Positions 1 through 64,000 of a DNA stretch of 64,000 nucleotides are shown here, one piece after another. Position 1 is the stretch's first letter, and each line of letters opens with the position of its first letter. Under the pieces are notes generated by a model. That model saw only the letters and a program-made list of their open reading frames with translations, did not search any database and had not been told where the DNA came from. This DNA is from Limnephilus marmoratus (lineage: Eukaryota > Arthropoda > Insecta > Trichoptera > Limnephilidae). The stretch is from assembly GCA_917880885.1 (NCBI GenBank), contig OU862922.1, forward strand, positions 992,001 through 1,056,000. Direction: 5' to 3'. A program made the position numbers and the translations under genes.

Positions 1-224
1 AAAGCGTAATAAGTGGATTAATTTATCATATTTCTTATCTTCCCTGACGACGAACGAAAAGGCGAATGATTCATTTTTGATTCTGTGAGTTTTAGATATT
101 GAAATAATGAATAATTATTATTCAAACTAGATTATTGCATTACTAATAAGTTTAATTAGACTGTCAATAATTTTAAGTTTATTTTATTACTAGAAATAAT
201 AACGTTTGAAGTCAATTGATTGTA

Positions 225-542
225 ATGAAATTATTTTCACAATTTTGCAGCTTACTTAGAAAACAATCTATTAGTAGATTGATTGAAATCAGTAGAACAG
301 GATGTCGACTCATTCAGACAGATTCAAACCACCAAATAATGGAATATGACCTCGGGAAACAGTTTATCTTGTGTACTAGTGGATATAACCCACACAAGGC
401 AGAGTCATTCAACCCGCGCTCTTTTCAGAACCGAACATCAATGAATCCACAGCAAACAGTTAGAATAATATTGCACGAAAATGCTGGCACAAGAACCACA
501 ACAGTATTTGTTGCAATGGTAAAACTGTACAACCTTGACTAA
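225..542 (+). CDS. Unrecognised short ORF, 105 codons from the first ATG
   Basis: An open frame from the ATG at 225 to a stop at 540-542. I do not recognise the protein: no catalytic motif, signal peptide or membrane segment is obvious, and composition is ordinary (S, N, T and R rich). It lies just before a foldback element (637-889), and the sequence on the far side of that element also looks coding (895-1074), so both may be remnants of one disrupted gene or mobile-element ORF. The bases before 225 show no gene. An exon of a real gene is possible but unsupported. Confidence 0.2.
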   Translation: MKLFSQFCSLLRKQSISRLIEISRTGCRLIQTDSNHQIMEYDLGKQFILCTSGYNPHKAESFNPRSFQNRTSMNPQQTVRIILHENAGTRTTTVFVAMVKLYNLD

Positions 543-636
543 TTTATATTATGCTATAAGAATTTATTTGTAGCAAAATACTTAATCAGATCAGCTTATG
601 TTACAAGAATTAGCAGCAAAGTACTACTTAATTAGG

Positions 637-889
637 GCATCTGGGTACCTAGCATGGTCGATCGATATAGGTTTTATCGAAAATGTCGGTAACTTGTCAT
701 TGTTCTTGAGCACGACTGCAGGCCGCTAACGAATAAACAACAGTTCACAACGACTAAGGGTTCCTAATTTATTTGAAGTGAATGTTTATTTTTTCGTTAG
801 CGGCCTGCAGGCGTGCTCGGGAGCGATGACAAGTTACCGACATTTTCGATAAAACCTATGTCGATCGACCATGCTAGGTACCCTGATGC
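637..889. mobile_element. Foldback MITE, arms about 100 bp
   Basis: The two ends are near-perfect reverse complements: the left arm (637-738) begins GCATCTGGGTACC and the right arm (783-889), read on the other strand, begins GCATCAGGGTACC. Both carry the stretch TCGAAAATGTCGGTAAC and both end inward with CCGCTAACGAA. The ~45-bp loop has no ORF. This is the shape of a non-autonomous foldback or MITE element. No convincing target-site duplication was found, so the superfamily is open. Confidence 0.75.
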
Positions 890-894
890 TATAA

Positions 895-1074
895 GAATAC
901 TCAATTAGAGCAGCCACTGGAATTGTATGTAACGAAATTCTTAACCCCTCAGGCCTTGACCATATTTTATCAGACGTTAAAAATATTTTCGCTTTACAAT
1001 ATAATCCAAATAAATGGAAAATTTCTGAATATGTTCAGAAACTAAACAAACTAAAAACTGTTTTCGAAAGGTGA
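895..1074 (+). pseudogene. Unrecognised 59-codon coding-like remnant
   Basis: A frame open from 895 to the TGA at 1072-1074 ends with residues SEYVQKLNKLKTVFER. It has no start codon of its own, and its upstream side is cut off by the foldback element ending at 889. Composition looks protein-like (for example LNPSGLDHILSDVKNIF), but no family is recognised. It could be the last exon or C-terminus of a gene or element ORF interrupted by the foldback element. Confidence 0.25.
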
Positions 1075-1165
1075 TAAAAAATGATTTCAAATTTTATAAA
1101 TCGAAATAAACATATAATTGTCAAAATATAAAAATTTTGCTGGCAAACATAAAATTTTTTAAAAA

Positions 1166-2843
1166 TAGCTCACCTTATGTTTTTTTCCACTAAAATTACT
1201 GATTACGAAAAAGAAAACAAATACACATTTTATTAGACAAATGTTATTGTCACCTCACTTTTTTTGTTGTTCCATGTAAAAATTATTAATAAAAAATTCC
1301 CAAAGTTTCCTGAATTTATTTCAAATTGCGATCCAAAACTTTGTTTTAATAAAGGCTTACATTTTACTTCTTTTGTGATTAACTTTTATATTTGAATATA
1401 ATGCGTGGTGTTTTCTCTTTCTATCACCATTTACATTATATTTCTCATTATGATAGTAAGGGAGACACAACGATTTCTACGAGACGTATATGAGTTGTTC
1501 CGAAAACCAAACAAATAGATTTTGATGATGGGTTATTGTGGTCAGTTTTTTTACAAGAAATGTTGCGACACAAGAAATAGCAGAAAAATACCAAAAATAG
1601 CGGAGATTTCAATTGGAAAGGTTACACCCAATTTACTTCCCCGCTCCGCGCAACATGGTTTGTTCTTCTCGCCCTTATCTTCCTGTCTATTAGTTTCTCA
1701 TGTCTATGGTGAATGAGAATATCATTTTTCATAAAAATAATATTGTATCAAAATTGTTAGTTTACTCAGCGTCACACGGGTCATTTATAAGTCCAATTGT
1801 AATGGTTTATTGTGCATCACCTTGTGTATTCAATTGATTCTGTATGAACCGACTGTGTGCAGATAGCCATCATAAACAAGCCCTGTACAGTGTACTGTAC
1901 ACACTAGAATAAGGTCACACATAATATTGCTACTCTAAAGGTCGCATACTAAAGTTCGCGACCTTATTGATGAAAATCATTCAGCTACATACTTAAAAAT
2001 AAATAATAATTTGCTTTGTGGAAAGCAATATCTTGGTGTGTCCTTGTGGTGGATGCTGTAATGAAATGATAAATGCCGCCAGAAACACGGGAAAGATAAA
2101 AACAAATGCTTAAAAATCAACCCACAAAAAACAAGTTTTTTTAAAAAATTATAATACATCTATTTTCAAAAGTATTTTAAAGGTATAGCCCATTCACATG
2201 ATTCATTTATCGTTCATTTCGTGATTTCATTCAGCCTCTTTCCCTCGAAATGAACCGTGTGAACACGAAAGTGAATAGAGACAGTGCCGAAGGAAGCATT
2301 CCAACATTGTTGGAATGCTTCCTTCGGCATGTTCACTCGCAACCGGAATTTAACATCACGTGACGCGAATGATGTGTGTGAACACTCAAGTGAACAGTCT
2401 TTCACTCGCAAATCAGTCGGCCGAAATGTTCTGGCGTGAGGACGTGTAGCCGGAGCGGCTTAAACGTCAAAATGCTCCGTTTAGTTCGCTTTTCGAAATA
2501 ACTCCTACACGTCTCATAGAAATCGTTGTTTCTCCCTTACTATCATAGTGAAAAATATGATCTAAACGGTATTGGAAAGAAAAAATAATGCTCTATATAT
2601 TCAATATAACAATTAACCACAAAATAATACGAATGTACACTTCTATGGAACCAAAGTTTCTGATTGAATTTGAAAAAAAAATTATGAAACATTGTGAATT
2701 TTTTATGAATTATTTTTATATGAAACGACAAAAAAGTGAGGTGACAGAAACGTTTATAATTTATTTGTCTAACAAAATAAGTGTGTGTTTTAATATTTTT
2801 TTTGTTACCAGTAATTTTAGTTAGAATAAAAGCAAGGAGAGCC
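1166..2843. mobile_element. Element or rearrangement with ~350-bp inverted arms
   Basis: The left arm (about 1166-1513) and right arm (about 2494-2843) are diverged reverse complements of each other. Landmarks shared in order include ACTAAAATTACTG, GTCACCTCACTTTTTT and ATGATAGTAAGGGAGA. The ~980-bp centre has no transposase; it holds GTGAAC-rich sequence (2190-2420) and a palindrome (2285-2329). Apparent reading frames in the right arm are not credible genes. Long inverted ends with an internal spacer suggest a non-autonomous DNA transposon or an old head-to-head insertion; no target-site duplication was identified. Confidence 0.5.
2285..2329. repeat. 45-bp perfect palindrome
   Basis: Two 22-nt arms beginning TGCCGAAGGAAGCATTCC and its reverse complement are separated by a single T. 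It lies in sequence rich in TGTGAACAC / GTGAAC words (2190-2420); a similar GTGAAC-rich stretch occurs at about 3905-4150. Confidence 0.8.
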
Positions 2844-3070
2844 ATTTTTTTTTACTTTTCAAAGTTTACATTAAAAATTATTTTATTTAAAAAATTACGT
2901 CGTTATTTCTCATAATAAATTTTGGAAGCATATTTCATCACCTTTCCAAGACAGTTTTTAGTTTTTGGATATGTTTATAAATATTCCATTTATATGGATT
3001 TTATTGCAAGCTGAGGCCTATTTTGGAATAAAAAATTTTCATGGTAGATATCAAGTTTTCAGTTTATTAT

Positions 3071-3787
3071 TTAAGAGGGCATTACCAGAGAAAACCGGAA
3101 ATACGTCATTTTCAAAAAAGGTTTTAGACGTATTGACTCTTTTCCACAAAAAATTATAAATGGATTTCGAAAGATTGTTCTTTTATCTAGCATTCGTAGG
3201 TAATAAATTTTGAGAATTTTTTAAAATTTTTATTATAATAAGGTTATTCCATAGGTCGTTGGCAGATTTGTTAAATTTTCAAAAAAGTTTTTGTATTATA
3301 CCACACCCATTTCAAATAATATAATCATGCAGTAAAATAAATCAATACATTATCTAGCAAACGTATGTATTAGAATTTTAATTTTAGTTTCAATAAAATC
3401 ATTAAAAAATATGTACGTACATGTGTTTCTTGACGAAAATTGGTCCATTTGTGTATTTATTTGCGCACTTACAAACTAATATATTTCAGATTTTTTTAAC
3501 ATTCTTATTAAATTTAGACATTATTGAAAAATGATAAATACTTATAATCAAAAAATGACTACAAAAAGTACACTATTTTAATAGTTTTATCATCACACCT
3601 TTCAGCATTTTTGGATGAAGGTATAAATTAAAGCTAATTTGGATTGAAATAAATTCGATATTGAGTTATAATTTAAAAAAGCTGGTACGGAGAATAATTA
3701 ATCTTCCTCATTGTAACCGCCCTGCACGATCGGAAGAACAACTTTCGACGAAATGCGGATTTTCGTCCGCTGGCTGGTTAAACGCTC
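3071..3787. repeat. Dispersed ~715-bp repeat, copy 1
   Basis: This stretch, from TTAAGAGGGCATTACC to TGGTTAAACGCTC, recurs in the same orientation at 29854-30566 with few differences (estimated by eye at over 90% identity). It is AT-rich with no credible ORF and no clear terminal repeats, so the element class is unknown. From 3788 to 4183 I see no gene, only GTGAAC-rich sequence. Confidence 0.75.
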
Positions 3788-4183
3788 TTAACCAATGTTC
3801 ATTTTATGGTGCTGAAATTTATTTACTGTTTACAAGAATCGCCAATTTCTCGTAATTTATTTTGACGTTATTGGAAATGTCAATTGAAATCGTAAATATT
3901 CCCGAACTTAGCCGTCAGCACCGGACGAATTCCAATGCGCGCCGCGACTACGCTCGACGACTTCGTAGCGAGAATGTCGAGTGAACTCTTCCTTCGAAGG
4001 AACCGTCTGAACACTCGGTGAAACGATAATGGAACATTTCATCGAGTAAACCTTCATCCGAGTGAACCTTGTGACTTCAGCATTAGACTGAAGTTTGAAC
4101 CTTCCTACCCAGTGATCTGAATCAACCCCGCTACCAATCGGATCAAAGATCAATCGGTTGGTAAGACCGACATTTATTTTGTA

Positions 4184-4490
4184 CTAGCTGACCCGGCAAA
4201 TTGCTGTGGCTAATGAAACACAACGCCATCTACAGGATGGTTACCCAACCTTATAACCACTGCCATCTATTAATTTGCATACATATCAAATCCAGCCTGC
4301 TTTCCACCACATACAAATATTCTCCTTTATATTTCAACCAATTTACACAAAACCTTGACAAATTATATACCTAAACCTTCCTCATAAATCACTCTATCTA
4401 TTGGTGAAAAATGCATGAAAATCCGTTTAGTATTTTTAGAACAGACAGACAGATGCGGTGGAGGACTTTAATTTATAATATGTAGAGATA
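4184..4490 (+). mobile_element. CTAGCTGACCCGGCA-type interspersed repeat
   Basis: It starts CTAGCTGACCCGGCAAA and ends with an ACAGACAGACAG tract followed by a TTTATAATATGTAGAGATA-like end. This start/end pair is familiar to me from non-coding repeats scattered through insect genomes. It carries no ORF. Class assignment (LINE tail, SINE or MITE) is not possible from one copy. Confidence 0.5.
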
Positions 4491-4816
4491 TTGCAAGCCT
4501 TTATTTCTAATAATTTCAGAAAAATGTGATTATGTCCGTGTGTTGATAGAATGTCCAAAATTGATAGAATGGAGTGTCATCGATAACGAGTCTATCTGCC
4601 GAGTTTCAGCTCGATCGGATGTCGTGAAGTGGGTTAATCTCCACTTCATGTGTTCATATCAAAAATACAAAAATGAAATTCGAATAGATGTATTAAAATA
4701 CATAAAATTCGTTTGTCTCATGAAAAACTGTGCATATTATAAACGGTGAGCACTGGTATCATGCAATTTGAATGTCTGGAATTTCAAGGTCACCCAACTA
4801 TTTTCAGCACATTAGC

Positions 4817-4967
4817 GGCTCTCCACACGACACTGCCTGCAGAGAGCGTGGGTTTGAGCGAACTAGCGCTGTCTCGTTTGTTAAAGGGCCGCTAGAACGA
4901 GACGCACGCAGGGACTCTCTGCGGCAGAAGTCCCTGCAGGACTGCATGCAGTGTCGTGTGTAGAGCC
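4817..4967. mobile_element. Short MITE with ~25-bp terminal inverted repeats
   Basis: The left end GGCTCTCCACACGACACTGC matches the reverse complement of the right end, GGCTCTACACACGACACTGC, and both continue into a TGCAG step. A CTGCAGGGACT-like motif recurs internally. It is 151 bp with no ORF and no certain target-site duplication. The following ~800 bp (4968-5770) hold no recognisable gene, only a short TA run at 5177-5193. Confidence 0.7.
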
Positions 4968-5770
4968 CATAACATAATTTCTATCACGAGACACAGAGTT
5001 TTGAAATATTAATTAACAACTAAAAAGTAAGACAGGACGCCAAACTGTTAATTACATATTTTTCTATTGTTCAAAAAGAAAGAAAGTGTTAAGAATCAGT
5101 CGAGGTCATGTAAAGCTTTATCTTAAAATTTAAGGTGCATAAGGTGTAAATTGAATATTCTGGTTATATGTATTTAAATATATATATATATATGGTAGCT
5201 GCCAGGTCTGGGTGTTGGTTGGGATGTAGATTGTTAATCTTAAGGCAATCCATCTGGAGGCGTTACATTCAGAATCAGTCCAAATCACGCACTCTTTACA
5301 CCGATGGCGATATGGATAGCGATATATTGCAATTCCCTCCGTTTAAACTTTATTTGATTTTGTGAAGTTCAGGCACAAATATTAAAAATGTTTTCTGAGC
5401 ACAAACTAAATAATTTAATTTGCCACATTAAATAAAATCATATCTGAAAAGGGGATCGTAAGAAGGAGATTTTGAACTTAAAAACATGTGCATAGGCCTA
5501 ATACTTGTGTTTTTTTCTAAGCTTATTAAAACATTAAAAAATGCAGGATTAGGTATAGCAAATTATAGCATCTACAATATTTCTACGGCGATCAAATTTT
5601 CAAAACAAATTTTTTAATTTAAAAAAAAACAGATTTTGCATTACTGCAGAGTGTACCGCCAATGGATTATACAAAAATTGTAACTGTTATAAGCAACATT
5701 GATCAATAAAAAGGAGTCTTTACAAACATTCATGACAGTCTCTGTGATTGAGGGTTAGGTACTACAAGTA

Positions 5771-5935
5771 AGGGAACGTACCCAAACTACGTGACCAATT
5801 TTTTTTGCAATTTTTACCCCCCCCCCCCCCCCCGGTGACCAAAATCCTAAGCAAACCGCCGCTCATTTGTGCCAAGCGTGACATTTTGAAGACCCCCCCC
5901 CCCCGAAGAGGTCATGTAGTATGGGTACGTTCCCT
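5771..5935. mobile_element. MITE with AGGGAACGTACCC terminal repeats and C-tracts
   Basis: The left end AGGGAACGTACCCAAACTAC and the reverse complement of the right end, AGGGAACGTACCCATACTAC, are near identical. Inside are two poly-C runs (about 5817-5833 and 5895-5904) next to GTGACC words. The pattern of an ACTACGTGAC-type end followed by a C-tract is known from widespread arthropod MITEs; the superfamily (perhaps Tc1/mariner-like) is an inference. Confidence 0.65.
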
Positions 5936-5984
5936 AAATTTTAATGGATTAATTTGTATTATTTCACAATTTAGTCATTTAAAA

Positions 5985-6290
5985 AATAATATATACATAG
6001 TTTTGCGGCACGTTTCAGAGTGGAAGATACTCTTAGTATTGCCCTGGTTTAAGACCACAATTCAGTTGTTTAAAATAGCTTTAGCCATATTTGGTGACCA
6101 AATCTGAATAACCAGGTGCATTCCCATCTTCCTCTTTCCCCATATCCTTCCCCTCCTCACTGCCTTCAGTCTCACGACGTACCCCAATTGGGGATACCAT
6201 AGTCTCATTGGCTCCAGACGGTTGGGAGTAGTTGGGACTTTTGTATATTTATTTATTAACACCCTTTTTAAGGGCTTTTACATATGAATA
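5985..6290. repeat. Dispersed repeat copy plus LINE-type 3' end
   Basis: From about 5985 the sequence (GCGGCACGTTTCAGAGTGGA, GCCCTGGTTTAAGACCAC, TCTGAATAAC) recurs at 60740-60870. From 6243 to 6285 the pattern TTTATTTATTAACACCC...AGGGCTTTTACAT resembles the minus-strand LINE 3' ends at 52.8 and 62.5-62.6 kb: a short hairpin next to a TAAA tail. No coding sequence is attached, so it is at most a very short 5'-truncated LINE end. Confidence 0.45.
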
Positions 6291-7911
6291 GTAAAACATA
6301 AACGGTATTTATTAGACACAACGGAACTGCCTCAGTTTTTGTTCAGTGATAAATTGAAGATGTCCACTGACTTGGTATAATTATTTTCCTCCATTAGTAT
6401 TCTGGGCAAAGAGGAATACGTATGGTAGTAAGTCCTAGAATTTCCGTACTGAAATAAATCCCGACTTCTAGTATTCATTAACACAAGCAATTCTGGATCA
6501 TCAACACATCATTTAAAATTTTACATAGAAAAAACTAAGACAGTGAAAATCCTTCTATCTGAAAATTCATATCATTTATAAGAGTATTGTTCTTCAACAA
6601 AAATGTTCTGTAGGAGTGTTTTAGGAAGTACATAACTAAGCACTAAAAGTAGTCACTGGCAGTGTCAGTGGGTAGTGGGCAGGGGCCAAATCAAGTCAAT
6701 TGAAATAAAGTAAGTTGTAGAAAACAAATTCAGCACCGCTAATGGGGGAACAATGGCAGCTCCAGCACCAACAGAATTACAAAACTAACAAATTTACTTC
6801 CGCCTTTCCTAACAATCTTGTCAAAGTGTGAGAAACCATTCATGCAAATCCCAATTCATAAAGCCTAACTGTGGAGGATACGCGGCCAACATCAACATAA
6901 AAGAACACCAAAAAATTAATTCAATTAAAAAAAGGCTTTGACACCAAAATACTCAACCGAACAGAATATTATTTTTATCATTGAAGAAGATAATCAAGCA
7001 GCATTAATAGCCTAGAGACTATACGGTTGAAATTTAAGAATCTGGCTAAGAATGCAACTCTTACGCTGTGTCTTACGCGTAACCGTTTTCATACGTGGAG
7101 TTTGTATATAAATCTACTTTTGTAATAGAACCGAATTAAAGCAATGCCAAAAGATGGCGCCACTTACATTTACAGTTAGCGTGAGGAGCATCGCCTGGCA
7201 GGCATAAATACTACTGGATTTGTAATTTCGTGAATCTCCATTATGGAGAGATTGATTATTATTGTAACTGGCAGCAAAAATCTGCAGAGCGGGTTTTTAA
7301 ATGCTAGTTTTTTTTTCAATAAGTCAGGTATGCCCCATACATCATAAATATATCTAGTAATGTTATATTATCATGAAAACAAGCATAAGCTATGACCCAT
7401 AAGGGTCCGAGTGGTTAAATCAAAAGGCACAGAAAATAATCTAGTACGAATGTGAGGTATTTTATTTATTTGCGTATTAATAAAAATTTGATTTTTCATG
7501 ACTTTAGAGGCAACGCTGGCAATTATTCATGGTTTTGATGACAATAATAAATATTGAATTTTTATCCTACCCACTATGTAAATATAAAATTTAAAAAAAA
7601 ATATATAAAAAAAGAAAAAAAAACATTTTGATGTTTAAGTAATTACTGAGTATAAGTTGTGTTCAAAAGAGAGTAAGCCATTTACTTATTACCCGTTGTT
7701 AGTAATGAACTCGGTCCGTCTTACTGCTTCTGCTAGTCTTCTCACTAAGTAATAAAATGAGTTCCAAAATTTACTGCAGTTTTAAATGTCTATAATACTA
7801 ATAAAGGTTTAAAATGTACAACATGAATCTAATTGTTTTTCCAGTAGAAATAACGATAATGACCGAGAGAAGGTTTTTTGTTTTAAAGAAAGACAAACAT
7901 TCCCAGGTTAC
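6291..7911. other. No recognisable feature
   Basis: AT-rich sequence. Short open frames are present (for example 7814-8038) but none has a recognisable domain, and the last runs into the hAT element that starts at 7920. No RNA gene or clear terminal repeat was seen. Confidence 0.5.
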
Positions 7912-8397
7912 AAAAAACCCAAAGATATTGAAATATAAGAGATGTGCTATCCGCAGTTTTTACTGGGCGGGACTGTGTTTCCTGGCGTTGCCGATATTGT
8001 TAACCAATACTACTGCACACCTTAAAAAAATCAACTAAATAAACAAATTCTTTCCGTATTCAAGTGATAATGTTAACCAATACTACTGCACACCTTAAAA
8101 AAATCAACTAAATGAATGAATTCTTTCCATATTCAAACTATATTGTTTCGACACAGGTATATTCTAGTGAGACAGGCATAAAAAAAACCCAATGTATATA
8201 TACTTTTTTTTACATTAGCTCCACACAGGAGGCCCTGAGGAAAATAATTTCCCTCAGGGCCTATGTCATCTTAGGGGATGCTGTGCGAAGGGTTTATTTA
8301 AGGAAAGGAAGGAGAGGAAGTTCTGGGAAGGAAATAGGTATGAGGGGTGGGTAGGAATCTGGGGGTCAGTGAATCCAGGCATAATGGACGTACGAAT

Positions 8398-10745
8398 TTC
8401 AAAATAAGGATACTGAAGGGGCCGTATTAAACTTTTATAATATCATAAATGACCTCATACGTAAACATATTCCCGAAAAAAAAATTTATGTTAATTTGGA
8501 AAGGTTTCCCCCATGGTATACTTCCCCACTTATTAAAATTGTAAAAGAGAAACTAAAATATCACAAAAAATGGAAAAAATACAAAAATCTAGCTGACTAT
8601 CAATCCTTTTCAGTGCTGAGAAATCGTCAAAAGAAGATCTCACTTGAATGTTATGATAACTACATTAGGACGGCAGAAGAATCAATAAAAAAGTGTAGTA
8701 AACGCTTCTGGTCGTTCGTAAAATCAAAGCAATTGTCTTCTGATCTACCAAATCAAATGTATCTTGGCGATATCTCCTGCACTGATGGACAATCCATTTG
8801 TGACAATTTTAGTGATTATTTTAGATCGGTTTTTGTAGAGAATCCCAACCCCAGCCTCGATCCTATAAACTCTGATAACAATGTCGACAACTCTTATCTT
8901 CATATTCACACAATTAACTTTAATCAATCGCATGTACTTAATTATCTAAAAAAACTCGATCCGAACAAAAGCCCGGGATCTGATTTAATTCCATCCATTT
9001 TTTATGTAAAATGCCGGGACCAATTGGCTTATCCTATCTCCATGCTGTTCAAAATGTCATTTGAGGAAGGCAACTTCCCCAACGTCTGGAAACAAGCACT
9101 CATTACACCAATCCATAAAAGCGGGGACAAAAATAACATCACTAACTACAGGCCCATCTCCAAACTCCCAATTATCAGCAAGATTATGGAAAACATGGTT
9201 CTTGACCAACTTTTTCCAGCAGTACAAACTACCATATCAAAAAATCAGCACAGCTTTTTTAGAAAACGGTCAGTCGAGACAAACCTGCTGGAATACACAG
9301 ATTTCATATTTAATTCTATGGGTAGTAAAACTCAGATTGATTCTATATACACGGATTTCTCAAAAGCCTTTGATAAAATTAACATCAAACTGCTTCTGAA
9401 GAAGCTATTAAAAATCGGGATCAGTGGGGACCTTCTAAGATGGATCAAATCGTCACTAACAGGAGTCAAGCAGTTAGAGCTAAGGGTTTCTCTTCACGTT
9501 TCTATAATATACCCTCAGGAATTCCACAAGGATCACACCTCGGACCTCTCCTTTTTATTTTGTATATAAATGATATAGACTCTTGCTTCAAAAACTCTAA
9601 AATCCAAATTTTTGCTGATGACATTAAAATTTACAAAAAAGTAATTATGTAATATTTAATTATATAATTGCATATTAATATATATAATTGCAAGAGGATA
9701 TCAATAGGCTTGGACTATATTGCGCGAACAACCAACTGTACCTTAATCTAGAAAAATGTAATACAATATCTTTCACCAAAAGCACTAACCCCCTAACATT
9801 CCCATATAAAATAAACGGAGTTGAATTAAAAAGGTGTAGTGAAGTAAGGGACTTAGGAATAATAATGGACTCCGGAATGTCTTTCCGATCACACATAAAT
9901 TCCATTTGTGACAGGGCCTACAAACTCCTAGGATTCATTGTAAGAGTGACTAAACCATTCAGATCACCACATGTAATCAAGATATTATATTTTTCTTTTG
10001 TTCGCTCCATACTAGAATTTGGATCAGTGATTTGGAATCCCCAATACAAAGTCAATATTGAAAGGTTAGAAAGAATCCAAAAAAAATTTTTGAAATACTT
10101 AGACTTTAAATCGTTCCGAATATCAGAACATGTAAAAGATTCCTTAGCATTCCATAAAATTACATCACTAGAAGAGAGAAGAAATATATCCGACCAGAAA
10201 TTTTTATACAAAATCATCAACAACGCTGTTGACAGCAACTATCTTCTGGAAAACATCCATTTCCACTGTCCAGTACGTAATACAAGAACAAACAAACTAT
10301 TCCACATCCCACAATCAAAAACTAACTACTCACAACATACATTTCTGAAAAGGACGTGCACAAAATATAACAATATCCTTTCAGACGCTGATATTTTCCA
10401 TTTGTCCTCAGTTCAATTCACAAAATATGTAACGGAGAAGATCAAAACAGATTGTTGATCGTAAATCCTGCTGTGTGCCTTATTTTATTGTTTTTCTCTT
10501 ATTATGTTGGTTTCATCTGATTTTATTATGTTGGTTTCATCTGATTTTCTGTAATCTAGTTAGGTATTATGTATGTATAACTTCTTATATTAATGAGTTT
10601 TTTGTTTTTTCTTTAAATTCTATATTCTCAAATGTGGAAACTTCACTGGTTCATGCAAATTTGTCAAATGTAATTATTTAATAAAATATGTACAACTGTT
10701 TGTTTCCCAAATAAAGTAAATAATAAAATAAAATAAAAATAAAAT
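8398..10745 (+). mobile_element. 5'-truncated Jockey-group LINE
   Basis: This non-LTR element sits inside the retroposon at 8204-11033; the flanking GAAT (8394-8397 and 10746-10749) is a short target duplication, and the retroposon homology continues across it. The 3' end is an ATAAA-rich tail (10703-10745). The 3' UTR has a ~24-bp tandem duplication (ATTATGTTGGTTTCATCTG, about 10500-10547). The endonuclease half and ORF1 are missing, the usual product of incomplete target-primed reverse transcription. Confidence 0.85.
8414..10458 (+). pseudogene. LINE ORF2 remnant: reverse transcriptase and C-terminus, frameshifted
   Basis: Coding similarity starts upstream of any ATG. Segment 8414-~9470 covers the pre-RT region, NYRPISKLP and the catalytic-region motif YTDFSKAFDKI. 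After a frameshift near 9460-9500, the frame ending at 9652 has GIPQGSHLGPLLFILYIND and the active-site FADD motif. An AT-rich insertion of roughly 35 bp follows (about 9653-9687). The frame 9688-10458 then carries the C-terminal region (RSILEFGSVIWNPQYK). It would copy its own RNA at nicked DNA, but this copy cannot encode a single intact enzyme. Family: Jockey/CR1 group; finer placement is not possible by eye. Confidence 0.85.
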
Positions 10746-11229
10746 GAATCCACACCTTCAACTGCGGTGCAAGGCGGTGGGTTGCAAGATTCCGGCTGGA
10801 GAAGATAAAAGACCTCCATCAACCAGTCTCTCTCGATCCTGTCCCCCATACGGCAGGTGGGCAGACGTTTCGGACAAGACCATCGGATCTGGACAAACCT
10901 CACCCCATGAACCCGGACACCCCTGCTAAGTCACCAAACGTAGCGAACCACTTGGGGTGACCTATGGCAAAGGTGTTGGTTATCCAATAAATGGTTCCCG
11001 GGGCGGCGGTACCCATACCCGCCTCCCAAATTGAAAATACTACTGCGCACCTTCAAAAATCAGCTAGAAATCTTTCCGTATTCAAACTATGCCCATTATG
11101 TAGTAGTCCGCCGACGGTCGGGCGGCCATCATAGCACATCTCTTGTATTTCAATATCTTTGGAAAAACCTGACAATATTTGAATTCTGCTTACTCCCATC
11201 ATAAACAGCTGAAAATGAAGGAGGACTTA

Positions 11230-11292
11230 GCTAGCAGAGGATCGAACCCGCGACACCTGAGTGGGAACATATAGCTTTGAACTACTCGGCTG
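11230..11292 (-). repeat. tRNA-like SINE head
   Basis: On the minus strand this has a box-A-like AGCCGAGTAGTTCAAAGC and a box-B-like CGCGGGTTCGATCCTC about 30 nt apart, the internal RNA polymerase III promoter of a tRNA-derived SINE. It does not fold as a complete tRNA and lies outside the hAT element ending at 11161. A comparable head is present at 60112-60175. A true tRNA gene is unlikely. Confidence 0.5.
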
Positions 11293-11414
11293 TAAACCAG
11301 TCATAAGTCGAACTATGTATAAAAATGTTTAAAAGCAGCAATTTTATAAAGTACTACTGCCATTACAGAATGAAATATGAACGAGTGCAATCTAAAGGCT
11401 GGTTTACATGTTAT

Positions 11415-11417
<3 letters not shown>

Positions 11418-11499
<82 letters not shown>
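11418..11499 (-). other. 82-nt poly(A) tail of the LINE, seen as T's
   Basis: An unbroken run of 82 T's on the plus strand directly precedes the 3' UTR of the minus-strand LINE and directly follows the left terminal repeat of the element it landed in. Long pure homopolymers shorten quickly, so this points to a recent insertion, although homopolymer length is also prone to assembly error. Confidence 0.8.
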
Positions 11500-11501
<2 letters not shown>

Positions 11502-11952
11502 TAGCAAAGTTTTTTTGGTACATTTACATATAGGTAAATACATAATAACAAAAAATGTAAGTAACAAAAAAAAATCCCACAAAGGCGAAGCCTGTGTGTG
11601 GGTATTATATTATGTGGATAACAGTGGTAGTTAAAATAAAATTTAAAAAAAAAAAAATATATATATATATAAGCATAGTGTCTACAGTGATCAACATGAA
11701 TGACTTCGTAGGAGTTTAAAAATTTAAAAATATATGTAAGATAAACACACAAATTAAAATATATATATGCATAGTGTCTTCAGTGATCAACATGATTGAC
11801 TTCATAGGAGTATAAAAATTTAAAAATATATATCTAAGGTAACACTCATTTACACCCATACTTAAATACACATGTACATACGAGTATATATACATATACA
11901 TATTTCCTGTTTTTATTCTAAATATTCAGAAAGACTCCACATTTTAGAAGCA

Positions 11953-14900
11953 TTACAGAAAAAACTTATTCAGTTCTAAATTATTTTTTACCCAGATTTT
12001 AACATTTTTTTTAAGTACGTTCGGATTTTGATCCTTGCTGATGGAGTGGGGTATGGAATTGAATAGTTTTGGGGCAATGTAGGTAATGTGTCTTTGGGCC
12101 AGTCTGGTTTTGCAGTGAGGCACTGTGTACACGCACGTGTTATGTCTCTGGCTAGAACGATATGTGTTTTTACTGAAATTGTTAGGACGTGTAAAAATAT
12201 ATTTGAGACATTGGATACAGTAGATCCGCCTTAGTTCTAGTATTTCAGTTTCTTGAAATAACTGATTGGTAGGATACATCTTGGACTTCTGGTACATTAC
12301 CTTAATGATGGACTTTTGAGCAATTTCCAATGGTTTTATATGGTTATTGTATGTTCCTCCCCAGGCGATTATTCCATAGGAAATGGACGAAAGCACCAAT
12401 GCATCATAAACAAGTTTCATGGTTCTTGTATTGACAATATTGCTCATACGTTTGAATATGTAATTTAAGTATCTCAGTTTATTTACAGTTTTTTCTACAT
12501 GGTAAGTCCATTTGAGTTGGCTGTCTATAGTTACACCTAAGTACTTGATATATTTTCCTAATTTTACATCTTCGCAGTTTGTGCATGTCGCAAAGTTACA
12601 ATGAACATTATGGAACTTCAAGTTAAGATTATTTTTAGGGGATGACTTTTGGGAATTATAAAAGGGAATAAAAATAGTTTTATCATAATTTAGGCTAAGA
12701 AGATTTCTATCTAGCCAATCTTTGACTATTGCAATGCATTTGTTGGCTTTACTGATTGTATCTTCCCAAGTTTTACCCTGTACTGTGATTGCAGTGTCAT
12801 CGGCAAAAGAGAGAATTTTACCTGGTATTACAATATTGCAAAGGTCATTGATGTAGATTAGAAAGAGAAGTGGCCCTAAGACAGTTCCTTGAGGAATACC
12901 ATGTTTTGCTAGACCATAAGTGCTTAAGCTTGATCCTATTTTTGTGCGTTGTTGGCGATTTAATATATAGCTTTTTAATAACATGAGACTTTTGTTTTTA
13001 ATTCCAATGTTAAAGATTTTCTTTAATAGAATTCTATGGTTGACTGTGTCGAACGCTTTCTTTAGGTCCAAGAAGATGGTTAGAGATTTAGTGTTAGAGT
13101 CTAGATTAGAATATATGTTTTTGGTTAAACTAAATACAGCGTCGTCGGTGCACAGGTTAGTTCTAAAACCATATTGATTAGCTGAGAGGATTGCCTTGGA
13201 TTCTAAAAAGTTCATAATTTGTCGTTTTAAACACTTTTCGAAGATCTTGGATAATTGTGAAGTTAAAGTTATTGGTCTGTAGTTGTCTGTTTTACATTGG
13301 GATCCGGATTTATGTATTGGAATAATGTGAGCGAGTTTAAAATTATTGGGGTAAATGCTGTGTTTGATGCAGTTATTGAAAATGTGATGTAATGGAATGA
13401 TGATATGTTTTTTAATTGATTTGATGGTGGTATTGCTTATGTTATCTGGGCCATTTGCAGACTTCTCTCTAAGGTTGTCAATTTGTCTTGAGATTTCAAG
13501 TTCTGTTATTTCTTTGAAAGTAGAAAGCTCAGAGGTAGTATCATTAGACTCTGAAAGGTCGGGAGGAATTTGATTCGAGTAAATACTAAGACTCGGGTTA
13601 TTATCTATTAGGGTTGAGGCAATGTTTGTAAAGAAGTGATTGAAATTATTTGCGATGCTCTCAGCGTCTTCAATGGTGGTGTTATTATCAGTAATAATTT
13701 TTTGGGGAACTTTGTCAACCTTTTGATTCCTATTTGAAATTTCATTTATTACGTGCCATGTTTTTTTTGAGTCGTTGTGAGCATTATGTAGTTGTGTAGA
13801 GTAGTATTGTTGTTTTCGTTTTTTTATGATTGTGTTTAGGTAGTTTCTAAATAAAATGTATTCATTCCGTTTGGTGTGGATCTGTGCTTCGTTTTTGGTT
13901 GTGCAATGATTTTCAAGATTTTTGTAGATTTTGAAAAGTTGGTTTCTGTGTTGAATTGAAATTATCAGTCCACGTGTAATCCACGGCTTTATGTGCTTGT
14001 GTTTACTTTTTGGTGGTGTTATTTGTTCTTGACTTTTTAGAATATGTTTTTGAAGTACTTCGTAAAAGGTATTCAAAGTTAAATTTGGGTCATCATTAGA
14101 TAGGACCGCGATCCACGATTCTTCGTTCAGTAAGTTATTTAGAGTTGAGTAGTTGATTTTAGTAATTGTTTTGTTAAAATTATTTGGATCAGCAGAGATG
14201 GGCAAGGTTGGAGTATGGTGGCCGTAGAAGGTAGGATAGTGGTCAGTTATGTCAATTTTTAGTGTAGCGGATTTATATTGGTAATTTTTGTTTGATTTTA
14301 GGAATATATGATCAAGGCATGTATCATTAGGATGATTAGGTCTGGTGGTGTTATTTATGTACGATAGATATCCTGTGGAATGCATAACATTTAGATATTC
14401 GTTCGCGGCCGGATTTAGTAAGGCGTTTTGAATATTTATATTAATATCACCCAAAAAAAATGCAAAATCGAAATGGTTAGAGTTATTGTTTTTAATAAAA
14501 GTTTTAATTTCATGTGTAAACAGGTTTGTAGATAAAGAGGGTGAGCGGTATGCCGTCAAAATTGAGTATTTTTTCCCTTTGGAGGTAAAAGTTGCGTGGG
14601 CAGCATTGGAATATTTGAAGTTTGGGTTTTCTATATTGATGTTGGATATGGAGTGTACATTGTAGAATATGGTTATGCCATCATGAGAGGTATGTCTAGT
14701 CGGAATTGAAAAGGTAGTATAGTTCGGTAAGTTGAACGGAACGCATTCGCGCATTTGTGTTTCAGTGAGTGCTATAAAATCTATTTGGAAGGATAAAGAA
14801 TTTAAAAGGATACAGAAGTCATCAAAATGTTTCCTAATACTTCTAATGTTCATGTTTAGTATGTTGAACGATGTATTGTTGAATAATGTGTTGACATCTT

Positions 14901-14955
14901 CGAAATTTTCACATTCATGAGTTTCAGGGATGGTGTTTTCTTCTGAAGGGGCCAT
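11953..14955 (-). CDS. LINE ORF2: endonuclease and reverse transcriptase
   Basis: The first ATG in the frame is at 14955, 51 bp past the ORF1 stop; it gives a 1000-residue protein with no internal stop. The N-terminus is an AP-like endonuclease (ILNMNIRS, ALTETQM, FLGDININ, and ITDHYPT near its end). The reverse transcriptase follows, with NYRPITLTS, FLDLKKAFDTVNH, GIPQGTVLGPLLF and FADD at the active site, then a C-terminal region without RNase H. It would nick target DNA and prime reverse transcription of the element RNA. The layout fits the CR1/Jockey group; the exact clade is uncertain. Intactness suggests recent activity. Confidence 0.9.
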   Translation of the reverse strand: MAPSEENTIPETHECENFEDVNTLFNNTSFNILNMNIRSIRKHFDDFCILLNSLSFQIDFIALTETQMRECVPFNLPNYTTFSIPTRHTSHDGITIFYNVHSISNINIENPNFKYSNAAHATFTSKGKKYSILTAYRSPSLSTNLFTHEIKTFIKNNNSNHFDFAFFLGDININIQNALLNPAANEYLNVMHSTGYLSYINNTTRPNHPNDTCLDHIFLKSNKNYQYKSATLKIDITDHYPTFYGHHTPTLPISADPNNFNKTITKINYSTLNNLLNEESWIAVLSNDDPNLTLNTFYEVLQKHILKSQEQITPPKSKHKHIKPWITRGLIISIQHRNQLFKIYKNLENHCTTKNEAQIHTKRNEYILFRNYLNTIIKKRKQQYYSTQLHNAHNDSKKTWHVINEISNRNQKVDKVPQKIITDNNTTIEDAESIANNFNHFFTNIASTLIDNNPSLSIYSNQIPPDLSESNDTTSELSTFKEITELEISRQIDNLREKSANGPDNISNTTIKSIKKHIIIPLHHIFNNCIKHSIYPNNFKLAHIIPIHKSGSQCKTDNYRPITLTSQLSKIFEKCLKRQIMNFLESKAILSANQYGFRTNLCTDDAVFSLTKNIYSNLDSNTKSLTIFLDLKKAFDTVNHRILLKKIFNIGIKNKSLMLLKSYILNRQQRTKIGSSLSTYGLAKHGIPQGTVLGPLLFLIYINDLCNIVIPGKILSFADDTAITVQGKTWEDTISKANKCIAIVKDWLDRNLLSLNYDKTIFIPFYNSQKSSPKNNLNLKFHNVHCNFATCTNCEDVKLGKYIKYLGVTIDSQLKWTYHVEKTVNKLRYLNYIFKRMSNIVNTRTMKLVYDALVLSSISYGIIAWGGTYNNHIKPLEIAQKSIIKVMYQKSKMYPTNQLFQETEILELRRIYCIQCLKYIFTRPNNFSKNTYRSSQRHNTCVYTVPHCKTRLAQRHITYIAPKLFNSIPHSISKDQNPNVLKKNVKIWVKNNLELNKFFL

Positions 14956-15005
14956 TTTTATTGAGTCCGGATGGTCATCTTTGAAGATACAAAAGGGAGT
15001 CCAGG

Positions 15006-15821
15006 TTATTGAAGTGGTATGTCGCTTGCGTCTCTGACATGTATAATTGGAGTATCCTTGTTTTTGCGTAGAAGGACATTGCCGTTCTTCGTCCAAGCAT
15101 ATTGGTAACCCATCGCCTTTGTTGCTCTCGCTAGCCAGAGCAGTTGTTTATTTTGTGGCGTTAACTTTTCGTTAATGTAGATGGGGTTTTCAGAATTGGA
15201 GTGGTTAATGTCTTTGGCGGAGAAATATCCCGCCTTCTTTTTTTGGGAGATGATCCTGTCTTTTGCTTCTTTGGTGGCCATCTTTATTGTTATACATTTT
15301 TTTAGGGCGTTAGTGTAGGAATTTATTATGGTATTGTTTTCAAGTAGGTCTTCACACCCTATTTTTTTAAAGATGCGTACTATCGCGATTTTAGGATTTT
15401 CTTCTTTTTTTGATTCAATTCCATTGATTTCAAGTGATGTATCAAGGGAATTTTGCAGAGATTGATTTACAACATATTTTAAATTTTTATTTTCTTTTTC
15501 GACTTCTTTAATTTTTTTGTGGAGTTTAATTCTCTCCACCTCATAATCGTCGATTTTTAATGAAAGAAAGTCGATGGTCTTGGTAAGTTCGCTCAATTGG
15601 TTCTTGATGTTTTTTATGTCTTTCAATTCAGTAGAGAATTTTTTTTCTATAATTTCTGACATTTCTTTCTTTATGCTGTCAATGTTTTTTTGGTTTTCAA
15701 TACTTTGATTTTCTATTTGAGATATTATTTCTTTTTTTATTACGTCCATTTTTTTTTCTAGGAAATGGATGATTTTGTCTTCATTTTCCAAAGAAGTTGT
15801 CTTGCCTCTGGTGCTTGCCAT
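15006..15821 (-). CDS. LINE ORF1: coiled-coil protein with FP-like C-terminus
   Basis: A 271-residue protein from an ATG. Residues ~10-130 are rich in K, E, I and L in heptad-like spacing (for example LEKKMDVIKKEIISQIE), a long predicted coiled coil. The C-terminal ~100 residues (IYINEKLTPQNKQLLWLARA, YQYAWTKNGNVLLRKN) resemble the C-terminal domain shared by several LINE ORF1 proteins and the baculovirus FP protein family. No zinc knuckle is present. Expected role: trimerising RNA-binding chaperone that packages the element RNA. The ORF2 ATG lies 51 bp downstream. Confidence 0.8.
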   Translation of the reverse strand: MASTRGKTTSLENEDKIIHFLEKKMDVIKKEIISQIENQSIENQKNIDSIKKEMSEIIEKKFSTELKDIKNIKNQLSELTKTIDFLSLKIDDYEVERIKLHKKIKEVEKENKNLKYVVNQSLQNSLDTSLEINGIESKKEENPKIAIVRIFKKIGCEDLLENNTIINSYTNALKKCITIKMATKEAKDRIISQKKKAGYFSAKDINHSNSENPIYINEKLTPQNKQLLWLARATKAMGYQYAWTKNGNVLLRKNKDTPIIHVRDASDIPLQ

Positions 15822-16360
15822 TGTGGATTGGTTAATAGTACTGGAAAGTATTGATAGATGGCGCTAATTGATATTATTAATGTTAGCTTGGTGTTTATGC
15901 TAAGAGATGGCACTGCAGTGTTTTTATAAATCGTTTTTGGTTTTCAATAATAATTTAGAACTTAATTAATGGATTAAATAATTATTAATTTTGAGGGAGC
16001 TCACTTTATTAATGGATTAAATAATAATTAATTTTGAGGGAGTTCACTTTTGTTTCCTTTGGCTTTTTTGTTAGTAATGATTTGACAACTTAACCTCGCA
16101 AAATATCACAGAACCACGGCGATTAACACAAAATTGTGTTTATTTTATTTTTAATCACTTTTTGGGCACTGTATTTAGTCAAAGGATATTGTTAAATTAG
16201 ATATTTTAATTAGAATTTCCCAAATATGACACGTGATGCTTAGTTTTCTATATTTTTATGGGAGCGTAATTTGGACTTCTTCACTGTTTGACGTTTAGGT
16301 ATTTTTTTGATATATTATCAGATTTGACAAATCCTATCAGTTAAAATGGAGCGTGTAGGC

Positions 16361-16973
16361 CAAAGACGTTATATACTGTGGAAGCGGGGTAGAAATCTCA
16401 AAGTGGGAAGCCAAAAGCAAGGCAATTGCACTAGTCTCGATTTCTAGTACTTTAGTACTAAACTGTCACTCGTCGAGTAAGGTCGTGTCTTACCAGTAGG
16501 AAAATTGCATTTAAAAAGCGCCAAAATGCCCTCCCGTGTGATGAGAAAATGTTTCCATTACACGGCAAACAGTAGTAAAAGTGAAGAAATATCATTTATA
16601 TGGACACTCAAATTACTTATTATTATCGATTATTATAAACAATACAATTAATTTTCATGTTTCCCGTCCGACAATTTTGTGTGTCATTAGAGAAAAAACA
16701 CACATTCTTTGATTGTCTTAGGGTACGGCCACACTGAGGCCAACTTCCAACTTAAAACTTTTGGACGATTGTGTAGAAGGGTAGTTTGTGCGTTGGAAGT
16801 TCGAGTTGGAAGTTTGGCTTCGGTGTGGAAGTAGCATTTCTTTTTAATACATGAATAAATTTTGAATTAAAGAAATTACTGAAAACCGCTAAAATCAAAA
16901 GAGTGTTGCTTACTTGCTACATTATTTTGTGAGTATGTGAGACTATGGCAAGTCTATTTATATAACGTCATTG
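16361..16973. mobile_element. 613-bp hAT MITE, uninterrupted reference copy
   Basis: The ends are inverted (CAAAGACGTTATATA / CAATGACGTTATATA) and the flanking octamers GTGTAGGC (16353-16360) and GTGTAGAC (16974-16981) match at 7 of 8. Internal inverted sequence around ACTTCCAACTT and AAGTTCGAGTTGGAAG occurs at about 16740-16820. It encodes nothing. The same family occurs inverted at 30599-52741, where it has been split by several insertions, and this copy supplies the empty sites for them. Confidence 0.85.
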
Positions 16974-17422
16974 GTGTAGACAGCATGTCTACATGTATGT
17001 CTTATGGAATCAGAATGAAATTAATTGTCAGATTGGAGCAATGATAAGAAAGGCATGACATGACTCTTATGACAAATGCTGTGACAAAATGGAGAGTGGA
17101 AACACAATCAAACACACTTCACGTCAATTTTTGGCTCAGTTAGCGTCAAACTCACCCAGAGGTACTACCGTTGGTTGGGGATATTATAATACAAGCCCTT
17201 ACCTTACTCCTGTAACGATTGTGGACACTAAATATAAATATGGTAAAATACAATACATGTGCACACACCAAAATGCAGAAATTGAAATAGAGAACTGAAG
17301 TGGAAAATGCAGTTACAATACTGTGAATACTTCACAAAATACATGTTTTGTCTTCCGTTTTGCACAACTGATAAAACACATGTTAAGTCGCAGCATGTAA
17401 ACCAGCCTTAACACTAAACTGA

Positions 17423-17718
17423 GGGTGATTCTGTATCTTTCACGACAGTGTGTGCGTGTTAAATCGTCCGTAAACGACACATTTTGTCAGTTTTCTAAAA
17501 AGCGGTATTCTGTATCGCGCTAACGAGCTAAATACTGCGCTTGTGTTAAGATACCAACTCTTAAAACAAACATAAAAACAGGCATAGGAAAAGCCATTGA
17601 AAGCCATAGAAAATCACAAAATTTTTAAGGTTGCCTTTTTGATATCTGACAGATTTTGTCATTTTGTCCCAAATGTCTCGAAACGCTGCCATGCAAAAGA
17701 TACAGAACAGAATCATCC
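17423..17718. mobile_element. MITE with GGRTGATTCTGT ends
   Basis: The left end GGGTGATTCTGTATCTTT and the right end (reverse complement GGATGATTCTGTTCTGTATC) are imperfect inverted repeats, and an internal copy of ATTCTGTATCGC occurs at about 17508. There is no ORF. A possible CTGA duplication is too short to be decisive. Confidence 0.45.
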
Positions 17719-17971
17719 TTCTGAACACTTTTTGTTTGCGAAACTTGCTAATGTTATGTATATTACATTGGTACTATATTAAATCTTGGAAATATAGCAC
17801 CATCTTACTTATAAAGCCACAGCGGTGTTAATGGATGAAAGGCTAGCCACAATACAACTCTAATTGATCTGGTAACTTACCCATATCTTTAAATTTAATC
17901 GCACAAGCATGAAAATATATAATATCAAGATGAAATTCACAAGCCACCGGATACATTTTTAGTGTGATTTT

Positions 17972-18457
17972 GGTAAATATTTACAAAATAGGGACAAGCT
18001 TAACATGCACCTTTTAATTTAAAAATACTTAATATCAGTTTTATAATAATGGGAAGTTTATATTTCAGTTTCCGGAAAAAGAAAATAATGCATTTTAGTA
18101 GTTATTTCATTTAAAAAAAAAAACAATTTGACATCTTTTCTTCACGCCATGTTTTGATATAACTGACTACTCTTTTTTTCTTCTTTTAATTAAACCCAAA
18201 CCAAGAACCTATTTTAGGATCACAGGTTAATATTTTAAATTAAATAAGAGAAGAAAAAAATAACCTTAAAACTTTCATGTCAATGACAATGGGGACCAAG
18301 TGAATAATCAATTTTAAATTTGACGAAATAAATATTAAAATTCATTACAATTTTCAAATTCCGGAAACTGAATTACTTCTTACTTCCCATTATTATCTAA
18401 GTGTTTTTGAAATTAAAAGTGCATATTAAGCTTGTCCCTATTTTGTAAATATTTACC
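17972..18457. mobile_element. MITE with ~110-bp inverted ends
   Basis: GGTAAATATTTACAAAATAG at the left and the same sequence inverted at the right begin two arms that stay similar for ~110 bp (shared GGGACAAGCTTAA, ATAATGGGAAGT, CAGTTTCCGGAA). The 486-bp element has no coding potential. Confidence 0.75.
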
Positions 18458-18497
18458 TAATATTATGATATTATGAATACCAATGTCGTTAAGAATA

Positions 18498-19284
18498 CAG
18501 TCGATCCAGCTTCATTAATCTGCTAAATAAGCGGCTGTCCCAAATAAGCGAAAATTAAGGGAGGAAATTTATATATTTTTCTGTATGGTACCTATGTAGG
18601 CATACTCGAGTTCTCTCGAATGTGTTTTAAACTTTCAAATAAAATATTTTATTACCGAAAACGAATTAAGTAGGTACTAACTATGTAGGTACAATATCGT
18701 CACTTGGCGCATAATACCTCCAAAGTAAAAAAAAAAAATTTTTACAGGAGAGTGAAAACACATGAATGGAGACGACCATTTATTTTTATTTACTGTAAAC
18801 AATAAATAAAATTAAGGTACGCCTCAAACGTCATTACATATGTCTGGCAGTGTTGTAGGTAGCTTGAAAACAAGCTAACGGGTCCAAGTGGTTGATAATC
18901 ATTTTTAATATATTTATATTGATTTAAATATTATTTACAGGTTCGCTTTCTTATTCGTGCTGCAAAATTGTTTTTTTTCACTCTCCTCTAAAATATATAT
19001 TTTTTCACATTATTAATTTCTTGTAACCCAATCCCGAAAAATTGGCATACCTTATCTTCTTCACCCGCGCTGCATGCAAGCTGCAAGCATTCCTGTCTAA
19101 AATTTGTTTGCTGAAATACGTTTTGCACCGACTTCAAATCTAATTTGCCCCAATTAAACGAAATGGCATCCCAGATAACCAAAATACATTAGTATCGATT
19201 TCTTTATGGTTCCTGTTCCTTGGATTTTGTCCCAAATAACTAGCGTAACGATAAACTGGTGTACCGATTAGGCGGAATCGACTG
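18498..19284 (-). mobile_element. pogo/Tigger-like element remnant
   Basis: The ends CAGTCGATCCAGC and (reverse complement) CAGTCGATTCCGCC are flanked by TA on both sides (18496-18497, 19285-19286), the Tc1/mariner/pogo target. A minus-strand frame at 18988-19182 includes VQNVFQQTNFRQE, resembling the C-terminal part of Tigger transposases. Most of the transposase is lost. A smaller element with AGGAGAGTGAAAA / inverted ends (about 18745-18987) seems to be inserted inside. Confidence 0.65.
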
Positions 19285-19409
19285 TATTTCCAAGCTGTGA
19301 TATAGTTACCGAGGTAAAGTTTCCGTACTCCACTTACTTCTAAATACGTTGATCAATTGTTGAAATAACTCTTTGTTTCAACTTAATAAATTAGTATAAG
19401 AAATTACTA

Positions 19410-19782
19410 CAGTAGGGCCTCTCTAATCCGGATAGGGAAAAACAAGACCCCTTCCGAATTATCGAGGCGTCCGGATTATAGTATGCAATTTTTGAATAGG
19501 TATAAAACACATTTTTAACTTGGGTTTCATTTGTTAAAGTAAAAATTTAAAGTCAATTTAGACAAGAATATGTACGAGTATGTAGTACAAATGTACATAC
19601 TTTGTCAATTCAAACATGTAAGAAATTTGTGCACTTAATATGAAATTTAAAAAAAAAAAACAAAAAGTTAATTAACGAGTGACAGCAAATGATTGAATAT
19701 TGACACATTGTGACCCGCAAGCACCCGTCCGGATTACAGAGTGCACCGAAGTGACGGGGGTCCGGATTAGCGAGGCTCTACT
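19410..19782. mobile_element. Tigger-like MITE
   Basis: The left end CAGTAGGGCCTCTCTAATCC and the inverted right end (AGTAGAGCCTCGCTAATCCGG) carry the CTAATCCGG signature common in pogo/Tigger-derived MITEs, next to TA dinucleotides (19408-19409, 19783-19784). A secondary TCCGGATTA pair lies just inside each end. It has no ORF. From 19785 to 20555 I see no gene. Confidence 0.7.
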
Positions 19783-20563
19783 TAATATTGGGGGAATGGA
19801 AAAACAAGCACAATAATTGGTGCATATTTAAATTGAGGCGGAACCTTTTGGAAAATGTCAAATCATATAACAAGAAAAAAACATGGAGTCAAAATGGTCA
19901 TAACAGGGAAAATTTTGAACAATGATTGAAAAAGAAAGGAAGGCACCTTTTCCTCCTTCTCATTCGACACAAATAGTTTTTTCTTGTAGTAATTAAATTA
20001 AAACAAAGTGTTATTTAAATAATATGTGCGCATTAACACCTAGCGGACGGCAAGAAATTTCAATAAATAAAAAGATTTTTTTGTTAAAGCCAACACGTAA
20101 ACAATAAACATACATGATAAAGTGGCACTTTCATTTTAATGTTTGAGTAATCCCAGATGAGGTAATATCGAAGACAAATGAATATATAAGGTGGTGCTTG
20201 GCACCGTGCGAAGGAATAATTCTTCAACACTGCTATTGCAGGGCTCCTGCTCCGGCTCCTAGGGGTTAACGAGTAAGCGGAGTATGGAATTTAGATGGTT
20301 ATTAAATAAATTAGACATTAAAACATCATATTGTATCCCGGCACTCAGACAATTAACACTAAGAGTGGGTCATTTAAAAAAATGTTATTTTTAAATTCGA
20401 AAAGCGATAAAAAGGTGCCAAATGGGTTCAAAACGACATGTTTTAAAATTTTTAAAATTTCTAATACGATCTTCTTCCTCCGGAGTCACTTCAAAGTTTT
20501 GAAAATTTTCAATTTAAGGGGTTATTTTTAGTGTATATAAAATTTACTATTAATCCTTTAAAC

Positions 20564-21280
20564 CAGCGTTTCCTAACCTTTTTCAGCCACGGACCAGTAA
20601 TAAAAATACCAGCAATAAATTTCGAACCATTTATTTTAGTACTACAAATACAAAAAAAAAATACATTAAAAATTAACGTACAGCAACACCAACATTCACA
20701 TTAATTATTAACGGTTATTTAATGTGAAGGTTGGTGTTGCTTTTTTGCAGCTAAATTAGTGATATTCTGGTTGATTTTAATACTAAGTTACCTATTACAA
20801 ATCGGATTCCACTTGCAATGTGTTTCTATTTTTGTTTTTAGTTAATACAAGAGCAGAGAATACCTTTTCACAGAGGAATATGGTTGAGAAAAGCAGTAAT
20901 TCAGTGCCTCTTCTGATATTTCCTTATAATCTTTATTTACATTCATCCAAAAACTTGATAAAGAGGATTCTTTGAAATTATGTTTCAAAGCTGCATCACA
21001 AGATATTTCTATTAATTGGTTTTCCTGGGCCGTCGTCAAGCCAGTAATATCAGTAACATCTGTGTTGAAAAAGTTTAATATCCAATTTTTATTTTTGTCG
21101 GGCACTGGAAAATAATCCCGAAACGAAGACGCGTAGCGATAACGAGACTTTAGTTGGCATTTAATTATTATTGTTAAATGGTCCAGAGATGAGACTGCGG
21201 ACCCCCATGCATATATTCGCGGACCCCCGGTTAAGAAACCCCCGGTTAGGGGTCCGCGGACCACAGGTTAAGAACCACTG
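20564..21280 (-). mobile_element. 717-bp hAT element with perfect 8-bp duplication
   Basis: CTTTAAAC occurs exactly at both borders (20556-20563 and 21281-21288). The ends are imperfect inverted repeats: CAGCGTTTCCTAACC at the left and CAGTGGTTCTTAACC (reverse complement) at the right, a hAT-type terminus. It carries the transposase fragment described separately, so it is an internally deleted derivative of an autonomous element. Confidence 0.9.
20835..21170 (-). pseudogene. hAT (ZBED5/SCAND3-like) transposase C-terminal fragment
   Basis: The minus-strand frame includes FRDYFPVPDKNKNWILNFFN, then TAQENQLIEISCDAALKHNF and SLSSFWMNVNKDYKEISEEA. This pattern is typical of the C-terminal dimerisation region of hAT transposases of the group that gave rise to ZBED5, SCAND3 and FAM200 proteins. 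After EALNY a frameshift moves the expected TIFLCEK..FSALV continuation into another frame. Only the C-terminal piece remains, so no active transposase is made. Confidence 0.75.
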
Positions 21281-21288
21281 CTTTAAAC

Positions 21289-22202
21289 CATATTTTTTGT
21301 AATCTTCCATAGCAAATGTTCTATAAATTTACGAAATCATTTACAAAAAGTCCCAAAATTGAGTCTCGCAAAATAATGCCGAAATTTGAGAGTGAGAAGA
21401 ATTTTGCTGGTATTTGAATACACTCACTGCCTTGAGAAATTTTGAAATATATTCATATATATTTTTTTAATAAATAAATCATAATATTCCCTCTATTTTG
21501 TGTTTTATTGAAAAATAGTTAATAGTTAATAATTTTTATGGTTTATCAAACATTTTTTTAAGATTTAACAAGGGTGGGTTTTTCTCTATTATGTGAAATT
21601 TCAAAGTCAATCCGGAGGAAGAAGATGATATCCAAATATTATTAAAAAAATTGGTGATTTTATATCTTCATTTAACACTCTTTTATCACTATTAGACAAA
21701 TAAAAACAAGATTTTTTTTCACCTTAGTGAAGACTGCAGGTATTATAAAATGACACTAGAAGTGAAAATATTCCCGGAATTAATAAGGTACTATGAGGTA
21801 TCTGTTGTATTTATGTTAGAATAACTAAAAACTTGACAAATGAATTTGTAGCAAGAGATTTATATGAGCGTACATTTAATGTACCAACAAATACACCATC
21901 TCAGCTAGTGCATATTAAATCCAATGTGAAAGTGTGCACCGGTTAAATTCATTTAACATATAAATACATACTATAATTTAGTGAGGTCTTTTCATATTCC
22001 ATGGCACCGCCAGTAGCAAGAGATTAAAAGTGCCATCATACCTCGTACCCCGACTACCCCGTGCTCATCATCATAAGCAGTCATTAATAATTGGTTGTGC
22101 AAAAGGAATGCCAGTTAGAAGAGAGAGGAGATGGAATGTCAAGAATCTGGTAGAAAGTCAAAACGAATGCGTGTAAGCTAGTACAATCAGAGACAAACTT
22201 AC
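21289..22202 (-). other. Start of the EHD gene intron (minus strand)
   Basis: The exon ends at 22203 and the intron begins GTAAGT at 22202. No EH-domain exon was recognised anywhere at lower coordinates, so the intron may continue through some or all of the transposon-rich 1-22 kb. In this stretch itself no terminal repeats or genes are evident. Confidence 0.5.
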
Positions 22203-22203
22203 C
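22197..22203 (-). promoter_or_regulatory. Splice donor of the EHD exon
   Basis: The minus strand reads CAAAG|GTAAGT, a strong consensus 5' splice site, at the point where EHD similarity stops. The reading frame continues a few codons into the intron before a stop, which explains the longer open frame seen there. Confidence 0.9.
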
Positions 22204-23427
22204 TTTGATATGTGGGTCCTTGGAGGTCTGGCTCTCTTCTTGAGGAATCATGTCCATGAGATGAGCGATGTCATCGGCCAACATTTTGTCAACAACTTCC
22301 AGGAGTTTTAGTTTTAAGGGATTAAATTTGGTAAAGTCATGGTGTAGTAGGTTTTCTTGCATTTTCTTGATTTCAGGGAAGTCTCCGGGAGATATTTGGT
22401 GCTCTCTTTGGATTTTGTCATAGATTTGGCCGAGATTTTTGATGAGGTCTTTCTTCTTTCCTTCTTTGCCGAACATGGAGGGCATATCTTTTCGGAGTTC
22501 TGCTATGATGTAGGCGTGGACCTTGGCTAGCCTCGCTCGCTTGATGAGATCGTTCAGTTTGCGGAGGGCGGCGTTTCTTGGTAAACTCTGCATGTCCTTG
22601 AATAAGTCGTGTTCTTCATCCTCAAACAACCGTCGGTTGACATCGTACCGGAAGGGCTGGTCCCAGAAGGATCCGATGTAGACTCTGGCCACTTCGGGGG
22701 TCTGCAGGACCTTTCCCAACGACCACATGAGCGCTCCGTACACCCTCATCAGCTGCTGGTGGTCCACCATGTCGGCTTTGTTTAGAACTATTCTGATTTT
22801 GTCATCGTGTCCCCTTAGGGCTTCGATGGACCTACGGAACTCGTCGGAAATGTCGAGTTTGTGGGCATCAAACAATAGAATGATTCTGTCCACTCGCTCC
22901 GCGAACCATTCCAACACTCCGGTGAAGTCGTAGCCACGGTCCACTCGCTGCTTCTCCCCAGAGAGGATTCCGGGGGTGTCGATGATGGATATTCCATTTA
23001 GCACGGGGGAGTTTAGGGTGGAGCACTGAAATCTGTTGAGGAAGGCGTTTCCGAACTTGCTCAAGGGCTTGAACTGTTTCTTGGGATCCACAACCAGCGC
23101 GTTACCGGGGATTATACCTTCCTTCTCGTCAAACATGACGGCGATGAAACGGTCGGTGGTGGGTTCGGGGCCGATGCGAATTCCCGGGAAATCACGCTCC
23201 AGAAGATATTTGATGAAGGTCGTCTTGCCCGTGGAGTATTGCCCCACGAGCAATATCATCGGTTTCGCATCGAAGTCGGGGTCTTCTAGCTGCGGTGAAT
23301 GGAAGTCGTGGAACTGATAATGGCTTTCCAGCGGTAATAACTTTGATTTATAAATTCGTTTGAGCCCTTCCACCACATTTTCGATGCTTTCCGTTTTGGG
23401 ATTTTCTTTAGATAACCAACTAAACAT
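22203..23427 (-). CDS. Past1: EH-domain ATPase (Past1/EHD), first coding exon
   Basis: The first in-frame ATG (23427) begins MFSWLSKENPK, the usual EHD start. The exon encodes 408 residues plus one base, then the splice donor (phase 1). The dynamin-like G domain has the P-loop GQYSTGKTT (62-70), DTPG (150-153) and NKAD (216-219); the flanking helical membrane-binding region follows (LRKLNDLIKRARLAKVHAYI). The C-terminal EH domain is absent and must lie in later exons. EHD proteins bind ATP, assemble on membranes and remodel endosomal tubules in recycling; the insect orthologue is Past1. No frameshift or stop is present. It is the only host gene recognised in the window. Confidence 0.95.
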
Positions 23428-24024
23428 ATTGAAGGAACTTTCGAACAGTGCTCCAGATCTGACAAATGTTTGACGTGACTCAACCGAGCTCTCTGCTGCC
23501 AACTTCAGACTAATCGAGAACTAACTTCATGTTCGTGTGGATATTGCATAGATAAACGAATGGGCGTGATCAGCTTATCTTCTGTCACCTGTCAATGGAA
23601 ATGCAGCGTTTCTCAATCGTCTCCCTGCGAAAAGTATGGCGTATGATTAATTAATTTATTTTCCTCCCTTTTTGGCTTATAATGGTCAACTTACGTACAA
23701 CCAGTTCACCAGTATTTCAAGCTTCAGCGGTGACTTTGTGGTTCATAAAATACCTATTCATTGGTGGATTAGAAATCCGACGGAAATATTTCGATAGGTA
23801 GGTAAGTATTATGATGGCCAGATGCTTGGTCGTGGTCGTAATATGGGAATTCACCATTTGAGTTTTCGGAATAAATTTACTCATAAAAGACACTTCCTCA
23901 AATCGTAATTCATCAGTATCGTAACTTCATAACTCATCGTTGTAACGATTCAGAACAACAGAATATCGGAATCTCATCATTTGGCTTGATACGGCTAATC
24001 CATAAATAAACCAATCCCTAGATC
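23428..24024 (-). other. 5' UTR and upstream region of the EHD gene
   Basis: Upstream of the ATG the frame is open for a further 25 codons without another ATG, so a longer N-terminus would need a non-ATG start. No clear TATA box or initiator could be assigned. The transcription start is probably within a few hundred bases; the I-group LINE begins at 24038. Confidence 0.4.
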
Positions 24025-24184
24025 GATATCTGTTAAGGGTTTTTTTCGTTTTAATACGAAAAATCGAATTTTTGGCATTTAGTCAGTTAAAGTTTTAGTT
24101 TTTTTGTCCTCTTTGAGTTCGTTTATTGCTGACCAAGTCCAGTAAGTTATTTTATTTTTGTTTTAAATATATCCTTTTGCCCCA

Positions 24185-25576
24185 ATGGCCTTTGCCATGG
24201 GGAAGAAACCCCCTGATCCCGCCCCCCCTGACCCTTCACATTTTGACATTGGTAGTGAGGTAGAGATAACAGACCTTCAAGTTCCATCTTCTACTCCAAA
24301 AAAGAGGAAAGTTTGCGACCTTCCAAAATTAGATTCTTCACAGGTCTCAGTTCCTGTAGCTTCTCCTCCTTCCTTGTATCCGACTTCAGCAAAAGCTCCC
24401 TTCATAGTTTATGTTCAAAACAACTCTCCTGGCCACTCCTTACATCCCCTTGAATTTGGTAAATTCATCGGAAAAAAACCACTTGGCATTTCCCCAGGTG
24501 GTATCCGATCAGAGGGCAGATATCGCATTTGTGTTGAGTTCACATCCGCGTTGAATGCCAATAAATTCATAAATTCTATCGACTCCCTCTCTGCAAAAAA
24601 ATTTAAGGCCTATATCCCTTCTTTCAATATCTCTCGCTTGGGTCTCGTTAGAGGTATTCCTGTAGACCTATCTGAAGAAGAGCTTATCTCGGAACTGATT
24701 ATTCCAGCATCTTCGGGAAAAGTTATTAAGACTAGGCGTCTTAATTTTAAAGATAGATCATCAGAGTCTGTAGTTTGGAAACCCTCTCAAACTGTAGTTC
24801 TGACATTTGAAGGACAGTCCCTTCCCTCTCACGTTTATTTATTCCATAACTCTCTCCCGGTGGAAATTTATTCATACCCGACAATCCAATGTTTTAATTG
24901 TTGTCGGTTTGGCCATTCAAAACAATCGTGCCGCTCTTCTCCCCGCTGCTTTAAATGCGCAGAGAACCATCTAGCAGACCAATGCCCCTCCCCTTCCAAT
25001 TCCCCCTCTTGCGTCAATTGTTCAGGCTCGCACACAGCCACTCATCCATCCTGCCCCGAACTTTCTCGCCAAAAAAACATAAAAAGTTATATGGCCTCCA
25101 ATAGCGTTTCGTACTTCTATGCCTCCAAATTAATAGCTCCTTCTAAAAAATCTTTTGCTGAAGTTGCCTCTCAACCCCAAATTAGTGCTCCCTCAAACTT
25201 GTCTTACAGGAAGACTGTAATGACAAAACAAGCTTCTCGTCCAATTAAAACCCCTGGATTTGATCAATTGGGCCATAACTCCCAGCTCTTGTTCCCAAAT
25301 GGTAACAACAGCTCTCTATTTCCTCAAAAATCCGTCTTTTCTAACTCCAATTCAACTAACAGCAGTGCTTTCAATCCTGATCTAAATGCAAATTCCATAA
25401 ACAACAATACTTCTAATGACAATTCTTCTTTTATCCAAACTCTCCTCATGTTACTTATCTCTGTTATTAACAATAATAATACTCTACCGTCCAACGCTGC
25501 CTCACTACTCTCCTCCTTGTATTCTCTTCTTCCCAATGGCTGCCCCAACAGCAGCAATTCTGCAGTGGAATTGTAG
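24185..25576 (+). CDS. LINE ORF1: Gag-like protein with three zinc knuckles
   Basis: 463 residues from ATG. The N-terminal ~70 residues are proline/serine-rich with a basic KKRK patch. The middle (about 75-225) looks like the RRM-like Gag region of Jockey/I ORF1 proteins. Three cysteine motifs follow near residues 236-290: CFNCCRFGHSKQSC, CFKCAENHLADQC and CVNCSGSHTATHPSC. The tail is N/S-rich. Expected role: binding and packaging of the element RNA. Its end overlaps the start of ORF2 by 41 bp in another frame. Confidence 0.88.
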   Translation: MAFAMGKKPPDPAPPDPSHFDIGSEVEITDLQVPSSTPKKRKVCDLPKLDSSQVSVPVASPPSLYPTSAKAPFIVYVQNNSPGHSLHPLEFGKFIGKKPLGISPGGIRSEGRYRICVEFTSALNANKFINSIDSLSAKKFKAYIPSFNISRLGLVRGIPVDLSEEELISELIIPASSGKVIKTRRLNFKDRSSESVVWKPSQTVVLTFEGQSLPSHVYLFHNSLPVEIYSYPTIQCFNCCRFGHSKQSCRSSPRCFKCAENHLADQCPSPSNSPSCVNCSGSHTATHPSCPELSRQKNIKSYMASNSVSYFYASKLIAPSKKSFAEVASQPQISAPSNLSYRKTVMTKQASRPIKTPGFDQLGHNSQLLFPNGNNSSLFPQKSVFSNSNSTNSSAFNPDLNANSINNNTSNDNSSFIQTLLMLLISVINNNNTLPSNAASLLSSLYSLLPNGCPNSSNSAVEL

Positions 25577-28500
25577 AAGCATCACCTCCAATAAGGATGA
25601 CCTCATCCGCCTTCTACATTTACACTCCATATCGATTGCAGCCGTCTCTGAGACTTGGTTCAAGCCATCTCAACTCTTCAAGGTGAGTGGCTATCAATGT
25701 CTGCGGGACGACCGCATTGATGGGAAGGGTGGTGCAGCCCTTTTCATCAAAAACTCTCTCCCCTTTTCCCCTATTTCCATTAAACCCCCAAATTCACCCT
25801 TCCAATTAGTGGCAGCCACTGTCTCTAATATAACTTTTGTATCTCTCTATATTCCTCCTTCTACCCCATTTGACCTTCCACTGTGGGTCCACATGCTTAG
25901 CAAAATATCTCCTCCCTTGGTCATTTTGGGTGACTTTAATGCCCACTCCCCACTCTGGGGTTCTTCTTCCTCGGATCCCTCAGGTATCAAATTAATTGAC
26001 CTTTTGGACTCCTTGAACATCTGTCTCCTAAATGACGGATCCTCAACAAGGTTTAGTCTCCCTGGACAGAATCCTAGTGCGGTGGACATATCCCTCTGTT
26101 CCCCGAGTATCTATCCACTAATCTCCTGGCGAATTACTTCAGACCCCTGCGGCAGTGACCACTATCCCATTATTTTGAATTTGGCTCAACGGTTGGATAC
26201 TAATCGCTTTAAAAGTAAGCCCAAATTTATTACAAAAAAAGCCGATTGGTCCCGTTTCAGAGACTCAATCCAGGATCTTTCCCTCTCCCTGCCTTCCCCT
26301 TCTTCTGATAATTGCACCTCCTCTTATAAATCTTGGACTGATTCCATACTAAAATCGGCTGAAAAGTCTATCCCCAAATCATCTCCTGTAGGCTCGAAGG
26401 CTCGCCCTCCCCCTTGGTGGGATGAGGAATGCCTTAGAGTGCTGAAGGAGAGAAAAGCGGCCAATAAGACATACTGCCAACAAATGACTATGGATAATTA
26501 CATCTCAGCCAAGAATGCCCAAGCTGTTGCTAAACGCACATTCCGTTTCAAAAAAAAAAACAGCTGGCGTAATTTCTGTACCAATATATCCCCTGCTACT
26601 CCAGCGGGGGAGGTTTGGTCCATGATTCGCAGGTTTAGATCTTCCTTTTCCCTGCCAAAGCCATCTCGTAATTCTGCTATTTGGATTGATGACTTTATTA
26701 ATAAAATAGCTCCCCCTTATGTCCCTAATTTTGATGAACTCCCTTCTTTGCCTTTCACTTTAAAATCTTCTTCATGGTTAGATGCTCCATTTTCTTTTGA
26801 TGAGTTAAAAAGAGCCATTGAAATCCTCAATGACTCAGCTCCTGGCAAGGACGAAATCCTGAATATATTCATCCGTCATTCTGATGACAATTCTCTAACC
26901 TACTTTCTCTCTCTCATCAATGTCTTTCTGGATTCTGGTATTATTCCCCCAGACTGGAAAATTCAAAATATCATTCCCATTTGCAAAAGTGGCAAAGATC
27001 CAAGTATAGGTTCGAGCTACAGACCTATCGCCCTCTCTTCTACTCTTTGCAAAGTATCTGAAAGAATGATTAAGAATAGATTGGACTGGTTCGTAGAAAA
27101 AAATCAAATTCTTTCCCCTTCCCAGTTTGGATTTAGAAAGGGTAAAAGTACCCTTGACAACCTTTCTTCTCTTGTTACAGATATCAAATTAGCATTATCT
27201 AAAAATGAATATTGCATTGCAGTGTTTTTAGACATCTGTGGAGCATATGACAATGTTCATATCCCCATCCTGAAAGAAAAGTTACTGGCAATAGGTATTC
27301 CGCCTAAATTGGTAAAATTCATTGTCAATTTGCTCTCCCAGAGAACTATTTTTGTAGATGGGTCTGAATCCCCTCCTCACATTAGACACATATTCAAAGG
27401 TCTCCCGCAAGGGTCAGTCTTAAGCCCGATCCTGTACAATATTTACACATATGATCTAGAAAAATCTATTCAATTCTTGTGCAACATACTCCAATATGCT
27501 GATGACTTGACTTTCTACAAAATATCCCGTAATATTTTTATTGCAGCATCAGCAATCAACAATGCTCTTAGAAAACTCTTGGCGTGGTTAAATATTAATG
27601 GCCTTGAACTTTCCCCCTCCAAAAGCAAAGTTGTCATCTTCACTCGTCGTCGAAAGCTCCCAGAAATTCAGGTGAGATTTGGCGATGAAATCATCCCTAT
27701 CTCTAAAGAAGTTAAGTTCCTGGGAATGTTTTTAGACTCAAAGCTTACTTGGAATTCTCACATAAATCATGTCATCATGAAATGTGAAAGCAACATCAAT
27801 CCCCTTAGATTTCTGTCCGGAGTGTGGTGGGGATCACACCCATCATCTTTAAAACTTCTGTACAATGCTCTCATCCGAAGTCATCTTGATTATGGATCTT
27901 GTCTGTTTGATCCAATGTCCACTTCAAATTCGCTTAAATTAGATAAAATTCAGTCAAAATCTCTTCGCCTTATCTTAGGAGCCATGAAATCTTCCCCAAT
28001 CAACGCAATGCAAGTTGAATGCTGCGAGCCTCCCTTAAATATAAGAAGGCGATGCCTAGCAGAAAAATATATTTTCAATACATGCTCAATAACTTCTCAT
28101 CCCTTGATTCCCAAACTTCAATCGTTAAAGTATGAGGTTAATTTGAATCCATTTTGGAAAAAACATTCCCCTCCCCTTCTCTATAATTGCTTCAACACTT
28201 TCCTGAATGTTTCCACAAACTCCTATCGTAATGAATCTCTCCCCTTATACTCTTATCCCTATGAAAGTCTTACTTTCTATCCAAAGGTGCACCAATTTAT
28301 AGGAATATGTAAAAAAAATATTAAAAACTCAGTTCAATCCAATAATGCAGAATTCAACAAAATTATTGAAAATAACTGGCCAAATTATATAAAAATTTTC
28401 ACAGATGGTTCCAAACTCAGTTCGGACTCCCATTGTGGGGCCAGTGTCTATGCACCTCACAGGAAGTTGTGTTTCCCACACAGACTTCCCAAAGAGTGTT

Positions 28501-29258
28501 CCATTTTCTCTGCTGAATGTATAGCTATCATAGAAGCTTTACGTCTCATCAAATCTCTCAACATTAGAAATGCCCCCATCCTTTCAGACTCACTTAGCTC
28601 ATTACAAAAAATAAGCGCATCCCCTCTCAATTCCAATAGCGACTCTTTGACGTGCTCTATCAGAGACCTCCTGCATTCCTTGTCGCTGGCTCAAGTGTCA
28701 GTGGTCTTGGCCTGGATCCCAGGACACCTTGGTATTGTTGGAAATGAAAAGGCTGATTCTATTGCTAAGGAATCTATTGTTCATGGTCCATTAAGTAGTA
28801 TTCCTATTCCTGTTAGAGACTATTTTCCTATTTTAAAAAATAAGTTACAACGCCAATGGTCCTCTGAATGGAAATCATCCTCCCTGTTAAAAGGCCACCA
28901 GTACTCTTTAATTCAACCTTCTATTCCTATCAAACCCTGGTTTCACAAATACACTTCCATGCCTAAAAAATACATCTCTTCCATTATTCGAATGCGTTTA
29001 GGTCATACTTGTTGTCTTAGCCATCTCGCCAGATTCCACATAGTCAATTCGCCTTATTGTGATTGTGGTTCAGAGGATACTTTAGACCATAATTTTTTTG
29101 AGTGTCCTATCAATGACCAATTTCCAAACTTCATACCTGAATTGTTAAAACTTAAAATTGAATTCCCTACCAGTGTACCCTGCCTTCTTAGTCTCAACTC
29201 TCCTGAAATTCACTATTTGTTAGCAAAATTTATTTACAAAAATGGCCTCAATATTTAA
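25536..29258 (+). CDS. LINE ORF2: endonuclease, reverse transcriptase, RNase H
   Basis: The ATG at 25536 (MAAPTAAILQWNCRS) sits at the start of the endonuclease and gives 1240 residues; the frame is open for 40 codons further up. Order: AP-like endonuclease (ETWF, GDFNAHSPLWG near 131, SDHYPI near 207); reverse transcriptase (YRPIALSS near 494, FLDICGAYDN near 564, LPQGSVLSPILY near 622, YADD near 655); RNase H (FTDGSKL near 955, the glutamate of ECIAIIEAL, SDSLSSL, WIPGHLGIVGNEKAD near 1060); and a C-terminal cysteine motif (CDCGSEDTLDHNFFEC). RNase H after the RT marks the I superfamily. No stop or frameshift is present. Confidence 0.92.
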   Translation: MAAPTAAILQWNCRSITSNKDDLIRLLHLHSISIAAVSETWFKPSQLFKVSGYQCLRDDRIDGKGGAALFIKNSLPFSPISIKPPNSPFQLVAATVSNITFVSLYIPPSTPFDLPLWVHMLSKISPPLVILGDFNAHSPLWGSSSSDPSGIKLIDLLDSLNICLLNDGSSTRFSLPGQNPSAVDISLCSPSIYPLISWRITSDPCGSDHYPIILNLAQRLDTNRFKSKPKFITKKADWSRFRDSIQDLSLSLPSPSSDNCTSSYKSWTDSILKSAEKSIPKSSPVGSKARPPPWWDEECLRVLKERKAANKTYCQQMTMDNYISAKNAQAVAKRTFRFKKKNSWRNFCTNISPATPAGEVWSMIRRFRSSFSLPKPSRNSAIWIDDFINKIAPPYVPNFDELPSLPFTLKSSSWLDAPFSFDELKRAIEILNDSAPGKDEILNIFIRHSDDNSLTYFLSLINVFLDSGIIPPDWKIQNIIPICKSGKDPSIGSSYRPIALSSTLCKVSERMIKNRLDWFVEKNQILSPSQFGFRKGKSTLDNLSSLVTDIKLALSKNEYCIAVFLDICGAYDNVHIPILKEKLLAIGIPPKLVKFIVNLLSQRTIFVDGSESPPHIRHIFKGLPQGSVLSPILYNIYTYDLEKSIQFLCNILQYADDLTFYKISRNIFIAASAINNALRKLLAWLNINGLELSPSKSKVVIFTRRRKLPEIQVRFGDEIIPISKEVKFLGMFLDSKLTWNSHINHVIMKCESNINPLRFLSGVWWGSHPSSLKLLYNALIRSHLDYGSCLFDPMSTSNSLKLDKIQSKSLRLILGAMKSSPINAMQVECCEPPLNIRRRCLAEKYIFNTCSITSHPLIPKLQSLKYEVNLNPFWKKHSPPLLYNCFNTFLNVSTNSYRNESLPLYSYPYESLTFYPKVHQFIGICKKNIKNSVQSNNAEFNKIIENNWPNYIKIFTDGSKLSSDSHCGASVYAPHRKLCFPHRLPKECSIFSAECIAIIEALRLIKSLNIRNAPILSDSLSSLQKISASPLNSNSDSLTCSIRDLLHSLSLAQVSVVLAWIPGHLGIVGNEKADSIAKESIVHGPLSSIPIPVRDYFPILKNKLQRQWSSEWKSSSLLKGHQYSLIQPSIPIKPWFHKYTSMPKKYISSIIRMRLGHTCCLSHLARFHIVNSPYCDCGSEDTLDHNFFECPINDQFPNFIPELLKLKIEFPTSVPCLLSLNSPEIHYLLAKFIYKNGLNI

Positions 29259-29853
29259 GCATCAATCACATTTCTTTCTCTTCCCTACGTATACATTTGT
29301 TTCTTGCAGTGTTATTATGTACAGTTGCACAGGTTCCTTTTTTTGGGAATCTGTACTTCTTCCTACCCTTCAATTTTGTAATGACTATTAATATCAACTC
29401 TATGTGTTACTCTGTATGAAGATGGAAGTATGGAAGATGTACAAGTTCCTATTTTTGGGAACCTGTACATCTTCCTTCTCTTTAATTTTTTAATTACTAT
29501 TAATACCAACTCTGTGTGTGCAGTTGTATAGGTTCCTATTTTTGGGAACCTGTACATCTTCCTACTCTACAATTTTGTAATTACTTCTAATACCAACTCC
29601 ATAAATATAACTAATTTTAAAAAATGTATGAAAATGTAACTAATTTAAACAAACTGATTATGTATCTAATTTTAACAAATCTGAAAATGTAAATAATTTT
29701 TAAAAATTGATAATGTAACTAATTTACAAAAAAAAATAATCTGGAAATGTAAATAATTTTAAAAATATGTAACTTACTTTAATACATGGCCAAGATCACC
29801 CTTAATGGGTGAAAGCCAAATAAATAATTGAAAAAAAAAAAATTGATATCTGT

Positions 29854-30566
29854 TAAGAGGGTATTACCAGAGAAAACCCGAAATATGTCATTTTTAAATC
29901 AGATTTTAGACGTATCGACTCTTTTCCACAAAAATTATAAATGGATTTCGAAAGATTTTTCTTTTATCTAGCATTCGCATGTTTGACATTTTGAGAAAAA
30001 TGTTTGTTTATAGTATAATAAGGTTATACCATAGGTCGTTGGCAGATTTGTTAAATTTTCAAAAAAATATTTGTATTATACCACACCCATTTCAAATCAC
30101 ATAATCATGCAGTAAAATAAATCAATACATTATCTGGGTATCACATGTTTTACAATTTTAATTTTAGTTTAAACAAAATCATTAAAAAATATATACGTAC
30201 ATGTGTTTCTTGACGAAAATTGGCCCGTTTGTGTATATATTTGCGCACTTACAAAGTAATATATTTCAGATTTTTTTAACATTATTATTTAACTTAGACA
30301 TTATTGCAAAATGATAAATACTTTTAATCAAAAAATAATTACAAAAAGTACATAATTTTAATAGTTTTATCATCACGCCTTTCAGCATTTTTGGATGTAG
30401 GTATAAATTAAAGCAAATTTGGAATGAAATAAAATCGATATTGAGTCATAATTTTAAAAAGCTGGTACGGAGAATAATTAATCTTTCTCATTGTAACCGC
30501 CCTGCCGATCGTAAGAACAACTTTCGACGAAATGTGGATTTTCGGCCGCTGGCTGGTTAAACGCTC
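29854..30566. repeat. Dispersed ~715-bp repeat, copy 2
   Basis: It matches 3071-3787 in the same orientation from TTAAGAGGG to GGTTAAACGCTC with small differences. The I-group LINE landed at its left edge (the 13-bp duplication ends in TTAAG). It is non-coding; the frame at 30408-30635 crosses its border and is not credible. Confidence 0.75.
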
Positions 30567-30798
30567 ATAATAACTTCTTTTCATGATTGGGTATAAAACT
30601 ATGACGTTATATAAATAGACTCGCCATAGTCTCACATACTCGCAAAATAATGTGGCAAGTAAGCAACACTCTTTTGTTTTCAGCGGTTTTCAGTAATTTC
30701 TAATTCAAAAGTTATTCATGTATTAAAAAGATATGCTACATCCACACCGAAGCCAAACTTCTAACTCAAACTTCCAACGCAAGAACTACCCTTCTACA

Positions 30799-31132
30799 CA
30801 AAGATATTCAAATACAGAAGAGATATGCTATGGTGTCCGCGCAACTGTCGCCGGACTACGCGCTTATTAGCGTAGTTTTCATACAAAAAGAATTTGTGCT
30901 TTTCGTTGATTTTTTGAAAATGTGCATATTAATGCACATTTTCAAAAAATCATATTAATGGGTTAACAATATATTTTGAATAAGGAAAAAATTCGTTCAT
31001 TTAGTTTAACGTTCGTTTGGTTTATTCGTTAATTATTTGTTAATTGGTAAACAATATCGGCGACACCCGGAAGCGCAGACCCACATAGTAAAAACAGCAG
31101 ATAGCACATCTACTTATATTTCAATATCTTTG
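30799..31132. mobile_element. 334-bp hAT MITE nested in the larger hAT
   Basis: Perfect 8-bp duplication CTTCTACA (30791-30798, 31133-31140), and the ends CAAAGATATTCAAATA / inverted CAAAGATATTGAAATA are the same family as 7920-11161. The intact copy of the host element at 16361-16973 shows the empty site. A palindrome of TGCATATTAATGCACATTTT type lies inside (about 30915-30955). Confidence 0.9.
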
Positions 31133-31650
31133 CTTCTACATAATCGTCCGAAAGTTTGAAGTTGGAAGTTGGCCTCAGTGTGGCCGTACCATCATAAGAC
31201 AGTCAAAGAATGTGTTTTGTCTCTAATGACGCATAAAATTGTCGGACGGGGAACATGAAAAATAATTGTATTGCTTATAATAATAAGTCATTTGTGCGTA
31301 CATATAAACGAAATGTTATTTCTTCACTTTTACTACACCTGGTTTGGAAACATTTTCTCATCACACAGGAGAGCATTTGGCGCTTTTTAAAAAGGCAATT
31401 TTCCTACTGGTAAAGGCCCCAGTCCACCCAACGTGTACAGGGCCTTTTTGTGTGTATTTGGCGTTTGCGGTCAACGCTCGCCGACCAGCCGATGGGTGTC
31501 GGTTTTTCGTGCACAAATCAAAGGAATTTGTCGCAAGCCACCAACCACCAACAGCGTTCACATGTTGGCCGAGCGCTTAGTTCATAAATACGCGTCGGCC
31601 GGAGTGGACGCTGTCGCGCTTAATTGTTCCAACGATTGTTTCACGAACAT

Positions 31651-31705
31651 GGCGTCATGGAGTAATGAGGAAATGTTTAGGCTAATTGATTATTATCACA
31701 ATTAA
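31651..31705 (+). pseudogene. MADF/Myb-SANT-like N-terminal fragment
   Basis: Encodes MASWSNEEMFRLIDYYHN then stop, the typical first helix of a MADF domain (EEMFRLIDYY). It is broken off here; a further fragment is at 32461-32520. The fragments alone have no function. Confidence 0.5.
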
Positions 31706-31895
31706 TATATTTTAAATAATAAATGTTTAGTTGCGATTTCAGAGTAATAATAATCACACTAATATAATAATGAGGAATGATTTGTATTTTTGTAGTTTGT
31801 AACGAATAAACTCGGAAATATCAATAGTCATATTAATAATTCATATTAATATTGATGGGTTATTTAAACCTCTTAAAATATTATTGGACGGTTCT

Positions 31896-32397
31896 TTTTT
31901 TTACATGAGCTCCACACAGGAGGCCCTGAGGAAAATAATTTCCCCCAGGGCCTATGTCATCTTTGGGGATGCTGTGTGGAGGGTTTTTTAAGGAAAGGAA
32001 GGAGAGGAGAGTTCTGGGAAAAGGGTTTAAAGGGTGGGTAGGAATCTGGGATTCAGTGTGTCCTGGTCATCAAACCTAGGGTGATCTACGCCAGGTGTGT
32101 TGGTTATCCAATAAAGGTACCCATTCCCGCCTCCCAAATTGATTTAACGTGTTTTGTTATTTTTTATAAATTTTGTTTGTTTTGTAGAAGTAATATAAAT
32201 AAATATTATTTTTCCACATACTTCGATTACTTTTTTATTTATTTATTTAACACGTGTTAACTGTCCGAATAAGTGTAAAAAATAAGCCAAATAACAGTAA
32301 ACAATCGATTTTTAACATGTCTAAAAACCGAAGATTCGGTTTCGGTTTCGGTGGAAAGTCCTGTTTCGGTCGGACACTAAATAATGATAAAATTGTG
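31896..32397 (-). mobile_element. SINE-like retroposon with ~20-bp target duplication
   Basis: The 20-mers at 31876-31895 and 32398-32417 agree at 19 positions (AATATTATTGGAC core). The minus-strand A tail is seen as T's right after the left one. Nearest the tail, 31904-32140 matches the SINE-like family of 8204-11033 and 60215-60690 but lacks ~200 bp of its middle. The other half (32141-32397) is a different 5' part, with CGGTTTCGGTTTCGGT repeats near 32337. Confidence 0.7.
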
Positions 32398-32460
32398 AAA
32401 TATTATTGGACTGTTCTATAGTAGTCTGTAAGTTTACCTTCCAGAAAAATATTATTTCAG

Positions 32461-32520
32461 GTTAATGATGCTTGGAGTAGAATAGCAGATAATATGAATA
32501 TTCCACTAACTGAATTTTAA
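32461..32520 (+). pseudogene. MADF/Myb-SANT-like second fragment
   Basis: Encodes VNDAWSRIADNMNIPLTEF before a stop. The pattern aWsrIAdnMn is the second-helix region of MADF domains. It is separated from the first fragment by the retroposon at 31896-32397 and is not functional here. Confidence 0.5.
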
Positions 32521-33515
32521 AAAAAGAGTCATTAATGGCTACATACAGAATACATCGCATCGCGCTGTACAAGTATATTGCAGCGGCCCCGCTAACGTCA
32601 ATCCTCATCTAGCGACCAACGCAGAATGAAACACGCCAACGTGTGAACGGTTTCACAAAAATCTGGCCAACGCGTTGGCCCAACACGTTGGCCCAACGTT
32701 AAGACACGACCTTACTCGACGAGTGACAGTTTAGTACTAAACAATACTAAACTAAACATAAATAAACCAATCATACTAAAGTACTAGAAATGAGACTAGT
32801 TCAATTTTCTTGCTTTTGACTTCCCACTTTGAGATTTCTACCCCGCGTCTACAGTTAGTCCAGTAAACGAATGGTCCAAAAGGAGGTGTAGAGTGCGTGA
32901 GCAGGAACCTAAGCGATTCTTTCAGGACTTGTTTAGGATGCTTAGGGTGTGAACATACTAAAAGTCCTGACGTCTAGGTGGTGAGCTAGGGGGGGGGGGG
33001 GGAAGGTCCCGATTTTTGAGTTTCCGTTTATATCTCAAAAACGGTGCGTCGCAGAGAATAAGTAAAAGCTCATAAGATTATCTACAACTTTTATTTTATA
33101 TGTAATTTTGGAAATCCCAGCCGTTTTTGAGTTATACGCTCCACAAATGCCAAAATTTTCGAAAAAAATCATTTTACCTCACATTTTTCATCAAACATTT
33201 CTTCATATCGTCTAAAATATTCATCCAAGAAAGAAATTTATTTGAAAGAAGTTGTAACTAATTTAATTACCTTTTAGAATATATGTACATATGTAAATAA
33301 ATCTCCAACCAGTAAATATTTACAGCAATTTTAAGTTTTTTCGTAAAATGGTAAAATGTCGTCATTTTCAGAAAAGGCTGTTTTTTCTTACCAAATTATT
33401 AAGACGGGTTTTTTCTTCATGGGAAATTCCTTATTAATTTTTGCACGCAAGAAAGCAGGTAAGTTGTTCTCGAACAGATGATTAGTGGAATTCATTTTAT
33501 AATCATTATTATTGT

Positions 33516-34075
33516 TGGATACGCGCCATAAATATATTTGGATCCATTTTCTTAATCAATTAATAATTTATGCTATGAGACCATGAGGGCGCCATCTATG
33601 GTTTTTGTATTGTATTGAGTACCTATGTGACTTGAAATTCAGTGTATTCATGCATTTCCTTACCTCTGTGAGGCAGGCAATTGCTTCCGACGGGAGTGTC
33701 AGTGAAAGGCCAAGAGATGTCGCTCCTAGTCACGCATAATCGAATAATTCATCCAATACTTGAATTATTGTTGTACAAGATTGTGGCACGCATTATTAAT
33801 ATGCAAATTTTTTCATTGTTGAAACTTCCTTGCTGTGCAAAACATCTGTTGAGATTATTCAATACCGCTTTGATATTTTTAATCAAAAGAAGTGTCTTTT
33901 GTGTTGGACATCGCCAATGAGCTGCATTCTCTGAGTGAGTATTGTTTGTTTTCACTTTGGAATTTGGAATTGCTGGGTCAACTGTTTTTGTGTCACATAG
34001 GGAAGAATTCAATTTTCGTTAATTTACATAGGGTAGTCATTCCCTCGTGTCAGGGGCTATTTACACGCCCCTACA
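33516..34075 (+). repeat. BEL/Pao 5' LTR
   Basis: 560 bp, beginning TGGATACGCGCC and ending GCCCCTACA. It drives transcription of the element. A primer-binding candidate TGGTCCTTTCGTAG follows a few bases downstream (about 34083-34096); the matching tRNA was not identified. Small open frames inside the LTR are repeated in the 3' LTR and are not genes. Confidence 0.92.
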
Positions 34076-34359
34076 TATTTAATGGTCCTTTCGTAGCCTG
34101 GATTATTCATTCATTTATACATTCAATTCGAGATTATAGCTGATATTACATGGAAGTTTGAATTTACGTATTTTTTTTGGTAAATTTGAAGTACCTCTTA
34201 TTTTTTGAGCTGGTCTTGTTTTTTGCTTTTGGATGACATATTTGGATGTTCGCAGAATTATCGTAATTTTGGATAATTATTCGCAACATTATTATTAATT
34301 AATTATTAACATTGTAACATTATTGTAAAATTTTGTGGTAATCTTTTCGCATATAAAAA

Positions 34360-35102
34360 ATGCCAAGAATTACGGAGGAAGGTGAGGGTGAGGCTCAAGA
34401 CAGATCGCTTATTCTTTTAACTGCAAAAAAGGAAAATCTTTTTTTTCGTATGAACGATCTGTATAATGCAACAAAGAATATATCTAATTTTGAGTAAAAA
34501 AATAATGAAGTGTTTATGGCTCAGTCAGAGATGATTGATCAAATGCGAAGTCAATTTGAAAATATTATAGATAGCATCAATGATCGTCAGTTAACTTTAA
34601 ATCCAGAATTTAAACCAGATTTTCAAGCTTTAAATGCATTTGATGATCTTTTTTTGAAGGTCAAACGAACTAGATCGAATATGAAAACTTCTGTAAGAGA
34701 ATCACTGACGTCACAAAATAATTCGCGGGAGCCGTGTATGATTAATCTTCCTGCAATAGATCTTCCAACCTTCAATGGTAAGAATGAAAGCTGGTCGAAA
34801 TTTTTTGAGTCATTTAAAGCCAATATCCATAATAATAGATAGCTAACTGACTCGCAGCGTGTGCAGTACTTAGTCGGAAAACTCACACACGGGGCGTTGA
34901 ACGTAACCGCAGGCATTGTGCCTTCGGGTGATACATATCAGATCATTTGGGAGAGTTTAGTTAAAAAATATCAAGATAAACGTACACTAGGAACACATTA
35001 TTTAAATAATATTCTCGATGCGAAAAACTGCACGAATACATCTGCCAGTCTCAATTCTTTCATTGAAAGATATTCTTCATCAGTGTCGGCATTAAAGCAT
35101 TG
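34360..35102 (+). pseudogene. BEL/Pao Gag, first part, with two in-frame stops
   Basis: The frame opens at ATG 34360 (MPRITEEGEGEAQDRS), has an in-frame TAA at 34495 and a TAG at 34840, but otherwise keeps one frame. It contains LPAIDLPTFNGKNESWSKFF, the hallmark of the BEL/Pao Gag (DUF1759-type) domain. The ORF stops at 35102 only because the R1-clade LINE begins at 35100; coding resumes at 43514. Product: structural Gag polyprotein, not made intact here. Confidence 0.85.
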
Positions 35103-36293
35103 AAGTACCCACCACTGTCCCGCCCCGGTATAGGCGACTTATGGTCGCCCCTTCGGAGCTCTCGCAAGAATCTAATTTTTTTTTTGAACGACTCTACATT
35201 TATTAAAACGAATCTAGACCTTCAATGTCCCTACATGCTTTGTTAGGTGGCGGAAATGTAGGATCGCCTACAGTCTAAGCTGTAATAGTCAAAAAGAAAA
35301 ACTAATACTACTGGTGTTAGTAAACATGAAAATATAATATAGAGAAAAAAAAAACAGAATATATATGAAAAATAAACAGAGGGAGACCACACACTCTGAG
35401 ACTGCAGGCATCTGCGTGTGAAGAGAAAAAAAAGTGTAGTAAATAAAAATATAACATTTGAAAAAGGTAAAAAAAATAGAGGATAACCGTCATGAGCGTC
35501 GTTTGCCCGGCAGTCCCCCAGATAATGTATAAGGTTATTAGTCCAACGTCACGGACCTAGTGGAGTCGTCCTTTAGCCAGCTAGCCGGTTGTGCTTAGAA
35601 GAAGTAATTGGACTACAATTGAAAGACCCTAGAGAGAAAAGCGTCGGGAAGTTGGAGGAGGGACGGACAAACCTCTAGATGCCATTCAATCTTTCCGCCA
35701 ACCTTATCATGTCAGGGGGGGTGGCGCAGGCAGAAGAAGGAGATAACAATAGTACATCACAAAAAGGTAGACCTAAATGTAAGTTAATAGGGACAAGGCC
35801 CAAAGTCCAACCCCTTTGATGGGGAAAAGGACATTACAAAATAAACAAAGGAGTTTCTATCCAACATCCAAATAAAATAAAAAAAAGTAACAATATAATA
35901 AATGAAACAAAATAACAATATTACAGTATAACAATATAGTACAATAACAATATAAAATAACAAATAACATAATTAACACAAATAAAGTTAGAATAAATAA
36001 GTATATCCAAGCAATAGTGTAAGAGAAAGATTAGAAAGTTAGTCCGTGAAATTACAGGAACAAGTATACCTGGTGATCTAAATTCAGCAAAAAACATTCA
36101 AAAAAACAAAAGAAACAAAATAACAATATCACAGTATAACAATATAGTACAATAACGAAATAATATAACAAATAACATAATTAACACAAAAAAGGTAGAA
36201 AAAATATGTACATCCAAGCAATAGTGTAGAGAAAGATCAGATCGTAGTCCGTGGAAATTACAGGAACAAGTACACCTGGTGACCTAAATTCAG

Positions 36294-38020
36294 CTAGTCA
36301 GCAACTCTAAGAGCAGGCCATCTTTCAACCCAAATTTTTGCAAATTTACGCAAGCACTCGAAATTCACCTTATTCGATACTAGATCAGTATTCCATACTG
36401 GTCTAATAGGAACGTCCAAACCATCAAGCATTTCCTCTCTAGCATCCATCATAATCTCACAATGCCACAGAATGTGCTCGGCCGACTGGTTGGTGCAACC
36501 GCACGCACAGTTGGGATGAGGGGATAGGGAGAGAGAATGAAGTCTCCCCCTGAATTCCCCATGACCAGACAAAAGTTGGGTCACATAATGGTCCAGTAAT
36601 AAAAAGGCCCCTTCCATTCTGAATTTAACTGATGGGAAGAAGGAGAAAGTCCATCTCCCCAAATTCGACCTATCCCAACGCAGCTGCCACTCTTGAAGTG
36701 ACAGTTCCCTCATTTCACGAAGCAGACCAGGGAGAGTCCCCGAACCACCAGGAGTTAGGATAACACCAAGATGAGTTGCCGGGATTCCTCTAGTGAGCTT
36801 TTGCTTAGTAATCACTTCCCTAATTTCAAGATCGATTGGTAATATACCAGCCAAAACAGGCAAAGCGTCCGAAGCAACGGTTCTATACGCACCAGATAGT
36901 GCCAGGAGAGGGGTACGTTGGCCTCTTTTCAAAGCCAAGAGTATAAGCGAATTATCCAGGCGGTGTTCCCAAACAGATGCAGCATATGAAACTTGCGCCA
37001 CATAAACGCACCTATAAAGCATACGCAATGCCGGATTACGCAATCCCCACTCAGCTGTGGAGAGTCTCCTTAACTTCAAAAAGAGAGCCTGAGCCCTGCT
37101 GGATACATCCTTGACGTGAGCCAAAAAAGAGGACGATCGATCAAGTGTGACACCTAAATATTTAACATTATCAAAGAAACGGATATTGGACTCTCCCATT
37201 TTGATGGTTGGATTTCTGTCTCTGCTGAGATAACCCTTCATCAGGAGGCCCTTGGTCTTATGGGGAGCAAAGGTCATCTTGTTTCTTGTTCCCCAATCCA
37301 GGAACATCTGCAAACCATCACTGCCTTTCTTTTCAACTTCCTTTCTACTGTCCCCAGAGACCAGATACATTTTGTCATCAGCGTAGTCGACAGCGATACA
37401 TCCTTCAGGCAAGGGTAACCTGGAGGAGTCGTCAAAGGCAATATTCCACAGGTCAGGTCCAAGAATGGAGCCTTGTGGACATCCCATATCAGTTTCCCGT
37501 TCGATGCAATAGTCACCAAATGAGATAGTTATAGTTCTATCAGCCAGATAGTCATCAATGATCTTAAATAAAAGTTTGGAGCACTGCCTGTTTTTCACCT
37601 TCATACGTATCATTGCCCACCACGCGTGATCGAAGGCACCAGTTATATCAAGGAAAATTGCCACAACATACTTCTTTGGACAAACCTTCACCCAGTTAAG
37701 CACATACGACAGGGCGTGCACCGTGGATTTCCCAGGGACGAAACCAAATTGCAATTCGCTGGCCGGTGAGAGCTTTCTCCGTAGACGTTCCTTGATGATA
37801 TTCTCCAGAATTTTACCTAGAACTGGGAGTAAGGTGATAGGTCTATATGCTTTGATATCTGATAGTGGTTTATCATTACCCTTGGGTATAATCCGGAGCA
37901 CGCCACGCTTCCATTCTGAGGGAAAAACTCCTCTTCTCATGCATGTGTCCATCACCTGGAGGAGTTCCTCTTTGGCGTGGACCCAGACTTGCTTTGCAAT
38001 AGAGAACTCCAGTCCAATTT
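36294..38020 (-). pseudogene. R1-clade LINE ORF2, reverse transcriptase half
   Basis: The frame enters from the insertion side (about 38020) and runs to the stop at 36294. RT motifs: AYRPITLLPVLGKILE, IFLDITGAFDHAWW, GCPQGSILGPDLWN and YADD. The C-terminus has CACGCTNQSAEHILWHC, the CCHC zinc motif of R1-type ORF2. It has no start of its own, since the endonuclease half lies beyond the insert. The enzyme would prime reverse transcription at a nicked target. Confidence 0.88.
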
Positions 38021-39670
38021 TTTTATTTTTTTTTATGAATAAAGACCTTCAAACTTAAATAACTGCATTTTTATTTTTATTTTTATAGTTAGTTTTAATA
38101 GTTAAAATAATTGTCAAAGTTTTAATTTTTAAAAACTCCTAGAAACGCACCGTATCTATGGTGGCCTTCACCCACCTGTAGTTTATTATTTTCAAGTTGT
38201 CTTTTTGAATCAGTGATATTATGTCGAGGGAAATTTCCCTAGATCTAGGGGAGAAAAATATTTTTTAGGGATAAGGGAAATCAGGACAAAATCTAGGGAA
38301 ATTTCGATCTCTGGCAAATTTTTTATTACATATTACAATATTACTGGTATTATTTATACATATATATATAAATATATATATATATAAATATATATTTTTT
38401 GGAATTCCCATGAATCTTAATTATTGTTGTACTTACCATGCAATGTTATTTTTAACACTGACAACTCAAAATGATATTATATGTATCTAAAAAGATAAAT
38501 GGGAGCTCTGAAAAAGAAATTAATTTATGTTTTAAGTTCCATTTTTTCGGTGATTGCGGTTGATTTTTATTTTGCAAAGTGTTTTTTTTTTATTTGGAAT
38601 TCAGTTTCTAATTCAGTGGTGAGTGTATTCGTACTTTTAAATTATTACTTCACGTAGCAAAAAGTGTTTTATTTGGAAAAGCACAGTATTTATTATAAGT
38701 ATATTTACCAAGTTCCGATATCTTTCCAATTAATAAATCATATAACAGGATTAGTGTTACACAATCAGGTGGCTACGTAGGTAATTGCGTTAATGTGAAA
38801 TTCTACGGAAATTTCACTTCGAAATCTAGGGAAATAATTTTTTTGGGCAGAGCATCCCTGATTTTGTATTTTAGAAAATGGCGGAATAAAGTGAAGATAG
38901 GATGACTCAATGACTTTTGTGTAAGAAATTGAGGCGTTTTTTATTTAAGATTAACTGCTTTTAATATAGAAAAACATTGGTAAAATGTCCACATTTCACC
39001 GCTACTGTTATTGTATTTTAACAAAGTGCAATATAAAAATAATGAATCATCTTTGCAAATACAAGTGATATCGTTCTTCAATTTTGTTGGTCCAGGCGTG
39101 ATTTTGTACATTGTTTTATGTATAACACACACATAAACTGGCATAATACACTGCATGACGATTGCGTAATAGCTTGTATCCCTTTACTAAAAACAATTTG
39201 AAAATACAATGTCAAAATATGACACGAATAGTTAACCTCAAATAGGCAAAATTTATTCCCGATTGTCCGCAAATATAGCCCCTTTCGTAAATTGTTGAGG
39301 GCCTAAATTATGTTTCAATAAACACAATAACTATTATTTATCTAAATCTCTATAAACAGTATGAAAATAAACCAAAAACACGAAATGTTGAATTGCTTAA
39401 GTGTCATTTCAAATGTCAATACTGGTCAATACAATACAATACACGCGATCACCAGGTGACAGCGTGACGCGTGACGTCACGTTTCACCATTTCAGTAATG
39501 CCAACTTAACGCTGTGTTTTCAGGAGAGGTTTAAAAATGCACTTTTTAATATTTTTTTAAAAACTCTGCGTTTAATATTATGGAATAAAAGTTATATATT
39601 CAGAATCAGCGTTTATTGGTCTATATGAACATATTTTTTTAAAGCCATAATATTTTTCACTGGAGTTCCT
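38019..39670. other. ~1.65-kb AT-rich insert inside the LINE ORF2
   Basis: It interrupts ORF2 between the APGHD motif of the RT N-terminus and the segment before GVFPSEWKRG. It is AT-rich with no credible ORF, a TA-rich run (38358-38395), and GAGGGAAATTTCCCTAG-like words. The sequences at the two borders are inverted copies of GAACTCCAGT, so exact borders and class are unclear (possible terminal repeat or a rearrangement). Confidence 0.55.
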
Positions 39671-41098
39671 TATTACGCCGTTGAGCCTATCATGCCCTGG
39701 TGCCTTCTTAGGACCCAAACCCTTAATTATAACTTCAATTTCTGCCTTAGTGACTCTATACATATTATCCTCTTGGGCGAGGTTACTAGGAGGCAGCCGT
39801 GCCAGATTTCTAATCTGGGTATGGTGGTCACTTTCCCCAATTACTGAATCTACAGGAACTAACTCGCCCAGAAGTGTCTCGAGGGTAGAGGCCACGTCTA
39901 CCGTCTCAGCGTTCCTACCATCAATATTCCCAATTACAGTTGACAAAAACCGATCAGATCCTTTACCGGATTTCTTAATTGCGCTGTGGATATTCCACGG
40001 GTTGGCGTTACCCACTTCTTGGACCCAATTATGCCAGGCAGCTCGTTTCGCTTGAAGAACGGCCCGCTTAAAAGCCGACCTGGCAGATCTTAGGTCACCC
40101 AGGAGAGCGGCTGTTTCCTCCTCCGTACGACCGCCACTCCTAGCCGATCCCATCGCCCTGTAGGCTCTCTTGTAAGCCCCCTTTAGCGAAGTCAGCTCAG
40201 GTGACCACCACGGCGTCCGAATACTCATATTTGGGTTTGTTCTGCCCAAGGACGAGTTGGCAGCAGATACAACCGCCTTATTAAAAAAGTTTCCCAAATT
40301 ATCCGGATCAGTAGCGGCTACATGGTAAAAATCCCTTAAAGAATCTCGTAGCGCTATCCCAAAGTTATCCCAATTCGCCCTAGTGGTGTTGAAATACCAG
40401 GAGGATCTTGGAATCTCAGTTTTATTAACACCAACCGTAAATGTAATTAGTCTATGATCCGAAATAATTTCGCACTCATGGACTGTCCACCTTGAAATCC
40501 TGGTTGCAACTGACCCAGAGCAAAGAGTTAAGTCAATGTTACTCTCACCATGTATGTTTGAAAAAGTAAAAAGAGAACTCTGTTCATTAATTATGCTAAG
40601 ACCTTGCGCAGCAATCAGGTCTTCCACGGCGTCTGAACGTTCCGTCCTACAGTCGTTAGTGTCAAACCATAGTGGTGAGCGAGCATTAAAGTCACCTCCG
40701 ATAACAATGTTACGACCTTTCAGCGCATTGAGTGCGCGCGTCAAACTCAGGATGTGGGGTCCAACCGGGTTCCCAAACTTAAAATAGACTGAGATCAAAA
40801 AGATTTCAGTATCACCAAATCTTATACATACACAGGTTTGGTACTCGTCGGAATAACCGTCCAAAAGGAGGGGACTGATCAATGAGGTGTTGACCAGGAC
40901 ACCCGCCCCCGGAGATCGGCCAACTTCGAGAACTGTCCCCGGAAAATTAATTGGAGTTTTACCTTGCCAAGTGTACTGTTCCTGTATGAGCATGATGTCA
41001 ATATTGCGGTCAGACATGACTCGCAGCACCTCCAAAGTGGCCATCCGGGAACGCTGCAAGTTGATCTGGCCAATAGAAATTGGATTAACTAGAGCCAT
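39578..41098 (-). pseudogene. R1-clade LINE ORF2, endonuclease half
   Basis: Starts MALVNPISIGQINLQRSR at 41098. AP-like endonuclease features in order: QINLQRSR, LIQEQYTW, a GGDFNARSPLW motif, and SDHRLITF. A linker follows, then the start of the RT (GLGPKKAPGHDRLNGV). About 25 bases after that the sequence leaves the family because of the insert, so the last ~35 codons to 39578 are spurious. The start overlaps the ORF1 end by 14 bp, suggesting coupled translation. Confidence 0.85.
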
Positions 41099-42572
41099 AA
41101 TCAGTCATATTAATTTGTGCCTCTATAGCGGCTTTGTGAGCGGGGCACATCCTGTCACCAGTCGGGTGGTCAGCCGGTTTCTTGAATCTCGTACAGGTGG
41201 CACAGACAGCAGGTTGTGCTTTCATGGGGCATTCCTCGTAGTCGTGTCCTTCTGCGGCGCAGTGACGACAGGTGATTTTTACTTGATTACATGTTTTGGT
41301 TATATGCCCAAATTGATGGCATTTGAAACATCTGGTAGCCCCAGTGAAATCACGCGTTCGACAGGCAGACCAGCCAAGAAAGCACAATCCGCTATCTATT
41401 AGTACACGCCTGGCGTTGGGGTGACATGTCACCACCATGTTCATGGTAGGCAAGTCACGCTTTCCAAAGAGCGATACTCGGCGCATGGTCCTTAGATGGT
41501 CTTCCAGTGAAAGAGAGGTTTTACCCTCCAGATTGGTCGAATAGATCTCCTTAAAGAGCTCCGAGTCTGCAGACGGTTCACCACGAGGTACGTTATAAAT
41601 AACTATTTTTGGTAGTCTACCCAGAGGGCTCACGATTTTCAGGCCGCTAGCTGCTAGTTTAGCCTCGGTTTTTTTAATATTATCAAGATCCCTTTTATCT
41701 TTTGCTTGAATGGCCATGCCGGCACCCTTTATTTTGCGTAATCTAACTACTTGAAAACCATCCGTGCGAGGGTTGATAGTCTTCTCCAGGTTCTTTTTCG
41801 TTTCCTCGGAGGTAGTACCCTCCGGCTTATCTGGGTAGACTAGCACTGTAAGTGGTTTAGGCGGAATTGGGCGCTCAAAGCCGTTTACAACAAGTGTTTT
41901 GGAGTTAGGTGCAGAACCAGTTATCATCGCATATGAAGGAGCAGCTATGGTGACAGGTTGAGGTATACTTGTATTCGGACGTGCTTGGATCAAGTTATTA
42001 ATATTCTTAGACATAAGATTTTGAGAAATAAGTATGTCCTCAATAGTTGAACTCCTGGTAGTGACTGTGTTTAAGTCTAACATGAGATTAGTTATGTCAG
42101 ACATCAAGTCATCTAAAAGTTCATTGATTGAACTCTTGTCTCCTTTATTGAGCTTATTTGATCCATCAGTAATAATAGATCTTATTTTGTGGCATTTTGA
42201 CATTGCTGGGACTAGCTTCCATTGGTTCACGTTAGAAGAATCGCTATGCCTGACCTTTTTACGTAAACTGGCATTAGGAGAAGGTATAGAAATCGCGGTA
42301 AAAGAGTGTCCACTTGTGCCAGCCGCGGGGGGGGGGACCGTATCTATATCCGAACATTCATCGGTGTCACTTTCCACTGCTTGGGACACAAATTCGCCCC
42401 CAAACAGTTTCTTATTGGATTTGGGTCGTTTCTTTTTTGAGCTTAAGGACTCCATTTCACTCCTAAGTTCTTCTATTCTGGCTTTAATGGCAAATTGACG
42501 ATCAATTTTTCGTTTCTCTTGATCGGGACCAGCACCAGTCGAATCCTGAGTCGATTCCACGTCGGATGGCAT
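41085..42572 (-). CDS. R1-clade LINE ORF1: Gag-like zinc-knuckle protein
   Basis: 495 residues from ATG, intact. A charged, coiled-coil-prone N-terminus (KARIEELRSEMESLSSKKK) with a basic KKRPKSNKK patch precedes a central Gag-like region, then three cysteine motifs: CFKCHQFGHITKTC, CRHCAAEGHDYEEC and a CATCTRF...C motif. The role is RNA binding and particle formation. It is followed by ORF2 with a 14-bp overlap. The 5' UTR (42573-43508) shows no other ORF of note. Confidence 0.88.
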   Translation of the reverse strand: MPSDVESTQDSTGAGPDQEKRKIDRQFAIKARIEELRSEMESLSSKKKRPKSNKKLFGGEFVSQAVESDTDECSDIDTVPPPAAGTSGHSFTAISIPSPNASLRKKVRHSDSSNVNQWKLVPAMSKCHKIRSIITDGSNKLNKGDKSSINELLDDLMSDITNLMLDLNTVTTRSSTIEDILISQNLMSKNINNLIQARPNTSIPQPVTIAAPSYAMITGSAPNSKTLVVNGFERPIPPKPLTVLVYPDKPEGTTSEETKKNLEKTINPRTDGFQVVRLRKIKGAGMAIQAKDKRDLDNIKKTEAKLAASGLKIVSPLGRLPKIVIYNVPRGEPSADSELFKEIYSTNLEGKTSLSLEDHLRTMRRVSLFGKRDLPTMNMVVTCHPNARRVLIDSGLCFLGWSACRTRDFTGATRCFKCHQFGHITKTCNQVKITCRHCAAEGHDYEECPMKAQPAVCATCTRFKKPADHPTGDRMCPAHKAAIEAQINMTDYGSS

Positions 42573-43513
42573 ATCACACTAAAAATGGGGTAAATTGAGG
42601 GAATTTCCCTAGAAATTTGAAATTTTCCCCAAAAATGGGGAAAAAAAGGGGAAAATGATTGACTAAAACTTTGATTAAAACTTCAAAATGTCGCCCCGTA
42701 AAAAAAGTTACATACAAAAAGGGGTCCAAACGTGGTCCCTGAGGAACACCTAAGTATAATTTAACACACAAAGGTCAGATTTTGACATTCCATCAAAGAT
42801 GGAACATAAAGAATATTATACAGTCACTGAAGTGGATATGGTCCGATAATAATTCAAATTTAATTTGGTTATCCATACAAAATATCCAAAATTGAAAAAT
42901 ATTTTTAAGTTAAACACAAGTTCTTCGTACAAAAATTAAATAGTTCTTTAATCACGTCTAGAAAAATCTATGGAAGGTTCTAGAAGGAATTCCACGTGGA
43001 GAAACTAAATTGATAAAAATTGACATTAAACCTGCACTGATTTTAGGTCCAAAGGTATCAGCGTACGCGGAAAATTTTTCTGCATCCGGTGATGCTAAAA
43101 ACGACACAAAAAACAACACATGCGACACTATTAATATGAAAAAACACACTTTTTGTTGTTATAATATAAAATTGTTAATAAAATAGGGAAAAATGAGTCA
43201 AATTTAACACAGTTTTTTGTGGCACGAATGTCTCACAGATACGTACACATGTGTGATAATGAATATCGGGAGACCTGGCGTGGTCGCCCGATAAAAAATA
43301 AAATTAGATTTTAACACTTTTTTACACAAAGTTAGGTTAAAAAATGGAATTTTCAGAAAAAAAAAACAATAGGGCCATATAGCCCTTCACAAGCTGTATA
43401 AGACAGCAAAAAAAATTTTTTGAAAACTTCAACTTTACTATTTTTTAGAATTAAAAAAACGCGGAGCGATTTTTATACGTGTTATCAGCTTGAAGGCTGG
43501 GTAGAAACTCGGC

Positions 43514-46352
43514 ATTAAAGCAGTTAGGTATTGAAGATTTAACTGATCTTATTTTGTTTCACTGCGCGGTAAGAAAAATTGATTCACAGACGGCTCAGAA
43601 CTTTGAGCTGACAGTTCGTAATAAAGAAATTCCTTCTTATAAGGAGTTAGTTTCGTTTGTACAAGATCAAGTAAAGATTTTAGAACGAACGAGTAACTCG
43701 CATGGTGTCGTAAATAAAACGCATCCCATTTCGTCCTCCCGATCAAATAATACTAAATCGTTCGTCGCGAGTAATGCGAATATTCCGCGCTTCCCAGCTC
43801 CGCCGAAAGGATGTATTCTGTGTAACAAAACTGATCATTTAGTCAACGTTTGCTCAAAGTTTAAATGTATGAGTTCCCCACAGGCTCGATTTGAATTTAT
43901 AAAATCGAAAAATGCCTGTGTAAATTGCCTTAGTGGTTCACATACAATCAAGTCATGCAAATCGGGGTTAGTTTGTGATTTGTGCAATAAACGTCATCAT
44001 ACATTCTTACATTTCGGCAGTGTGAATAATATGAAAACCAATACTCATGTACATACGTCGCAAGTACCTACCAGTGAAGAACCGTCAGTCCCCCCTCCAG
44101 TGTTATCCAGCATCAATGGAACTGGCATTGGTGATAAGCAAGTGGAGGGGACCGCGAATGTCAATCCTTCGTGTTCGCTTTGTGCCAAAGTAATACCGAA
44201 CTCTTCTATTTTACTTTCGACCGCACAAGTATACGCGAAGCTTAAAAACGGAAATAAAGTTATTGTTCGGTGCCTAATTGATAATGGCTCTCAAAATAAT
44301 TTGATTACGGTCGATTGTTGTAAGACGCTGAATTTACCAATAATTCCTTTGAGTAATTCGTTTGTCAAAGGAATTGGATCAACGTCTCGACCAATTTTCG
44401 GTTACGTGTATTTGGATATTGAGTCTCGCGTATATCCAGAGAATAAATATAATATACATGCGCTTGTCGTTGACAGTATCACCGACCAATTACCTAATCA
44501 CTATATAGCCAAGGGTGACATGAGGTACTTAGAGGGCATACCTCTCGCAGACTTAACGTGGAATATTCCTGGATGCGTGGATGTCGTCATCGGTGCGCAA
44601 ATGTTCCCATATATTTATTTAGGGAACAGGGTTGAATCGGGTACTAGTGCACCCCCCGCGTTATCGACCGCTTTCGGTTTCGTGTTGATGGGTGATTTCC
44701 CCAATAATGTGCTCAACACAAACACATCATTTTCGGCACTCGCACTGAATGATTTAGTGCAAAAATTTTGGCTGTTAGAAGAGATACCTAATATAAAATT
44801 TCTAAGTCCGGAGGAGACAGAATGTGAGAATCTCTTTACTTCATCAATTTCTCGCACTGATGATGGTAGATATTCTGTTGCTTTACCTTTCTGTAAAGAT
44901 CCAAGACAATTGGGTAATTCTCGTACTGCTGCCCAACGCCGATTTTTGGCATTGGAGCGAAAATTTAAACATTCCCCTGCTTTGCAGGAGAATTATAACA
45001 AGATTATCAGTGAATATATTGAAAATAATTACCTATCAGAAGTCTCAGAGTCTGATATCACAGAAGATGGATATTACATCCCACATCATGCTGTCACTCG
45101 TCCAGACAAACCAATGCCTCGTATTGTGCTCGATGCTAGTGCTAAAACACACACAGGGCTGTCACTGAATGATATTATTCATACTGGTCCCAATTTGCAA
45201 GCCGATTTGTTTCTGCTTTTGCTTGACTTTCGTCTTTTTCCCATCGCTATGACTGCGGATATAAAGCAAATGTATTTACAGATTGAAGTTCCTAGCAAGC
45301 ATCGCAGATACCTGAGGATCTTATTTCGATTCTCAAATAATGGTCTCATACGAACTTTTCAGTTCAATCGAGTTCCTTTCGGCTTGACGGCAAGTCCATA
45401 CTTAGCAATGCGGACGGTTCGCCAGTTGGCCCAGGATATGAGACCACATTACCCGGACGCTGCCAAAGTGGCAGAGTCCAAGCTGTACATGGACGACCTG
45501 GTCTATTCTATTGCAGATGAGCCCAGCGCCATACGTCTTTCTCGAGAATTAATCTCATTGTTTAAGTCCGGTGCCTTTGATTTAGTAAAATGGACTAGTA
45601 ATTCTCAAGTTGTACTTGAGAACCTCCCGTATTCTCACCGCAGCTCAGTGGACTTCACTGTTGGTTCTAACAATACCTCTAAGGTGTTGGGCCTGTCGTG
45701 GGAACCAGCTGATGACAGCTTCTTCTTTACGGCATCTTATGTTCAGGAGAAGTGCACAAAGCGGAGCATACTCTCCATAGTCGCCCGCTTATTTGATGTC
45801 CTCGGCTTGGTCGCCCCTGTCATTCTGTACGCTAAATTACTTATCAAAGAGCTATGGCTGTGCAACATTGGTTGGGATGATACACCCCCTGATAGCGTTA
45901 TTCGTCGGTTTTCGGCGCTTACACAGGAATTTCCTCTAATTTCAATGATGAAAATCCCTCGCCATGTTGGTGTCCTGAAAGACAGTACGGTGCTCGTTGT
46001 TGCTTTCTGCGAAGCAAGCATGAATGGTTACGGCTGTGTGATTTATTTGCACACCACTGATCTGTTTGGGAAAATTACAGTGAGATTGTTGTGCGCAAAA
46101 TCAAAGGTTTCTCCCACCAAAGTGACGACCCTCGCTCGTTTGGAGCTCTGTGCCGCAGTATTGATGTCCAAATTAATACGGACGGTTCAAGATAATTATT
46201 CTGAGCGTCTTCCTATTGCAGGAACATATGCGTTTTCCGATTCTACCGTTGCGCTCTCTTGGATACATTCTTCACCGCATCGCTGGTCGGTGTTTGTTAG
46301 TAATCGCGTAGCTCAGTGCCAAGAAAATTTGTCTCCAAAGAACTTTTACCAT
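43514..46352 (+). pseudogene. BEL/Pao Gag-Pol: zinc fingers, protease, RT, RNase H
   Basis: The frame resumes after the LINE and stays open to the solo LTR. Contents: Gag zinc motifs (CILCNKTDHLVNVC, CVNCLSGSHTIKSC, CDLCNKRHH); aspartic protease with CLIDNGSQNNLI (DNG rather than the commoner DSG); RT with MPRIVLDASAKTH, FNRVPFGLTASPYLA and the YMDD active site; RNase H region with TTLARLELCAA and FSDSTVALSWI. It ends at NFYH, where the solo LTR enters. This is the largest intact piece (over 940 residues) but is not a full polyprotein. Confidence 0.9.
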
Positions 46353-46683
46353 TGTAGAGAATGACAGCGATTTCATTTTACAGCCATAAAGTAATTTTGT
46401 ATAAGGGTATCCCTGAGATCTGAGCGCTTGCGGGCCAGACGCCAGAATAAACTGGTAGGCAATTTCATTCCCTTACTTGCGCCCTTTTGGGTCGTTCGTC
46501 GCTTTTCGCTGTCATACTCGCCATTTTCCTTCAAATCCTTCTGAATCGAACTTTTGTCGTGTCATGCTTTGTATCCAACATTCAATAAACGTGGAGTCCG
46601 GAACCTCAACCTGTGTATTAATTTATCTTCATACCTTGGCTACATTAGTAAGTACGATCCTACCAAATAAAGTCATTTGCCAA
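46353..46683. repeat. Solo LTR inserted in BEL pol
   Basis: 331 bp between two copies of ACCAT (46348-46352, 46684-46688). It begins TGTAGAGAATGACAGC and contains AATAAA-type signals (CAATAAACG, near 46583). Pol similarity stops at its left edge and continues right after its right copy of ACCAT. No internal region remains, as expected after LTR-LTR recombination. The parental family is unknown; it differs from the BEL LTRs here. Confidence 0.8.
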
Positions 46684-46688
46684 ACCAT

Positions 46689-47552
46689 GTTGCTGGTAGT
46701 GAAAACCCGAGCGACTGCCTTTCTCGTGGCATGCTTCCTTCCCAACTCATTTCACATGATTTATGGTGGAACGGCCCATCATGGATTCGCAGCCCACCTT
46801 TGGAATGGCCATTAAAACCGTTTCACACTACCAATACTGGTGAAATACCTGAACACAAAGCTAATGTGCTCATTGCAACATTTCAGGGTGAAAAATCGGT
46901 CCTGAGTGAACTGGCTCAGCGTATATCCACTTGGGATAAACTACTAAGGATTGTTGTTTACGTCCTCCGATTCATAAAAAAGATATCACTTTCCTCTGGA
47001 ACGGTCAATAATCTTATGACTGCTGAAAAGGCTGTGATTCGTGCTGTGCAGAGTATTCATTTTGCAGGAGATATTGCTGCACTCCAGAAAGGCAAATTTC
47101 ATTCCAAAAGACTTCAGAGTTTATCTCTATTTCTTGATGGAGATAATCTGTTACGTATTGGGGGGCGGATTTCTAAATCTGATTTACCTTTTGAGGTTAA
47201 ACATCCGGTTTTACTTCCCAAACATGACTGTGTTGTCGATCTGATCATCGCTCACTTTCATGTCGTGAACTGTCATACAGGCCCAGGTCTTCTTATGTCT
47301 ATCTTACGTCAACGCTATTGGATATTAGATGCTAGGACTGTTATTAGGGCGATGGTGCGGAAATGCAATTGTTGCTTCCGCTTAAATCCATCGCATCCTA
47401 CACCAAAGATGGCAGATTTACCGTCATATCGTGTTGCAGAAGCAAAGGCCTTCGTACATACCGGTGTAGATTACGCAGGTCCCCTCCGTATTACGCTGAC
47501 TCGTCGGAGAGGACAACATTCTCAATCATTTGTCTATTCGTATGCCTTGTGA
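46689..47552 (+). pseudogene. BEL/Pao Pol: RNase H end and integrase N-half
   Basis: It starts with VAGSENPSDCLSRGM, the segment expected straight after the RNase H part. It contains the zinc-binding H..H..C..C module (AHFHVVNCHTGPG, CNCC) and the first catalytic aspartate of integrase in TGVDYAGP. The frame shifts near 47520, after which the expected YICLFVCLVTKAIH segment lies in another frame. Confidence 0.85.
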
Positions 47553-47570
47553 CCAAGGCTATTCATAATA

Positions 47571-47655
47571 TATTATAATAAAACAAATATGAAACTTTAT
47601 TCCACTATCCACTAAGGCTATTCATATTCCACTATCCACTAAGGCTATTCATATT
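47571..47655. repeat. ~85-bp insertion between AAGGCTATTCAT repeats
   Basis: Integrase coding should run directly from AAGGCTATTCAT into ATTGAGTTGGTCTC. Instead ~85 bp intervene, made of AT-rich sequence plus two units of CCACTAAGGCTATTCATATT. It may be a small retroposed or slippage-generated insertion. Confidence 0.6.
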
Positions 47656-48040
47656 GAGTTGGTCTCTGACTTAACTTCAAATGCTTTCCTGCCTGCTTTC
47701 AGCCGTTTTATTTCTTGGCGTGGCCCGGTAACATGCTTGTATTCAGATAATGGTACTAATTTTGTGGGTGCGAAGGCACAATTAGATGACCTCTACAAGT
47801 TTTTGGTTGAATCTGAATATGAGCCCTCATTAAAGCGCGAACTCGCTAAGCGTCGTATAGAGTGGAAAATGATTCCACCACGCGCGCCTCATTTTGGGGG
47901 TATGTGGGAGTCGAACATAAAGAGCATGAAGACACACTTGTACCGTGTGATTGGAACTCAGCTTCTCACCTATGAGGAGTTACATACTGTGCTAGTTCAA
48001 ATTGAGTGCATAATGAATTCGCGTCCACTTACAGTTATGT
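47653..48040 (+). pseudogene. BEL/Pao integrase catalytic core, C-half
   Basis: It carries the second catalytic aspartate (YSDNGTNFVGA) and the third acidic residue in PRAPHFGGMWES. It is cut at NSRPLTVM by the LINE fragment at 48040; the last part continues at 48788. Confidence 0.85.
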
Positions 48041-48787
48041 ATACAGAATAAATTTTCGAAATATTTACTCAAGAAATACAACAAAACTTCAAATAATATG
48101 TTATCTTTACAAAAAAGACGCACACTGTCAGATCTGATATTTCTACATAACCTGCTTAATAATAAAATAGATAGTCCCGAATTGCTATCTGTCATTGGTT
48201 TAAATGTTCCAATGAGGCGTACCAGGCACACTTCACTTTTTCACATAGGATCCAATAATACTAATGCAGCACAAAACTCACCAATCTCTCGCGCAATCAC
48301 ATCTTATACACACTATGAAAAATTATTACACTTAGACATTTTCCACAACTCCCTGCAAACATACAAAACTAATTTACTAAATTTGTTGGCGTGATATAAT
48401 TAATTTTAAAACTTCTTATTTACACTTATATTTTCATTAAACTTTAATTACTACTCATGAGCATGTATTTATTGCTATAAAAATACTCATCTTTTCACTA
48501 AACTAATTACAATTTGTTAGCATGTAATTCTTGTTCTAAAAAAAAAAAATCTCTTTTATCTTTGTATACAATTTTCCTTAATATTATTCTTCTCTTTCAT
48601 TCATTAGTTAAGTTTTAAGAACTGTTCAAATCCCAGGCGTATTATCCCAGATATTATACGGACTTACGTAATAGGTACTAAAGCATGTAATTACTTTATT
48701 TAACATTCCTTATAACTTGTAAACTTATGTACTGTGTATGTTCCTAATAAACAAATAAACAAATAAACAAAATAAACAAATAAACAA
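48040..48787 (+). mobile_element. 5'-truncated LINE fragment in BEL integrase
   Basis: The frame 48055-48394 encodes the C-terminal end of a Jockey-group ORF2 (RRTLSDLIFLHNLLNNKID), similar in pattern to the fragment at 62860-63192. The 3' end is a tail of AAATAAAC-type units (about 48745-48787). The integrase frame stops at ATG before it and resumes at ATGTCTTCTG after it, so any target duplication is only a few bases. Confidence 0.75.
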
Positions 48788-49192
48788 ATGTCTTCTGACC
48801 CTTATCCAGAAGTCCTTACGCCTGCGCATTTTTTAATGTCGACACCATTGCAGTACTTGCCTGCTTTTGTCCTGGCAGACGGTAAAATCAATTTGACTCA
48901 GCGTAAGCAATTATTAGACAGCATGGTTCAGTCCTTCTGGAAGAAGTGGCGTTCAGAGTATCTGCACACCTTGCAAGTCAGGCAGAAGTGGACTACTTCT
49001 GATCATCCGATAGATATCGGAACTGTCGTACTAGTGGGACAGGAAGATTCCCCTCCGTTAAATTGGCCTTTAGGCGTGATAACTGAAATCCATCCCGGAA
49101 TGGATAAAATTGTTCGCGTTGCGACGGTAAAGACACGATTTGGTTCTTTTAAACGTCCGGTTGTCAAATTATATCCCATTCCAAGGCAATAA
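48788..49192 (+). pseudogene. BEL/Pao integrase C-terminal part
   Basis: It begins SSDPYPEVLTPAHFLM, the motif following the integrase core in BEL/Pao elements. It continues through FWKKWRSEYLHTLQVRQKW and the beta-rich C-terminal domain (PPLNWPLGVITEIHPG), and ends with a stop at 49190-49192. The 49193-49499 stretch is the 3' untranslated region, with a purine run (AAGGCGGGGAA) before the 3' LTR that could be the polypurine tract. Confidence 0.85.
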
Positions 49193-49499
49193 TTTTATAT
49201 TCTATCTATTTTTGTTTATTTTTATTTATTTATTTTTTGTTTTTTAGTCATTGTTTCAATGATCTCTGACCCAGACATGGCATTACTTAATATCCGTTAT
49301 CTTGGTCAATTGAACTTTATTACATTGTATTTTTTAGTTATTTTTCTTTATTTTGTGAGATTCTGCGAATTTCCAATGCGTGTCATTCCTGAATATTATC
49401 GGTGAATACAGTCACTTTATTTCTATTTCATTTCTTGTTTCATTTGTATTTTTATACTCTTTCTTTTGTAAGCTCTACGAACTTCCAAGGCGGGGAATA

Positions 49500-50059
49500 T
49501 GGATACGCGCCATAAATATATTTGGATCCATTTTCTTAATCAATTAATAATTTATGCTATGAGACCATGAGGGCGCCATCTATGGTTTTTGTATTGTATT
49601 GAGTACCTATGTGACTTGAAATTCAGTGTATTCATGCATTTCCTTACCTCTGTGAGGCAGGCAATTGCTTCCGACGGGAGTGTCAGTGAAAGGCCAAGAG
49701 ATGTCGCTCCTAGTCACGCATAATCGAATAATTCATCCAATACTTGAATTATTGTTGTACAAGATTGTGGCACGCATTATTAATATGCAAATTTTTTCAT
49801 TGTTGAAACTTCCTTGCTGTGCAAAACATCTGTTGAGATTATTCAATACCGCTTTGATATTTTTAATCAAAAGAAGTGTCTTTTGTGTTGGACATCGCCA
49901 ATGAGCTGCATTCTCTGAGTGAGTATTGTTTGTTTTCACTTTGGAATTTGGAATTGCTGGGTCAACTGTTTTTGTGTCACATAGGGAAGAATTCAATTTT
50001 TGTTAATTTACATAGGGTAGTCATTCCCTCGTGTCAGGGGCTATTTATAAGCCCCTATA
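49500..50059 (+). repeat. BEL/Pao 3' LTR
   Basis: 560 bp, nearly identical to the 5' LTR; visible differences are near the end (TTTTTGTT for TTTTCGTT, TATAAG for TACACG, CTATA for CTACA). It is followed by the ATTGT duplication. Confidence 0.92.
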
Positions 50060-50072
50060 ATTGTGATCATGG

Positions 50073-51636
50073 GTGATTAGGTTAGTCGTCGGAGATGCTA
50101 CAATAACGTGCTACGATGCTGTTCGAGTTGGTGAAAAGGCAATGAATGCGATAGTCGGCTTGACATTCTCAGACATCAAGTTGTCCCGCAAAGATCGGGC
50201 ATTTCCAATGTCTTCTGTCAGCTCGTCGATAAAAATTCACGATGAAAAGGTTGCAGTTGACCCAACATTGCTGTTTCAGCGGATGTGTATAAGCAAACGA
50301 TCAGATGAGGATTTGATGAAATTCTTTGAGTATGAGTTGGCCCCATTTCCCTTGGCACTGTTCAATGAAAGTGGGATGCGAAAGACAAATAAATCTGTTC
50401 TGTATAGCTTATTCGAGCCTACCAAAAAATTGTTCTACTGTCTCAGATGAACATAGTTGTGGACGGAGGATTTCTATCATATTATACATATTATCTATAT
50501 TATACAGAGTAATTTGACAAAAAGATGTCTCCGTTGCCGCAATTTGTGATCGTTATATCACCTATGTCAACCACCACTATCCTGGAATGATTCGCACTGT
50601 GATATTTGATGGGTACGCAAATCCAGTCAATAGTACAAAATCACAAGAACAGATGCGATGATACAGACTGAGAAGGTCAGCCGACATCAATTTGACATGG
50701 AACAAATCAATACCCGTTAAACAGGAAGATTTTTTATCCAATCCTACCAACAAAAGTAACTTCATCTCCTTACTACAGACTAAGTTTCGGGAGAATGGGA
50801 TACAGACTCATCAGGCCACCGATGATGCTGACGTCCTTATCGTGAAGACTGCTGTGGAACTATCCTTTCACAACTCTGTGGCTGTCTTTGGTGAGGATGT
50901 GGACCTCACTGTCCTTTTGATTGCTTCCACTCCTCCCACCTAAGATATTTTGTTGCTGAAACCCGGACGAGGGAAAACCAAAACATTGGCACTGTCCACC
51001 CAAGAGATGCAGCATCGTGGATTTGAATACATCATATTTTTACATTCATTTACCGGATGCGATACAACGTCTGCAAATTTCAGGAGAAGCAAGGTGGGCT
51101 TTTCAAAATTGTACTTGGAGTCAGAAATGATCAAGCAAGCGGCAATGATCTTTAACAACCCCTCCTCTACTCACGACGAGGTTGAAGAGGCTGGAAGTAA
51201 ATGCTTCCTGAAATGGTATGCAGCGCCAAAAAGACAGACCTCCCTTAACCAGTACCGCTTCCAGTCGTTCACAAGGTCCGTGACAAATATGAAGCCTGAC
51301 ATCAGCTCCCTCCCTCCAACAGAGAGTGCAGCTAAACAGCATTCCCGGCGGACATACCACCAAGTTCAGCAGTGGCTCGGGATTGAGCTGTCCCCTGAAG
51401 AATGGGGGTGGAAACACGAAGGAGACACCCTGGCGTCAATTACAACAGAAGATCCTCCAGCACCGGAGGTCCTTCTGAAAATGATATTTTGCCACTGCGC
51501 CAAGGATTGTGCAATTGGCAAATGCGGATGCCGAAAAGCAATGCTGACCTGTTCTGCAGCGTGCCTTCACTGCCAAGGGAGATGTCTCAATAGCGTGCCT
51601 GTTGCCGAGGACGACGATGAAGATGACGTAGAATGA
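50073..51636 (+). pseudogene. Element X protein: PIN/FEN-like nuclease with cysteine-rich tail (broken)
   Basis: Three open pieces: 50073-50450 (FFEYELAPFPLALFNESGMR), 50692-50943 (DDADVLIV, VAVFGEDVDLTVLL) and 50944-51636 (LKPGRGK, FLHSFTGCDTTSA, RTYHQVQQWLG, then FCHCAKDC, KCGCRK, CSAAC, CQGRC). Between 50451 and 50691 the expected VVDGG and VIFDGYANPV segments are present but frameshifted. Conserved acidic residues (FDG, DAD, GEDVD, GCD) fit a PIN/FEN-type metal-dependent nuclease; the C-terminal cysteines resemble a CXC (tesmin-like) motif. Similar proteins of unknown function are multicopy in invertebrate genomes. Catalysis of transposition is a hypothesis. Confidence 0.6.
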
Positions 51637-51752
51637 CGTAGACTGAGAATGACGATGCCATGGATGAACAACGCTTGCCAGGACCCTCACGTCCAAAGAG
51701 GATATGAAAACGTGAATCCATATAAAGTTGAGAGTGTAACATGATGTTATTG

Positions 51753-52724
51753 AGAACAGTGCCAAGGGAAATGGGGCCAACTCATACTCAAAGAATTTCA
51801 TCAAATCCTCATCTGATCGTTTGCTTATACACATCCGCTGAAACAGCAATGTTGGGTCAACTGCAACCTTTTCATTGTGAATTTTTATCGACGAGCTGAC
51901 AGAATACATTGGGAATGCCCGATCTTTGCGGGACAACTTGATGTCTGAGAATGTCAAGCACACTATCGCATTCATTGCCTTTCCACCAACTCGAAATGCA
52001 TCGTAGCACGTTATTTTGTAGCATCTCCGACGACTAACCTAATCACCCATGATCACAATAATAATGATTATAAAATGAATTCCACTAATCATCTGTTCGA
52101 GGACAACTTACCTGCTTTCTTGCGTGCAAAAATTAATAAGGAATTTCCCATGAAGAAAAAACCCGTCTTAATAATTTGGTAAGAAAAAACAGCTTTTTCT
52201 GAAAATGATGACATTTTACCATTTTACGAAAAAACTTAAAATTGCTGTAAATATTTACTGGTTGGAGATTTATTTACATATATACATATATTCTAAAAGG
52301 TAATTAAATTAGTTACAACTTCTTTCAAATAAATTTCTTTCTTGGATGAATATTTTAGACGATATGAAGGAATGTTTGATGAAAAATGTGAGGTAAAATG
52401 ATTTTTTTCGAAAATATTGACATTTGTGGAGCGTATAACTCAAAAACGGCTGGGATTTCCAAAATTACGTATAGAATAAAAGTTGTAGATAATCTTATGA
52501 GCTTTTACTTATTTTAAAAAAGTTTTCCTCTGCGACGCACTGTTTTTGAGATATAAACGGAAACCCGAAAATCGGGACCATCCCCCCCCCCTCCCCCCCC
52601 CTAGCTCACCACCGAAACGTCAGGACTTTTAGTATGTTCACACCCTAAGCACCCTAAACAAGTCCTGAAAGAATCGCTTAGGTTCCTGCTCACGTACTCT
52701 ACAACTCCTTCCTTTACTGGACTA
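51753..52724 (-). repeat. Right inverted arm of element X
   Basis: A minus-strand copy of the left arm, including ~75 codons of the same protein (RMCISKRSDEDLMKFFEYEL; minus-strand frame within 51436-51975) and the long non-coding portion with the C/G run. It lacks the BEL insertion, so at about 52045-52065 it preserves the sequence into which BEL inserted. Confidence 0.85.
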
Positions 52725-53428
52725 AGTATATAAAGTCTTTGGTATAAAATGGACCTTTTATATCGTAAACACTTTTGAATCTTGAGTCGTTTTTATTTAA
52801 GTACAATAATTTTTTTTTATTTATTAATTTTCAACGCCCTGATGGGCGTTTACATGACAAGTTTATAATACAGAGACAGTTTTTTTTAATAAAAAAGATA
52901 AAGTATAAAAACATAACTAGTAAACATCATATGAAAGGTAGGTATACAGATAAATTTAAGGAAAGATAGTGTATTACAATAAAAGAGAAAGTTTCTAAGT
53001 TGTGAATGGCATAGAAAATAAACTAGTAGGCATGTTAGTAATTACAAAATTTACAGGTGACTGATTAAATGTCATAAATAATACATGACAAAATGCAAGA
53101 TACATAAAAACAAAACGTTAACAAGGTTTTTCATTGTAAATTTATATAGAAATACACAAATATATGCAATAGACCCTACGTGATGCTCCTTAGATATCAA
53201 AATATTCTACATAAAAATATTGTTCAGATATTTCTTGAATAACGGTAAACTTGTATTAAATACATCGATATTTGAGGTGTAGTTCCCTAGTACACTACAC
53301 ACGTAGTCGAGAAATTGATGCGTTTGTATGGTAGTTGGTTAGAGAATTATTGTTGCAGAGTAATATGTTTTGCCTTGTCGCTCAAGTTGGTACCTTAAAG
53401 TCAATGAGATGCAGGAGTTCGCAACAAT

Positions 53429-54060
53429 CTAATTCGGAGTGAATAATTTAAACAAAAAAGTTAGGTCGTTTATTTTTCTTCTGTTTTCCAAAGAATGCAA
53501 TTTAAGTGTATTTAGTAAAGATGTGTAGTTAATGTGTTGAATAGGTATGTGTAACTTGAAGTTAATAAATCTTAAAAATTTGTGCTGCACTCTTTCGATA
53601 TTTCTTATATGAATTTGATAATATGGGGACCAAACTATGGCATTGTATTCCAGCAAGCTGCGTACGAGTGACAAATATACGATTTTTATAACTTCCAATT
53701 AATCGAAGTCTTTGATTGTTCTGATTATAAATCCTAGTGTTTTCATGCCTTTGTTAGTTATTTGTTGTATGTGATTTATAAAATTTAATTGCGAATCAAA
53801 CACAACTCCAAGATCCCTAATTTCTTTGACTTTTTCTAAGATTTTATTACTTATCTATTGTGTATTTGAAAGATAGTGGGGTCTTTGTTCGACAAAATGT
53901 TAGTGTCTTACATTTATCGATATTGAGGAATAAGTTGTTTGCGACACACCAATTTTGTAATTTGACGATGTTTGACTGTAGGATTAGACAGTCACATATA
54001 TTGGATATTTCTTTTTTCTTCAGTGAGGCAAAACGAGATAGATCTTTGTAGTTCGTATAG
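53429..54060 (-). pseudogene. LINE ORF2 C-terminal RT fragment
   Basis: The minus strand encodes, with frame changes, CVANNLFLNIDKCKTLTFC, then FINHIQQITNKGMKTLGFI, then YLSLVRSLLEYNAIVWSPYY. This is the thumb and C-terminal region of Jockey-group reverse transcriptases. Stops and frame breaks (for example near 53700) make it non-functional. Confidence 0.75.
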
Positions 54061-54228
54061 CGCTATCTCTTTCTTTGGATCAAAAACTACTCGATAATAC
54101 CACTCCCCCATTGACAAAACCATAACCTACACAACCATGAAAACCACAACTCACCCGATACCCAATACCCACGGACAAAACCAAATAACTTCACAACCAT
54201 GAAAACTACTAATAACTAGACAACTAGT

Positions 54229-54290
54229 CAGTGGCGGACTAAGGGGGGGCGGGGGGGGGCGGTCCGCCCCGGGCCCCCAGTCTCGCCTCA
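54229..54290 (+). mobile_element. hAT-type terminus CAGTGGCGGAC with G/C tracts
   Basis: CAGTGGCGGACTAAGGGGGG is the classic end of CAGTGGCGGA-type hAT MITEs. A matching inverted end (CAGTGGCGGATACAGAGGGG) stands at 56211-56236, but the flanking octamers (caactagt, gcatatta) do not match, so the two ends probably belong to different copies brought together by rearrangement. Confidence 0.55.
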
Positions 54291-54548
54291 TGTTCCCTTG
54301 ATCAAACCCAAAACAAGGCTTTAAGACACCATTGTAATTTTTTTTTGATAGATGCACTTGTTAAGAATGCTCACACCAATTTTTTTAAGGAAATTGTAAA
54401 AATTGACGGAGATACAGCATTTTATGTGAAACCGTTTGGAACAGTTTGTATGTTGAATTATCCTTCAGCAAATATTGAATGCGTTTTATTTTTGAATGAA
54501 TTTTGTTTTCTATTTCTTATGGTAAATTTTTCTCGCCTGGTACCATAG

Positions 54549-54930
54549 TCAGGGCCGGATTAAACATGTCGGGGCCCCTACTCAATACACTTCTCGGGGC
54601 CCTTTACCAAAGAGGCCCCTAGCCGATACGTGGCCCCTAGGCAGTGGCCTACACTGCCTTGTGGACAATACGGCCCTGTCAGGGCTGGCTTAAACATGTC
54701 GGGGCCCCTAAGCAATGCACGTCTCGGGGCCCCTTTACCCTAGGGCCCCCTACCCGATGCGGGGCCCCTAGGCAGTGGCCTACACTGCCTTATGGACAAA
54801 AGGAGCCTGCCAGGGCCGGCTTAAACATGTCGGGGCCCCTAGGCAATGCACGTCTCGGGGCCCTTTACCCTAGAGGCCCCTCACCAATGTGGGCCCCTAG
54901 GCAGTTGCCTACACGTCTTATGGATAGTAC
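54549..54930. repeat. Three tandem ~130-bp GC-rich units
   Basis: Units start at about 54549, 54678 and 54811, each with CAGGGCYGGMTTAAACATGT, CGGGGCCCCTA, CTCGGGGCCC and CAGTKGCCTACAC. Their GC content stands out from the surroundings. The 129-codon frame across them (54644-55033) is a by-product of the repeat. The ends resemble CAGGGCCGG hAT termini. Confidence 0.85.
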
Positions 54931-55422
54931 TGTAATAGCTATAGTGACTGGATTATCGGACAGTTTAAGATTTGGTGCGTGGTGCATGCAAATAAGATGT
55001 ATAGTTTTTCGAATATGTTGTCCACCAGGTTGAAAAACGTAGTTTAGAGAAAAATGCGTTCAAAGTTTTGCTGAAGGATAATTCAACATACAAACTGTTT
55101 AAAACGGTTTCACATAAAATGCTGTAAAAAACATTTGGTGAGAGCATTGCTAACTTCAGAAAATGAAATGAAATAAAAATTACAAACATTTTTTTACAGT
55201 GTCCTGGTGCCTTAAATCATTGTTTAGGATTTGATCAAGGAAACAGTATGTATATTGAATTATCCTTCAGCAAAACTTTGAATGCGTTTTTCTCGAAACT
55301 TTTTAAACTCGTTTTTCCACCTGGTTGACAATATATTTAAAAAACTATACATCCGCCTGTATATATTTTATTGCATTAAAACGCGTTGAAAGTTTTGCTG
55401 AAGGATAATTCATCATTCAAAC

Positions 55423-55869
55423 CAAGGGCGGATTTAGGGGGGGGGGGGGGGGGCACGGGGGCACGTGCGCACGTGCCCCCCCCAGACGGTATTTTTGTGT
55501 ACTGTGGAGATTCCATCACAGTACAGAAAACTGTCTTTATTAAACATTTAATTTTTCTGTTGTTTTGACACTTTCAAAAACCTTCCTATACATACTTGAA
55601 CAATAATTGTTGATTTTTTTGCCCGTCCACCCCTTGTGCCCGCCCAGAAAAAAATCCTAACAGTAATTATTGATTTTTTTGCGCGTACGCCCCTTGTGCC
55701 CCCCCCCCCCCCAGAAAAAAATCCTAACAGTAATTGTTGATTTTTTGCCCGTCCGCCCCTTGTACCCCCCCCCCCCCCCCCAGAAAAAAATCCTAACAGT
55801 AATTGTTAATTTTTTTGCCCGTCCACCTATTGTGCCCCCCCCCAGAAAAAAATCCTGGATCCGCCCTTG
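55423..55869. mobile_element. 447-bp hAT MITE with internal tandem repeats
   Basis: Ends CAAGGGCGGATTTAGGGG and inverted CAAGGGCGGATCCAGGAT; flanking octamers ATTCAAAC (55415-55422) and ATACAAAC (55870-55877) match at 7 of 8. The right half is about four units of ~62 bp, each with GATTTTTTTGCCCGTCC, CCTTGTGCCCCC and AGAAAAAAATCCTAACAGTA. Poly-G at the left and poly-C in each unit could pair. It is non-coding. Confidence 0.8.
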
Positions 55870-55912
55870 ATACAAACTGATATGAATTTAGATTTTCACG
55901 GCCAAAAGTATT

Positions 55913-56033
55913 ATGGTTATTTGTTTTTGGGGTGTTATGCCATGTTGCGCTACCTTCTCCTTTAGCCAACGTTTCGGACAGCGTTACAGTGTCCATCATC
56001 AGGGCAAATAACACCCCAAAAACAAATAACCAT
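55913..56033. repeat. Palindromic MITE with 26-nt perfect arms and hammerhead-like loop
   Basis: Arms 55913-55938 and 56008-56033 are exact reverse complements (ATGGTTATTTGTTTTTGG start). The loop, read on the minus strand (55966-56002), has CTGATGA, a GGACA/TGTCC stem and GAAAC, the arrangement of a hammerhead ribozyme core with one bulged base. Confidence 0.7.
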
Positions 56034-56236
56034 CACTAACTAAATAACTAAATAACCAAATAACCATTTATTTAGATACCAATAACCAGTTGGTTATATT
56101 CTTGAAAATCTGTTCAGGGGATTGGTATATTTATGCTGTTCAGTCTGGCCAGTTACCCAAGACTAGAACGAATAGCGTGCGGCCCGCAAGGGGGGGGGGG
56201 GAGGGGGGGGCGCGCCCCCCTCTGTATCCGCCACTG

Positions 56237-57129
56237 GCATATTAGGACGGTAGTTTTTAATGTCTGTGTCGTCGCCTTTTTTGAAAATCGGGGTAATATA
56301 ACTAGATTTCCAACGGGTTGGAAAATGTCCAGAAGAAAGTAGGTGGTTAAATAGTGCGGTGAGTGAACCTGATATTGCAGATGCGCATTGTTTGAAAAAT
56401 ATTGGTGGGATGTTATCTGGGCCTGCAGATTTGTTAGGGTCAAGTGAAATGATTTTATGTAAGCATGATTCCTGTGTTATGAGGCAATTATGTAGATGTA
56501 TTGTGTTTTGGTATGTGTATGATGGTACGTTGTTATCTGGTATTTCACCTTCGTATACACTTTGGAAATGATCCGCAAACAAATTAACAATATCAAAGGT
56601 GCTATTGGCTATTTTGCCATCATAATGCATTGTGGGGGGGTAGTCTGTACTTTCATTGTTTCATTTTTTAACAAAATTCCAAAGATTGTTTGTTCCTAGC
56701 GCAGTTTTCTCAACGGAGGTGATGTGTGCTTTATAACACAATTTCGATAGTTTTTACATTTCTTTCTTGTTTCTGAGAAGTTTGAGTAGTCGTTGATTTG
56801 GTGAGTCAGTTTAAAAAATTTATGTAGCTGTTTTTTTGTTTAAGTAAGAGTATAAGATCTGTGGAGAACCAAATTGGATATGTTCTGTGTTTTGGTGTAT
56901 ACGAGGGGACATGAGATTTTATATTTTCAGAAAATGTTTCATAGAGTTTTTCTAGTATTTGTTCGATATCACTGTTAGTGGTTAAGAAAGTCCAATCTGT
57001 ATTAGTGAGTTGGTAGTTAATAGAATCGTAATCAGCGTTTTTGAAGTTGAGTGTTGTCAGTGGTGGATTATTCGTGTACATATTTACTGTATCATGTTCT
57101 GAACTAGATGCCCGTTTGTAGATACTCAC
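56237..57129 (-). pseudogene. LINE ORF2 pre-RT and early RT fragments
   Basis: 56806-57129 encodes the linker after the endonuclease (TTNSDIEQILEKLYETFSEN). 56237-56630 encodes LDPNKSAGPDNIPPIFFK, HFPTRWKSSYITPIFKKGD and ends at IKNYRP, exactly where CAGTGGCGGA-type sequence begins. The two pieces are out of frame with each other. This is the same decayed LINE as 53429-54060. Confidence 0.75.
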
Positions 57130-57189
57130 CTCAGCATCTAGTCCAGTTTATGTTTTAGACTCACTATCACAGGAGGTAATATAATAAAA

Positions 57190-59338
57190 GTAATAGTAAT
57201 TACGCGGTATAACTTTAGTCATTTATTTATTTCAAAACTTGCGACAATATTTAATTATGACTTGGCAAATATAAAGAGCTATACGAGAATCACCACTCAG
57301 AAACAAATCACCATCGAGAATGAAAACGGGCTCGCTGATAAAAATGCAAATCACTTCGATTTCAATCTTCGGTGTTGCACGCCCAGAAAATATCTATATA
57401 GCAGTCAAGTTTTTTGCTGAATGTAGGTACCGCCACATGCCTCCCCCCCAGTTGCTAAACGATATAATGAAATTTGGCAGGGATTCTAAAAGATATTTTC
57501 TAAGCGTACAAAGAAAAAAAATCGTGACGTCACATTGTGTCAGTTACTGAGTTTTTATAATAATTAAAAAGGTAGTCGCTGTTAAAAGTGTTTTGGATTA
57601 CAATAGGCCTCCTGACGCGATGTGAGATCATGCGAAAACATAATAAAGTACTGAAAAATATAATATATCCTATATGTGACATCATCGTAGGATATTTTGT
57701 TCATATGCGTTCAGAAAGATTATAGTATATGTGTGAAGGTATTTATATAAATGATTTCCCCATAAGTTTGTGAACGCATTGGAAGCTCTTAAATATAATT
57801 TTAATTAAATTTATACATCTTTATATTAGTTAATAACCAGACATTCCTGCGCTCAAAGTTCCCAAGTTCTATAGAAATAGCATGGTATATATAGTATGTT
57901 TTTAAATAATAGATAATTGATTCACCTTATTTTGTGATAAACAAATGCATGCTGTTATATAAATAATATTAATAATTAAAAATAAATGAGTGTTTAATTT
58001 ATTATAATCCTATTTAAGTATATAATGCTAATATCTAAAGTATTCGGGAAATAGTGATATATGTAATTATTTATTCGGAGCAAATACTGCGTCTACAAAA
58101 AATATTGATATATGTTTTCAATAAGTCGCTGATGTATCACAGGCGACCAGTTGTTTATTGGAGCATTTCTGCATCGACAATAATGCTTTGGATAATTCTT
58201 GTTAGTTAAAGATTTGGCTTATTTGCCATCAGTTTTCTAAAGCTAACATCTATAATAATAATATATTATACCGTAAACGTTGTAGTAAGCTATAGTATAT
58301 TATGCTACATTAGGTTATTATTTTAACTACATACTTAATTACTTAACATACATTAGATACAATATTTTGCAAAAGTTGCGAAGGTTAGTTTGACACTAAA
58401 CGTCGAAATAATGTTTTTATTATTCCACGTACTCATGACTCTGTGTCATAAAAATATGAAAGTAATAACTAAAGTGTCAAGTTGTATACTGGAATGGTCA
58501 TACCAAAAATTAAAAAATATACATTAATCGATGTTTACTGAAGCACACATAGTAATCATCTGTTATGTTTGGTATGTTTTCATATTGTAAATAATTAATT
58601 GATTTAACAAAATATGAAAACAAATGTGCTTCGGTATACACTATATAGTTATAAAATTTTTTAATACTTGCTACTTCAAGTGATGTCAGAGTCAATGTAG
58701 CAATATTGGGCAGGTATATTCATTTACATAATCATTTTTACCTGAATTATTGTTTCTATACAATAAGCGCTGAATAAAATATCTCGCGTAGAGCGAATTA
58801 AATGGAAAATAATTTCTTATACCATATTAGATATTTTGAAATTTTATCAAATGATACGGTGTTATTTAAGTTATGCTATTCTTTACTGCGCAGACAACCA
58901 TTCGTATTTTTACCACTATATAAATTCTTAACAAATAAAAATCATTTTCAAATGTTTACTGATTCTCGATTATTACTTATTCCATATACTATGAAGCTTT
59001 TTGTAACAGATAACTAGACCTGAATGTGATTTCGCGTCCAGCGTAGATATATTATTGTTTTTATTATGTTATTGCGATTAACTATCAATAAACATTTGAA
59101 AATAATTATAATTTAATATTTAAGTGACAGTTTCAACAACATGCTGCTCAGATGTGTGTATTTTATAAGTACATCTGAGTAATCATAGTTGGAATTATTA
59201 AAAACAAAAATTAATGCTAGATACTATTTTTATGGATGTCAATATAAGGCTATATTGGAATACGTATCCAATATAGAATACATTAAGATTTCACTCTGAT
59301 AAGAGTTATACACATATGAAAGGTTATTTATATCATAA
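57190..59338. other. No recognisable feature
   Basis: A strongly AT-rich stretch with many short stops. No transposon termini, coding motifs or RNA genes were recognised. The small open frames at 58510-58695 and 58802-59017 have no familiar motif and are probably chance. Confidence 0.5.
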
Positions 59339-59786
59339 TATTTACAAGTGTTGTGAAAAGCGATTATAGCTAGACACGTAGATTACATTGACTAATATAC
59401 AATGTTTTAAATTTGCTTAAATTAATTACATGTAGGTAAATGATTTTGAAGGATGAAATTTTTCATCAATTGATAATGCATCATTTCTCTGACAATGAAT
59501 TGCATATATTCGTATTGTATTCTAATTATGTTGTTTGTAAAAATATTAAATTATGAATTATGATAAACAATAATTCATAATTTAATATTTTTACAAACAA
59601 CATAATTAGAATACAATATAGGCAATTCATTGTCAGAGAAATGATGCCTTATAAATTGATGAAAAATTTCATCCTTCAAAATCATTTACCTACATGTAAT
59701 TAATTTAAGCAAATTTAAAACATTGTATATTAGTCAATGTAATCTACGTGTCTAGCTATAATCGCTTTTCACAACACTTGTAAATA
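59339..59786. repeat. ~450-bp near-perfect palindrome ending at the gap
   Basis: Sequence from 59339 (TATTTACAAGTGTTGTGAAA) to ~59558 returns inverted from ~59568 to 59786, with a short AT-rich centre near 59560 (AATTATGATAAACAATAATT). Few mismatches are seen, mainly at about 59487-59510. The inverted copy is cut by the N run, so its true length is unknown. Confidence 0.9.
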
Positions 59787-59986
59787 NNNNNNNNNNNNNN
59801 NNNNNNNNNNNNNNNNNNNNNNNNNNNNNNNNNNNNNNNNNNNNNNNNNNNNNNNNNNNNNNNNNNNNNNNNNNNNNNNNNNNNNNNNNNNNNNNNNNNN
59901 NNNNNNNNNNNNNNNNNNNNNNNNNNNNNNNNNNNNNNNNNNNNNNNNNNNNNNNNNNNNNNNNNNNNNNNNNNNNNNNNNNNNNN
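59787..59986. other. Assembly gap of exactly 200 N
   Basis: 200 consecutive N, a conventional placeholder for a gap of unknown size. Sequence on either side may not be adjacent in the genome, and open frames read across it are meaningless. Confidence 0.98.
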
Positions 59987-60111
59987 GTTCCCTCCCATGG
60001 TCGCCTCATTAATTCGAGTTTTTTCAGTCACCGGTTCAGGATATTCATTGTTCTGAGAGGATCTCTCTGCAGAATGAATGGCTCAATAAATTATCAGAAA
60101 GAAAATAGTTC

Positions 60112-60690
60112 CGTAGGTAGTTGAGCGGTCAAAATACTCGACAACGAATCTAGAGCTCGCGGGTTCGAGTCCTCTGAAATATTATTTATGTAATGAAACA
60201 CATTTTAAAATCTCAATTAGGGAGGCAGATATGAGTACCGCCGCCCCGGGAACCAAATATTGGATAAACAACACCCCTCTCATAGTCACCCCAAGTGATT
60301 CGCTACATTTGGTGACTTGCCATTGGTGCCCGGGTTCATGGGGTTAGGTTTGTCTAGGTCCTGGCGGCCAATGCGTTTGCCCACCTACTGCGTGGCGAGC
60401 TGGATTGAGAGATTGGTTGGGGAGGACCTAACCTAGATCTCCAGCCGGTCTCTCTCTACCCATCGCCTTGCACCGCAGTTGGAGGGATGATTCATACGTC
60501 CGTCACTCCTAGACACCCCAGATTCTTTCCCACCCCTCATACCCTTTTCCTTCTCAGAACTTCCTCTCCTTCATTTCCCCAAACAAAAAACTTCCATCCC
60601 CAAAGCATCCCTAAAGATGACATATGCCATAAGGGAAATTAATTTTCTCAGGGCCTCCTGTTCGAAGGAAGCTAACGTAAAAAAAATCTT
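60112..60690 (+). mobile_element. tRNA-headed SINE, near complete
   Basis: 60112-60175 has box-A-like AGTTGAGCGGTCAAAATACT and box-B-like CGGGTTCGAGTCC (RNA polymerase III promoter). The body (60215-60660) is the uninterrupted copy of the family also seen at 8204-11033 and 31904-32140. Near the 3' end is the remnant of the GGCCTCCTG hairpin, then an A tract (60681-60688). Whether head and body form one SINE is inferred from their adjacency; a flanking duplication was not identified. Confidence 0.65.
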
Positions 60691-60734
60691 TCTATGTAAT
60701 TTTCACAGTGAATTATTATAAAATAATATATATG

Positions 60735-60870
60735 CGGCACGTTCCAAAGTGTAGATACATTCAGTATCGCCCTGGTGAAAGACCACCATCCAGAATTGAA
60801 AGGTTGCTTGAACTATGTCTGAATAACAACATACCCTAATCATAATTAAGGATGTCACAGTCCTATGGGC
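60735..60870. repeat. Dispersed repeat, second copy
   Basis: Shares GCGGCACGTTYC, the CAGTATCGCCCTGGTGAAAG-type segment and TCTGAATAAC with 5995-6110 in the same orientation. Short and non-coding. Confidence 0.55.
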
Positions 60871-60902
60871 TCCTAGATGTACTCTTGTGAGCTATTATCG
60901 TA

Positions 60903-61996
60903 AAAAAAATCGAGTGCTGTTCACACGCGGTAGAAGCGAAACTTACCAAAACAATCTCAAACTATGAAAAAGCAAGGAGCCTTGAAAAGTGAGGTCATAA
61001 TCAAAGCGCAGTGAGCAGGCCCATGAGCGCAGACCTTGCGTCGTTTCCATTTTATATTTCAACCAATAGGAGCCTCGATAGGAGTATAATGCTTCACAGG
61101 TGCTGTACGCGTCATTTCCGTTTCATCCGAATTTCGAATCGCTTACGGGGCTAAGGAAGTTTCATTTCAAAAACTCAACAAATTTCATTTCAAATACTCA
61201 ACAAATTAGAAGAAATAAAATACCAACAGTCATTTTGATTCCAGTGAACACCTTTATTATTTAAAAAATTAAACAATTTCTTTGTTTATATAGCTTTATT
61301 ATTATTTGCTCTTGGCATTCTACAGATCTGAATCAGTGATACGACGAATTAATAATATTTACTTTAGATTTTACAAGCATTTAGATGTATTGTTTGATAA
61401 AATAATTGCAGGGCAGAGCAAGACTCGATTAAAACGGAGGCGTCTACTAATATCTACAGGAATTCCAAAAACTGAAAAAATTGAACTAATATCTATGAGA
61501 AGGAAAGTGTTGACGAACATCTACAGCACTGGCAGAGGTTGGATTTGCAATTGTGTATAGCATATTGGAATAACGTAATATTGCGTATGCAGTTTAAAAA
61601 ACTTAATTTATGTAAGTATGTGTGTAAAAATCCCTAATATCGGACTATTGGACACATTTAGCTGATTAATCCAACCTACGCTCTGTAGATATTAGTCAAC
61701 ACTCTGAAGTTCGTAGATATTAGTTCAACATATGAGCTGTAGATATTCGTCCGACATACAGGCTGTAGATATTAATATCTGGAGTCGATTAAAACTAACA
61801 TCATTTAAAAAAAATCGAGTGCAGTTTATACGCGGTAGAAGCGAAACTTTGTCAAAACAATCTCAACCAATACTTGAAAAGTGAGGTCATAATCAAAGCG
61901 ACCAATAGGAGCCTCTGAGTGACATCATAATCAAAGCGGTCAATGAGCGCAGTTGTGCGTCGCAGGTCCAAATCACAGCGGTGCTATAGAAGTTTC
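60903..61996. repeat. Direct repeats flanking a ~115-bp-arm hairpin
   Basis: About 60903-61150 and 61806-61996 share, in the same orientation, AAAAAAATCGAGTGC, GCGGTAGAAGCGAAACTT, TGAAAAGTGAGGTCATAATC and CCAATAGGAGCCTC. Between them 61437-61551 and 61668-61790 are reverse complements of each other, ending in GGTTGGATT / AATCCAACC. Each arm contains several ~28-bp-spaced CTAATATCTACA-like words. The overall shape (direct ends, foldback centre) does not match a standard element I can name. Confidence 0.6.
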
Positions 61997-62110
61997 ACTC
62001 AAAAAAATTATTATCATGGAATAGAACAATGCGTAGGTACCTCCGTTAAAAAACATTATAAATTACTTCTTCTAACACAGCAAACTTATTTTGTGGCACC
62101 ATTTTGATTT

Positions 62111-62299
62111 AAATTAATAAATTACTTCGTTTTTACCACTTTTATTGTTTACAAAACCAACATGTTTCGTGAGCAATGCTCACTTCTTCAGGGTTTTTTA
62201 TTGATACTTCAGTATCATTGTATAAGTGAGCATTGCTCACGAAACATGTTGGTTTTGTAAACAATAAGAGTGGTAAAAACGAAGTAATTTATTAATTTT
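62111..62299. repeat. Palindrome with ~75-nt arms and hammerhead-like motif
   Basis: Arms 62111-62185 and 62224-62299 are inverted copies (AAATTAATAAATTACTTCG at the outside; GAGCAATGCTCAC at the inside). The minus strand at 62157-62191 reads CTGAAGA, a GTGAGC/GCTCAC stem and GAAAC, as in the element at 55966-56002. The loop is ~38 nt. Confidence 0.8.
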
Positions 62300-62513
62300 A
62301 AACATTATAAATTAGGTACTGAACAACTGAACGCAAAAGTACTCGTACATTTGGTAATGGACGGGAGGAAATGATATAATTTATCTTAGTTATAACTGCT
62401 CAGGAACAATATTAATACCATTACAGAGTTATACGTTATGATCGCTATTACAACGAAAACTGCTCATATAAATCTTGACTATACAGCAGAAAATCTGATA
62501 TTGTTTATCATTT

Positions 62514-63419
62514 TTATTTATTTAAACGCCCATAGGGCTTGTGCATCGAATACAGTACACGTTTTTTTTAATTACAGTGAAAATTATGAGTTTACAAAAT
62601 ACAGATAACATTTATTTATTTATTTACGCCCATTTAGGCTTTTACATAAATATATACACTTAACAATATTTACGAAATTATACTAGTTACAAAATACTGA
62701 AATGACTGTTTACAACACTTGCACATAAACAAATATAAAGCAAAAATAATATTGAATTTGATCCACACAGTATGCAGGCACAAAATATAAAATCAAAAAA
62801 AAATACAAAAATAGCTTCTCTCCTTCAACCGACAAAACACCACCAATATGCTAGTCAATTCAAACAGTTTCATCAACACATTCCCCTACTTGATGAAAAA
62901 ACTTCAATAAGGTATGCTTATATATTAAGATTGATGTATTAAATCTATCAACAACATCGGAGTATTTGTTTCCAAGCTGTTGAATTCGCCGCATAGGAGT
63001 ATAATATTGACATGTTGACTTAGAATTGCTGCAATAATATGGTAGGTACTGTCTTGTGACTGACCTGCCTGGAGTATGAAAGGAGATTACATATAATAAA
63101 TCAGGGGTGTCAAACATTGAATTAATGATTTTATTCAAACAGGTTAAATCGAAAATGATTCTATGATCAGATAATTTAGGTAATTTAGGCATTCACTAGG
63201 AATGCCCATTTTAAAATTTACATATCTTAAAAAATTATTTTGGATTCTTTCAATCGCATGTGAATGAACCTCATAATTTGGGGACCATACCGTGGAATTA
63301 TATTCTATATGACTCCTTACTAGTGACATATATAAAGTTTTTACAGTATTGACATTATTAAAATCACTAGATACCCTTAAAATAAATCCCAACATTTTCA
63401 AAGCTTTATTGGTTATTTA
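62514..63419 (-). mobile_element. LINE 3' ends, minus strand, two fragments
   Basis: 62514-62606 is a short 3' end only (TTTATTTATTTAAACGCCCATAGGGCTT). 62607-63419 is a longer 5'-truncated copy with the same style of 3' hairpin (ACGCCCATTTAGGCT) and ORF2 remnants. The latter is interrupted on its 5' side at about 63415 by another LINE 3' end. Confidence 0.65.
62860..63415 (-). pseudogene. LINE ORF2 C-terminal remnant
   Basis: The 63144-63415 frame encodes KALKMLGFILRVSSDF and YMSLVRSHIEYNSTVWSPNY. After a frame change near 63190 the 62860-63192 frame encodes LPKLSDHRIIFDLTCLNKII. This is the C-terminal region of a Jockey-group RT, related to 53429-54060. It is cut on the 5' side at KAL by inserted sequence from 63420. 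Confidence 0.75.
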
Positions 63420-64000
63420 TTTATTTATTGCTTCTTCACAATTTATGTACATATATTTTTAGCATGTAATTATTAACCCCACTAGGGTTCGCCTGTATCG
63501 GGGTTAATAATTTCACAATTTAATAAAAATAACACACGCAAATATCGGTCATGCAAAACAGTTAAGTAAAAGCAAAATCATAAAATTTAAAAATAAAATG
63601 ATAAACAGACAAAATAATAAGTAATAAAAATATATAAATTAGTAACAGAGTGTTGAGAGATCAGACAAAATGTTATCATTCATTATATCATTAGTTATAT
63701 AAAATTAAAAAAATACATGTCCTTAGGTTTTTTTTTTAAATAGGGGTAAAAATAAACAATGAGAAAAAAAAACAAAGATTTATAAGCGATTACATTAGAG
63801 CGAATCTTTCTTATGCAATATTAAAGTGACTATCAAATAATTATGAAATAAATATGAAACCTTTTGATCACAACATTATTGTTTTCATTCCATTTAAGTG
63901 CCCGTTTTCATTAAAATACGATTGTATTTTATAGTGTAAGTGACACCTTAGAAATGCCATCCGTGTGATCTTTTAGTTTTGATAAAGTTATGGGATACGA
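63416..64000 (-). mobile_element. LINE-type 3' UTR running off the window
   Basis: It starts with a TTTATTTATTTATTG tail and contains a hairpin-like AACCCCACTAGGGTT...CGGGGTTAATAA (63474-63510), like the other minus-strand LINE ends. No coding sequence is reached before the window ends. The class is inferred from the tail and its position inside another LINE. Confidence 0.45.

Follow-up and report, generated by a model that had tools for sequence, protein, structure and literature searches.

Foldback elements and Mu-killer-like inverted derivatives are non-autonomous, have long inverted arms and carry gene sequence. Elements of the P and hAT superfamilies are flanked by target-site duplications (TSDs) of 8 bp. 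The nuclease of AcademX is said, with reference to Kojima 2020 and also to Repbase, to be of the XPG type. In the excerpts of the literature considered here, Academ is listed with the DDE superfamilies (PMC9587614), and TSDs of 3 or 4 bp are given for AcademX and of 9 or 10 bp for AcademH, a difference seemingly tied to the encoded helicase and nuclease (PMC10045372). The excerpt of another source mentions a RecQ helicase for Academ and does not mention a nuclease (PMC3627910). Literature searches on Academ with an XPG nuclease and on the Pfam family DUF6589 yielded nothing informative.

The analysed window, a stretch of 64,000 nucleotides of the Limnephilus marmoratus genome, contains Element X. 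Very probably it is a foldback-type copy of an Academ-like cut-and-paste DNA transposon, one that is internally deleted and non-autonomous. As in foldback or long-TIR (terminal inverted repeat) non-autonomous derivatives, long inverted arms lie within TSD-flanked tips. The arms are ~960-970 bp long, including ~300 bp of nuclease coding sequence; in the window copy the outer arms are 92.8% identical in 681 alignment columns. The joined flanks of X match the empty-site relative, located in the same window, straight through the junction (91.8% identity, 98 columns), and a single AGT is present there. The inverted arms with identical tips, the AGT duplication and the empty site were all described in the earlier note, and all were found again. 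AGT was also considered as a target motif and rejected, as the TSDs of the copies are varied 3-bp words. The 5' non-coding region of X directly abuts the nuclease part, with ~2.8 kb of transposase coding sequence missing, and the first ~300 bp of the nuclease part is repeated, inverted, in the right arm. The non-coding arm contains a splice-donor-like word CAGGTAAGT (positions 33456-33464), possibly a trace of a 5' intron of the parent element.

Table 1. Element X and neighbouring features of the window.
Feature	Position	Strand	Remarks
Element X	32856-33515 + 50065-52724		~3.32 kb, two pieces around the nested LTR retrotransposon
Left TSD, AGT	32853..32855	none
Left inverted arm of X, outer non-coding part	32856..33515	+
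Left tip of X	32856-32867		TAGTCCAGTAAA
Inner coding part of left arm (start of nuclease remnant)	50065..50363	+	inverted copy at 51754-52063
Broken nuclease remnant and CXC-type cysteine tail	50070..51636	+	C-terminal half of the autonomous protein, transposase half absent
Right inverted arm of X	51754..52724	-
Right tip of X	52713-52724		TTTACTGGACTA, inverted copy of left tip
Right TSD, AGT	52725..52727	none
Empty-site relative	16360..16457	-	second copy of the target sequence of X, without the insertion
Nested LTR retrotransposon	33516..50059	+	within X, not part of it; BEL/Pao-like ORFs by eye
LINE-like ORFs inside the nested LTR retrotransposon	36294-37955, 39578-41098, 41085-42572	-	family by eye
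LINE-like reverse-transcriptase ORFs	8496-10458 (+), 11953-15821 (-), 24185-29258 (+)		by eye
EH-domain (EHD1/PAST1-like) protein	22084-23502	-	uninterrupted 472-aa frame

The host genome (1.63 Gb, 67 contigs) was searched with the right part of X at the DNA level. All 40 scored candidates, out of 2,484 first-look ones, are X copies with main matches of 93-100% identity, and 27 of them (L002-L028) form the set of full copies, the window copy being counted separately. These are 3,262-3,719 bp long, and both tips are present in all of them. Exact 3-bp TSDs of varied sequence flank 25 of the 27, the exceptions being L026 and L028. The arms (~940 bp, 90-99% identity) form a single block in 24 copies and two blocks in three. 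Pairwise distances among 23 copies, a set that leaves out L025-L028 with their rearranged or diverged arms, average 2.8% (range 0.5-4.3%). Exact tip words occur 759 times genome-wide and exact nuclease-core words 517 times, with one occurrence for either reversed control: X is multicopy, and its relatives number in hundreds. A word spanning the frame break of the nuclease remnant occurs only 267 times against the 517 core words, in agreement with at least two X subfamilies.

Tips and cores were paired for the words listed on contigs C1-C3, comprising 94 of the 759 tip words and 78 of the 517 core words; six tips and 22 cores listed on C4 did not enter the pairing. Thirty tips have a core in the same sense, nine have one in the inverted sense and 55 have none, and 39 cores have no exact tip nearby; these numbers are not family counts, since exact words miss mutated copies. 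Four coreless tips were fetched, and three of them match X throughout the sequence taken on the inner side of the tip (758-760 bases). The fourth, L065, was considered as a parent element and rejected, being an X copy that runs into unrelated sequence, LINE-like by eye.

The nine inverted-sense pairs among 39 would be consistent with inversion or recombination between the arms. In 23 of the 27 full copies the left and right arms of the same copy are 97.0% identical, compared with 96.1% between copies, and for only two of the 23 left arms is the own right arm the closest match; thus the arms of X are not strongly homogenised. An insert specific to the left tip is found on the left in 20 of the 23 aligned copies. 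In L022 it lies in the right tip, and the tip letters of L021 and L024 are identical to this, so that the interior of X is inverted relative to the tip insert in L022 and, by tip letters, in the other two.

The gene remnant of X contains the acidic motifs FDG, DAD, EDVD and GCDTTSA and the cysteine cluster, as the earlier note had read them, and these acids and cysteines are kept in its relatives, of which 505 were found in databases at E <= 0.001. In the alignment of 46 of these sequences five catalytic-type aspartates are invariant and two more are present in 45; nine cysteines of the tail were checked, and every one occurs in 45 sequences. The 46-sequence profile matches human Exonuclease 1 in PDB (E 4.7e-4). 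An AlphaFold2 model of the relative P0002 (mean pLDDT 81) has 43 Foldseek matches at E <= 0.001 to Exo1, FEN1, XPG/Rad2 and XRN nucleases, with modest TM-scores. The Pfam search with the three broken pieces of L002 produced one weak match only, below the cut-off. In a viral structure library the matches are mainly to FEN/XPG/XRN-type nucleases of large DNA viruses and phages, reflecting the general fold. Judging by profile and structural model, the remnant is that of a FEN/XPG/Exo1-type nuclease with a cysteine-rich tail; the earlier note, which spoke of a PIN/FEN-like nuclease, had proposed such a structural comparison, and its outcome agrees with that reading. The nuclease part of the X family shares its fold and acidic motifs with FEN1, Exo1 and XPG/Rad2; however, it sits in a transposase polyprotein, has C-terminal CXC cysteines and is broken in X.

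The closest named relative, a protein of Aphis craccivora with the transposase end still fused to it, is 79% identical over 51% of the query. The nearest named relatives of the remnant are from aphids (P0006 and P0096, 79% and 67% identity over part of the query), closer than the resident long-open-frame copies, which are 37-42% identical to it. Horizontal transfer may possibly account for this likeness.

In none of the 27 full copies does a single frame run through the remnant. A shared pattern of three open pieces is seen in eleven, from which the remaining 16 deviate, mostly through extra breaks. The frame-break word is present in all 28 copies, window included, as is an in-frame stop (27 by regular expression, L020 read in frame); the frameshift of the window copy, pointed out in the earlier note, is thus found in all of these. 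The transposase half has no match in any of the 28, so that X contains no intact transposase gene and its movement would require a transposase in trans. The protein search of the genome with the nuclease gave 10,097 candidates; in-frame stops are present in all 84 that were scored, and no open frame among them exceeds 573 aa. Most of these 84 matches run end to end in one frame, and hence those copies appear to lack the frame break of X. L070, which belongs to the copies lacking the break word, likewise has in-frame stops, and further breaks of its own. Most likely, X multiplied at least twice from copies that were already dead.

Full-length relatives encode a single protein of ~1,450-1,500 residues that combines a P/hAT/RAG1-like DDE transposase with the same nuclease and cysteine tail; copies in this genome whose frames measure 1,498-1,505 aa show long inverted repeats, tips like those of X and 3-bp duplications. 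The order of the protein is a Cys/His-rich N-terminus, the RNase-H-like DDE transposase, the FEN/XPG-like nuclease, and the CXC-type cysteine tail. The genome was searched with the transposase part, and 133 of 3,121 candidates were scored; among these there are eight stop-free frames of 1,162-1,505 aa, and the best matches to P0002 are 49-54% identical. Six transposase-bearing stretches were fetched (L059-L064). Long inverted repeats, spanning 318-547 alignment columns as detected, were seen in five of them but not in L063; the frames of L062-L064 are interrupted. All five copies with located ends are flanked by 3-bp TSDs: TTA in L059 and L060 (tip TACTCCAGTCAAAATAG), TTA in L061 and TTT in L064 (both with tips TAGCCCAGTCAAG and TAGTCCAGTCAAG), and CTT in L062 (tips TAGGCCAGGCAACG and TAGCCCAAGCAACG). 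In relatives with TAGTCCAGTCAAG and TACTCCAGTCAAAA tips, long TIRs and 3-bp TSDs, the DDE transposase precedes the nuclease within one reading frame. L059 and L060 (1,498-aa protein) are 99.95% identical in 5,737 columns, and L061 and L064 are 99.2% identical in 6,165 columns, which indicates recent movement.

The transposase half was analysed separately. The triad D422, D589, E834 is invariant in 50 of 50 sequences. The model of P0156 can be aligned structurally with the P element, Hermes and RAG1 transposases at 6-10% identity, and Foldseek with this half gave no plain match at E <= 0.001. Pfam DUF6589, which carries no Academ label, matches five of six long proteins at E <= 0.1, one of them above the curated cut-off, and seven of the 46 members of the nuclease-relative alignment A1. 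The analysis connects a widespread family of invertebrate proteins annotated as uncharacterised or CXC domain-containing, with named members listed from ants, wasps, aphids, butterflies, beetles, molluscs and corals, with the nuclease half of a DDE transposon. A second multicopy group in the genome (L051-L055, L057, L058 and further matches) aligns with the transposase query only beyond about residue 94, at ~50-54%, and by sequence it would be a further lineage of this superfamily, for the most part broken.

The earlier note proposed that X might represent a new transposon class in which the PIN/FEN nuclease itself acts as the transposase. The nuclease is indeed the only recognisable gene type in X, and its catalytic-type acids are invariant in the relatives. 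However, the complete relatives, in this genome and elsewhere, have a DDE transposase with invariant D, D and E in the same frame, and X has multiplied even though not one of the 28 copies inspected or the 84 scored has an unbroken nuclease. This makes a nuclease-driven class extremely improbable, and the DDE-bearing relatives remove the proposal. The note's other suggestion was an element that captured such a nuclease. Capture of a host FEN-like gene fragment by an unrelated transposon could appeal to the Exo1 match of the nuclease part taken alone and to the known presence of gene fragments in foldback elements. Yet the remnant is most closely related to the nuclease parts of this polyprotein family, for example that of the Aphis craccivora protein with its fused transposase end, and the tips of X resemble those of the autonomous elements; a capture is very improbable. 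The note's further view of X as a foldback derivative of an autonomous element is the one that stands, as autonomous-type relatives are present in the same genome.

The X tip TAGTCCAGTAAACG is of the same type as the tips of these autonomous-looking relatives, near-identical and not identical to them. Copies bearing a transposase together with the exact X tip TAGTCCAGTAAACGAA were looked for among the 133 scored transposase-part candidates of 3,121, the 84 scored nuclease candidates of 10,097 and the 100 listed places of 759 in the tip-word search, and none was observed. The earlier note had held that a nuclease-driven class would be refuted if a different transposase turned up in full-length copies sharing these ends: the DDE transposase is there, and the ends agree in type without being exactly those of X. 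One could therefore imagine that X belongs to the same superfamily and is moved by a different, convergent transposase recognising similar tips. This is improbable, as the gene content, the type of tip and the 3-bp TSD point to a single superfamily.

X together with its autonomous relatives likely belongs to the AcademX lineage of Academ, an assignment made from the nuclease and the 3-bp TSD against the published description rather than against an Academ sequence. The autonomous relatives have the DDE transposase, the nuclease and TSDs in the 3-4 bp range, and the X family shares with AcademX the combination of DDE transposase and FEN/XPG-type nuclease, the TIRs and the 3-bp TSD. The length of the autonomous relatives, 5.3-6.2 kb, is close to the mean of 5,565 bp given in an excerpt on curated bivalve Academ elements (PMC10294476). 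X itself differs from AcademX in the lack of a transposase, the dead nuclease remnant and the 960-bp arms that include coding sequence, and is filed as a new non-autonomous member, most likely of AcademX. The X family differs from the P element and hAT (Hermes) in its fused FEN nuclease with the CXC tail and in the low identity of the structural alignments, and its 3-bp TSDs are not the 8-bp ones of these superfamilies. X resembles foldback and Mu-killer-like derivatives in its long arms, gene sequence and non-autonomy; unlike them, it has kept its tips and flanking TSDs and has multiplied to hundreds of copies.

With X as an internally deleted Academ-like copy, the transposase of an autonomous relative would recognise its tips, excise the element and reinsert it with a 3-bp stagger, and dead copies would be amplified in trans. 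The inverted duplication of the arm may have been left by template switching or gap repair between the ends. The fused nuclease might trim flaps or non-transferred strands. A bolder version, which we consider rather unlikely, is that the two active sites of the autonomous relatives share strand cleavage and that the FEN site thereby sets the 3-bp duplication. The DDE site would then make the transferred 3' ends and join them, leaving the non-transferred 5' strand to be processed by the FEN site, and a single eukaryotic polypeptide with both sites would correspond to the TnsB/TnsA pair of Tn7. If so, X, being dead and mobilised in trans, would be a natural test substrate. With the intact fused copies, two of which moved recently, it should be possible to test what the fused flap nuclease does.

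The LTRs of the retrotransposon nested in X are 99.5% identical in 558 aligned columns, and a 5-bp duplication ATTGT stands on either side of it (33511-50064 including the duplications, ends by eye). Elsewhere in the window, the best named matches of the EHD1/PAST1-like frame are mainly from moths and butterflies, which would suit a lepidopteran or near-lepidopteran host; the frame is shorter than many listed homologues (~532 aa).
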